Shown here one piece after another: positions 1 to 64,000 of a stretch of 64,000 nt of DNA. Origin of the DNA: Vigna angularis (Eukaryota; Streptophyta; Magnoliopsida; Fabales; Fabaceae); NCBI RefSeq assembly GCF_016808095.1, contig NC_068970.1:40707630-40771629 (forward strand), given 5' to 3'. Below the pieces are notes generated by a model. It was not told the origin of the DNA, ran no database searches, and was given only the letters and a program-made list of their open reading frames with translations. Each line of letters opens with the position of its first letter. The stretch's first letter is position 1. The translations under genes were made by a program, and so were the position numbers.

Positions 1-1615
1 GAAATGAATCTATAATAGATGTATGATCTTGATTATGTAGGATATGTTACTTATTACTATAAATATGATATGAACAATGGTGTGCATAAGTATTGTGTTG
101 TATGACGGTGGAAGGTTATGAATCTCTAGGTTGGTATTGGTGTTGGTCGGACTATCGCCGTTGAAGGCAACGTTTGTAGGCACCAAACTTTAGGCGTTTT
201 GGAAACAACGTGCTTGGATACCTTCATCGGAGGTGCTTTGTGAAGGTTGCCTCCTTTGTTTTGGGTAATTCACTTTTTTGTGTTTGGATTGGTTTAGTTA
301 GTTTAAATTTGTTTGGGCATTTATGGGTTTATTGTGTTATTTGGTGGTATGGTTTAGTGTGGCATGAAGTTTTCTAGAACATATAGTGGTTGATGTGGTT
401 TTTGTGAGGAAAGTTTGAATTTTTTTTGGTTTGTAAGAGTGAACTAGATGATTGACCGACTTATAAGTCTGAGTTTGGAAAGAATAGAGGGCTTGTATGC
501 AAATTTGTGCTATATGTTTTCTCTAAACTCTTGGATGATGTTTTGAAATTAGTGGAATTCTGGTTCCTTACTGATAAATGATAAGTTTGAGATTCAAATC
601 TCTTCTAAATGCCATAAGACCGTGAGTAAATGATAAGCATGAGGTCCTACACCATTTGATATTGGATAACTTTAGAAATCTTTGGTCATATGGGCCATGG
701 TATTATTGGTCTAGTTAATACAACTTGCCTTATGGTGTTTGACCATACTTTCGGTGGAAATTTTCTCAAGCTACTGTCCAGCTCCTTATTTCAATTTAGT
801 GTGTAAAGCCAAAATAAATGCATAATTCAGATTTAAAATTTCCTTGAGTCTAGAAATTTTTTGCACACTTACGAAAATTTGACACATTAACCATAATTAG
901 CTCAATACTTTAAAATTTATGAATTTATAGTCATTAGAGAGATCTTTGAGTCTACTGTCCAACCCAAAAAGAATTAACTCATTTGGATTTATTGGAGAGA
1001 GTTATAAGCAAATCAATTAGCAAAGGTCATAGCTGAGAATACAGAAAAGCGTGATTAAAATGTTGATCTTAAAATTTTTACTGCAACTAACTCTGTGATC
1101 TAAAAATTACGAGTCTTGTGTCCAAAGAAAGATCTTTGAGTTTAAATTCCAACAAAAACAAGAATCATCTCATTTGGAATTCTGTGAAGAGAGTAATGAG
1201 TAAAATAGTGAGTAAAGGTCATAGCTGAAAATACTGAAAAACGTAATTAAAATGTCGATCGTAAAATGTGTACTGTAGTTGACTCTATTATCTAAAAGTT
1301 ACGAGTCTCGTGTCGAAAGAAAGATCTTGGAGTCTAAATTCCAACAAAACAAGAATAATCTCATTTGGAATTCTGTGGAAAGAGTAATGAGTAAAATAGT
1401 GAGTAAAGGGCATAGCTGAAAATACCGAAAAACGTAATTAAAATGTCGATCTTAAAATTTGTACTGTAGTTGATTCTGTTGTCTAAAAAGTTATGAGTTT
1501 GGTGTCCAAAGAAAGATCTTTGAGTCTAGAATCCAATAAAATAAGAATCAATTCATTCGAAGTTCTGTAAAGATAGTTACGAGTAAAACACTGAACAAAG
1601 GTCAGGGTTGACATC
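1..1615. repeat. Left inverted arm of the ULP-carrying element
   Basis: This arm pairs in reverse complement with 4280-5712. Long stretches match at roughly 90 percent by eye, with small indels. The inner part (about 941-1615) is a tandem array of ~191-bp units, each marked by a gatcttTgagtct motif at 941, 1131, 1323 and 1515. The outer part (1-940) is unique within the arm. Confidence 0.85.
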
Positions 1616-1649
1616 AAATTGACTTGAGATTAGGCTCTTTGATATTAGG

Positions 1650-2116
1650 TTTCTTGCTTCACACAGATCATCTTTGCTTCCTTTCTGGGTGCATTCTGAC
1701 AGAAAGATAAAATTGCTTGAAAGCTTAATCAATGATGATTTGCTTGAAACTGGTAAATCTTCACATGATGAAGTTGAGGATAAAAATGTCCCTGTCTTTG
1801 AAGAATTGGGGGACCAACTAATATGTTAAATAATATTATTTTGTTGTTGGACTTTGTTTGTTGTAGATTTGATTGTGGAGTAATTATTTTGAAAATTATG
1901 GAGTTGTGGGAGGGCATCGAGAAATACGAAGGCAACACAATGCCTAGTTACACAACTGTAAGTTGTAAAAATTTTCATGTTCTGGAACTTTGATAGAAAT
2001 GGTGCATTTTATTGATATGTTGTGCATTTTTGTCTTTGCAGGAGGAACTACAACAAGTTAGGAAGAAGCATGTTTGTGATTGGATTTTGGATGTGGACAA
2101 CGTGGAGAGGGCTTAA
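1650..2116 (+). pseudogene. ULP1-type (C48) cysteine protease fragment carried by the Mutator-like element
   Basis: Three coding blocks have intron-like borders. The first (~1700-1835) encodes RKIKLLESLI followed by an acidic stretch, resembling the strand before the catalytic Asp region of ULP proteases. The second, 1867-1957 after a ttgtag acceptor and before a gtaagt donor, encodes FDCGVIILKIMELWEG, where DCG holds the catalytic cysteine of C48 peptidases. The third, 2042-2116 after a ttgcag acceptor, encodes a terminal segment with RKKHVCDWILDVDN and stops at 2114-2116. Family members remove SUMO/ubiquitin-like tags; copies inside Mutator-like elements are usually of unknown role. The His/Asp part and the N-terminus are not seen, and the first block runs into a stop, so this is called a remnant. 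Confidence 0.65.
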
Positions 2117-2459
2117 GTGTTGCAAGATTTAGGCATTGTGTAGATGTTGTTGAATAGGGTTTTTTGAATTGTTATTGATGATTTGTTTACAACTTTTTCA
2201 ATATATATTCATGATGACTGAATGTACATATTTGTTGTTAAAAATGTTCAAAGAAAAATAATGATTACATTTATTGTTAATGAAATTTGAAGATCATAAT
2301 GATCAATGTTTTAAATGTTTGCACTACAGTCCCCACTAAATTTGGATGTGATTATTTATGAAATCTTGTATGTACAGGGTTCTATGTAGAAACAAATGAT
2401 GAACATAAATTGGGTTAAGTGCCAATAAATGCGTCAACATGAGTTGAATGTCCATTAAG

Positions 2460-3480
2460 TTTGAAGAAAAAACCTTCGCTTGAAATAATAATTGGTTCTA
2501 CATCACTTTTTAGTTGAAAAAATGATATGAAATAAATTAGTCACTCCAAAATAAGTGTCATATTCATAATTGACCTACCTGTGCAAAACTTTTGCTTGAA
2601 GTATCCACTTATTTTTCCTTTGCTACCATTATTGTTTCTCCACCATGAGTTTTACTAAATATGGTTCCTTGGCCATGGAATTGTATATGAATTGCATAAT
2701 AGTTGGTTCCACATCACTTTTTAGTTGAAAAAATGATGTGAAATAAATTAGGCACTCCAAAATGACTGTAATATTCATAGTTGATCTGCATGTGCAAAAC
2801 TTTTGCCTGAAGTGTCCACTTATTTTGTCTTTGCTACCATTGTTGTTTCTGCACCATGAATTTTACTAGATATGGTTCCTTGGCCATGGAATTGTATATG
2901 AATGGCATAATAATTGGTTCCACAACACTTTTAAGTTCAAAAAATGATGAGAAATAAATTAGGAACTCCAAAATGACTGTAATATTCATAGTTGACATGC
3001 CTTTGCAAAATCTTTGCCTGAAGAACCCACTTATTTTGCCTTTGCTACCAATGTTGTTTCTGCACCATGAATTTTACTATATATGGTTCTTTGGCCATGG
3101 AATTGTATATGAATGGCATAATAATTTATTCAACGTCACTTTAAGTTCAAAAAATGATGAGAAATAAATTAGGCACTCCAAAATGACTATAATATTCATA
3201 GTTGACCTGTCTGTGCAAAACCTTTGCCTGAAATACCCACTTATTTTGCCTTTGCTACCATTGTTGTTTCTGCACCATGAATTTTACTATATATGGTTCC
3301 TTGGGAATGGAATTGTATATGAATGGCATAATAATTGGTTCCACAACACTTTTAAGTTCAAAAAAATGATGAGAAATAAATTAGGTACTTCAAAATGAGT
3401 GACATCTTCCTAGTTGACTTGCATGTGAAAAACCTTTGCCTGAATTAACCACTTATTTGGCCTTTGCTACCATTGAATTT
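2460..3480. repeat. Tandem array of ~211-bp units, about five copies
   Basis: Units are phased by aatgactgtaatattcatag at about 2551, 2762, 2973, 3183 and 3395, giving spacings of 210-212 bp. Each unit contains tttgctaccattgttgtttc and ccatggaattgtatatgaat. Two neighbouring units keep an open frame, giving near-identical 64- and 71-residue translations. That is a by-product of the repeat and not evidence of a gene. The array lies in the core of the ULP-carrying element, between the protease remnant and the right arm. Confidence 0.9.
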
Positions 3481-3699
3481 CGTTATACTTTTCCTTTCAT
3501 AATTTAAGGATTAACTCTAATACTTTAATTGATTGTCATCAGAAATAATAATTTTGTTCCATTAATGTGACATTATAATTTAATATTACATTAAAATATT
3601 GAAGGACTTACATAAGGATATTTTAACAACGATACTAAATAAAGAAAATTTCCATTGATATAGGAAGTTTGTCTTTAGACATTAGTCTTTCTTTGCACC

Positions 3700-4001
3700 T
3701 TAACTTGGAACAAGGGATGAGTTACAATGTTTAGAAAGATAACGTTGGCATGAGGGATCGACAAGCTTCCTTAGTATGTCCTCTATTTTGTTGTCTTCAA
3801 TGGGGTTTGGTGTAATGACCGGTATGGACAAAGTATTTATTCGGTTTGTTGGCGTTGCATACAAGCCTTCTAAAAATGCACTGAGCTCAGTTTGTTTCAG
3901 ATGAAGGACGTCCGATGGATCCAATTGGGAATGCTGAAACCAAAAGAAGGTAAGGTGGATGAAAATGATGTTCAACGTAAATAATGTCCCATAAGACCAA
4001 A
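3700..4001 (-). pseudogene. Unrecognised exon-like open segment inside the Mutator-like element
   Basis: On the minus strand a pyrimidine-rich tract ending in tttcag precedes an open segment that begins HSQLDPSDVLHLKQTELSAF. It contains TPTNRINTLSIPVITP and ends at a stop near 3700 after a Cys-rich tail (SCQRYLSKHCNSSL). The composition looks protein-like and is unlike the flanking AT-rich DNA. It runs opposite to the protease remnant. I do not recognise the family. It may be the last exon of a second gene carried by the element or a captured host exon. Confidence 0.35.
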
Positions 4002-4145
4002 CAAAGCACAATTGTATTTTGTGTTGAACAATTCAATTACATGGACTTAAAATGTTAAATTTTGATTGGCATCAATGATGGTTTTAAAGAGCACATTAAA
4101 AAGGTTAATTAAAACACACATGCCAATTGCTTGGGAGACCCTTGG

Positions 4146-4244
4146 CGAGTTCAGTCATATCTGGCTGTTGTTGGTTCTGCTTTAGCATCTTGCGGTTTGC
4201 TACCAGATTCTTTTGTTACTTGTGCTCTCCTGCGTTTGACCTTC
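4146..4244 (-). pseudogene. Short exon-like segment, basic, unrecognised
   Basis: On the minus strand an acceptor-like ttgttttcag is followed by an open segment that starts REKVKRRRAQVTKESG and then reads a Lys/Ala/Pro-rich end to a TGA stop (~4146). About 32 residues are visible. It sits just inside the right arm, upstream in the same orientation of the 3700-4001 segment. It could be a captured exon or chance; no family is recognised. Confidence 0.25.
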
Positions 4245-4279
4245 TCTCGCCTGAAAACAATAAATCTAATTATTTTCAA

Positions 4280-5712
4280 TATTTTCAGCTATGCCCTTTA
4301 CTCACTATATTAGTCATTACTCTTTCCACAAAATTCCAAATGAGATGATTCTTGTTTTGTTGGAATCTAGACTCAAAGATCTTTCTTTGGACACCAGACT
4401 CGTAACTTTTAGACAACAGAGTCAACTGCAGTACAAATTTTAAGATTGGCATTTTAATTACGTTTTTCACTATTTTCAGCTATGACCGTTACTCACTATT
4501 TTACTCATTACTCTCTTCACATAATTCTAAATGAGATGATTCTTGTTTTGTTGGAATCTAGACTCAAATATCTTTCTTTGGACACCAGACTCGTAATTTT
4601 TAGATCACAAAGTTAGCTGCAGTAAAAATTTTAAGATCAGCATTTTAATCACGTTTTTCTGTATTTTTCACTATGACCTTTGCTGATTGATTTGCTTATA
4701 ACTCTCTCCACATAACTCCAAATGAGTTCATTCTTTTTGGGTTGGATAGTAGACTCAAAGATCTCTCTAATGACTATAAATTCATAAACTTTAAAGCATT
4801 GAGCTAATTATGGTTAATTTTTCAAATTTTCGTAAGTGTACACAAAATTTCTAGACTCAAGGAAATTTTAAATCTGAATTGTGCCTTTATTTTGGCTTTA
4901 CACACTAAATTGAAATAAGGAGCTGGACATTAGCTTGAGAAAATTTCCATCGAAAGTATGGTCAAACACCGTAAGGCAAGTTGTATTAACTAGACTAATA
5001 ATACCATGGCCCATATCACCAAACATTTCTAAAGTTATGCAATATCAAATGGTGTAGGACCTCATGCTTATCATTTACTCACGGTCCTATGGCATTTAGA
5101 AGAGATTTGAATCTCAAACTTATCATTTATCAGTAAAGAACCAGAATTCCACCAATTTCAAAACATCATCCAAGAGTTTAGAGAAAACATATAGCACAGA
5201 TTTGCATACAAGCCTTCTATTCTTTCAAAACTCAGACTTACAAGGTATTTATTCGGTCAATCATCTAGTTCACTCTTACAAACCAAAAAAATTCATACTT
5301 TCCTCACAAAAACCACATCAACCACTATATGTTCTAGACAACTTCATGACACACTAAACCATACCACCAAATAACACAACAAACCCATAAATGCCCAAAC
5401 AAATTTAAACAAACTAAACAAACCAAATACAAAAAAATGAATTACCCAAAACAAAGGAGGCAACCTTCACAAAGCACCTCCGATGACGGCAACCAAGTAC
5501 GTTGTTTCCAAAACACCTAAAGTTTGGTGCCTACAAACGTTGCCTTCAACGGAAACAGTCCGACCAACACCAACACCAACCTAGAGATTCATAACCTTCC
5601 ATTGTCATCCAACACAATACTTATGCACACCATTGTTCATATCATATTTATAATAATAAGGAGCATATCCTACATTATCAAGATCATACATCTATTATAG
5701 ATTCATTTCTCT
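4280..5712. repeat. Right inverted arm of the ULP-carrying element
   Basis: This is the reverse complement of the left arm. The same ~191-bp unit is marked by its inverted motif at about 4378, 4570 and 4759, one boundary fewer than on the left. The match runs to the position corresponding to window base 1, so the true arm extends further right than can be paired here. Confidence 0.85.
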
Positions 5713-5769
5713 CAATACAAATAAGCCAACATTTCATGAACACAACGGCTCTCGATGTGAACACAACGA

Positions 5770-6110
5770 AGCAAGATGTGTGGGTGGGAGGAACAATCGC
5801 GAAAATGCCTCTTTTTCCTCCTCCAATGGCACTTCAGCGACACTCCGGTGACAATGGGTGGGTGGGAGGAAGCGCAGGTTTCGCGTACGAACGGCGGCAC
5901 TAGGTGGCTGGGTGGAGGGAAGACGAGGTTTTGCCTAGCACGACGGCACTTCGGTGGCACTCTGGCAGCAATGGGTGGCTGGATGGAGGGAAGACGAGAC
6001 CGTCTAGGTTTCGCATACGAACGACGACACTACGACGACACATACTCCAGCGACAGTGGTGGCTGGGTGGAGGGAAGACGAGTCTCTCTCCTTAGTTTTC
6101 GCACTCAGAG
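5770..6110. repeat. GC-rich degenerate tandem repeat outside the right arm
   Basis: Motifs such as tggctgggtggagggaagac (and variants tgggtgggaggaag, tggctggatggaggg), alternating with acgacggcact blocks, recur about every 75-100 bases. The block is much richer in G+C than its surroundings. Open frames here on both strands (Gly/Trp-rich on plus) come from the repeat. It is probably part of the terminal region of the Mutator-like element. Confidence 0.6.
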
Positions 6111-6249
6111 GTTCTCTCAAATGTTCCTCATATTACAACTCTCAAAATGAGAAAATAAACCCAAAATTTGAAACCTACCCCAATTCTCATTGCCACATCA
6201 TTCTCATATTAAAAACTCATTTTCTACGTATACTACTCACATTTTAACA

Positions 6250-7440
6250 CGTGTCCCGTGTCAAAATATTGTCAAATATTATTGTTAGAGTATCATTTTT
6301 CATTTTCAATTTTTAAAATCTCTTCCACATCTATCCAGCGCAACATGTGACTGTGTCAAAATGTTGTCACATTATTTTTGAATTGTAAAATTCCACATTG
6401 ATCGTCAAAATGTTGTGAAAAATTGATTTCAAATTATCATTATCCAAAATTAATTATAGGAAGAAAAACTCATCCTTGACATCATTAAAAAAAAATTGGA
6501 AGTACAACGAGAAGGTTTGTAGGTGCAAAGAGAGGTCCTGAAACAAATAGATTCCTTCCTCTTGCAGGCAATTAGTTCGATGTTTTCCTCCTCCACCTTC
6601 ATAGTAGATGTCGAACTACAAAAATAACCCTATCTTTTATCTCTTCCACTCTCGCACGTTGTTTTCCTCTTTTCCACTACAACCTCGCTCTTTTTCTTCA
6701 ATCATGAACAACCCCACCCCATATTTCTATCGCCAAAGCTATATTTTTTGAATTGAAGAATCGATGCCGATGATTCAGAGAGTTGCGGCGGTTCTGGCAA
6801 ACCAATCGAGGGACGTTCGGATCCACCGGAAAGGTTCGAGTCTGACCTTTATTATCGCCCTTCTTCACTGTTTCCTTTCATCCCTTCACTGAAATCCAAT
6901 TCAATGATTTTTTTTAATTGTTATTATATTATATTAAAAAAACAGAAAAGTATTGGGGTGTGGTAATTTAGGTGACACCTAATAATCGGATTAAGTGTTC
7001 CCAAAATATCTTAGAATACAAAATCCAGAATTATACATTCTATTTGAATGTTTTCAGATTTAGGAATATTTTCTCCAATACATAATTTAGACCTTTTAAA
7101 AATACATTTTGAATTGTGTTTCAATAGTTATTTCCGGATTCAAAATTGTCTTTTAGAACACACAATCCAACATTAATGATATTTTTACTTTCGTTTTGAA
7201 TTGTAGTTTCTGAAAAGTATTCTCAAATCCAAAATACTTTCTAAAACAATAATCTGAAATATAAATAAAAAATTGTATATTAGATTGTGCATATCAAAAT
7301 ACAAAATGTATTTCAAATTATATTATCCAAAATATATATATTATGTATTACGGAGTGTGCAGTAAAAAAATGTATGAAATTCAGATAAAACAGTTCCCGA
7401 TTGTGAGTTGAGTTGTCTCCATGATAATCCATAACTTAAA
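6250..7440. other. AT-rich intergenic DNA with one tiny possible first exon
   Basis: No gene is recognised. A small plus-strand frame opens at 6763 with MPMIQRVAAVLANQSRDVRI and reaches a possible splice donor (aaag|gttcg) near 6832. It is preceded by a CT-rich stretch (6570-6720) that could be a 5' UTR, but nothing downstream continues it. The rest is AT-rich. Confidence 0.3.
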
Positions 7441-7690
7441 TGAAATTATCCAAAAACAGACTCCCCAAGGAGACGTGCTACCACCCACCACCACTAAGAA
7501 ATTACAATAACACTGAAACACTCATTCCCTATAACTATTACCACAGCAATCACCACCACCTACAACAACAACAACCAGCAACCAATAACAACACTCAATA
7601 CACTCCCACCTCATATAACTATTACCACAGGGGCATTCTAACAATAATCGGGTGCAGGAAGAAATTTCCCCTCCAGCAATAGCTTCGGTA
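7440..7690. repeat. Low-complexity CAA/CCA-rich tract
   Basis: The plus strand is rich in CAA, ACC and CAC triplets and carries two copies of a ctataactattaccaca motif (about 7530 and 7615). It stays open as an Asn/Gln/His/Tyr-rich 80-residue frame, which simple composition explains. It is called a repeat and not a gene. Confidence 0.5.
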
Positions 7691-8302
7691 TAAAATCTTT
7701 ACCCCGTATCCAGACTCAAAGCATCTGTTCATTGACTGCTGGCGAATACGAACTCATCTCCCAAAATACAAATCATCAAATACAGTCACAACGGACAATT
7801 CAGTCAAATATAGCAAAAGGGATTTCAGTGATCAATATTTAAGTTTATGATTTAGTTTAGGGGAAAGTTCGAAAAACGTAACCACCAATGTATTTTAACA
7901 ATTCAGTAAGTAAATAATAAATCTAGTGATACATTGTACTTTTGCTCAAATTGAACTAATAAATCTATAGATACATTTTGCCCTTAGTTATCTTTTAAGT
8001 AATTAAATTATTCCTGTACTTTTTATAATTTTTATTATACAAATTACTTATGCTTCAAGAAAAAAACAGGCATATAACATTGTATATAGGGTGTATAAAT
8101 GTGCTTCAAGAAAAACGCAAGCACAGTGAATAACCCTAGTGGCCACAGCTCTTCATAGCGAAAAGTTATTGTCAACGAATTATTTCATCTCGATTCAGTG
8201 TTCTATATCACCTTTCAAGACGAGTGTTCTGTAATCTTTAAATACTAAGCATTTCGGACACCTGTTAAACAATTACATTTTTAACTTAAAAGAAAGATTT
8301 TA

Positions 8303-8400
8303 CACAGCATAGTATAGAATTATATTAATATTCTGTCGCAACGTTAATAATATACTCAAAACAAAGATTTTACACAGCATAGTATAGAATTATATTTATT
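8303..8400 (+). repeat. Short direct repeat pair
   Basis: The string aaagattttacacagcatag and about 14 following bases occur twice, ~63 bases apart. This is a local duplication in intergenic DNA. Confidence 0.8.
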
Positions 8401-10363
8401 ATACAGAAGACGATTACTTATTTTTTGACATTCTTAAGCTGCCTTACTTAAAAATATACTCAAATGATGGTACATAGAACACAAAAACAAAGTGTATAAA
8501 TTTTTAGGATTACAGTTTTACTTTACTTTTTAATTTCATAATACAAAAGTACCAAATGAACCCGAATCCATTATGCAAATACCAAACCGTCTTCAAAACC
8601 ATTGTCCATTAGTCATAAAAAAAATTTCACCAAAAAACATTTCGATTCTCAAATAAAAAACCATACTAGAAGATTTAAAACATTAATAGAATGATAAATT
8701 TACTTTTAATAAATGCTAACTAGCCTCTAGACACGAAATAAAAAAATTAAAAGCAAAATGGTTAATGCAATATAACCGTTCTATAATTTGCTAATGCGCG
8801 TTCATGATTTTAGAAACGAAAAAAGATGTTACAACTTAACCGATGTTCTCAAGACAAGTTAGAAAGACGTTATGAATTTATTATCATTCAGCGTTGAAGA
8901 TTTTCGATAGAAAAATGATTTTACTTAACCGATTTATAGAGGTGTCACCAACAATTAAATAATTAGGAGATCATTTGATCAAACAAAAAATAAGGAGTTT
9001 GAAATACAAAAACTACCACAAGCCTAAAAGTTTTGACAAACCATAACACTAGGAACAAGCAATTACACTTTAAAATACATTAGAAAAAAGTAGAGGTTTC
9101 ACCTAGTATAGTTTAGATTCCCAATGAACTAACGTTGATCCGTAAAAATATCAACAAAATACATCATGAGACGTTGCATTTTTTTCGCCGTTTTTTCCAT
9201 CCATCCAACCCCCGCCGTCTAGGTACTTAGCAGTCCTAACTTCCACACTTGCCTGTGAACCATGTTATTTTGTATTCCCCGTTTCCTGCTCATTTTTTCT
9301 CTAACTATAACAAAGCAAAGACTATTCAAGCAATTTTTATTTTTCTCTGCCTGTCAAATTCAAGGTCTGCGCTAAGATTTAGTTCAATGTCATCGATATG
9401 TGTACTATTGTAGAGAAGTACCTAAGTTTATGTGAATCCACGAAATCCAGGGCTTTTCCCCACCTTTACTCCCATTCCAACCAAGGATCCACGAAAACTG
9501 TTAATTCACAAATCCATTTTCCAATCCTTCGACATAATCCAAATCTTATTTAACAAAAGATCTACACAATATATAAAATGATTTGTGGGCATGGCAACAT
9601 ATGAAATACAAACCCATCCACACTAAACACAAACCTAATATTTCATACCAAAACCTGCCTTCAACCAATTAAAATAAAACAAAATACATCTTATGCTTAC
9701 AGCATTAGCCATCCAATGATGAAATCCAATAAATTGTGTTGAATGGGAAGTGGATGCTTTACATCTCTTAGCAACCCAATCTCCCAGCTGTACCAATTAA
9801 TAGAATTATCAAATGTACTATAAGCATTGAAAATGCTCAATTCAAGCAGATTTAATGAAACCACAGTAGAAGGTTCTCGTCTTAAATTGAAATTTTTAAA
9901 AAGAAAAACACTGACAATGTTAATGAAAAAATAAATAAAACAAGGGAATGTAAACAAGTGGGGAATTGTTGTTGAATAGGATAAAGTAAACTTGACAACC
10001 CTTTCAAGTGGGGTATTGAATATTAAGAAATCTCAGACAACAGTTAGCCATCAGATTAAATTTCCGCTAGAAAAATTGATTTCATGTTGACTACCCTCTA
10101 ATGGGTACTGGAATATTGGAATATTAAGAAAACTCAGATAACAGATAGCCATTAGATCAAATTTCCGCTGGCAAAATTCATTTCAAACTGCCACAATGTA
10201 ATGCAGTGCATGAGTATAGGAATAGAAGTACTTAAAGGAAGATCATTAGACACAATCTTATATTTAAATTATCTAGGACCACTGCAAGATAAATTCTCAA
10301 TTTCTCCACAAAACACACCTGAGTAATTGCTCCTAAATATAATTCAATCAAAACATTTCACCA

Positions 10364-10615
10364 CATTCAGGAAGTCAGTGAATAATTCAATGTTATAATC
10401 TACAATATATCGCATTCTAGTAGAAGGATGGGTGAGGGGGACCATATTATTGATACTAAGAATCAAGAAATTACTACAGCACAGTAACATGACATTGAGG
10501 AAGTTAGTGAATAATTCAATGTTATAATCTACAATATATCGCATTCTAGTAGAAGAATGGGTGAGGGGGACCATATTATTGATACTAAGAATCAAGAAAT
10601 TACTACAGCACAGAA
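10364..10615. repeat. 129-bp tandem duplication
   Basis: Two adjacent copies start near 10364 and 10493, anchored by gaagtcagtgaataattc at 10371 and gaagttagtgaataattc at 10500. They differ at only a few positions, so the duplication is recent. The 83-residue minus-strand frame across it is simply duplicated along with it. Confidence 0.9.
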
Positions 10616-10978
10616 AAAGTAAATAATTCAGATCTTAGAAATCTATAAACACAAAACGGAAAACACATTATAACAAACCAAGTTTTGCTTTGTACCTCTA
10701 GAGAGACTGAAGGAACAACTAATTGAAGTTCTATACTTTAAGATATACTGGTAACCTCCTCAACCTGCTTGCTTTGATACTTGATACTGCAGTGACATTT
10801 GCAGACAAATATCATAAAAAGTTCTTGTACTGATATGATAATAAGATAATTTTTTTGCTAACTTTCCATTTCTTCAATTGACGCATGCGAGCAAACACTA
10901 GAGGGATGAAAGCTGAAATTAGTTGTTTATTTCCTTATCATGGGGGAGATGAAAAATAAACTGTTTGAAAAGGGGGAA

Positions 10979-10992
10979 GGGGGGGGGGGGGG
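10979..10992. repeat. 14-base poly-G run
   Basis: This is an uninterrupted G homopolymer next to another GGGGG block. Such tracts often vary in length or are misread. Confidence 0.9.
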
Positions 10993-12059
10993 ATAGGCTT
11001 AAAATAAAGTAATAAGCATCCAGTAAAAAAACTAAGCTAATTTTATGGAACATCAATAATTGTTCATTGACAATTTGATCTTGCCTCAATACAATTGGTG
11101 TAAAAATGTCAATACAAGAATGCGCCTGTTCAGAACAAGAGCACAAAAACGTTTTCAAACACAGCTGTAAACATCAGAAAACTGTTAGGGGATGATTTCT
11201 AACCAGTAGGAATGACGGAAAAATCTAGACCTGTTTTTCACTTTTATAATGGCTTAGTGTTTACTAAGTTCAAATAGAAATACAGTAGCTCATAAACAAA
11301 GTTAATGCAAAAATATCCCATCATGGCCTACACGTCAAGCACAAGAACCCATGAAATTTTTGGTAACTCAATTCACTTAGATACAAGATTTGGAAACATT
11401 CACCTATCCCAGCAAATAAATTCTTCTATAATAAATCCATTACTTCGGACCCATAAAAATATAGAATGTTTCCTTCTAATAATTAGTTATTGTCCTCATA
11501 TAAATAAGAGGTCACAACCACTTCAAATAAAAAAAATTATCATTGATTCTACTTAAAATTGTTGAATCCACAATAAAATAATTCATACTAGATCACTTCA
11601 TCCACAAAAGTTAGATTTGGGAAAGTCCTTCATAATATATGCCATTGCTGATTTATATAATAAACACCAATAATTTGTTCAGGTAGCAATAAGATGAACA
11701 TAAACAGAACTAAGTACTCTGAACCCTCCATCAACACCAACACACCCACTACCCAAAAAAACAACTAACAATAAAAATCAGTCAAAGAACTAGAATAGCT
11801 TCAAATTCTAGAGATACTGTCTCTCACACATAAAAACATATCCTCATTCCTTAATATCCAAGATATCAAAGGAATGCATTACCTTTTAATGCATAACGTC
11901 ACCCAATTTCTTTGGAAAGATGCACAGAAGGTCCTCTTGCACTTCACACCAACCATCTCTTGCAAACACAATGTTAATATTAAAATAGAAAGAAAAGAGA
12001 TAGCTCCTAGAAAATCCAGTGCTTTAATACTCAAAACCAGATAAAATTTGTTTACAAAT

Positions 12060-12396
12060 ATGCCAATGGAAATATGTTACAAAGTTTCAGCAGACACTGA
12101 CAATTCCTAATTTTAGAAGCCAATAATGCCACACCTCGAGCAGCAAGCTATGTCCCAGATGCATTTCTATATAATGATCAAGCATCAAGAATGTTAACCT
12201 GAAATAAATCTGGTTGCCAGGGAGGTAAAAGAATACATCTTCGCTAAACCAAAATGTTCCTGTTAAAAAACAGCACGAGTGATCGTCTAACAAACATGCT
12301 TCCAACTTCCATTCAGTGCATACCCTCACCTCAAACACTAAAACATTCAGCAGTTTCAGAATGATTATTGAGACACAGCCTTAGCAAGCACCATTC
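12060..12396 (-). other. Probable 3' UTR of the CDKG2-like gene
   Basis: This follows the TAA stop (12397-12399) on the minus strand. A frame crosses it without recognisable protein motifs. It is T-rich, with no clear single polyadenylation signal chosen. The end at ~12060 is a guess. Confidence 0.45.
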
Positions 12397-15300
12397 TTAG
12401 CCAAAAATTCCACCAGTCCCCGATTCACCCTGCTGCAACTCCTTCCGGCGCTGCTCCTCTAAAGGATCTGGACTCTTGTATATTCTCCGCACACGCCTAT
12501 TCATATGAAGAAATTGTGAAAACTTGTCAAAACTGAAAATTGTTGATAAGGACTCAATATTTTACACAACTTTTCTCCTCTGTCAAGAATATAAAACAGT
12601 TACGTAATGTTTTAGGTATAAAAGAACTGCTCCAGGATTTCCTATTAGGTTAAAATACCTGTCCTGAGCGTGTTGAGCAGGAAATGTAGGCATGAATTCT
12701 TTACTTTTGGGGAGAGGGACCTCACGAAACCACTCATGATTTAGAGCAGCTTCAGCAGTGATCCGCTGCATAAAATAGTGTCTTATCTTAATATTCACAC
12801 AAATATTTATTACCAAATTAAATTGTATCTCATGTAACCTTTACCTTTTCAGGGTCATATGTTAGAAGTTTGTTCAACAAATCAAATCCTGAATCAGAAA
12901 GAACAGGAGATCCAGTGAATGATGTGGCAGGAAATTTTTTCCGCAGGAGGTTGTACCTGAAAGGAACATTCCGACTGTTAATACAAAATAGAAAAGTTGT
13001 TCAACAGTCAAGTCACCAAGGGAGGCCAGATAGTCAGACCAGAACCACCCAAAGCTGGAAGCCTGGGAAAACAGTGGCAAAACATAAGCACAATGTAATC
13101 AAACAGTAATTTTCTTAATAAAGGAAATCGTAAGCACTTACTGGTGTTTGACAAAATTGACCTTGACCCCAGGTAATTTTGAGAAACCAGGCCATATTGC
13201 TTCATTAGGGGTGCCTAGAATCCGAAAAATCTACAAGAATAACATAAATCAAAATTGTAAAACAACCACAAAGTAGTTAAGTGCAAGAAACCATAGGTTA
13301 CAAGGAAAGAGAACAATGATGCAAGAATATATCCAATGTAAGGAAAATAACATTATCATACCTTGTCAAGTTGGTCAAACTCCGTTCTCCCATTAAACAG
13401 TGGTTCCTTAGATAATAGCTCAGCCATTATACAGCCTAGAGACCACATGTCTATGGCTGTTGAATACTGTTTTGACCCCAGAAGGAGTTCAGGTGCCCTG
13501 AGAAACATATAGACAACAATTAGGTAATAACATCATTTCTGCAAGAGAATGTAGTCAAACACATTGAGATAAAATAGTAAAATGAAGGCAAGTGCAACAA
13601 ATCTGTGATGACAGACAATGCACCCATGTAAAAGCATTACTGCTGCATAAAAAGGATGGATGAGAACGTAAATATTGACCTAAAGTAGCAATTATTAGGC
13701 AATGAGGCTACATCGTTGCATACTGATAATAGCTTCAAACAGATACTAGTTTAATTAGAATTATTGAACATGACAGCATCGCTATACGGTTCCAAAATTC
13801 ATGAGAAAAAAATAAACTATACCCAAGAATGTAAAATACCAAATAGCCTGTGATGTAAATACACACATACAGAGAAATAAAAGACATAATCAAATTGCAC
13901 ATATAAGCAGATTAGCATTTACCTGTACCAAAGAGTAACCACCAGGTGTGTATATGGCTTTAAAGGACTCCCATACTGACGGGCCAAGCCAAAATCACAA
14001 ATTTTGAGCTCACCCCTATTATTTAAAAGCAGATTTGATGTCTTTAAATCCCTATGAAGCACCCAGTTGTCATGAAGATACTTCACACCTTCTAAAAGCT
14101 GGATCATCAAGCACTTCACTTCACTCTGGCTGAAAGGTTGCTTCATTGCTTCCATTAGTCCTTTAAGGTCATGCTCCATATATTCCATGACCATGAAAAT
14201 ACTATCAAGGCTACTTCCTACCACTACTTCTTTAACATCAACTATGGATGGGTGGTGAAAAGAAAGAAGAATATTTATTTCCCTAAGAGAAGTCAGTGGG
14301 AAGCCCTCCTTTTCCTTCTCCATCTTGACCTTCTTCAATGCTACAATTTCTCCGGTCTTTTTATCCCTAGCCCTATATACAACACCATATGTTCCTTCAT
14401 CTATCTTGTTAAGTCTCTCAAACTCATCAACACTTCTACAACCCTGAAGCATGTTGACAGTTCTTTGGGGTGGAGAAGGAGGTTCTGGAGTCTCCCTACC
14501 ATCGTCTTCATCTTCATATTCCGTTTCGGAGTGACTGACACTTGTTTCACTTTTCCCACCCTGAGGGTCAACCTCCATGAAGTCATCCTTCTCTGACTCC
14601 ATACCAGGATGATCATCACTGCTGGAAGTTCTCCCACGGACACCTCTTTCTTCAGATTCAGATGATCTGGCTCTAGCTCCTTCAATACCTTCAATCTTGG
14701 ATTCCACAGGGCTCAATAACTTGTTCCTTAGTCTGCCATCCAAGAACTCAGGAGACACCTTCCTCCTTCGTTTGGGCATCTCCTCATCATTGAGGATCTC
14801 ACCCTCATCACCAGGAGAGTTATCTCCAGCTGCCCATCTTGAAGATGATATATTGCGAGCTGGAACATAAACTTCACCTTCTAGATGATCAGCTTCCTGA
14901 TCATTACCCCACCTCCCTTTCGGAGGTGATGAATGCAAACCTGAAGGAGAGGGCAAGGTAATCTTAGATGTTGCATTCAACTGGAGATCCTCGGTCTCCT
15001 TGTTCTTGACAGGATGTATTTGTACAACACCATTTGGAGCATTTGGTGACGGTGACTGATGGAATACCTTTGGCAATGGAGGCGGAGGAGGAAGTGCTGC
15101 TGCCACCACTGTAGAGGCAGAAACCCTAACTCTGGATGACTCACTGACATCTTTGTCATCCTGATCCCACACTATGGGCGAGAATTTTCTTTTCCTGTCC
15201 GGCACCGGTGGGGATCGGGTTCTTGTTTCTTCCAACATGGAAACCTCGGAGTCTTTCGCCCTAGATTCTGACTCAATTGCATCATCAGAACCACTCTCAC

Positions 15301-15616
15301 TGGAAAGCTCACCAGGCTCTCTATCCATTGCTTTGATAGAGAAACCACATCGGCGAGGACCAAGGCCACTGCTGCCAGAGTCACTCCTACTCGAAGATGA
15401 TCGGTACCCACCATTAACACCTTCCCTCTCCTTAATATCCCTCTGCCTCACCCTAACCCTGTCCCTGGACCCTCCCCTCACAACATCACCGCCACCATTC
15501 CTAACACGATCGTAATCCTCTTTCGAATTGGCAAGCCCGCGTCTAGAACCTTCGAGTTTCGATTCGCGCTCTCTGAAGTCGTTTTCGCGGTAACCGCCAT
15601 GTCTCCCAGCCGCCAT
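12397..15616 (-). CDS. CDKG2: Cyclin-dependent kinase G2-like protein (CDK11/PITSLRE class), six coding exons
   Basis: Coding exons on the minus strand are 15616-13923, 13497-13362, 13230-13142, 12956-12845, 12765-12659 and 12496-12397. All borders are GT..AG and the phases agree, giving 745 residues, close to the ~750 of Arabidopsis CDKG2. Residues 1-398 are an Arg/Ser/Glu-rich, low-complexity N-terminus typical of CDK11-like kinases. The kinase domain starts near 399: Gly loop 408-413 (GTYGVV), Lys428 (VALKK), the PLTSLRE helix 440-446, HRD 521-523, DFG 541-543, T-loop Thr556 in [12 protein letters not shown], and APE 566-568. The C-terminal tail is short and basic ([19 protein letters not shown]) and ends GTGGIFG. 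Family knowledge: cyclin-L-dependent nuclear kinases acting in splicing, thermo-sensitive meiosis and cell cycle. All catalytic residues are present, so the gene looks functional. CDKG1 is less likely because of the long N-terminus. Confidence 0.95.
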
Positions 15617-15630
15617 ATATCTCTAGCTAC

Positions 15631-15928
15631 CTAAATGCGTGAATCACAAGGGAAAACCCTAATCCCCCTTCGGAACGACTTTGTATTTTTTTTCTTTTTT
15701 TCTTTTGTTTTATAGAACCCTAAACCCAAAATACAACAAATACGTGGAATTTCAAAACTAAAGAAGAAATCGTGAAAGATCTGAAGGCGATTGGAGATCA
15801 CGAGACAAGGCAAAATAGAAACACTATGAGTTGAAATAAAGTTAGAAGGAAAAAAGAGGATTAGAATTGAAACCCTAGAAATTTAGGAAGAGGCTTTGAA
15901 GATTGATAGGGAGATTGAAAAGGCTTAC
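15631..15928 (-). other. 5' UTR intron of the CDKG2-like gene
   Basis: On the minus strand the donor GTAAGCC follows gcatcg (exon end 15929). The acceptor catttag ends at 15631, 14 bases before the ATG at 15616. The intron is 298 bp and T-rich. A leader intron just before the start codon is common in plant housekeeping genes and often raises expression; its role here is inferred. Confidence 0.7.
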
Positions 15929-16090
15929 CGATGCGATGAAGGTGATGAAATTGGATATTAAAAGAGAAAGCGTAAGAGAGGCAACGCAATCGAATAAGCG
16001 ATGCGACGCGATGCGGTGCGGCTGCGAAGAGAAGAGAAAAAAAGAGGGGAAGAGAGAACGACCCTTCGTGGTGAAAGAAAATTGGGCCCA
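15929..16090 (-). promoter_or_regulatory. Leader exon and core promoter region of the CDKG2-like gene
   Basis: The minus strand holds a CT-rich block (complement of gcgaagagaagagaaaaaaa) around 16024-16070, typical of plant leaders near the transcription start. No strong TATA box sits at a fixed distance, so the exact start is not called. The MULE at 16304 begins about 200 bases further upstream and may limit or alter the promoter. Confidence 0.5.
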
Positions 16091-16544
16091 AAAGGAATCT
16101 GGGTGACAAAAAAACTGGATATTATCGGATACTCGTTTTTTCCAAAATGTTTTAAAACAAAATGTTATAATACAATGTTTTAACATAATTATTTGATTAG
16201 ATTTAGCGCACATCCTACTCCGTGCCCATCATACCAATTTTATAGAGCATTGCTATCATTTTTATTTTTATTATTTACATATGATTGTATATATTAATTT
16301 ATAGGTTTAATACATCATTTAGTCCCTACTTTTAGGGGTTTGGTTTAAAGTGATCTTACCTTTTAAAAAAGTTCAGTAAGGTTCCATATTTCGTTAAAAA
16401 ATGTTCAATCCGATCTTTTTCGTCCACGCCATTAAAAACATAACGGTGCAATGTGGTGTTATGAATACGTGACACGTTTGAAGAGGTTGCATTGTGTAAA
16501 TATTTAAAAAAAATTAAAATGATATGTTAGGTGCAAATCTCAAC

Positions 16545-16800
16545 AGCCACACCATCTACAAATCCTCCAACCTGGTCCAAAATCACTCTCTAATCATGAT
16601 GAAATGACAACGCCATTGCATTTGCATTAGAGGGCTCCACCTCAATAATCCTCGCCTTTGGAGTAACCCTCTTCACATAACAATCACCACAGAGCAGATA
16701 ACTCTTAACAACTTCCTGGGAAGCTTTGCCATCATATTATAAGCTCCACAAATCTTAAATGAGAATCCGGTAGGTACTGGGGGGAATCCGACGAGACCCA
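16545..16800 (-). pseudogene. Captured threonine dehydratase (biosynthetic threonine deaminase) fragment
   Basis: Three minus-strand blocks match plant threonine dehydratase in order. A VSSDSPQYLP block (~16765-16800) resembles the start of the mature enzyme. FSFKICGAYNMMAKLPR followed by VICS (~16700-16772) holds the PLP-binding lysine (SFK). VKRVTPKARIIEVEPSNANA continuing through MALSFHHD and RVILDQVGGFVDGVAV (~16548-16690) is the later catalytic-domain segment. The blocks are joined out of order of reading frame, with large internal deletions and an in-frame TAG after SFHHD, so no enzyme is made. The parent enzyme works in plastids at the first committed step of isoleucine synthesis. The MULE evidently captured it from a host gene. 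Confidence 0.85.
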
Positions 16801-18412
16801 AGAGCGTAGGGGAGCCACTAGCTGGGTATCCTCAACGACGATGGCAGCAGGGGAGGAAGAATGCGCGGCCTCCGGCGACTTGTGTGCGAAATAAGAAGCA
16901 ACCCTAAGTTACATTCTAGAGCAACTCGAGAGAATGCGCAAGAGAGAAACCACCACTTTTTGTCCTTCACCATGAGCGTAATGAGTAATAGGGAGAAGAT
17001 TGGGAGTACCAAGGAGTTGCGCAGGGGCCCTTATTGCAGTCATAGGATTTTCTAAGAACCAAGGGGCCTTTAAAGAATTCACTGGAAAACCCAGGTAAGG
17101 GGAGTTAACTTTTGGATGTATTGATTGAGCATGATGTGTTTCTTTTGAAACTTGTTAATCTTGAGAAACTATGTGAAAAGATAGTATACCCAATTGGAAG
17201 GTTGTGAGTTGCTAAGGAAAAAAATGGTTTGGGATGTTATTCCCAGAATATGAATGCATGGGTTGAAGGATTACAGTGCATGTGGTTTTGTAGTAAGGGA
17301 AAAGTGCATATCGTGAATCTTTGGAGGGTAGTCGTAGGTTGGCTAGTTTAAGAATGTAAATAAGAATAGGAAGTGTTAACATGTTGTATGAGTGAAATAT
17401 GACAATAGAGTGCATTGGTGATGGGTTGTGTTCTCAATAGAGATACCAACATGGGTTTATGGGTATAATAAATTATTATTTTGTAATTGCATGGAATGTT
17501 TTATGGGGATTAAATGTATGGAAGTGGTATAAATATGGAGTAATGTACTGTCATCACATGATGGTATAAGTGTGTTGGGTAAACTTTAAATATTTGTTTG
17601 GACCCATGCACTAGGAAATGTTTTGTTTGTATGTAATTATGTGAGCACCGAAAGTGAGCACTAAAATAGTCACCATATTTGGATGTTTGTGCTTTTGTTT
17701 ATGATAAATTGACACCTTGTGGCAAGAGAAGAAGCGTGGAACACTTGTAAGTGTGTGCACCGTGGGATTGGGCAGTAGAATGCAAAGAAGAGAGAAGCCT
17801 CACGGTTTTGTGAGAGAAAGAAAGGAGAGGGTCTCGGATAATGTGTGCAGCAAAGTCATGGTGTTTTGTGAGAGTTATTTGTGTAAGAAAGAGAGAAGGG
17901 TTCACCACCATGAGAAACTAGAGAAATAGTGGAGTTGTTGCATGTATTATTGAGTCATGTGTTTGTTTGTGAGTTGTGCATCACCGTGAGAGAAAGAGAG
18001 AAAATGGGTTGTACTTTGTAAGTTGTATGTTGTGTAAGTTTGAGAGTTTAAAGTGTTGTTTGTGTATTTGTGTGTTCTGGAAAGTAATCCAGAAAAAATA
18101 CAAAGAGTATATATTTCGTCCAAACAGTTAAATATCTAGTTTTATGGGTTTCGAAAATTATATCATTTTTGAGTTATTATTGAGTGTAATAGTACATAGG
18201 ATGATATAGGATGGGATCTGGAGGTGGGTGTATAAAACTGGTGCATTGTTGGGTGATATAGGGTGAAATAGTATATTGGGTGATAAAGCCATTTACGTTT
18301 CTCTCTACATTTAATTCTTCAAACAATCATTTACGTTTCTCTCTCTACATTTAATTCTTTCAGCCACCTATTCATCAAACTGCATAACTCACTCAGGTTT
18401 GGCCACTGTAGC
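16800..18412. other. Unrecognised interior of the Pack-MULE
   Basis: GT-rich DNA with short open frames on both strands and no recognised motif. A donor-like site (aacccag|gtaagg) occurs near 17093 on plus. It may contain further captured pieces or untranslated DNA. Confidence 0.4.
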
Positions 18413-18571
18413 ATTTGCACCGTTATGTTTTTAACGGTGTGAGCAAAAAGGACCGAATTGAACATTTTTTAACGAAATATGGGGTCTTACTGAACTTTTT
18501 TAAAAGGTAGGATCACTTTGAACAAAACCCCTAAAAGTTGGGACCAAATGATGTATTAAACCTAATTTATA

Positions 18572-20000
18572 TTAGATTGTTCACTTAGAAAAAGAAAACA
18601 CCAAAGTATTGTATTGTGTGAAATTTATAATACAAATTTGACAGGTATTATGTATAAAATCTTCTTTTTTGAAATATTTTTTGAGTGGATTTTGCTTTGT
18701 TAATCTTCTTTGTTCTTTCTCTTTTATAAAATAATAAGTGGGATGTTTGTATAAGATTTTTTAACGCTTAAGTCATTGTTCAAAGTCTGAGATTTTGGTC
18801 AAAGTGTAATTAATATGGAAAGTAAAGTCAAAACTCGATTAAAGTTATATTTATAGGAGTATTTTACTAATCGTGAACCCTAGGCTTCGATTATGGGTCC
18901 ATTGGCCCATTGGTCCAATAGTTATTTTACCTATGGCAATGTGCAACGAATTTTGGTTAAGTTACGTGGTTTATTGATGTCTTTGGCAAGCACAAATAGT
19001 TATCGGTATGCGACACCCGACTCTAGTGAGGAGCACGTCCATCAGCCGATGACACCTAGTCTTTGGTTGGAGGAGCAGGGTACTTGACATCCGGCACTCA
19101 GCATCTATTATATAACGTATTGTGCTCACTCCTTTAGCATGTAGTCTTTGGTCTTCGATAGACAGCTTAACCTTTACAAAGTATCGGTAATCGGCATGCA
19201 ACTTTTATTGGGTACAAGGTATCCGGTATCAAGTATCCCGTTACAAGGTATTCGATATGTGTTTGGTTAATCAATTATCTTTAGATCATAGTTGATAAGG
19301 TTGAAGGGTCTTCGGCCACTTACAGTACATCAACACTCCTATCTTTTCATGTCTCAGAGGCATGCAAAGAGTTTCAACAGTCAGTTTGTTTTTGAGTTGT
19401 AGAATTATGATGCTAGTATCCAATAGTCGGCGTGTGTTATTTTGCAAAGAAAATTTGTTGTCTTTGGTCGTAACCTTATAGGTATAGTAACCCTCAACCT
19501 CGAGGAGCGTAGCGACGAAGAGGTTTGAATGATGGGATGTCAGATCTAACAAGATGTGAGTGATGGGGGTAAGTGTGGTACAAAAACCGAAGCGGTAGCT
19601 TGGTAAGAATTATGAAGGTTCGAGAATGAGAAGTTGCCTTAGAGGGAAAGAAATGGTGCAGAAGTTGAAGCTTTGCCTTGAGAGAGTCGTTTTGTAGGCT
19701 GATTTGGAATGGGTCTTGGCCCATTAGGTTAGAAGGTGAAATGTCACTAACATACTATATATAAAAGGTGAAGTTGTTTGAAGTTTTCCACGGCTCTGAA
19801 ATTGTGTTCAATTGTAAGAGAAGTGCAACCTTGCAAAGATCAAGTAGTCGTCCATTCCAAAGGTATGTCGAACTTTGGTAGTGGTAGTAATGTAGGTAGT
19901 TAGGTGTCGGTATCATCAGGTGCCACATCGTCTTTAGGATTAGATGTACATATGTGGCATAAAGCGAGCACTTTCACAGGAGTTGTGATTGAGTGTTGTT
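18572..20000. other. Intergenic DNA, probable decayed LTR sequence
   Basis: No gene is recognised. Between 18990 and 19260 several variants of a ggtatc/cggtat motif recur (ggtatccggtatcaagtatc and relatives). A TATA-like actatatataaaagg occurs near 19752. Given the copia element that follows, this is likely old retroelement sequence. Confidence 0.35.
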
Positions 20001-20441
20001 GTTTCTAGTGAGTTAAAGCCTATCATCCTTTGTGAAGATTCAAAGGAGGTGTTCATCCTTCGTGAAACATTCAGAGGAAGTGTTCATCCCTTGTGACTTT
20101 CAAGGAAAGTGAGTTTCATCTCTTGGGGTAACAAGAGAAGTGTTCTAAACCTTAAACTTGTTTATTTCTTTGTGATTGTAGCCGTTTGTTGGTTTTGTGA
20201 TAGTAGATCGTTAATTGTCATTTGAGATTAACAATTGGATGTAGGATCCTTGTGATCTGAACTAGTATAAAATCAACTATGCAATTTTTTCTCTTCCTTA
20301 CTCTCTTATTTGTTTTTAATTTATTGTTAATGAATTTAAATTACAGGACAAAATATTTAAAGCCACCATTTGCGATAAGAAACCAATTCGCCCCCTCTTG
20401 GTTTGTAGTATGTTAACCATTTCGTTGCACTACTTTGACAA

Positions 20442-20454
20442 TTAATATCAGAGC
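20442..20454 (+). other. Copia primer-binding site
   Basis: TTAATATCAGAGC follows the LTR end (TTGACA, 20440) and is one base off the usual TTGGTATCAGAGC copy of the initiator tRNA-Met 3' end. Confidence 0.75.
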
Positions 20455-21554
20455 TTGCTTTGATAATAATTCAATGACAGGGCAATATCAAACCTTTGTT
20501 GAGAGTGCCTCTATCAACAAACCTCCTTTATTTATTAGAGAAAACTATGCTTTTTGGAAAGTTAGAATGCAAATCTTTATGGAATCTGTTGATGGTGAGA
20601 TTTGGGAAACTGTCACAAATGGTCCTTTTGTTCCTATTCTTTTTATTAACAATTTGCACAACCTAAACCTCGTAACCAATGGAATGCTGACGATAGAAGA
20701 AGATCCCAACAAGATGTAAGGACTCGTAATATATTATCATCTGCTTTAACTGTTGATGAGTTTTACAAGGTCTCTACTTGTAAGAATGCTCAAGAGATGA
20801 GGGATATGTTGAGAGTCACTCGCGAAGGAACAAATGATGTTAGAAGAGCAAGAAGGAATACTCAAATCCATGAGTACGAGATGTTCCGTATGAAACAGGG
20901 AGAAACTATTATAAATGTTCAGAAACGCTTCACTCATATTGTTAATCATTTCATTGGGTTAGGTAAGTATTTTGATAATGATGAATTGAATATAAAAATC
21001 CTTATATCGTTGGACAGAACTTGACAACCAAAGCTGATCACTATAAGTGAGTCAAAAAATCTCAATACCATGTCAATGACTGCATTGTTTAGTAAATTGA
21101 GAGAACATGAACTGGATCTCGGAAGACTAAATAAAGATGAAGAGAAAGGAAAAAAAAGACTAGCATTCAAATCTGAGATTGAAAAAAGGTAAAAACATTA
21201 AGGAATAAGAAGACTCTGAATAAGAAGAAGAAAATATGGGTATTTTCTTTAAAAAGCTAAACAAGTTCATGACGTCCAAGGGAAGAATAATATTTAAAAG
21301 CGGAAAAAAGAAGAATCAAGAATCCTCCTCAAATTATCATTGTTATGGTTGTGGAGAGAAATGACATATGAAAGTTGATTGCCCAAATCAAAAGAAGGGT
21401 GAAGAAAGAGACCAAAAGAAATTCTTCAAGAAAAAGAAGGCGTATATTTCTTAGGATGAGGATAATGAATTTACATCAAGCTCAAGTGACTCTAATGAGC
21501 AAATCAACATATGCTTGATGGTTGATGACAACAATTATGAAAATCAAGTTAGTT

Positions 21555-22354
21555 TGATGGTAACTCCTTAAAGGACTTCCATCCAAAGAAGTATCAACTA
21601 AAACTAAGGCTAAAGAAAGGGAAGTAGAATAAGGACTTTAACAAAAAACTGTTTTCTTTCTAAGTCTTAGATAGATTCTCTTTGCTAAAATAGATTTGAA
21701 TTGTTTTTTAGGCCTTAAATAAAAGTTGAAGACCATGGAGAATAAACCAAAGAAGCTTGGTGAGCCAAAGGAAGCAAGGGAGGCAAAAGAGGGGTAAAAA
21801 TGGCATTTTTCGGATTGAAGAGAATGGCTTCCGGAATGATTTTCAAAGGGAAAATGCCTTCTGGATTGTGCTTGACGCCTAGCCACGCGTAGCTCACGCC
21901 CAACCAAAATGCATCAGAATTCACATTTAAAACATATTTTAATTGTGTTTCGCATGAGACTTGCAGCCCAAGCTTAGATTGCGTCTTCAACACACTTCTT
22001 TTGTCATTCTTTAGAGCATTGTAGTTCATAATTAGAGCTCTCTTCACCTATAAAAGAGAGGCTCTTCTCCATGTAAAATCCAACTTTGAAATGCTAAAGA
22101 AATGTTGTTGAGATTACTCTAGGCTTATCTTTAGAGGTCATCCTTTCTTGTGCTTATTCTGCATTTCTTCCTCTAGCTTCCTTCTCCCTTGGAAGTTGTC
22201 TGAGCTTGAGAAACCTCACACACTCATCTAACCTCCACTAAACCTTTCATCAAACACTCGGCGTGCACTAGAAACTTCCTCCATTTCTTCAATTTCGCTG
22301 CTCGACTCTGTTGTGCTTGGCTGCTTTACATGAAGTGTGGAGTTGCTTCCATCA
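21555..22354. mobile_element. Solo LTR inserted in the copia gag
   Basis: The ends are TGATGG and CCATCA, a 6-bp inverted pair. Flanks are TAGTT (21550-21554) and AAGTT (22355-22359), a five-base duplication with one mismatch. Both neighbouring stretches of gag align across the gap with the sister copy at 49200-49330. A TATA-like ctataaaagagagg sits at about 22048. There is no internal coding, so this is a recombined solo LTR of about 800 bp from another family. Confidence 0.75.
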
Positions 22355-22715
22355 AAGTTCCTCTAATGATTCTAAAAATTATGATTATAGTGATAGTAAA
22401 TTACTTGATACCTATAAGGAATTATTAATTGAATCAGAAAAATTGGATATTTCTCACAAAATTAAAGAAAGATTTTAAAGAATTAAATTTAAAATATGAA
22501 AATATTCTTAAAGAAAATAAAGATTTAAAGGATAAATTTTTATAATATGAGAAATGTAAATATATTATTAGTGATGAATGTATCTTTTGTTTAAGTAAAA
22601 AAAAGCCTCTAGACAAAACAACCCATGCTGATAATAGTAAAAATAATTTAAAAATAAAAAGGTTGTTAAAAATAAGCATGTTCCTAAATATAATTACAAT
22701 TATTATGATTCTAAT

Positions 22716-23408
22716 TAGTGTTGTTAAAACGGGCCACCTGACCCAACCCGACTCGACTCACCACGAGTTGGCTCACTAATTGGCCACTTAGTGAGCCAAC
22801 CCAACCCGACTCATTTATTAGCGAGCCAAAAAAATTCAAACCCGGCACAAACCAACGCGGGTTGGTGGGTTAAACGGGTTGGCTCACTAGCTCACTTAAT
22901 TACAAGTTTTTTTTAAAATAAAAAAATAATTACAATTTGTTTGTGATTCAAATTAAGTAATTTCACTCTAAAATGATGTTAAACTCCAAAGACAATTTTA
23001 AATAAAAAAATTAACATAAAACTCAAATGTAGTCCAAAAACAAACCCAAAAACTGAATAAATAAGTTTATAATATTGATAATTTTTGTGTCACTTGTCCA
23101 TTTATAACATTAAAGTCTTGAAAGGATAAATTTATAATATTTTTCTCTCTTCAAACATCTTTTTCTTTATTCTCATTTACAATACAATAAAAAAATGTAA
23201 CTAATAATATTGAAACACAAAATAATAAATAATTAAATTAAACTAGGTGGGTTGGTGAGCCAACTCGGCTCACCACGGGTTTAACCTGGGTGAGCCAGGT
23301 TGAAAATTGACCTGTATCAAAAAATTTCTTTTTTTTCAAACCCAACCCAACTCAAACCCATGATGGGCTAGATTGGCCTGCGGTCTCTAACCTATTTTAA
23401 CAACACTA
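22716..23408. mobile_element. hAT-like MITE inserted in the copia gag
   Basis: Terminal repeats are TAGTGTTGTTAAAA and its complement TTTTAACAACACTA. The 8-bp flanks are ATTCTAAT (22708-22715) and ATTATAAT (23409-23416), seven of eight matching, which is the size expected for hAT transposons. Long subterminal stretches rich in GAGCCAACC-type motifs also pair in reverse (22735-22900 with 23240-23390). It is 693 bp and has no coding. Confidence 0.85.
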
Positions 23409-23689
23409 ATTATAATTATAAAGTTAAAAGTAAAAACAAATATAGAAGAACACATAAAGTTTGGGTAGAAGAAGGAACTACTTATAGGAAACCAAATATG
23501 TCTACTTGTTTCTATTGCATTAAAAAGGGTTATATCTCTAATAAATGTAAAATAAAACATTATGGTGTTCCTTATGAAAAATATACTTGGGTTATAAAAT
23601 AATTTTAAATTATTTTTTGACTAACCAAAAAGACCCATACAAAATTGTTAGGTACCTAAAATAGCTTGTTCTCTTTTTATTTTGCAGAT

Positions 23690-26110
23690 ATGTTCAAAAT
23701 CCAGGAAGTTCATGTGATACCTTGATAGTGGTTGAAATAAGCACATGACAAGAGATAAAAAGAAATTTCCAAACTTCGAGAAAAAAAAACAAAGTTATGT
23801 CCCATATGGTGAAAACAACAAAGGGAAGATCCTAGGAATAAGAGACATAGGAAGTGCAAATACCTTGATGATAAAGGATGTATTGGTTGTAGAAGGATTG
23901 AAGCATAATATACTCAGTATTAGTTAACTATGTGACAAAGGTCTCAAGGTAACATTTGAACCCAATTACTGCACTATCCATGAAAAAGATTATTCTAAAA
24001 TTGCTTCGAAAGGTATTAGGCATGCAAATATTTATTTAATTGATTTAGAAAATGCATCAAATAAAAATATTTTGTGTTTAGTAGTAAAAGAAGAAAATCC
24101 ATGGTTGTGGCATAAGAGAGCTGCTCATATCCATATGTAACAATTGAATAGACTTATATCTAGCGATTTAGTAATTAGGCTACCAAAACTAAATTTTGTT
24201 AAGGACAAATTATGTGCTGCATGTCAAAAGGGTAAACAAATTAAATTGACTTTTAATTCGAAAAATATTGTTTGAAGTGAAAAACCTTTAGAACTCTTGC
24301 ACATGGATTTATTTGGTCCTTCAAGGATAAAAAGTTTTGGTGGAAATTATTATGCTTTAGTTATAGTTGATGACTATTTAAGATATACATAGACGTTCTT
24401 TTTTACTCTAAAGAGTGAAACTTTCAAACTTTTCAAAAAGTTTGCAAAACAAGTTAAAAAGGAAAAAGATTTGAAAATAAAATTTGTTCATAGTGATCAT
24501 GGAGGAGAATTTTAAAATGAATCATTTGAAAATTTTTGTGAAGAACTTGGAATTTCTCATAACTTTTCTATGTCTAGAACTCCACAACAAAATGGAGTAG
24601 TAGAAAGAAAGAATAAATCTTTAGAAGAATTTGCAAGAACTTTATTAAATAAATCAAATATTCCAAAACATTTCTAGGTTGATGTTGTGAGTACTACATG
24701 TTATGTTTTAAATAGAATGCTTATTAGATCTATTTTAAAATGTACTCCTTATGTTTAAAGGAAGAAAACCTAATGTTTCTCATTTGAAAATATTTGGATG
24801 TAAATGTTTTGTTGTAAATAATGGAAAACAAAATTTGGGAAAATTTGATTCAAAATACGATGAAGCTATATTTCTTGGTTATTCTCTAACAATTAAAGCT
24901 TATAGAGTTTATAATCAGAGAAAGTTTGAAATGAAAGAATCAATGCATGTTATCTTTGATGAAATTGTGGACCTTGAGGAAAAACCTCTTGAGTCAGATG
25001 AATCAGATACAAGTGAAGAAGAAGACTTACAAGAGAGAACAAATAAAGAGACAAATAATCCTCAACCTGAAGATTTAGCTAAGACATGACAACAACCTCG
25101 AGGATTATCTTTAGAAAATGTTATTGGAGATGTCTCAAAAGGGGTAAGTAGTCGAAGGAACTTAACAAATTATTGTATGATTGTGGCTTTTGTTTCACAG
25201 TTAGAACCTAAGAATGTCAAGGAAGCGCTTTAAGATGATCAATGATGTATAGCAATGCAAGAAGAACTTAACCAATTTGAAAGAAATCAAGTGTGGGAAT
25301 TAATCCCTAGAGAAAACACTCATCAAATGATAGGAACCAAATGGGTGTTCAGAAACAAACTTGATAAAGATAAAAACATCATCAAAATCAAAGCTAGGCT
25401 TGTTGCACAAGGCTATATTCAAGAAGAAGGTATTGATTATGATGAAACATATGCTCTTGTTGCCAGGTTAGAGGCAATACGCCTACTTTGCTTATGCATT
25501 TATTATGAAATTTAAGTTATATCAAATGGATGTTAAAAGTGCTTTCCTAAATGGTTTTCTAACAAAAGATGTATTTGTTGGACAACTACCTATTTTTGAA
25601 GATTATAAATATCCAAATCACATATTTAAATTAAAGAAAGCTTTTTATGGTTTAAAACAAGCTCTTAGATCTGGTATGAAAGAATTAACAATTTTCTATT
25701 GGAAAATATATTTAATCGAGGCAAAGTTGATTCCACCTTATTTATTAAAAGAGTAGGAAAACATATTTTGTTTACCCAGATATATGTTGATAATATTATA
25801 TTTGGATCAACTAATAAATCTCTTTGCGAGGATTTTGCTAAGCCTATGCAGGGTGAGTTTGAAATGTCAATGATGGTTGAGTTGACATTCTTCCTTGGTT
25901 TACAAATAAAGCAAACGAAAAAAGGTATGTTTCTTACTGAAACTCAATATTGTAGAGAAATGCTAAAGAAATTTGAAATGGATAAAGCTGAGGAGGCATC
26001 GACTCCTATGGCTACATCATGTTATCTTGACAAGGATGAATCAAGTACGCTCGCAAACCAAAATTTGTATAGAGGTTTCGGGGTGATAGGTAATAGGTTC
26101 TTTATGGTTT
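23690..26110 (+). pseudogene. Copia pol: protease, integrase, reverse transcriptase (truncated)
   Basis: In order: protease tail (DVLVVEGLKHNILSIS ~23880), the integrase zinc region (WLWHKRAAHIHM ~24110), integrase core residues in HMDLFGP (~24300), HSDHGGEF (~24490) and PQQNGVVERKN (~24583), then reverse transcriptase from [10 protein letters not shown] (~25285) through QMDVKSAFLNG (~25525) to YVDNIIFG (~25785). The catalytic YVDD has become YVDN, so the enzyme is inactive even apart from the stops. Sequence ends after LANQNLYRG (~26075), where RNase H is deleted. Confidence 0.85.
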
Positions 26111-27513
26111 GTGGATTGTAAAGTTAGCTTTATCTGCCTTATGTAGCACAAGGTAAGGAGGAAACTTCTTGGGTTTCACAAAACAGGGTTGATAGGGGGC
26201 CTAAAGGGTTTTAGACTAGATTAAGGGTCTTCGGTGCAAGTTTTTAGTTGATCAGAATGTCGAGTCCTTGGAAGTTTTAAGGCTTAAGTGGTGGTTTTTG
26301 AAGCTGTCTTGGTGTATAAGTGTGATGAATGGACGCACACCTGCTTCATGATTTAATGCAACCCATGTTGGAGATATTATATGGCTGAGTTACAATGATG
26401 GACATAGTAGTTTGATGGTTAAGTGGTAAAACTTTGGTAAGAGGGTGTATCAGGGGTTGGTATAAAACCTTGTGTTAGTGATAAACATGTGAGAAAGGAA
26501 AATATTGGTTGGGAGTTTGAGATGCATGTGAAGTAGATATGAGTGTGGGATTTGAATAAATGAGTGCAAAAACTTAGAGATATGTACTCGTGGTGGTATG
26601 TGAAAACCTAAAGTTCTTTCTTGAGTTATGAGTATGTTAAGAGTGTGTATCATGTAGGTATATAATACTGGAGCTTAGCATGATGGTTGAACGTTTGGTA
26701 TCATTGAAGATGTTGAAGACATGAGTGCATGGGTCTCTTAATTTTCGTAAACGTGTTATGCTAGTGGGGTTCATGATGAGTTTGAGTTTATCGTGGGTAA
26801 GGATTGATATTGTGAAATGTAGGAGATGATGTAGACTGAGTTTTGGTACAATGTATGTTTTGGATGAGTAATGGGATTCAATGGATAAATAAGTTCATGC
26901 ATGTTGTCACGTTTTGGTGGAAACTCTCGTGAAAGAGAGTATATGGTTACATCTAGAAAAAATTATAGAGTGAGGATATGGTGTTACGTGAAAGTAACCA
27001 TTGGTTCTGGGGATATATGCTTAAAGTGGTTGTGGGTCCATATGTGTGTATGATGAGTTATTTAACTTGCTTGCATGTGATTGGTTAAGGGAAGGGGACT
27101 TGTGGAGCCACATGGGGTCCACTTGAAGAGTGGAGGGGTAAATAATTATACATTGGCATGAACTTGGTGTATAACGTGTGTAGATGTGATAGGGGGAAGT
27201 TGAGGAACTTTCTGTGGGCCCCTTTGAATGGTGGAGGGTTTCACATATTTTGGTATGTGTAAGTAACTAAAAAAGGGGGTGTGGCTAGTACTTAGTGGAC
27301 TAATTGTGTGGTTTGGTTGACTTTGTACTTTTGTGGTATGTGTGGTGTTTATGTCATTGAGTATGTGTTCCGGTGATATTTTCTTAAATCCACATTGGTA
27401 CTTTTCTTCTTGCAAGAGGGTAGAAAGGTAAATTTCTTCATCTTTAAAAGGCAGTGGAAGAGATAGGTCTCTTCGTTCATGAAGGGCGACAAAAGAGACT
27501 AGGATTCGAGGGC
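26111..27513. other. GT-rich DNA without recognised coding
   Basis: This is likely a non-coding retroelement relic. It contains tttaaaaggcag (~27444) followed by a purine-rich stretch, which could be an old LTR promoter. No ends or duplications were found. Confidence 0.35.
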
Positions 27514-29085
27514 TGTAATGCCCCAAAATTTAGGGTGTCACGGGTTATTAAAAAAACTGATAATTTTCAAAACTTTCTTATAGCGCGAACATGTATTTTC
27601 AAAAACCTCAGCATTTAAATTTACATCGCATAATAGTTCCAAAATACTTGTCCAATTGCATTATTTAAATAAAACCAAAATAACGAAGGAAATAAAATAA
27701 CTCTAATTACATTATCTTAAAAACTCAATTGTAATAGCTTTAAATAAAACCCCAAGTTTGTCCCCCATCATCTCACGAATCTATCATGTTTTATCTTCAT
27801 CTATAACATCATCTACTCTCGTATAGCATCACACATTATACAATCATCGCATTCACATGCACAAACACAAACATGTATGGGGTAAGCTACCAATAAAACA
27901 ATTATAATAATAAGATACATAAATATTGATTATATCAACAATAATCAAAAACCTCATACATAGAAGTAATAACCGTAGGATTCCTAAACCTTTAACCCAA
28001 CAATCAATCATGATAAATTACTAAGTCCTCTAACCTAGATCCTCGGTCCTTGATCATCACATATCTAGACCGTAGTCGATCCGTTCATCAACACCTATGT
28101 TGTCTACACCACATAATCTTATTACTATCAATATAGCATTCATTGAACCATCATCGTCATAGATATACCACACTCATGACTATCCCAGTCAAGAACAACA
28201 CCATGATCGTCACCATACCATAATATCATAGTGGAAAGAGTCCATCTCACTCCTATACCCTACCTCACCGACTCTGGCCGCTCCTACAACCCACCTATAG
28301 CCTCCCCTATAAGACATCTGTAGCCTCCCATATAGATCATCTCCTTTCAATGCACGCAAGGCAAAAGGAAGCACCTATCCACATATAGAACCAATATTTA
28401 CGAGGTACAACAAGTAGACTTATCCTCCACTCTCATGTTCATCAATCACATACTCATGTACATCCCAACACTCATTCATGCTCCACTTTCAACCACAAGT
28501 CAAACTGACCCTAAACATAATCACTAACCTCAATCTCTGATTATCATGATGTTCCACAACTCCTCAGGCTTGGTTCACGTCCATTTTTCATCAAATTCGC
28601 CATTTTCACTAAAATGCACTGTGACTATCGATTATCACTTAAAATAATCGATTCGTTACTACCCAAACCACCCATGAGTAAAATCAAAGAAACACACCCC
28701 AAGAACGACACCTACAACGATAGAGAACTCTAACCCTCATGCATAAGTTACACCACCAAAAATCCTACCATTTAAACCAAATAACGTGATCTAGGAAATA
28801 CACAACATCTACAATTACAACCATAAAGATTTAGCTCCCCTTACAACATTATCAAAAATTGATCAATGCATTCAGAATAATACAAAAATAAACACCAAAT
28901 CACCAATATAACATTTAAATCACAATAGTTAAGTCCTTATTACAATTCCATCACACCAAACAACATCAATTCATAATAAGACTATAATAATCAATGCGAT
29001 AACCACACTTACATTCCCTTAAACGAAATCATGTTCAACCCATTAGCTTTCAACCATCTGCCAATTTAAGGCAACTCGTGCCTAT
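27514..29085 (-). repeat. LTR-like relic, left arm of an inverted pair
   Basis: It starts TGTAATGCCCCAAAATTTAG, the complement of the ...GGGGCATTACA ending common in Del/Tekay-type gypsy LTRs. Read on the minus strand it runs to catgatttcgtttaagggaa (~29030). That end and two other blocks recur on the plus strand at 38742-39085 and 40460-40613. No target duplication was found. Confidence 0.5.
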
Positions 29086-29380
29086 TGATAACGGCTGAAT
29101 ATACCGTTATCTGTGATTCAATTTTGATGCTAAATTAACCCTTTTTGACTTTGAAGCTTGCTTAAACTCTTGTTTTTAGTTTATTTTTGTGAATAAGAGA
29201 GTTGAGGTTATACTTGATGATTTTATCACTAAATTCCCTTGATTTTGTAGGTTATTGGAATGAATTGGAAGAGGAGTTGAAGTATCAAGGAGTTGGAACC
29301 CAAGAAGGACAAAAAAAGCACCAGAAAAGAAGGTTAAAAAAGGTCGCAGGACGCCTGATTGTCCTTTTCTGGGGCCCTAG

Positions 29381-32032
29381 TGATAACGATTGAAAATACC
29401 GTTATCTGTGATTCAATTTTGATATTAAATCAACCCTTTGTTACTTAGAAGCTTGCTTGAACTCATGTTTTAGTATAGTTTTGTGAATAAGTGAGTAGAG
29501 GGTATACTTGATGATTTTATCACTAAATTCCCTTGATTTTGTAGGTTATTAGAATGATTTAAAAGAAGAGCAAAAGTATCAAGAAGTTGGAATTCAAGAG
29601 GGATAAGGATTTTTATGTTTTTGTTTTATTTTTATTTGAATTTTGTTTATTTTGTTTTTATGTTAGCTTGCTTATATACTTGGTTTAATGAATTGTGCTG
29701 CAATGGTTCGGTATGATGTGATAAATTGTTGTTTGTGATGAGTAATATTCTTGTGTTTGCTCTATTGTTTTATGATGCATGTTGGGTTAATGATTGGTGA
29801 GGCTTTTAAGCATAAATGGTGGTTGTTCATAATTGTTAAAAACAGATGCATGATTTCAATTGTGATTAATATGCTAGGCAGGATGCTTATCAAATTGTGG
29901 AACTTGATTTAACCTGTGAGAGGTTGATTTTCTATGATTAAACCACTTGCTTGCTTGTTACATATGATCAAGGCCATGTTTTCTTCTCCCTTAGAGCCAA
30001 TGCCAATAGGTGAATCCAACAAAGAATAATGTTTCTCTTTACCCTTTGAACCTTGAGCTTAAAGTTGAAAGTGGAAAACCCCTTTTTGAAATCCTTACCT
30101 TGAGTTAAGTAGAGTATGTTTTTGTGGAAATGGGGAATGGTTCAAGTTTGGGGTGATGAGAAATCGAAAAGAACTCTTTGAAATTCATTAAAGAGCATTG
30201 GGCAAAAGAAAGAGAAAAGAAAAAGAAAAGAGAAGAAAAGAAAGAAAAGAAAAGGTTAAGCTCAATGCAAGTAAAGTTGGGAATAAGTTCAAGATTGGTT
30301 TCTCACATAAAAGAAGAAAGTGAGTTAATTGTTAATGAAAATAAATGAATTGTGCACTCTCTTAACTCAAGGAATTTTGTTGTCTAGAAAATTTGGGGTT
30401 GAAAATATCGTTATCTGTGATTCAATTTTGATATTAAATCAACCCTTTGTTACTTAGAAGCTTGCTTGAACTCATGTTTTTAGTATAGTTTTGTGAATAA
30501 GTGAGTAGAGGGCATACTTGATGATTTTATCACTAAATTCCCTTGATTTTGTAGGTTATTGGAATGATTTAAAAGAAGAGCAAAAGTATCAAGAAGTTGG
30601 AATTCAATAGGGACAGTTAAAACATCAAAAAAGGAGCATAGGAGGTCATGCAGGGCGCCTAGGCACCCCATTCTAGGCGTCTGAGCGCCAGTTTGTGTAG
30701 TGTAGGGCGCCTGAGCGCCCTAGTCAGGGTTCCTAAGCGCCAGGTTTCTCACGCACAACGCCTAGGTGCCCCACTTAGGGCGCTGAGCGCCAGTAAAGTG
30801 GGCTTGAACCTGTTTTCTGTTATTTTTTAGTTCTATTTAAGGACTTGGATGTCCTAGGGATTATATCTTTTGATGGCTTGAGCATAGAAAGACACTTTTC
30901 ACCCCTTGGGGGGTAGATTTGGGAATGTGACAACTCTCCTATTCTCTTTCTAGGGTTTTTCTATCTCTTTCATTCCATTGTTCATCTAGTTTCCCCATGA
31001 CAAGGGGGAACTAAATTCAATTTGTTGTTGGGGAAGATGTAACCTCTAAACTCTCATGTCTTTGAATCGATTCTTATTTATTTATGCTTCTTTCATTAAT
31101 TGTTAGCGTTATTCTTCTTTGCTCAATGCTTGTTATGTTTAACTCATTCATGGCATGATTATTGGTTTTCGTGATATGGACATATACGGGGAAACCAAGA
31201 TATGGGAAATTGCTCCCAAAAGTAATATTGCCTAGACATAAGGATATGAGTTTTGGTTATCTTAAGCTTCTGTGCGTATGTAATGCAAAATTAATTGCTA
31301 GGGAGACAAGACATTGTAAACTAGTAATTAAGGATAGGCTTTCTTTGCCGAGACATCGGGTTTTAGGTAATTTAGAAAGTGATATTAACATTAATGAAGA
31401 AGATGAATTCATACATGCATGAGAGAAAACTTGGTGAAATCTAAACCCCAACAACATATTCATCTCATTTTTTTAAGATCATCCATTCAAAATTGCATTC
31501 ATGTTTATTTTTATAGCATTTGCATTCAAAACCACTAAATTGTTCTTCAAAAGTCTTAATTAGTTGGGTGATCACATGACTGTTTAATGCCGTGAGTCAT
31601 TTAGGAAACGATACTTGGTCTTACCATTTTATTATTACTTGATACGATTCGGTGCGCCCAGGCGGTGTACGGGAAAAAGCTGACGCTCAGGCGCCCCACA
31701 ATACAAAGCTGGCGCTCAGGCGCCCTACACCACACAAACTGGCGCTTAGGCGCCCAGAATGGGGCGCCCTGCGTGACCTCCTGTGCTCCTTTTTTGATGT
31801 TTTAACTGTCCGTCTTGAATTCCAACCCCTTGATACTTTTGCTCTTCTTCCAAATCATACTAATAACCTACAAAATCAAAGGAAATTAGTGACCAAATCA
31901 TCAAGTATAATTTCTACTCACTTATTCACAAAACTATACTAAAAACATGAGCTCAAGCAAGCTTCTAAGTAACAAAGGGTTGATTTAGTATCAAAATTAC
32001 ATCATAGATAATGACATTTTCAACCATTATCA
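29381..32032. mobile_element. Rearranged relative of the Athila-like element, with both ends of U3 type in inverted orientation
   Basis: The insert begins TGATAACGATTGAAAATACC and ends with the complement of the same LTR start (TTTTCAACCATTATCA). Its flanks are CCTAG (29376-29380) and CCTGG (32033-32037), a 5-bp duplication with one mismatch. Inside, in order: 29381-29603 LTR start (plus); 29604-~30390 the 3' non-coding internal region matching ~36150-36960; ~30396-~31656 a nearly full LTR (plus) that lacks its first bases; ~31656-32032 an LTR start on the minus strand. No coding is retained. Confidence 0.8.
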
Positions 32033-33162
32033 CCTGGTTGCAGGAGCTCACGCAACCACGCCAGGTTGCCCTTTTATGGGGCCCTCAGCGCTAGCGCAGG
32101 GCGCTTAGTTCCCTTTCTAGGGCCTTCGGCGCTACTCTGCACTGCAGCACGCCCGGACGCCCATCTAGTTTCAATGCATCGTTGAGCGCCTGGTTGCCCC
32201 TTTCAAGGCCCTCAACGCCACTTCTCTCGCAAGCTCGCTCGATTGCCTTAAGTAGGGGAGCTGAACGCCAACGTGTTGGGCGCATTATCCAATTTTGATC
32301 TATTTAAGAACTTGCACGCCCTAGGGTTCACATCTTTTGATGGCTGAAGGTTAGAAACACACTTTTCGACCCTTTGGAGGCAGATATGGCATGCGGGACC
32401 TATCCTATTCTCTTTCTAGGGTTTTTACCTCATTCTTCCATCATGTAACCCTAGGTTCTCCATGAAAATGGAGAACTAAACTCATTTGTTGTTGGGGAAG
32501 ATGTAACATCTAAACATTCATGTATTTGAATATGTTTTGAATTATTTTATGCTTCTTTCATTAATTGTTAGTGGTTTTCTCCTTTACTCAATGCTTGTTA
32601 TGTCTTGATCACTCATAGCATGATGTATGGCTTTTTTTGTTATTGGGAAATACCTAGGAATCAGGATCCAGAGAATTTCACAAAAAGGGGCTATTGCCTA
32701 AAGATAGGGATAAAATGTTTGGTTGTCTTAAGCTTCTTTTCATAATGCAGAATTGATTATTAGGGATACAAGACATTGTGGTCTAATAATTAAGGATAGA
32801 CTTTTTACGCCGAGACATCGGGTTCTAAGTAATTTAGAGGGTTACATTAACAATTTAATAAAGAAGATGAATTCTTATATGCATGAAAGTAAGGACGGTG
32901 AAATCTAAACCCCAACAACATAATCATCTCATATTATCAACACCATTAATTCTTGTGTCAAGCCTCAATTGATCAATTTGCATTCATATTTACTTTTGTT
33001 GTATTTGCATTTAAACACCAACAAAATAGTTTTACAGTCTTAATTAGTTAAGTAATTACACGATTGTTTAGTGTCGTGAGTCTTTTGGGATACGATTCTT
33101 GGTCTTACCATTTTATATTACTTTTAGGATTTGGTACACTTGCTAATGAGTTAACAAGTTTT

Positions 33163-33180
33163 TGGCGTCGTTTCCGGAGA
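33163..33180 (+). other. Gypsy primer-binding site (tRNA-Asp type)
   Basis: TGGCGTCGTTTCCGGAGA starts seven bases after the 5' LTR end and resembles the tRNA-Asp complement TGGCGCCGTTGCCGGGGA used by many plant gypsy elements, with three changes. Confidence 0.75.
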
Positions 33181-33484
33181 CTCGTGGTTTAAACTATACT
33201 TTTGTGTGATTCTTAACCAGTTTTGACTTTATTTTTATTGTTCTTTAATTTTTGTTGATTTATTTTTATTTGTATTTTTTTAGGCTAATTAGGTGCTCTA
33301 GTGTTTTGTTTTTTAGTGGATGCAAGATAAGATTCGCACTAGGAGCACAAAAATATCTGAACCTCTTCTTATAGGTCTGGAAAATAGTAGAAGAAGAAGG
33401 AAGAAAAGGATTTCCAGACAAATTTTTCCTTCTCTTGAGACTCTTCAACAACCTTTCACATTATCTGACTAGGAGACAGAAGAT

Positions 33485-34280
33485 ATGGCTGACAATCAGA
33501 ATGGTAGACGTACTCTCGCAGATTATGCAATAATCACAGGTCCTCTTCATTTTAATAGCATTGCAAGGCCAAGGGTTAATGCCGTAAGCATGGAGATGAA
33601 GCATCCTCTCATTCACTTAGTACTGAGTCATCGGTTTAATGGCTTAGCTCATGAAAATCCATATGAACATCTGACGTCTTTTAATGAAATATGCAATATA
33701 GTGAAGATTAATGGTGTGCCAAATGAGGCTATTAGACTTAGCTTGTTCCCTTTATCTTTAGGAGGCAATGCTAAGATGTGGCTTAATTCATTCCCAGAGA
33801 ATAGCTTCACTGAGTGGGAAGATGTGGTGGCTAAGTTCCTGAACAAATATTTTCCTCAGTCTAAGGTAAATAAAGGGAAATAAGAAATTTCTTCTTTTAG
33901 ACAAGGCATGGATGAAACTCTAGGTCAAGCGTGGGATAGATTCAAAGGGTTATTGCAAAAAATGCCCACACATGGCTTTCATGAACCTACGGTGGTCATT
34001 CTTTTCCTTGGAGGACTGAGTTCACAGACTAAATTGATGCTGGATGCCTCAGCTGGAGGTAATATCAAGTGCAAGACTCTAGAGGAAGCTTATGAGTTGA
34101 TTGAAAATATGGCCGCCAATGATAATGAGATGCATAATGAAAGAGCTCAATTTCAACCAAAAGGAGTTCTACAATTACAATCTCAAGATGCTCTGTTGGC
34201 TCATAAGAAAATAATGACTCAACAATTGGAGACTCTGATGAAGAAAATATCTCAACTGAGTCAAGAATTGTAGAATGTTT
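33485..34280 (+). pseudogene. Athila-like gag, split by a stop
   Basis: The first part (33485-33883) opens MADNQNGRRTLADYAI and includes the gag core LGGNAKMWLNSFPENSFTEW (~33760-33820). A stop at 33881 interrupts it. The second part (33908-34273) continues with LGQAWDRFKGLLQKMPTHGF and the conserved LEEAYELIENMA. Both belong to the Retrotrans_gag family of gypsy capsid proteins. A CysX2Cys-type region follows around 34300-34340 in another frame. Confidence 0.85.
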
Positions 34281-34689
34281 CTCATGCTCAACATCAACTT
34301 TGTGAGCTATGTAGTGGAGATCATGTCAATGGACAATGTGCCATGCGAGCCATTACCCAAGAAGAAGTCAATTTTATGGGTAATCAGGGCCGCCAAGGTA
34401 ACTACAACCAAGGGTGGAAACCTCACCCACGCATGGGTCAAGGGCAAGCTGGACAATTCAATAGACCACCACAGTAGCAATGGCAACAAACCTCTTTATA
34501 TGATAGAACTGCAAGGCTAGAAGAGACACTCCAACAATTTATGCAGGTGTTTATCTCAATCATAAAAGCATTGAAGCTGCTATAAGGAATTTGGAGATAT
34601 AGGTTGGTCAATTGGCTAAGAAGTTGGAGGATAAGTCTGATAAAAATTTTGGGGCTAATACTAAAGTTAACCTTAAGGAGGATTGTAAC

Positions 34690-34920
34690 GCCATTATGAG
34701 TATAAGTGGTGAGATGTTAGTTGAGAGAGAAATTGAGAGAAAAGAGAAAGTTGAGTTGAGTGAAAAAGAAGAAGAAATTGAAGAGAGAAAATAGGAGGCT
34801 GAGAGATAAGAAATTGAGAGAGAGGAGGGAGAGAAAAAGAAAGAAGAATAGAAAGAGAGAAAAGAAAAGGAGAGAGAAGAGAGAGAAAAAGGAAAAGAAA
34901 TTGAGAAGCCTCTTCCTTAT
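34690..34920 (+). repeat. Purine-rich (GA) stretch in the gag-protease linker
   Basis: About 230 bases are almost all A and G on the plus strand, built from gagagagaa/aaagaaag units, and encode Glu/Lys/Arg-rich text in all frames. In Athila relatives this linker is charged, but here the repeat has expanded and shifted frame. Confidence 0.8.
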
Positions 34921-35124
34921 CCAAAGATCTTTTCAGATAAGGAAAAAGAGAAGCAATTTGGGCATTTCATGGAGATCTTCAAACAATTGGAGATTACTAT
35001 GCCTTTGACCGAAGCAATGAAACAAATTTTTGTTTATGCGAAGCACTTGAAGCAATTCCTGAGCAAGAAGAAGAAATATTTAGATAAGGAAACAATTGAA
35101 GTGTAGGGAAATTACAGTGCCATC

Positions 35125-35560
35125 ATGCAAAAGACTCTCCCTTCAAAATTTAAAGATCCGGAGAGTTTTACAATTTCGTGCACCATTGGAAACCATAATT
35201 TAGGGAAGGCTTTTATTGATTTGGGGGATAACATCAACCTGATGCCCCTATCTTTGCTCAAAAAGAATGGTGGTTTGGAGGTCAAACCCACAAGAATGGT
35301 GTTGCAAATGACGGACAGGTCCATCAAGCATCCTTATGGTGTAGTGGAAGATGTTGTGGTTCAGATAGATAAACTCCAATTCTCAATTGATTTTGTGGTG
35401 ATGGAGATGGGGAAGATGTAGACATCCTTCTCATTCTTGGAAGACCATTCATGAAGGCAACCAAGGTCGTAATTCATGTAGATGATGAAGTTTTAACATT
35501 GAAAGATCAAGATGAAGAGGTGACTTTTAATGTCTTCAATGAAGTGCAACCAATTCAAGC
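35125..35560 (+). pseudogene. Athila-like retropepsin (aspartic protease), active site altered
   Basis: The segment KFKDPESFTISCTIG leads to the active-site region DLGDNINLMPLSLL (~35218), which in relatives reads DLGASINLMPLS; the Ala-Ser to Asp-Asn change hits the flap of the D-x-G motif region. ADRS-like TDRSIKHPYGVVEDVVV follows. A stop and frameshift at ~35420 separate the terminal ILGRPFMKATKVVIHVDD block. Confidence 0.85.
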
Positions 35561-35699
35561 AAAACAGACTAGCCCTGAAGCACCAGATGAAGTTTTCTCA
35601 GTAACTAGTCTACCTGATCAAGCTGCAAAGTTGGTCAAGAGGAATCATAATTGTTTCTCTCCAAAACTGAAGGAAGAGGATAAAGATAAAGAAGGACTA

Positions 35700-35870
35700 G
35701 TTCACTAAGACCCTGTGTTGGAAAGTAATGAACCCAAACCTGGCCAACCAGTGAAATTCAAGAACAGGTTATGGGTTATCAATGATATTAAAGCAAATGG
35801 ACTTTTTGAGATTGAGGCTCCTTATTCCAGGAGAGTAAATTTGGTGACTAGGAATCTACTGAGATTTTGT
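35700..35870 (+). pseudogene. Possible integrase C-terminal scrap after a large deletion
   Basis: Soon after the protease, PGQPVKFKNRLWVINDI and the following GLFEIEAPYSRR resemble the end of gypsy integrase (relatives read ..KSRW.GPF.V). The reverse transcriptase, RNase H and integrase core expected between are gone. The later ggaagcaacccaat (~35960) is the usual motif just after pol in this lineage. Confidence 0.6.
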
Positions 35871-36950
35871 TAGTGTCATGAAAGAAAGAAGAACGCCAAC
35901 ATTAAAAATTCAAATTGAGCATAGTGGTGTCAAGCTAGTGACGTTAAAGAAGCGCTTACTAGGAAGCAACCCAATATTCTTAACCCTTTCTTGTTTGTGT
36001 TTTTAGGGTGTATGCTGCTTCTCCCGGAATTCAATGCATTTCACTTAATGAGTTCATCACTCGCATATCTTGGCCTAGGGACTAGGCCCAAGCTAGTGGA
36101 GGAGGTGACACGTCCGAAGCATTCAGATGCATTTGAAGGGAGTGATGACAACATCTCCTGTTTGAACTTTGTTTTATTGTTTCTAAATGAGCTATGTACT
36201 TGGTTAAATGGATATTTTGTTGCAATGGTTTGGTATGAAGTGATAAACTATTTGATTGTGATGAGAAGTAATATTGGCTTGTGTTTGCTTTATTGTGGTG
36301 AAAGTGATGTTGAGATATTGATTCCTTTAGCTTTTAAGCATAGATGGTCGTTGCTCATGTCATAGTTGGTTAAGGCAGATGCATGGTTTGAATAGTGATT
36401 AATGTGCTTGGCATGATGTTTATCAAATTTTGGAACCTTTGAATTAACCTGTGAGATCTTGTGCCCCAGAGTTTTTGTTATTGAATGTTATTGCTTGTGA
36501 ATCACAGTTGATTTTGCTTGAGTTCCTCTATTTGAACTATTTGCTTGCTTGTTACAAATGATCAAGGCCATCTATTCTTATCCCTTGTAAGCCAATTCAA
36601 AAATTTCAACCGAAAAATTTTAAAAATTTGTTTTATCCTTTGAACCTTGAGCCTAATGTGAAAAATACCCTTGAAATTCTTGCCTTGAGTTGAGTAGAGT
36701 ATGCATGTATGGTATAGGAGAATGATTCAAGTTTGAGGTTGTTGGAAAAAGTGAAAAGAAAAAGAGCATTGAGCAAAGAAAGCAAGAAAAGCAAGAGAAG
36801 AAAGAAAGAAGAATAGAAAGGATGTGTTAGACCATTGTAGGCATACATGAGTAATTACTTGTTTTAGAAGAAGAAGATTTTTGGCATGCTAGACCATTGT
36901 AGTATGGCTATGTTATTTGGGCCAGGTTACATTTTGCTTGACGACAAGCA

Positions 36951-36970
36951 AAGTTTCAAGTTTGGGGTTG
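36951..36970 (+). other. Polypurine tract before the 3' LTR
   Basis: AAGTTTGGGGTTG ends directly at the 3' LTR start (36971). The same motif (ATTTGGGGTTG) precedes the inner LTR near 30400. Confidence 0.7.
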
Positions 36971-38405
36971 TGATAACAGTTGAATATACTGTTATTTGTG
37001 ATTCAATTTTGATATTAAATTAACCCTTTTTGAGTTTGAAGCTTGCTTAAACTCTTGTTTTTAGTTTATTTTTGTGAATTAGAGAGTTGAGGTTATACTT
37101 GATGATTTTATCACTAAATTCCCTTGATTTTTTAGGTTATTGGAATGAATTGGAAGAGGAGTTGAAGTATCAAGGAGTTGAAATCCAGGAAGGACAGAAA
37201 AAGAACCAAAAAAGTAGGTTACAAAAGGTCGCAGGATGCCTGGTTGCCTTTTTCTGGGGCCCTGGGCGTAGGAGCTCACGCAACCACGCCTGGTTGCCCT
37301 TTTCTAGGCCCTCAGCGCCAGCGTAGGGCGCCTGGTTGCCCTTTCTGGGGCCTTCAGCGCCACTCTGCACCGCAACACGCCTGGGCGCCCTTCTAGGGGC
37401 GCTGAATGCCAGTTTCAATGCATTGTTGAGCTTCTGGTTGCCCCTTTTAGGGCCCTCAACGCCACTTCTCTCGCAAGCTCGCCCGATTGCCTTAGGTAGG
37501 TGTGCTGAGTGCCAACGTGTTGGGCCCATGATCCAATTTTGATCTATTTAAGAACTTGCACGCCCTAGGGTTTACATATTTTGACGGCTGAAGCTCAAAA
37601 ACACTTTTCAACCCTTTGGAGGCAGATTTGGCATGCGGGAGTTATCCTCCACTCTTTCTAGGGTTTTTATCTTATTCTTCCATCATTGTACACCTAAGTT
37701 CTCCATGACAATGAGGAACTAAACTCATTTGTTGTTAGGGAAGATGTAACATCTAAACTTTCATGTATTTGAATATGTTTTGAATTATTTTATGCTTCTT
37801 TCATTAATTGTTAGTGATTTTCTCCTTTACTCAATGCTTGTTATGTCTTGATCACTCATAGCATGACGTGTGACTTTCTTTGTTATTGGGAAATTCCTAG
37901 GAACCAAGATCCAGAGAATTTCACCCAAAGGGACTATTGCCTAGACATAGGGATAAAACATTTGGTTATCTTAAGCTTTTTTTCATAATGCAGAATTGAT
38001 TATTAAGGATGCAAGACATTGTGGTCTAATAATTAAGGATAGGCTTTTTATGCTGAGACATCGTGTTCTAAGTAATTTAGAGAGTGACATTAACAATTTA
38101 ATGAAGAAGATGAATTCTTATATGCATGAAAGTAAGGATAGTGAAATCTAAACCCCAATAACATAATCATCTCATATTATCAACACCATTCATTCTTGTG
38201 TCAATCCTCAATTGATCAATTTGTATTCATATTTACTTTTGTTGTATTTGCTTTTAAACACCAACAAAATAGCTTTGCAGTCTTAATTAGTTAAGTAATT
38301 ACACGATTGTTTAGTGTCGTGAGTCTTCTAGGATACGATACTTGGTCTTACCATTTTATATTACTTGATACGATTTGGTACACTTGCCAATGAGTTAACA
38401 CCTAT

Positions 38406-39085
38406 CCAACCATTATTATAAATGTATGTCAACTTTCATACTTCACCATATCATTTATGTCTATCAAAATAAGATGATTCTAGTGGTCCTCCACCGCAGG
38501 TTTAGACTTGTCTCCTCTGTTCCCAACTGTTCAGCCCAGTTATGCAGGAATAATATCGTCTTTTCGTTTAGGCTTTTTTCTCCCAAATTACACCACCGAT
38601 TTGATGATCCGAACGATCACAATGAAGAACCATACGTCTGGAACCGACTGTCCAGAAATCAGCCCGAACCAACGATGAACGACTTCACAACGACGAAAAC
38701 ACTAGTGTTGGTTTTGTGTAGAGTAGAGCTAATAAGTAGATTATGATTTCGTTTAAGGGAATGTTTAGTGGATATTGTAATGGTTGTTATAGTCTTATTT
38801 TGCATTAATGTTGTATCATGTGATGGAATTATGATAAAGACTTAATGACTAAATATAAATGTTATATTAATGATTTGATGTTTATTCTGTTAGCTCAACC
38901 TTGCATTTTCTTTGTGGTTATGGTTTCCACCTACAATGATCATGTGACTCGTGTTGTTGTACGAGATTAGATGATGTTATAGATAATTCAGTCAATGCTT
39001 AAAGCGGCGAGGGTATTGACAGATTGGGGATTTTATTTCAATGGGTTATTTTGAAGATGGTTGACTTTTATTTAAATATTGAATG
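38406..39085 (+). repeat. LTR-like relic, start of right inverted arm
   Basis: From 38742 it matches the reverse complement of 28850-29030 (atgatttcgtttaagggaat, ttatagtcttatt, gatggaatta). After an internal deletion it matches further blocks of the left arm (tacgagattagatgatgtta). Bases 38406-38740 are the native joining sequence, with no gene recognised. Confidence 0.5.
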
Positions 39086-40454
39086 TGTTGGTTAAAACAA
39101 CCGGTATCGTCGAGTCGTGCAACAGAATAAAATAACATAAAGCGTGTTCGGTCAATTTAAAAAACAATTCCTTTAATTTTGTTATAAATGTTTTATCAAA
39201 CAATTGATGTGCAGAAAATGTAAAGAGTATAGGGAGTAGAAAAATCACCCAAATGATTTTTATTCTGGTTCGAATCAAAAGATTCTACGTCTAGTTGTTA
39301 ATCACTATGAATAATGATTAACCTTTTTCACTAAAAACAGTTTCATAGTTTGTACAGATTACAAGGTAGTGAATGAAGATTAAGAAATGAGAACACCTTC
39401 TGTTCGACAAACGAATGGAACAATCTCCCTTCGACAAACGAACCAGAAGCAGCTTCCTTCGACAAACGAACTAGAAGCAAGAACACTCAGCCAACTTGAA
39501 GAGAACACTCAGCCAACTTGAAGAGAACAGCTCCGACCTTTGACACACAAAGCGTGAGCTTCTCCTATTCACAATACTTGACAAAAGCAAGAACTAGCAC
39601 TTGAGAACTTCCTCATATTGCACTGTATTCTCGAAATCGCAAAGTTCCCTTTTAACTCTGAGATAACTTCCCTTAGGCACACAACTCTAATACTCTCAAA
39701 ATAAAAAGGTACTTTCTAAGAGCTGTGAAGACCTCTATTTATAAGCCAGGTTCATGCAGTGTTAGAAACTGAAAAGACATATTACAACTGCCAGTGATAA
39801 TTGATTATATGCGAGACTTGGAACAGTTAGGATATTAACTCTTCAAGCGGTCGGTTCCAATTCTTCACTTCCTTCCAACGTTCGATTCGAGCCCTCACCG
39901 CCTTCTGTCATTCGGTTTGATTCCTTACCGCTTTTCACCGTTCGGCTTTAGCCCTTACAACTTTCACCATTCGGCCTCAGTCATGCTTCCGCTCAGTTGC
40001 TAGGACTCAATCCTTCATACCACTGCTTCACCGTCCAATCACTCGGTCATATTTATGTCTCGCTTGCTCTTAGTCATTCCTTCCACTGCTCGGTCCTACC
40101 TACTCGATCTTGGTCATACCTCCCTTGGTCTTGGTCATGCCTTCCACCGCTTGGCCTGACCTCTTCTTCTCTCTCTCCTTCCAACTCTTAACATTTTGTT
40201 GGACTCAATATTGTTCGGCTTGTGTTTAACGTCATTCGGTCTTTAACTGTGTTCGACCTTCATCTATTAGTGACCATTTAGTCTTCAACTGTTATACACC
40301 ATTCGTTTTGAATATGGACTCTTGTTCCCTTTCCTTACAGACCAACATACAAGAGTGCTTTTAAAATTAAGACAACAAGGGTCTTCATATTCTTCACTTT
40401 GTAACATCATCAAAATCATTGTCTTCAAGACACCAATGCTCCTCATTGGTAACA
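39086..40454 (-). mobile_element. Solo LTR with GAATG target duplication
   Basis: The ends are TGTTGGTTAAAAC and CATTGGTAACA, with identical 5-bp flanks GAATG (39081-39085, 40455-40459). On the minus strand it begins TGTTACCAATGAGGAGCATT and includes gatgatgttacaaag, like Sirevirus-type LTRs here. It contains near-tandem copies of acaaacgaac and gagaacactcagccaacttg (39460-39530). There is no internal domain. Confidence 0.88.
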
Positions 40455-40459
40455 GAATG

Positions 40460-40613
40460 GTCTAGTGTTTCCTTTCAGTTATAAACGGTTGTTTTGAGTT
40501 TTCATTTAAAAGACGTTTAAGGATTTGAATTTTTATTTACGAGTTGTTTAATTTATTTTTATTTTTTAACGAGAAAAATGGTTTGGTCGAAACATCCTTA
40601 ATTGAGATGTTAT
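40460..40613 (+). repeat. End of right inverted LTR-like arm
   Basis: This continues the arm after the solo LTR and ends near aattgagatgttatag, a decayed form of the ..GGGGCATTACA end of the left arm. Confidence 0.4.
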
Positions 40614-41436
40614 AGAATATATGGTCTAAAGCAACCTAGGTTGTGAAGTTTAAGAAAGAGCATTAAAGAAAATTTTGTTATGTAGGAAAAACTCTTTAAA
40701 ATAGTAGTGTCTAATGAAACAACATTCTTATAACGTCTTAAGCTAAGAGTATAAGTAATATTTTCTAGACCAAACTATTTAAACAGATTAGAAAACCATA
40801 AAAAGCATTTGGAAGAGAATGTTTTGTAATTGAAATCTCTCAATTGATTATATGAGAAAAATAAGTTAGCTTCTTATAAAAACAGAAGTCTATCTTTTGT
40901 ATAACACTAAGGTTAAAAGAAATTTTTCATTCAATATAGTGTTATATCAAGAAAAACCTTATAGAGAAAGCATCGTGTGATGAATGACCACTAAAATGCC
41001 TTAGCCTTTGAAAACATCTTATGTTTATATCATATGATGAATATATGTATTATTGTCTCACCAAACGATGAATTTATTAATGAAATGAGAAATGATGAAA
41101 TGTCTTGGACACACTATACTGCTTAATGCTTATCAACATTCAAAACATGTAATGCATGTACGAAAAAAATACTTTGATGCTTGTATACTCTACTTCTTGA
41201 TATCAGTGCAGATCAATAAAGTAGAAAGATATGATAAAAATCACAACATTATGAGAATATTTCCTTGAAGCCATATTGCTTCCTTATTCATAACATTTTT
41301 CATTTTCTTATATTATAAAAACTAGTGTTTAAACATCTCAAAATTCACATTTTCTTTACAAGTTATTAGACGTTGTTTTAGAAAAAGAAATTAAAAACAT
41401 TATTCATCCTCTTAGTGTTTTTCCTGTAATTTCAAT
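40614..41436 (+). other. Probable 5' LTR of the following copia element (start unknown)
   Basis: The LTR must end at TTTCA (41434), two bases before the primer-binding site. No second LTR survives, so the start cannot be set. There is no coding. Confidence 0.45.
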
Positions 41437-43862
41437 TGGCATCAAAGCTTAACTCAAGGGTGAGTTCCTAATAGAACTTGACGAAACGATCCTAACGGGC
41501 AATGGAAAACGAAGGATAAGTTATCAACAAGCCTCCTTTATTCAAGGGGGAAAATTTTGACTTTTGGAAATAAAAAATGATTGCATTCCTTGAATTTTGT
41601 CACATCGACATGTGGGATGTGGATGAGAGTGGTGACTATATACCTCTTGATAACAAGGGAGAACTGTTGCAGAAAAGTTTGTGGTGTGAAGAGCAAAAAC
41701 ACAAGTATCTCCTGAACTCTAAAGTTCGCAATTCGCTATTGTGTGCTTTGTCTGAAGAAGAATATAACAAAGTACATGCATTCAAGAGAGGAAAGAAAAT
41801 GTGGGATACCCTAGTTGTCACATATGAAGGATCAAATGAAGTCAGAAGAAAGAAGTTGGGCTTGCTAACATGTGAGTACGTGTTATTCACCATGCTAGAC
41901 CACAAGAACATCTAAGCCATGTTCAACTGGTTTAAAATGATCTTAAATGAGTTAAGATCGTTGGGTAAGACCTATGATAATTTTAACAAAATTCTTCGTA
42001 GTCTTCTCAAGAATGGAGACCACAAGTCACTACTCTAAGAACCTCAAAGAATCTTGATGGGATGAGATTAGAGATGCTTGTTGGAATCCTAAAAGTACAT
42101 GAGCAGGAGTTTCAACAAGATGCAATCATAAAGAAAGAAAAGAACATAACAATGAAGGTTTAGAAATATATTATAAGGACTCCCACAAAAGTAGAAGGAC
42201 CTTTAGAAGAGTCAATTAGTGAAGAAGACTCCATGGAAGAAGGAGAAAAAGATGAATTATCATTCATCTCTAAGAAGATATACTTAATGAGGAGAAGAAA
42301 GAAAGGAAAACATCATGGATCAACTTCTAGAAATTATCAACAAAAAGAAATTCCTATCGTATCCTATGAATGTAAGAAACCAGGCCATTCAAATCTGAGT
42401 GTCCTGATCTTGAGAAGACAAAGGTAAAACATAGCTTTTCCAAACAAGGAACGAGAAAGGCAATGATGAGTACCTAGGAGAATCTAGAATTCTCAGAACT
42501 TGATCAAGAAGACGAGGAAGTCAATCTATGTCTCATGTCAGATAATGACAAATCCTCTCCAAACAACTTTGACGATGAGGTAGATTTTACTAACCTACAC
42601 TTAGTTATTGAAGCTTATCATGTGTTGTTGTCAAATTCTTCCCACTTGTCAGAAGCTTTTCAACTTACAAGAAAACAAAATAAAATTTTTTTGACAGAAA
42701 ATGAAGTTTTAAAAAGTAAACTAACATCTTCTGGTGATGATCTTAAGAATTTACAAAAAGAAATTAATAACCTGAAAGGACAACTAAATATTTTGAAAAG
42801 AGAAAATGAAAAGCTTATGGAGAATACAGCTATTGCAGGGGACACTAAGAATATTGAGCTCGTCAAACATGAAAATAAAACTCTTCATAGAGTGTTGAAT
42901 AGAATGTTTGAAGGAAATGATTGTCTAGGGCTTCTAGTCAAAGGATGTAGACATCCGTCTAACAAACACAATTTAGGGTTTAATGACAATAACTCTTATA
43001 GAACATTCAAAGTTAAAACTGAATATTTTGTTAAACCTAAAAAGGAAATCTATAAGAATGCTCTAACTTATGAGAAAAGAAAAATGAATCAGACTAACAA
43101 AGTAGGAGCCAAAGCAATATGGGTACCCAAAAATAAAATCATCTCTTTTGCATATCTGCTTGATGACCACAAAGAGGCTCTAATCATGGTATCTGGAAAA
43201 TGGATGCTTGCGACATATGACAAGTCAAAGGTCTATGTTCCAAGACCTCAAGAGCAAGAAGGGAGGAACAATCACATTCAGTGAAAATCAGGAAGGCAAA
43301 ATAATAGGCATTGGAAATATAAGTATAAACATTTCCCCTTCTATTATAATGTTTTATTAGTAGACGACCTAAAACATAATTTTCTGAGCATAAATCAATT
43401 GTGTGACAATAGATACAATGTTACATCTGAAAAAGGCCAATGTAAAGTCCAAATCAATTAGGGTCTACTAGTATTAACTACAAATAAATAAGACAATTTG
43501 TACAAGATAGATCTAGATGAACTACATGTTTAAAGCGTCTCATGCCTGATGCCAATAAAAGACAATGTTATCTCATGACATATCAAATGTGGACATGCAA
43601 GTATGAGATTAATCTCTAAATTGCAATGCCATGAGAGGTAAACAAAGTGTCATTCAAAGATATCATCTTTTGTAATGCTTGCATGAGAGGTAAACAAGTC
43701 AAAGAGTCTTTTAAAAGTAAAAATATTGTTTCTACAAAAAGACCTCTTAAGTTGTTATAGATAGATCTGTTTGGACCTACAAGCACAATGTCCATGAGTG
43801 GTAAACATTATGGACTAGTAGTAGTAGATGACTTTTCTAGATGGACATGGGTTCTATTTTGA
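41437..43862 (+). mobile_element. Truncated Ty1/copia element (gag to start of integrase)
   Basis: Primer-binding site TGGCATCAAAGCTT (41437-41450) is a degenerate initiator-Met site. Gag starts near 41500 with INKPPLFKGENFDFW and goes through KKMWDTLVVTYEGSNEV (~41790). The knuckle survives partly (YECKKPGHS ~42362, first Cys lost). A coiled 249-residue frame follows (42535-43284), then the protease end (FLSINQLCDN ~43380), the pre-integrase region and the integrase start (YGLVVVDDFSRWTWVLF ~43808). It breaks near 43862 with no reverse transcriptase or 3' LTR. Many stops. Confidence 0.85.
42535..43284 (+). pseudogene. Longest open frame of the copia element: gag C-terminus to protease N-terminus
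   Basis: It reads 249 residues. The first ~110 are rich in Leu/Lys/Glu/Asn with heptad spacing (LKNLQKEINNLKGQLNILKR), predicting a coiled coil. Later it carries GAKAIWVPKN and a VSGKWMLATYDKSK block typical of the region before the copia protease. The upstream gag is out of frame, so it is not an intact gene. Confidence 0.65.
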
Positions 43863-44233
43863 AGTGTTTTAGTGCAACTGCAACTAAGTTAAACTCATGG
43901 AGGTGTGAAAATAAATTTGCTAAAGCTTCATGACACCTTAGAGATAAAGCCAATAATATAAAATATCAAAATCACACAAGTCAAGTCAAGTATTACATGA
44001 AGAAAGCAGCAAAAACATGAAAAAGTTAAGAAGAGCCAAACTAAATTTGGCTAAGCCAAGAAGGGCAAACAAACAACAAAAAATGAGCCTTGTAGTTTTC
44101 TCAATCATCTTCCAAAAAAAAAAGGGCTTTGATAATTCAAAAATATTTTTGATAAGAGATCATTTGGGGTAAATATATCTTTAAATATTTTATTTGATAT
44201 TTTAAAATATTTATCTTATTTAGCTATATTAAT
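43863..44233. other. Short AT-rich non-coding stretch
   Basis: No coding and no LTR end recognised; probably decayed retroelement DNA. Confidence 0.35.
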
Positions 44234-45559
44234 TGTTAAAATAGAATGACTCAATTTCTCACACCAAGAGGGGGGGGGGGGTGAATTGGTGAAGTATAAA
44301 ATTTAAAACTTTCAAATCGTTTTCACCAAAAGAGATGCCTTTATACTTTTCTTGAAATGCAAGTTAAAAGATTTTCAATGCAGTGAAAATTTAATCGAAT
44401 GAGTATAAAGTATAATCGATTGAATGTAAAAGAGTATGGATAAGAAAGATCAAACGCTGTGCTTTTATACTGGTTCGGCCAAGCCTACATCTAGTGTCCT
44501 TCCAACCACAAGAAGTCAATGCACTATAATGATCAAGGTTTTTACAAAAAGGTTTTTATAGAGACCTCACGTCAAAAATATAAAACACCTCTCTAACCCT
44601 CTAATCAAAATATAGGCAGTACATAAACAGACTAGTAGCAAGAATCCCTTCTCCTGCAGTTTAACCCCTTTGAGGCACCCTCAAAGTCAAGAACACAACA
44701 TGTCCTTCTTCCTGTAATCACAACAGGGAACTCAACCCAATCTTTAGCAGATTGTAGAACCTGATCTTGTAGTAAACACCCATATGTGTAGATAGATCAG
44801 ACTTTTTAAACACAACAATCTTGCTCTTCAAGAAATTACAAGCAGTTTATCACCCCGGTCAATCTTGTTTTCTTGGAGCTTTTCCTCTTTCTGTAAGAAT
44901 TAAATTTCTGCAAAAGAATATGAAAATGTCAGAATCACAAAAGTTCCTACAAAAATCAAATTCGCGTCAATTTGTAGTATAACACATCTCTGACGCATTT
45001 TAATTGACTAAGCTACTAATGCAGTCGAATATAACAATTCAGTTATAACAGTTAGTAGCACTCAAAGCAATTAATTGAATTCACAATTAATGCAGTCGAA
45101 TAACATTGAATGCTTGGTCAACACATTTAAAAATATAGTCGTTGTGACAGTTATTTCAAGCATTAAGAGATTTCAAAACAGTAACAAACTTAATCGAATA
45201 CATATCGCATGCAATCGATTATGCAACAATGTTAAGCAAAGTTTTGAAAACTTTTCTCTTTGAAAAACTCTCACTGCACACTTGAAAAAAGTTTGTGTAA
45301 AGACATGAGTTTTAATCGATTCAACTCATAATGTAATCGACTTAAAACTGTTGTTTTGCCACACAATTAAAATTCAACATTAGTGCTTGTGGGTTTTCTC
45401 ATCTAAAAAAATGTGTCATGCATTAATTATAAAATGACATATATAACATAGTGAAATGCAATGAACAACACAATCTCCGTTGTCATCATCAAAAACTCAG
45501 ATATTATTGAGATTGTGGGTTCAGCTAAACCAATGATCCCCCTATCAACAATCTCAACA
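44234..45559 (-). mobile_element. Sirevirus-type solo LTR with TTAAT target duplication
   Basis: On the minus strand it begins TGTTGAGATTGTTGATAGGG and ends TTCTATTTTAACA. Flanks are identical: TTAAT at 44229-44233 and 45560-45564. The minus strand includes the c-run followed by tcttggtgtgag (12 G on plus, 44270-44281), matching the cacccccctcctcttggttt stretch of the LTR at 47165-48219. Several taatcgatt-type motifs occur. There is no internal domain. Confidence 0.9.
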
Positions 45560-45564
45560 TTAAT

Positions 45565-47164
45565 AAATATCAAAATATAATATTTGTCAATTCCTTTTTT
45601 AATTTTGTAATATTTTCTTATATACTTTTAGATCGCCACATTAAACAACTATATCTTGAAGATATTGGACTATTTAGAAGATAATTATAGGATATTATAT
45701 TATTAAAAAGGTGATTACAACAACATGAAATCCAAAAACAAAATCGAGTCTAATTTCTATAAGTTGCAATCAAAATCGCTACTTGACAACAAGTTGAAAA
45801 ATAAATAAAAAGTTTAAAAACAAAATTTGGAGTTGTCACCGTAGTTTATTTTGGAAAACTACGTAAAAATCATAAAGATAAAGGTTGGTCTATGAAATCA
45901 AATTTTGGGTCTAGGAGTTTGTTACGCATAAGGAAGGTTTTAGCACCCAAGAATGTCGATCCTAAAACAATACCTTTAATTAAATGTGCAAAAAGATATG
46001 TGGCTTTAAAAATATTTATATTTCCACAAAAAAAGAAAAAGAAAACGCACTTAAAAAATAAATAAAAGTATTTTTATTTTTGGGCCCAACAGAAATGTGT
46101 GTAGTTCCTACGTTTTTCCATTCAAAATGGAAAATTAGGCACCACCTAATTCTAAAGGAAAGACTATTTGGAAAATTATTTGACTTTTTTTGAAGTGAAC
46201 TTGACAAGGATGTTACTTGCTCCTACATATCTCTATTCACAATGAAGAATAAGGGATAATGTAGTTCTTAACGACTTTTGAAGTATGTTCATTTTTAATT
46301 TTTTTTAATTATATATTTTTTTATTTTATTGAAAATGGGTGTGACGTGACACAAGCAACCTAACAAACACCAAAAGAAATGAAGAATATATTTTTTTTTA
46401 ATTTGTAGAACAATATATTTGTGAACACTAGAAATAATGTCTCTAAAAGAAAAGGTCAAAGTTAGGTGTAATTTTTTTTAATAGAATATTGAAACAAAAT
46501 ATAAAGAGAAATTGAGAATCCATAACTCAAAAGAAAAAAAACTAGTAGTGGCATACCTTTAAAACTTTTAAATTCCTCTTCTTCTTTATCAATCTCACTC
46601 TTTCTTTTCATACATTTCAAGTTTTTGTCCCTGCCTCCTTCTTTAAGTTTTTTGTTTTTCTCCTAGAAGAGGTAAAAAAACGGTGCGTCTATGTGAGTGG
46701 TGATGGGAAAGAACTGTAGAGAATTGTTCTCTGATGACAAATTGGATGTTTATATACACATATTGCTATACAAATATAATCAAACAATAAAAGCTAGTTT
46801 TAATTATAATGAACAATATAAAAAAAGAATCGACTTTAATGGTAGCATATTATATAAATCAAATCATAGAATAATGGTCGATATATTGATTTCAATTATT
46901 GTAAGAAATGTTGCTTCTAATTATTAGAATCATATATTTCTCTAAATAAAAAATTATAATGTAACACATCGCATAAATCAAATCATACCATAATATCAAT
47001 ATATTAATTCTAATTATTATGAGGATTATTGTTTCTAATTATTAAAATTATAGCTTTGTGAATGTCTTGTGAGAGGTGTAAAGTGGGGGTGAAAATATGT
47101 ATAAAATCTTTGGGTTGTTCGACTCTTTCTTCTTCCTTTTTATAATTAAAAATAAACTAGGCTC
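45565..47164. other. AT-rich relic, possibly Ogre/Tat-type untranslated DNA
   Basis: Around 45830-45970, ggagttgtcacc followed by cgcataaggaaggttttagc resembles the untranslated region of legume Ogre elements. This is recognition only and no coding is present. The rest is AT-rich. Confidence 0.3.
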
Positions 47165-48219
47165 TGTTAGCAAAATGATGAGATGAAGTTTTGATGATGT
47201 ACAAATCAAGTCAAGAGAAATCAAGATTCCAGAATATCTTTCAAAGATTTGTATTGAGATGAAAAGCTTTTGTAATAATTGTAATTTTGTATCTAGGACT
47301 TAGGTTCTTAGTGGTTTTGATTTCATGTATCTTAGAATTATAAAATTTATGTTCAGAGTAAAAAAGACATCGAATTAATCGATTAGACCTAGAATTAATC
47401 GATTAATCATAGTAAAAACTGAAAACTCGAATTTCCTATAGAACAATAGATTAAACTACCATTTAATCGATTAGCTAATCGATTAACACGTAGATTAATC
47501 GATTAAATTAGACCGTTGGAGTTTTGTAGTCGTTGAACTAGTCGTTACACTTAATTTAATCGATTAGTTAACCGATTAAAAGCGTAAGAGAGGCAGAAAA
47601 TGAAAAATGGAACAGTCTTTGCTTAATTCTATAAATAGACTCTCATTTTCCTTCAACAACAACTCTTTCCTTGTGCTCTAGAACTCAGAAACTCATGAGA
47701 ATTGTATGCTTTTGTTTGGCTAAAGAAACTCTCGTTTGTGGAGATGTTGAAGTGCTGCTATGGTGACAGAGGAATAGCTGGTTCATCCTTGGTGCGTCTG
47801 AGGAAGTGTTCGGAAGAGAAAGTCATCCTTCGTGAAGTATTTAAAGGAAGTGTTTCATCCTTTGTGAACACTCAAATGAGGTGTAGGTTCATCTCTTGTG
47901 GTATCAAGAAAGGTGTTTTCTAAACTTTTACAAATTGTATCTGTGTGATTGTAATTTGTAATTGTTTTGTGAGTAGTGAGCTGTTTATCTTGTTTTGAGA
48001 TAGACAACTAGACGTAGGATTGCTAAGATCCGAACCAAGATAAAATCATCTATGCAAATTTCTCTCAACCTTACTCTCTTTATTTGTTATTATTATTTGC
48101 TTAGTAAGTTTAATTGAGTAGAAATTTTAAAAGACACACGTTTTCATTAAAGATCAATTCACCCCCCTCCTCTTGGTTTGTTATCCCACGCTAACCATTC
48201 CGCTGCAACCGCTCTGTCA
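47165..48219 (+). mobile_element. 5' LTR of a truncated Sirevirus-like element
   Basis: It begins TGTTAGCAAAATGATGAG and ends CTCTGTCA, followed by the primer-binding site. Between 47370 and 47580 it has repeated aattaatcgatta motifs. The 3' half (from ~47790) matches the LTR end at 20000-20440 (aggaagtgtt, catcctttgtga, gtaggat). Confidence 0.8.
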
Positions 48220-48221
48220 AT

Positions 48222-49680
48222 TGGTACGAGAGCTTTCTTTGATAGTTATTCAAATGGCAGGATCATATCAAACTTTTGTAGAAGGTGCTTCTATCAATAG
48301 ACCACCACTATTCACAGGTGAAAATTATGCATTTTGGAAGGTTAGAATGCAAATATTTATTGAGTCTATTGATGTTGATATTTGAGAAGCTATTGCATTT
48401 GGTCCTTTTGTTCCTACTAACAATATGCAGGAACCAAAGCCCCGTGTTCAGTGGACTGCTGAAAATAAGAAAAGGTTTCAAAATGATGTAAAAACTCATA
48501 ATATTATTTCATTTGCTTTAACTGTTGACGAGAGTTTTACAAGATTTTTGTTTGTAAGACTGCACAAGAAATATGAGAAGTGCTGAGAGTAACCCACAAA
48601 GGTACAAATGATGTAAAGAGAGCTAGAAAGAATACCTTAATCTAGGAATACGAAATGTTCAGGATGAAGCAAGGAGAAACAATATCAGATGTTCAAAAAA
48701 TGCTTCACCACCATCGTAAATCATCTCATTGGACTAGGTAAGTCTTTCGAAACTGATGAGCTTAACATAAAAATTTTAAAATCTTTAGACAGGTCTTGGC
48801 AACCAAAAGTGACTACAATTTCTGAGTCACAAAATCTCAACACAATGACTATGACGACATTATTTGGAAAGTTGAGAGAGCATGAACTTGGCCTTGGAAG
48901 ACTAGATGAAGAAGAAGCAAAAACTAAGAAAAAGACTCTAGCCTTCAAATCTGAGGTAGAAAGGAGCAAGAGCAAAGTAGAAGATGAAGACTCAGATGAT
49001 GAAGAAAATTTGAGTCTCATAATCAAAAGGCTCAACAGGTTCATGAAGTCAAAAGGTAAAGGAAGATTTAAATACAAAAAGGGGCACTTAAAAGCTGACT
49101 GCCCAAATCAAAAGAAGGGTGAAGAAAAGAAAGAAAAGAAAATCTTCAAGAAAAAGAAAGCCTACATCGCATGAGACGATGACAATGAAACAATTTCTAA
49201 TTTGAGCAATTCTAACGAAGAAGCAAACATCTGTTTGATGGCGGACAACAACACTATTGGAAACCAAGTAAGTACATCTAGCGATTATGATAATTTTAGT
49301 CAATATGATAATGAAGATGAATTGCATGAAACTTATGCTGTTTTAGTAGTAGAATTCGAAAAATTAGATAAATCTCATAAGAAATTGAAAAAGGAATTCA
49401 AAGAATTAAAATTAATTTTTGAAAATATTCTTGAAGAAAATAAAACTTTGAAAAATAAAATTTTATTTTTATGAAAAAGGTAAATATACTAGTAGTAATG
49501 AATGTGCATCTTGTGTGAATCATAAGAAACTACTAGATAACACGACCTTAGAAGAATATAGTAAAAATAATGAAAATAAGGTTGTTAAAAATAAGTATGT
49601 TCCTAAAATTAAAAATAAACATAATAAAAGAATTCGTAGAACTTGAACAGAAAAAGGAACAACTTATAAGAACACAAATG
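48222..49680 (+). mobile_element. Truncated Sirevirus-like element: gag only
   Basis: Primer-binding site TGGTACGAGAGC (48222-48233) is two changes from the initiator-Met site. Gag starts at ATG 48254 (AGSYQTFVEGASINRPPLF) and is broken by a stop and frameshifts. An open 161-residue frame (48689-49174) includes LREHELGLGRLDEEEAK. The zinc knuckle has lost its first half (KYKKGHLKADCPNQ, ~49070). Text continues to ~49680 (EKGTTY) and then stops matching the sister copy at 23460. Protease, integrase and reverse transcriptase are missing. Confidence 0.85.
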
Positions 49681-51863
49681 TTGTATGAAAAAGGGTTTTC
49701 TATCAATGTTTTTAGACTTAATGTCGTCTCAATATTCATTAAAGTGGGCCACTGTGCTCTCTTTCTTTTCTATTTTTGTTTCCTCCTCATACTTCTTCCC
49801 TCCAACAAGAAGTTTTTCATCTATTTTTTATAATTGTAGACTTTGTTTTGTTAACCTAGTTATTTCTCATCAATTCAGTGTTTTTCTCTATTTCCTTTAA
49901 ATGACCATTTTGTGAAATCCAAGCTTCTGAGTTTTTTTTTTCTTTCGTATTTGGTCTTCTAGGCATATTTTGAATTGTCTCGCATGGTACTTTAGTTGTT
50001 CAAGTTTCAACCTTTGGTGATTTGTGTTGTGTTGTATTGCTTGATTTATAATTTTGCTGTCTTATCTCTCAAGACAAGATAAATATGTTACAGAAAAAAG
50101 CTAGAACATCTTCCACGGTTGAGTGAAAAATTTGATTTTAGGGATAAATATTTCAATTTCATAGGTTTTATAAGAGAAAATAGAAATGGAGAAGAGAAAC
50201 ATATATCAAGAAGAAGAAAAAAAATAAAAAAAATGGCTTAGTATAAATCATATAATCATCATGTAATAATGATAATACTAATTTAACAAAAGAAATTACA
50301 TTGACTTCTTTTAATAAATAATAAGACCACATTAAATATAAAAAATAAACAAAAAAAGATATTTAACAATTACTATAAATATTGAGGTGAAAAAGGTAGT
50401 TAAGCTTACAAAATAATTTACTGTAAAAGAAAAAAAGAAGTATTTTCCTTTCACGAGAAATGGCCATGGAAACAAATTTGTGGAGGAAGGATTAAGCTAA
50501 GCTGGACAAAAAAAATCCAATTAGCTAGCTCGTGTCCATAATTACTCCATTCAAAACTACTTCAAATTGGAATGAAGTTTTAGTATCAAACTCTGTTTGT
50601 CAAATTAAATTATATTGGAATTCAGTTGAAATGCATTAAATTAGATTTGATAAGAATTTGTTATATACATTTTGACACCCTAATTTGTGGCTCGTTATAG
50701 TTTCCAATTCCTTACCATTTTCTAAATTTTTATATTGAATTGATGCATGGTTTAAATGATTTAATAATCTTACATAAATTTCATTATATAAATCCAAATT
50801 TAAACTCACAATGTTATCTTCAAATTTTCTAACTCGACTTCATTCGAATCATGATTGATCATTATATTGGCCAAATATTAGAAATTAGTCATTACATAAA
50901 TTATTATTTTATTTTCTAAAGACAAATAATAAATGAAATAAGTTGTTTACCAAACAGTAAATTGTTAAAAATGGATAACGACACAACGTAAATAAGTTCT
51001 TATATGTTGCAAGATCACAAAATCAGAATTTTTTTCTAAAAGTAATAATTTAGCAATGGAAAAAAATAGTACAAAAGAAAAGTTTCAATGACAGTTATTG
51101 AACAAATCCTCCTCATGTTAAACCATTGTGTATTAGTAACTACAGATGATCACTCAATCCCTTAAACTTAACAACTAAAATATCTTAAAAGTATTGTAAT
51201 TATGTAATAAAAAGATAACGTAATTAATTCAAACACAAGAAATACCCTCAATTTTAATGTTAATTTTATTCTAATTAAATCGATTAGCTGAATAAAATTT
51301 AAACTAATTCAAATAAAAAATTAAACTAGATTCAAAACAATTCAAATTAATTTGATGCAAGGTATCTGAATTTCAAGTTCAATCAATTTTATTACATTTG
51401 GATTCAATTTTTAATCAAACCCACCCCTAATTAAGGGCTAGGGTTAGGAATGGTAGAAAGCTGTGGAAAGTGAGGGTCGATCAGTTGGAGGTAAGCCATC
51501 AAATTTACAAAAAGGATGTTTGAAGAAAACAAAAATTATTAAATACATAAAATACTCGTAATTTTTTAAGTTGGATTTTACCTAATCCTAACCTTAAGAG
51601 TAATGGTATTTAAGTTAATGCACAAGTTACTTCATTATTTTCTGATTTTGCTATGTCTGGCTAAAACAATGACTGATTTTTCAGGAACAATGACTAAAGA
51701 AGACAACAAATAAAGATGTTCTTAGAGCACACACCGAGAGGAAGAAAACAGCATGGAACTTGCAATATTATTTTAGAAGTAGCACAGTAAATTGTGATGG
51801 GATAGACAGGAAAAGTTTCATATTTCGGACAAACAGTTGCAAAATTGCAAAATTGCAAAATTG
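49681..51863. other. AT-rich intergenic DNA
   Basis: No gene recognised. The end, just after the remorin stop, has an 8-base tandem repeat. Confidence 0.4.
51836..51863. repeat. Short tandem repeat in the remorin 3' UTR
   Basis: The unit caaaattg is repeated about three to four times next to the remorin stop codon. Confidence 0.8.
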
Positions 51864-53914
51864 CTACCAACACATGGAAGGCAACTTAAAGTTGAAAGAG
51901 AAAGAAGATGGCACATGTCCTGTTCGACGTATATACTCTACCCTTTCGGTAGTCCTCAAAGCCTTGTCATTCAGCTTCACCTGTGCATTTGCCCGTTTCT
52001 CTTCAGCTACCCTCTTAGTCGAAGCCAGTTTATTTGCAAACCTTTCTTGTGCCAAAGCTTTCATTCTCTCAGCTTTCACCTACAAATTCAAACAGATCCT
52101 AATCACTTACTTAAGTACTGTTATGTAATTATCTATTAACTATATGCACACTTCAATATTTTTGTTTTGCCAAGCATTACAGCGATGCTCATTTACTTTG
52201 CTGTGTCAGATAACAATAGTGAATAATCCCATCTAGGTACACATGCAAGAAAATGTGCAGCTGTACAAATTGTAAATTGTACGGTTGTATGCAGTAAAAA
52301 GCAACCTTACTCAAACTTTAGCCCACTCATGAAAGCAATGCATGTCTGCTACCTAGAGGGAGGTTCTATCAGTATCACATAAGATATATCACTATGCATC
52401 AGTGTACTGTTTTGAACTTATCAATTACAGAGTACTTGCTTAACCCTTGTGCTATTTCAGTGGATCAATGATAACTCGAGGGAGTTTCATAATATATACA
52501 TTTTCTATTCCCTGCATGGGGAATGAATCCAGGAAGAAAATACGAAAGATCAAGGTCCCTGCCATGCCATGCCATGTTTCTTTTGAGGAATAATTCTCTT
52601 TGTCAGTCTATTTCACAGACCTTTCAACTTTACTGAGATGTGCTTTGGAGTTGTTAACAGGGCATCAAAAGATGAGCTATCATCTTCACCGTTTATGAGC
52701 TATGGGAAGATCTACTTTTGGAAGTGCCAATTTCAGAATATCTTACTAATAATATGCTAGATTATAAGAACAAACATAAACCCAGTAAGGATTGTACCTC
52801 CATTTTCTTCATCTCCATTTCAGCTTTTCTAATCTGGTGATTTTCCCAGGCTTGAATCTTCACCTCTTCACGCTTGAACCTAAATAAAGGTTTAACAAAC
52901 AAGCTTTGTTAACAGTCAACAATCACACCAAATCCTTGACTCCTAAGATACAATTTATACCAAGTGTTTAATTTGAAAATAAACTATATTATTACTTAAA
53001 AAAATAAAATTAGTGACAAATGTCAATGTAATTTTGAAACAAATCATCTCATCCCTAAACTCACCGAACTCTGTAATTATTGAAGGAAAAACCATTTTCC
53101 TTCAATACATAGAACAAGCTCAATAGTTAAGTAATTACCTGGCCATGTATTTGGCACGTTCTGCCTCATCCCAAGCCATTGCTCGACTTTCTAGAGGACT
53201 CAACTTTCTAGCTTGATCTTCAATCCTCTTGCAGGGGCTTGTTGATCCTTCTGCAGTGTGCCTAGCAGTGTTACGGTCAACCTCAACAACTTGCAACCCA
53301 TTTTGACCCCTCATTGGGGTTGAGTTCCCTGAATGAATAGGGCTTCTAGTTGCAGGAGTTGTGGCTCTAATTGGGGTGCCAGTTCTTGAAGGCTCTTGAC
53401 TAGCAATTGGTGTCATCTCAGTTCCCATGTCTCTGAAACATATTGATTGGACCTGGATTGTGTTTTCTGAAGGCTTAATACTGTTTCTCCAATTTGAGTC
53501 GTCACATTCTACCCTTTTGGCATCAGCTTCATATTGAGCAGCAATGGCATTGGCACTAGAAGTAGTCACCAAATCATGAGATGCATCATTGTCTTCCTCT
53601 TCCTTCTCACTACTTGAGTAATCATGCTCCTTCTGTGGCACAGGAGCTATCAGTCTCAAATCATCTGCGTTTGAGTTTCTTGGTCTGTTTTTGGAGTGAC
53701 TTTTCTCTCCTCCTTTTGACAGTCCCACAAGCCACTTTTGTGCATCATCCCACTTAGAAGGGGTTGGTTTTCCCATAGTTGTTCGATGGTGGTGGGGGAT
53801 ACGAGTAGTAGCGTCCTTTCCTTTGTGAAACTCTGAATACACAGCACTGTTATTTGGGATCTCTTGTGTTGGTCCATGATTGTTATAGCACCCTTTGTCT
53901 TCTACGTATCTCAT
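51864..53914 (-). CDS. Remorin family protein (long, group-6 type), three exons
   Basis: Exons on the minus strand are 53914-53139, 52879-52798 and 52079-51864, with GT..AG borders and matching phases, giving 357 residues. The first ~240 residues are a polar, probably disordered region that contains GTEMTPIASQEPSRTGTPIR and TPATRSPIH, conserved in group-6 remorins. The Remorin_C domain follows (~240-345) with AWDEAERAKYMARFKREEVK, AWENHQIRKAEMEMKKME and an Ala/Lys-rich coiled coil. The tail (PSSFSFNFKLPSMCW) has one Cys and hydrophobic residues, as in membrane-anchoring remorin tails. Remorins sit on the inner plasma membrane in nanodomains and act in signalling, plasmodesmata and symbiosis. 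The start at ATG 53914 follows an in-frame TGA 18 bases upstream. Related proteins have a longer N-terminus on an upstream exon, which I could not find. Confidence 0.92.
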
Positions 53915-55111
53915 TTCCAAAGATGTCTTTCACAAACTCAATCTTTCGAGTAGAACAATGGTGGTCCAAACTCTACACAGTGAAAATTTTTAGGATCTAT
54001 AATTTCTGCTTTAGATCCTATATAGAGAAAATCAGTATAATCCATGTTATGTATGAGATCTTGTTAATACTCTGAACAAAGATATATACAATACTGGCCT
54101 AATCTAGATTGAAGTTTAGTACTATAGAGCCTTGCATGTCTGTTTAGTTGTATCTACAAACATGAAGCATAAAAATGTCAAAATAGCTATGTAAAGTAAC
54201 TCTTGTTACTGAAACAAGGACACCCTAATGAACCTAGACAAATACTTCAGTCTCAAGCATTCAATCCTGAAAACCTTTTACCTAAAATGAACAAAGAACT
54301 AAATAAATCCTTAGGTGCAATGCTTGGAAACAAAATACAGTCACTCATCAAGTTACACCTTTGAATCTATGTTGTCAAAGTCTTAGAGATGTAGTATGAG
54401 AACTTAAAACAGAGTGAATGAAGCTAAAAATGGAGTTCACATAGTATAGCTTAGTATTTAAGAGAAAAATACCTTATTTCAGACCATGAAATTCTGAGAG
54501 TCGCAGAGGCAAAGATGAATTTTCAGATCCATTGAACATTATAATACTACAGAAATACTATGCATGGTTCAGAAAAGGGGTATCCTTAGGACTACAATAA
54601 ATTAAAAATGGTCAGAGGAAGAAACATAGATGCATAGAATAGCTATTTATCTTGGGAATTGGTGGACTTTTTTTACTGAGCAATACAGGTGCCATGTGGG
54701 GGTGGAATCCACGTTTCATCTTCGATGTAATGTGGCAGAGGAACCGTGGATGTAGTATTTTGGCAGAGAATGACGAAGTAATTTACTATTTTTCATTCCT
54801 AAGGAATCCTGAGAAAGTTATACTAATTAAATACCTAATGAAATTTATAACTATATTTTTAACTTCTTTAATACCAAATGATTTATAAAATAGTATAATA
54901 GTTTTGTTAGAAATGAACATGAACTACATTTTGTAATTAATGAAAGGCATGAGAAATAATACTACTTTGGCACTGTTGTTTTTCGGTTGAAGTGTCATGA
55001 GATGTCCACTATGTAGGCAAATAATATTGTACTGTTTCCAAGAGAAAGCTGGTTAAAACTTTGGTTGTCCTTTTAACGGCTACTAGATTGAGAAAAATAG
55101 TATAAAAACAT

Positions 55112-55120
55112 GACACGTGG
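55112..55120. promoter_or_regulatory. G-box/ABRE-like motif upstream of remorin
   Basis: GACACGTGG (CCACGTGTC on minus) holds the CACGTG core bound by bZIP/bHLH factors. A TATA-like ttttatacta lies just downstream on the minus strand (~55100). It is 1.2 kb from the remorin ATG, so use as its promoter would need a long leader or an intron. Confidence 0.35.
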
Positions 55121-55939
55121 ACGGTGGGATGTCTGCAATAACATCGACAATCTGCGATACTCCTGAGCTGAAGTAACAGAGGTTTCTGACCTTTTTCACG
55201 TGATACTCCTACACTTCCAATAAGATGATACTACGGACAGTTTCATAAATTTGATTGTATTCGGAGGGGTCCATCTTGACCACAAACTAAATTATGTCAT
55301 TGCAGTCACAATAATGATTATTAATGGAAAATAACTTAGAAGAGTGTTTGCTACAAGATAATGATAATAATGGTTTTAAAGAGTATAAAATACAAAAATA
55401 TTGACAAGAAATCAGAGATTTTAAAACACTTCTATACACAATAGTACATATTTGCACAAAATATTGTTGTCCTATGTTTTTCTTATTTGAATTTGACTCT
55501 TATAACGATTAATACTAGCATATGTTTGGGTAGATTAATCTACACAAAATTGAATCACAATTAATTTGGGATATTAGAAAGAAATTGTGTACTCCTATAT
55601 ATAATTTTCACTCTTTCAGCCACCATCCACCTTCAAGTTAATATGATTAGTTTACTATAGTTGGTAGACTTCTACAACTTATAATTTTTATTTTAGAAAA
55701 ATAATATATTCTTTATATTTTAAGGTAAGTAGTAATTTAGAAGAACGAAATTAAAAATATAAATATATAAACTATTTGTGTCTATTAATCATATTTTTAT
55801 CCATTTTAATTGTTTGAATTAATAGTTGAGTTGGGTTATACTATTTAATAAGACATGCTTAAAATGATAATATTGGTTGTTGTTTTTTTTTTCTCATTAT
55901 TTTCTTATACTTAGACTCAGTTTAATAATCTTTTAACCT

Positions 55940-56068
55940 TATAAGACTACAAAGGACATTTTTTCTTGTTTTGAAAAAAAGTTGTAAAAATTCTTTAAAA
56001 CCTTACAAGACTACAAAGGACATTTTTTTCTCGTTTTGAAAAAAAGTTGTAAAAATTCTTTAAAACAT
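55940..56068. repeat. 64-bp tandem duplication
   Basis: Two copies of a segment with aagactacaaaggacatttt and gaaaaaaagttgtaaaaatt start at 55943 and 56007 and differ at only a few bases. Confidence 0.9.
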
Positions 56069-56618
56069 TATTTGATCCTCTCTTGTTTTTATCTCTAAGG
56101 CTTTGCTCTTTTGGATGTATTTGGGGAAGATGATTTGGGAGGAGATGATTTGAGTAAATTTGAGGGTAATTTTTTAGTTGTTTTTTTGAGTAGATTTGTG
56201 GGTAATTGAAAGTGGATTTAGAAGTAAAGTTTGTGAGAATTAGTGTAGGATTTGATTGATGTGATAAATTTTAAAAATTGGTTTAATAGATAGAAATTAA
56301 AGATTACCAAAATGTCCCTAGTTATAAAAGTAATATAAAATGTTATTTATAAATGTTATATTTAATTATAAAAATGTTTATAAAAAGAAAAAGATTTTAT
56401 ATCATCACACAAATCAACTATTTTGTTAAGATATATGATCATTTTTTTAGATACATGATCATTTCTCTTCTCTTACACTCACAAACAAATTATTTAATTT
56501 ATTATACTCAAATATTTTTTAAAAACGTTAATTTATTAGATAATTTTGGGTTATTATTTGTTTCAATTACTGATGTTTACATGACAATATCTCCTCTACA
56601 CATACTTTTTTTTATCAA

Positions 56619-56620
<2 letters not shown>

Positions 56621-56667
<47 letters not shown>
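56621..56667. repeat. AT microsatellite
   Basis: An uninterrupted (AT)n of 47 bases. It lies in what would be the first intron of the LTP-like gene, and translating it makes an artificial Tyr-Ile tail. Confidence 0.98.
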
Positions 56668-56668
<1 letters not shown>

Positions 56669-56814
56669 CTTGATAAGGCTCTTTAATTTTATGAATAATG
56701 AATAAACAAAAATAAATAATGAATAAACGAAAATAAATAGATCATGAAAAAAATATTTAATAGCAAAAAAGTTATCATGACGAATGAGAAAAAAAAAGAG
56801 ATAATAATTCTTAC

Positions 56815-57076
56815 CAGAAGGCGGCAGCAACGACGGAGGGATAATGGTACCCAAAGCTTCAAGTGCTCCAGGAGTTAATGTAAGTTGGCAGAAACAAGAA
56901 TTTTGGGTTGCGTTCATTTCTTTGATTGGATTGCAGCAAGTTTGGGGTGGGTTAGTGGAGTTCAAAAATTTAATGCATGGAGATAGCGGCGCGAGGCATG
57001 GTGGTACATCTTGTCCATTAGCAAACCTAATCGCACTGATGCCCAACACCAAAACCAACATCCAAACCTTCATCAT
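56815..57076 (-). pseudogene. First exon of an LTP-like (8-cysteine) secreted protein; rest not found
   Basis: The frame starts at ATG 57076 after a GAA-repeat leader. Residues 1-21 are a signal peptide (MMKVWMLVLVLGISAIRFANG), and QDVPPC opens the mature part. Cysteines at 27, 34, 47-48, 61 and 63 match the first six of the eight-cysteine lipid-transfer/2S-albumin fold (C..C..CC..CxC). TLTPGALEALG follows. A donor GTAAGA ends the exon at 56815 in phase 1. The last two cysteines should be in a second exon, but none was recognised down to the remorin gene. Family members bind lipids in the cell wall or on GPI anchors. It is either a gene with a distant or unrecognised exon, or a truncated pseudogene. 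Confidence 0.65.
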
Positions 57077-58469
57077 CTTCTTCTTCTTCTTCTCTCTGCT
57101 TTTGCTTTCATCGTTTCTCTTCTACTTTCGTAAATACTTCCAAATCTACGATTGCCTCGCTGGACTCCACATGTTCACTTCCCGTAAGCTGTAACCGGTT
57201 ACGGGACCCTGTAACCGAATACGCCCGTTCCAGAACCTCCAACTCTATACCCTACGCCTGCTTCTCCTGCCCAAACGACGAACCGATGGTCTACATGTTA
57301 TCTTCTTTCCGAATACACTGTCGTGAACAACCACACTTCTTCAACCACTGCTTCCACATTTGTAAGCTGCATCCCGTCACTCATCATCATCAACAACCAT
57401 CTTCCTCATCGTCGTCAACAACATTCTTGCTTTACGTGAAAGCACAGTGCATGCCTTTATTTTTATTACGATTTCATATGTTTGTAATCGGTTATTGAAA
57501 ATGATAATCGAATATCGTTTCTAACAGGTATTCAGAAATTCCGTGAGGGCATATCAGTCTTTTGAAACCATTTCATCGCAAATCCGCGCACCTAAGGCGA
57601 GATGGGTTCAATAGTGCAATCTCGCAAATCAACGCTTTTACATCCGACCAAATCCTCGCAAATCGACCCAAAAGAACAACGCTCAGTTTCTAAATCAATC
57701 CTCGCTTATTCACTTAAACAGTACAATCAGTCCAAAAGAACACAGCGTAAGGGATTAAATACTCAAATATGATTAGAGAAAACTTTGAACACTAGAAGAT
57801 TTTCTTTAATAAAGGCATAAAATGAAGATGTATACAAAGTTCATCCAATATTAATTATGGAGTACTATAACTAGGGATGACCATATATTTTGTTAGGTAA
57901 GAAGAATATTAGGACTAAGATGACCTCATTAACATGCTACTAAACAAAATAGTATACTCCTATGTGTTTATCTAATAAAATATAAAAAGGTTTGCAGATT
58001 AAAGACAAGACAGAAAATTTGATATTTTTAAGGCATTAAATATGATGTAAATGAAGAAGTATAGGAATGTTACCATACTTGCCAGAGGATGTGAAAGCTT
58101 CAGGATAAACTAGGATTAGGCCATATATAATATTCTAGGAAAAAATACACATTATCTTCAAGACTCAAATCAACTGAAGTTCCTACATGCTCAATGTGTT
58201 TAGGGGTGGATCTTCAAGAGGCACAAAATCTAATGGATAAGGAATTTTAACAATTTTAAGAAATTAAAATATATTATACTTCAATATATATTCATTAATT
58301 ATTGCATGTATTTTAACAAATATTTATTGAGACAATCAAATTAATATTATTAAACTATAATAACTTCAATATTATTACGATAGTGGTTATAAAATAGATA
58401 AGGTAAAGTCACTCTTAAGTTGTCTCTCAACAAACACATAATTGATTCTTAAGAAGTTAGTTCTTATAA
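57077..58469. other. Upstream of the LTP-like exon; no gene recognised
   Basis: A (CTT)n tract at 57078-57094 is the leader of the LTP-like gene on the minus strand. 57100-57500 is richer in C and holds His/Ser-rich open frames without motifs. The rest is AT-rich. The promoter is expected here but no firm TATA was chosen. Confidence 0.4.
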
Positions 58470-58971
58470 AATTTATACACTAAAAAGTTCGTCAAGAATG
58501 CATTTTTAAACGGCGATATTAAGGAAGAAGTGTACGTGGAACAACCTCCAAGGTTTGAATTTCAAATCAATGCCACGCACGTCTTCAAACTTAACAATGC
58601 CACACACGTCTCTTCCTTATAAAGAATGATTTCACGAGAGGTCAAGTAGACACCACGTTCTTTAGGAAGAATGTCAATCAAAACTTCATCATCATTAAAA
58701 TATATCTTGATGACATCATCTTCAGTGCTATCGATGAAAATTTATGCCAAGACTTCTTGATCATGATGCAAGAAGAATTTGAGATGAGCATGATAAGCTA
58801 ACTAAAATTCTTTCTTGGACTACAAATCAAGCAAAAAGATGATGCAATCTATATACACCAAATGAAGTATATCAAGGAGCTTCTCAAAAAGTTTAAAATG
58901 GATGACATAAAGGAGATGAAGACTCCAATGAATCCAACCCCTAGCCCAGGGTAGATGAAAGCTCAACAAAA

Positions 58972-59607
58972 GTGGACAATACTCTTTATCTTCAAATGAT
59001 AGGTTCATTTTTGTATCTCACTGCGTCTAAAGCTGACATTATGATCAATGTCTGTCTTTATGCAAAATTTCAATCAGATCCCAGAGAAACCTATCTTAGT
59101 GCTCTTAAAGGTATATTTCGATATCTCAAAGGAACAATATCTCTCGATCTGCATTACAAAAGGAGTGAGAGTTTTGATCTTAAAGGATATTGTGATGCTA
59201 ATTTTTCTGGAGACAAAGTTGAACGGAAAAGCACAAATGGAGGCTGCTACTTCATTGGAGGAAACCTAGTCTCATGGTTGAGCAACAAACATAATACAAT
59301 TGTGCTATCAACCGTTGAAGCTGAGTACATATCGACTGCACACTGCTGTTCTCAACTCTTATGGATTAGGAATCAACTAGAAGACTACAATCACATTCAA
59401 GGTACGATTCCTATCCTCTGTGATAATAATGTTGCATTTATTATTGAAGTCATATTGAAGTTAAGAAATCCTACATTGCATTCACACGCTAAGCATATTG
59501 AAGTCAAGCATCGCTTCATACGTGATCATGTTAACAATGGTATTGTTGATTTACAATATGTAAACACAGAAGATATCAACTTGTTGACATCTTCACTAAG
59601 CCATTAG
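58972..59607 (+). pseudogene. Copia RNase H domain, long open frame
   Basis: It reads 211 residues from MDNTLYLQMIGSFLYLTASK. The RNase H segment shows GYCDANFSGDKVERKSTNG, SWLSNKHNTIVLSTVEAEY and LCDN, with the conserved acidic residues Asp (YCDANF), Glu (EAEY) and Asp (LCDN). HAKHIEVKHRFIRDHV closes the domain. It is the best preserved coding stretch of any retroelement here, but upstream pol is broken and missing. Confidence 0.85.
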
Positions 59608-59639
59608 TTGAAGATATACTTAACCGTCTAATAACCCTT

Positions 59640-60219
59640 TATTGGTGTGAGAATCGTTGAATGAAACTTAACTCAACATGTTAATTAGTGTGTTCATATA
59701 GGTGTGTCAAAGTTTAGATACTCAATCGTCTAGGACACATAGCCCTCAAAACTTCATTTTGTTGCATCGTCTAAGACAAATCATCTATAAGAACACTGCA
59801 TTCATGCATTAGGTGTGTCTAAGTACTAAGCCCATCTTTAGAAGTTGTCTAGGATCTCCAAAGTCCAAACCCTCTCTCCTATCTGCCAAATCTTCTACGT
59901 GTCAATCAAGCCATCTTCCTTCCTATCAAAGCCCAATCTCTCTTCCTCGAAACCCTAAAATCTCTTATTCCATCGCTTTCCACTCTTATCCGTTGTTGAC
60001 TAACACCCTTCTCAAAATCTTCTCGGTATTCAAGAGACTCAAAATCTCTTTTTCGAATCTTTCGTACTAACCACATTAAATGAACGAGATTGATCAATTG
60101 CCCATGACTAACTTTTTCCTTCTATTTAATTCGTTTCTCCTCTCATCTTCTCAACTCATTCTCTCAAACCCTAATTTCTCTCTCACTATCATGTCCTCTC
60201 CACTCTCTGAGTTTCCAGA
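59640..60219 (+). other. Spacer after pol with a short possible envelope-like frame
   Basis: Between RNase H and the LTR, a CT-rich stretch has a small frame starting at 60191 (MSSPLSEFPDL). The solo LTR interrupts it, and the frame resumes at 61478 and ends within ~80 bases. Sireviruses often have such spacers, sometimes with an envelope-like frame. Here it is too short and broken to assign. Confidence 0.4.
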
Positions 60220-60224
60220 CCTTC

Positions 60225-61472
60225 TGATGTGTGAATAAAATGTAATTGTATTCATATCTTAGTTTAGGCCATTTGCATACATAATTGCATTAATTGAATG
60301 ATTTCATCATACATTATCCTAGTTTCGAATCATACATGGGGATTTTGTGTTTTTCTTGTAGATTGGTGATTCTAAGTGTCAAAATCACAACTTGGGATGA
60401 ATTGAGGTACAAAATGCAGATGCAAAACAGAGAGTTCCACAACCTGGTTGTGGACAGTTCCACAACTGTGGATTTTGCTCCAAAATGCAGATACAAAACA
60501 GAGAGTTCCACAACCTAGCTGTGGACAGTTCCACAACCTGTGGATTTTGCTTCAGGAAGTACAAAATTGAATCCAAAGAAGAGCACAAGCAAATTGTGGA
60601 TTTTTCCTTGAGTTGTGGAATTTTTCAGAGCAGTTACTAACCTCTTTTATGACGTGGATTTAAAGAGATTTAAATTAAATAGAAATTAAGGACGGTTACT
60701 TAGGAAGAGTAACCACTCTCTTAAAAAGAGGAATGAAGGGGATTAAAGAGAGGGATTGAAAACGAAAAGAAGGAGGAAAAACGCATGGAGACGGAGGAAA
60801 AAGCTTCAACATTTCTTCTTCTTCTTCTTTTGGTTTACATTTCTGAATTTTTACATTATGCAGAACTAAATTTCCTTTTGTTAGAGGATTGATGTAGTAC
60901 TTTATTTTATGATTTCGGAACCTTTTCAATTGATGTTTAGTTAATTTTAATTATCCCAGTGTTTTATTTATGTTTTAATGTCTATTCTATGAGCAGTTTC
61001 ACAATTGGGAAATTAGGGATTGTTTGCGATTATAAATAAAACATATTAGATGTTGTCACAATTGGGAAATTGGGCACAACTAATTAGTTTGCAATTCAGA
61101 TAATAATTGTTCTTCATGATTTTATTGAATTTTGTAACTGACCTAAGGGATTGGGGGTTAGAATTCAATGGATACGTTTACCTGTCTAAGGAATTAGGGG
61201 TAAACAAGATCTTAATAAACTCAAGTGGATAATTATAATTCACACATCAATTGGAAAGGGGAGGAATTTATATGAAAATGTATGAAATCAATTCTCTAAC
61301 GTTGTTTATACTATTTGAATTCCCATCACTTGTTTATGTTCATCATTTTACTTGATATTTTTTGTTGCTCAAAATTACGTAAATTAGGAATCTAGTACTC
61401 AACTCATTCAATCCCAGAGGACGATAGTTTATTACTACAATAACGATTGGTACACTTGTCAAACGTTCATCA
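60225..61472. mobile_element. Solo LTR with CCTTC target duplication
   Basis: The ends are TGATG and CATCA (60225, 61472). Flanks are identical CCTTC (60220-60224, 61473-61477). It contains two ~71-bp tandem copies starting aaatgcagatrcaaaacaga at 60412 and 60483, with ttccacaacc motifs. No internal domain. Confidence 0.9.
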
Positions 61473-61477
61473 CCTTC

Positions 61478-62112
61478 AATATTTCAAGCCAATGAAACCC
61501 TCTTCCAATCCTCTTGACCGTCCGAACAAGATTCACATGATAATCCAACCTCCTCCCCTACTCCTATTCTAAGAGCTCACCTACCTTTCACGGGTAGTTC
61601 TTCCACCAAACCTATGCCCTCCCTAATCCTATCGGGTTGTGATGTCTCTTCTTTCTTTTTTTCTCCTTTCTGATGTTTATCAAATAAGGGGTAGAAAAAG
61701 AAGAAGAAAAGATGCGTCAGCATCTAAGAGCATGTAGTTAGGGAGAGTACACTAGAAGTTAGGATATAATAGAATCATGGGGAGTTTCTCCAGATTCTTA
61801 GAATTCATCTTAGGAGTCCATGTTTACATGTAATATATTTTATTTTAAAAAAATTGTCTATGAGTGTTGTTTATTTTGTGATTATTATCTATTCATCTTT
61901 ATTTGTTGCTTATTTATAACTTTATCTATTTTTTATTCTCGTTTGCTCGTTTATTTGCTTTTGCACAATATTTTTTCGAATGTGTCCACTAACAGCATGC
62001 AAAAGATAAAAACAAAAAATATAAAACACATAGGACTTAAAACTAAAAGTTGAACTAAAGAATGAATACATCGTTTAAATGTGTATTTGTTAAACATCTA
62101 AAAGGGAAAGAT
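61478..62112 (+). other. Rest of the Sirevirus spacer up to the polypurine tract
   Basis: AT-rich with no coding. aaagggaaagattg just before 62113 resembles the Sirevirus polypurine tract. Confidence 0.45.
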
Positions 62113-63779
62113 TGTTAAATTGTCTATACAAACAAACGGTCTCATATTTTGAAGTTTAATCAAATAACATTAAAACGAGTTAATAACCAAAAAAAACAAC
62201 CTAGGATAATAACACAAGACTTAGAGCCTAAAACTCGAAATAGACAAAAACTAGAACTTGAACCCCAAACATAGAAATCATAGGAAAATACTTAGGTCCA
62301 TGGAAATAGAAAAACACTTAGGGTAAAACACCCAAACGCATGACTAGACGATGTCTTGTCTAAAAGTGTCCAAGAGAGATTGAGTTAAAAGCTCAATGCT
62401 TAAAATACATAGATTAGGTATTTTGCTTCTCTCGAAAATAAAAACAAGTCGAGACAAGGTCTTTGACAAAAAATTAAAAGACTTCATTATTAAAAACACG
62501 TAAGAAAGCCTAAGCAAGCTAAACATTATCTGTCTAAAAAGAAACAAAAGTTAAGGAAGTGTTTACTTGATCAAACGATCCCATGATCTAAACAAACACC
62601 TCATCTTTTGATGAAGTATTTATATACGTTTGGTATCTTCAACTTAAAGAACTTAATTGTAAAATGCTACCTAACGGTAGGAATTCAAAAAGCAATTTGT
62701 TGTTCTGAGCAAGCATTAAATGACATTAAATGCTCAACGTTCCAAAACAACAAGAGTGATAAGAAAAATAATATATGTTGCATGCACAATTTACTCTAAC
62801 TTTGTAGATAATTTATTCTACACACATCCATAGTGCTACATATCAAATATCAAAATGTGGACGTTAGAAACAAAGGAGATAATCATGGAATGTTCCTCTC
62901 TTAAAGCAAAGTCTAAAAAGATCGTACAACCTACTTTAAGAAAAGGAATAAAAAGCATGATTGCTCTGACAAAGTTGACTTACATAACGGCTACTGTGAA
63001 AAGAAGAAAGAGAAAACACAAGTATCTAGACTAGAAACTACAAACTCAGTCTAACGGACAAATATTCATGAAGCCTATAAATAGAAGATGTCTTAAGAAG
63101 AAAATCAAGAGGATATAAAAGGGTATAGCCAAAAAGCATAAATCAAACCTTACAACGTCATATCCATCTTGAAGAGAAAAAGAGAAAAGAGCTAAGAGAA
63201 AATAATGCATTTAAGCTGAAGAAAAGAGAAGAAAAGAGAAAAAGAGAAAGAGGTACTCTCAAGGTTAAGATTCAAATTTCTTACTATTGTAAGAGAGAAG
63301 ACAGAAACACCTCCGAGTGTTTAGACTGTATTGTATTGTAATCAAATCCTCTCGTAAAGAGATTTAGTCTGAACTACTTGTAAGAAATCGTTGTTTGCAA
63401 TTCTTAAGAGAATTAAAATACTTGCAATCAAACTCTTTTAAGTTGAGGAATCTAGACGCGGTAGTCTAGTACCAAAAGTGGCTCAAATACTCAAAGGAAA
63501 TCTTGGAGTGATGCTAATACTCATTTGTAATCGTGTCAAGATTATGGTGGAACCCTCTACGGAGGAGACTGAACGAAGCTCAGTTTGAGCGAACCAGTAT
63601 AAAATCTCTTGTGTTGTTTTCTCTTCACTTAACTAAGCGATCCTCTTGAAAACCTGAAGTTGAGCTTTATATTTCAAATACAATAATTTCCAAGCTAAAC
63701 GATTCTTTTTCTTCAAGAAAGTTCTTAGAAAACACTACAGTAGATTTATTCTGAATAACACGACAAATTTATCAACGTG

Positions 63780-63780
<1 letters not shown>
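62113..63780 (+). mobile_element. Probable 3' LTR (end not fixed)
   Basis: It starts TGTTAAATTGTCTATAC after the purine tract. It holds cagtataaaatctc (~63595) and a leader-like pattern similar to other copia LTRs here. No TSD or end was found; the AT microsatellite begins about where it should stop. Confidence 0.5.

Positions 63781-63782
<2 letters not shown>

Positions 63783-63852
<70 letters not shown>
63783..63852. repeat. AT microsatellite, 70 bases
   Basis: An uninterrupted (AT)n. It produces a meaningless Ile-Tyr frame. Confidence 0.98.
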
Positions 63853-63856
<4 letters not shown>

Positions 63857-64000
63857 CAATGTTTTTTTATATTTTTATCTAGGTTTCATTTTTGCGTAGT
63901 GGTATTTTCTGTCATTCCGAACTCGAGTTGTCCATTGTTATTGACCTTTCACGCTCCTAGGTTCTTATTTTGATGTTTAATGTTTACTTTTTAATAAGAA
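63853..64000. other. Window end, nothing recognised
   Basis: T-rich DNA without coding or repeats. Confidence 0.4.

Follow-up and report, generated by a model that had tools for sequence, protein, structure and literature searches.

Mutator-like elements (MULEs) and Pack-MULEs are recognised by a small number of structural hallmarks. As outlined in the available portion of PMC3310237, these are a target-site duplication of 9-11 bp and terminal inverted repeats (TIRs) that typically measure 100-500 bp; Pack-MULEs are additionally non-autonomous and carry genes or gene fragments (PMC3310237, same portion). In the literature that we searched, judged by titles and abstract openings, there was no report of a Pack-MULE with a copy of threonine dehydratase (TD), nor of the element described here. 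This element lies in a 64-kb stretch of Vigna angularis DNA (the window, meaning the whole stretch that was analysed), which is plant DNA with 34% G+C, and would represent one more legume case of this well-known class.

Results

Structure of the element

The element spans positions 16304-18562 of the window, a length of 2259 bp (just under 2.3 kb), starts with GGTTTAATACATCATTT and ends with AAATGATGTATTAAACC. Outside the region matching TD, it is organised as follows.

16295..16303, no strand: left 9-bp target-site duplication TAATTTATA, exact copy
16304..16451, plus strand: left TIR, 148 bp long, sharing 89.2% identity with its counterpart at the right end
16882..18414, no strand: rest of the interior, with scanned open reading frames (ORFs) lacking a recognised domain and with short internal near-repeats
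18415..18562, minus strand: right TIR, partner of 16304-16451
18563..18571, no strand: right 9-bp target-site duplication TAATTTATA, exact copy

The alignment of the two 148-bp TIRs, with 89.2% identity, has an E value of 1e-51, and a second comparison returned 150 bp at 89%, a length that includes 2 bp of the target-site duplication. MULE TIRs may differ from each other already at insertion. Both the inverted repeats of about 150 bp and the perfect 9-bp duplication described in an earlier note on this DNA were recovered, the repeats falling within the 100-500 bp of Pack-MULEs and the exact duplication, placed directly at the TIR ends, within their 9-11 bp. Since drawing 200,000 random pairs of 9-mers from the window gave 9 identical pairs, the exact TAATTTATA duplication at the element ends is not due to chance. 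Within the 64-kb window no further copy of the element was found. Exact-match searches with its TIR patterns gave 0 hits in viral contigs and 0 in prokaryote genome contigs, as expected for a plant element, and the sole Rfam match at gathering scores over the window falls outside the element.

A Pfam scan of 10 of the 26 interior ORFs (the other 16 being no longer than 61 residues) detected no transposase domain, and the longest ORF overlapping 16900-18420 has 81 residues. Because the scanned ORFs lack a transposase, this test classes the element as non-autonomous, as Pack-MULEs are. Two further Pfam matches in the interior (E 0.15 and 0.17) lie below the curated cut-offs and were judged to be chance.

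Threonine dehydratase sequence inside the element

A tblastn search of the whole window with the full-length V. angularis TD protein (P0241) placed three blocks of this host gene within the element.

16768..16881, minus strand: TD block 1, P0241 residues 43-80, near the protein start, the most Vigna-like block
16691..16765, minus strand: TD block 2, P0241 residues 148-174, FSFKI...VICS, with the SFK motif
16539..16679, minus strand: TD block 3, P0241 residues 289-335, with ILDQVGGF and one in-frame stop

The best E value belongs to block 3 (1e-17, 38/47 columns identical), with 9e-10 for block 1 (29/38) and 2e-6 for block 2 (22/27); together, 89 of the 110 residue pairs are identical to P0241. 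We take block 1 to be the transit-peptide region and the SFK of block 2 to be the PLP lysine motif. All three are collinear, share the minus strand and lie wholly inside the element, with 87 bp between the left TIR and the first clear block. The earlier note had proposed three in-order TD blocks on this strand, which the tblastn search located; TD sequence is indeed present in the interval that it gave, 16545-16800, but this interval is too short, as TD reaches 16881 through block 1.

The outcome that the note had named as telling against its identification, a different enzyme as best match, was not seen, either in tblastn searches restricted to TD queries or in a search of PDB sequences. In the latter TD came fourth (E 1e-9), and first apart from the three top rows, which are ubiquitin or polyubiquitin and stem from summed weak repeats. 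By Pfam, single blocks gave no match, and blocks 2 and 3 joined reached only E 0.04. As a control, a 330-base stretch with most of block 1 (16781-17110) was base-shuffled 15 times and compared with the N-terminal 130 residues of the P. vulgaris TD, the shuffled versions scoring 27 to 46; the unshuffled sequence scored 95, but over a longer stretch (16460-17110). An upstream extension of block 1 towards the TD N-terminus, through 16882-17110, was considered and not assigned to TD. The frameshift-aware alignment of the P. vulgaris TD starts at residue 73, and the tblastn alignment of the V. angularis TD at residue 43.

The copy is decayed. Besides the stop in block 3 there is a two-residue gap in block 2, the reading frames of the three blocks are all different, and TD residues 81-147 (67 residues) and 175-288 (114 residues) have no clear match in the element, which agrees with the deletions that had been proposed. 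Given the stop, the gap, the three frames and the 67 and 114 missing residues, the TD copy is, as judged from its sequence, dead and unable to encode the enzyme.

Donor of the captured sequence

The blocks were scored against 151 TD proteins, merged from two lists (the best 120 of each) obtained with one plant TD, identical to a database entry, and one Phaseolus TD as queries. Among the 151 listed, V. angularis P0241 has the best summed score over the blocks (173.7 bits), ahead of P. vulgaris P0108 (160.6 bits) and Cajanus P0244 (157.2 bits). It is block 1 that decides this ranking and puts P0241 on top: there Vigna scores 53.1 bits vs 44.7 for the next TD, and the segment VVEDTQLVAP of this block is found in the V. 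angularis TD and not in that of P. vulgaris. Vigna and Phaseolus are equal over block 2 (42.0 bits), and over block 3 Phaseolus is 1.1 bits better (79.7 vs 78.6 bits). Because P0241 scores best over the summed blocks, the donor was probably the host lineage's own TD gene. One member of the protein set, the Hevea model P0012, opens with an additional TD stretch that looks partly frameshifted and is joined to a longer TD; this opening stretch may be a further case of a TD pseudogene, in another plant.

A possible spliced template

Indels of at least 6 residues relative to P0241, within residues 90-600, occur in 14 of the 151 TD models. In three of the 151 the indel is at residue 295/296 and looks intron-like.

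Salix P0047, residue 295/296: 13-residue insertion
Pistacia P0103, residue 295/296: 22-residue insertion
Hevea P0012: 17-residue deletion ending at residue 295/296, fused model

The three models read as if an intron at residue 295/296 had been mis-called in each. Block 3 of the element crosses this position with no insertion and, as an intron-like indel is found there in 3 of 151 models, a spliced template for the TD copy is possible. Three of the 14, P0245, P0246 and P0257, are legume models, and their indels lie elsewhere. In the Thlaspi model P0021 residues 134-175 are absent, a hint that an exon would finish close to where block 2 does. The earlier note had described the blocks as lacking introns; this may hold for block 3, which is unbroken across the site of the putative 295/296 intron, intron loss itself being only suggested. 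The TD copy stops short of the TD 3' end, so that a tail need not have been kept.

The CDKG2 neighbour

The gene nearest to the element is CDKG2, the first long ORF of which is identical to a Vigna umbellata protein at 560 of 565 residues, which points to a host that is this species or one closely related to it, and contains a kinase domain by Pfam.

13919..15616, minus strand: first long ORF of CDKG2, with the ATG at 15616 and its upstream side facing the element

The element starts 688 bp upstream of this ATG. The distance to the CDKG2 promoter given previously, about 200 bases, corresponds to no measured value and gives way to the 688 bp measured to the ATG. Because the element sits upstream of CDKG2, an effect on its promoter is possible. 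The TD blocks and CDKG2 are both on the minus strand; minus-strand transcripts of the element would be TD-sense and head towards CDKG2, and only plus-strand transcripts would be antisense to TD, heading away from CDKG2.

Other features of the window

The window holds several further repeats and coding remnants. Positions 1-5709 form a large nested inverted repeat, with 91-95% complementarity between the longest arms. Each arm contains tandem units of some 191-192 bp, and at 2485-3475 a 211-bp unit is repeated 4.7 times; the whole is perhaps a foldback or long-TIR element with its left end beyond the window. At 29081-38359, direct and inverted repeats of ~80-300 bp are clustered over 9 kb, with a similarity of roughly 64-98% (based on 20 of 25 direct families). 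A retrotransposon gag-like ORF lies at 33485-33883 on the plus strand, and its last 12 bases overlap, on the opposite strand, a match to the plant snoRNA snoR71 (33872-33978, minus strand; 46.4 bits vs a gathering score of 40). Copia-type retrotransposon remnants are found at 25699-26121 and 48689-49174, with matches to an RVT_2 reverse transcriptase and to gag below the curated cut-off. An ORF at 56615-57076 has an LTP_2 lipid-transfer-protein domain and, at its end, a low-complexity tail of IY repeats, where the reading frame probably runs on into an intron.

Discussion

Taken together, the inverted repeats, the 9-bp duplication, the scanned ORFs without a recognised transposase and the three collinear TD blocks argue for a Pack-MULE with a deleted, minus-strand copy of TD, as the earlier note had put forward. 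By these four criteria we assign the element, with high confidence, to the non-autonomous TIR-type Mutator-like elements of the Pack-MULE kind. The best reading is that of an ordinary decaying Pack-MULE. Through gap repair or template switching, an ancestral element would have taken up a portion of TD from the host lineage and would then have lost internal pieces of it; a transposase acting in trans may have carried the element to the site upstream of CDKG2, where it would have decayed since, without a coding function. The single indication that the captured unit moved would be the 9-bp duplication.

The same arrangement could in principle have arisen in two events, if a decayed TD pseudogene fragment had been inserted later, as DNA, into a plain MULE instead of being captured. 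The short distance of 87 bp between the left TIR and the nearest clear TD block would fit such an origin, as would the unassigned source of the greater part of the interior (16882-18414). However, the TD sequence lies wholly inside one element with an exact terminal duplication, its three blocks are collinear, and by eye there is no duplication at the edges of the TD part itself, so that we regard a separate insertion as highly unlikely. Less credible again is a regulatory role, in which plus-strand transcription would yield antisense TD RNA and small RNAs that lower the host TD. The orientation of the copy would permit it, through plus-strand transcripts driven by the TIR or divergent from CDKG2. 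Yet 89 of 110 residues are identical to P0241 and, as estimated from residue identity, perfect 21-nt pairing with it would be confined at best to four runs of 10-11 identical residues (30-33 nt), and we give this role very little weight. In rice, 24-nt small RNAs are linked with methylation of such elements, according to the part of PMC4858842 available.

A variant of the Pack-MULE reading has more in its favour. Here the TD template would have been spliced, leaving the element with exon sequence only, either from a processed TD retrocopy, pre-existing or landed later, or from cDNA used in gap repair. Block 3, unbroken at the site of the indel in 3 of 151 models, points in this direction, and a retrogene inside a DNA transposon is on record (ARF6 in MER20), for which the accessible text of PMC8277862 also gives recurrent retroposition as an alternative. 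On the other hand, the intron is deduced from doubtful models of other plants, one of which (P0012) is fused, and the legume models P0245, P0246 and P0257 have no indel at 295/296; blocks 1 and 2 may each fit one exon, and past block 3 the TD-sense strand is T-rich with no poly(A) tract by eye. We therefore consider a spliced template somewhat unlikely, and that the element itself captured the RNA-derived sequence is, in our estimate, unlikely. If the Vigna TD gene has an intron at 295/296, the copy in the element derives from spliced sequence; and if the capture were of this kind, a cut-and-paste DNA transposon would have gained host sequence via cDNA or a retrocopy and not from an intron-bearing gene. 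A true absence of the intron would bear on how such elements acquire genes. In the animal-genome survey of PMC8277862, as far as its available part describes, intronless captures of multi-exon parents were dropped as retroduplicates, so that such captures may go uncounted.

Returning to the ordinary, decaying Pack-MULE as the preferred reading, the element can be set beside three known systems. It may resemble a processed TD pseudogene, should block 3 indeed lack an intron; unlike such a pseudogene, its TD sequence is internally deleted, lies within transposon ends and shows no poly(A) by eye. CACTA elements have 3-bp duplications and short TIRs. To this superfamily belongs Tgm-Express of soybean, likewise a legume DNA transposon with host gene fragments according to the part of PMC1947982 available, whereas the element here has a 9-bp duplication and 148-bp TIRs. 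The Pack-MULEs of rice, maize and tomato are the closest match, with the same TIR length, a 9-bp duplication, no recognised transposase and fragments of host genes; a difference is that the captured fragments are internally deleted in the Vigna element, and perhaps come from a spliced template.
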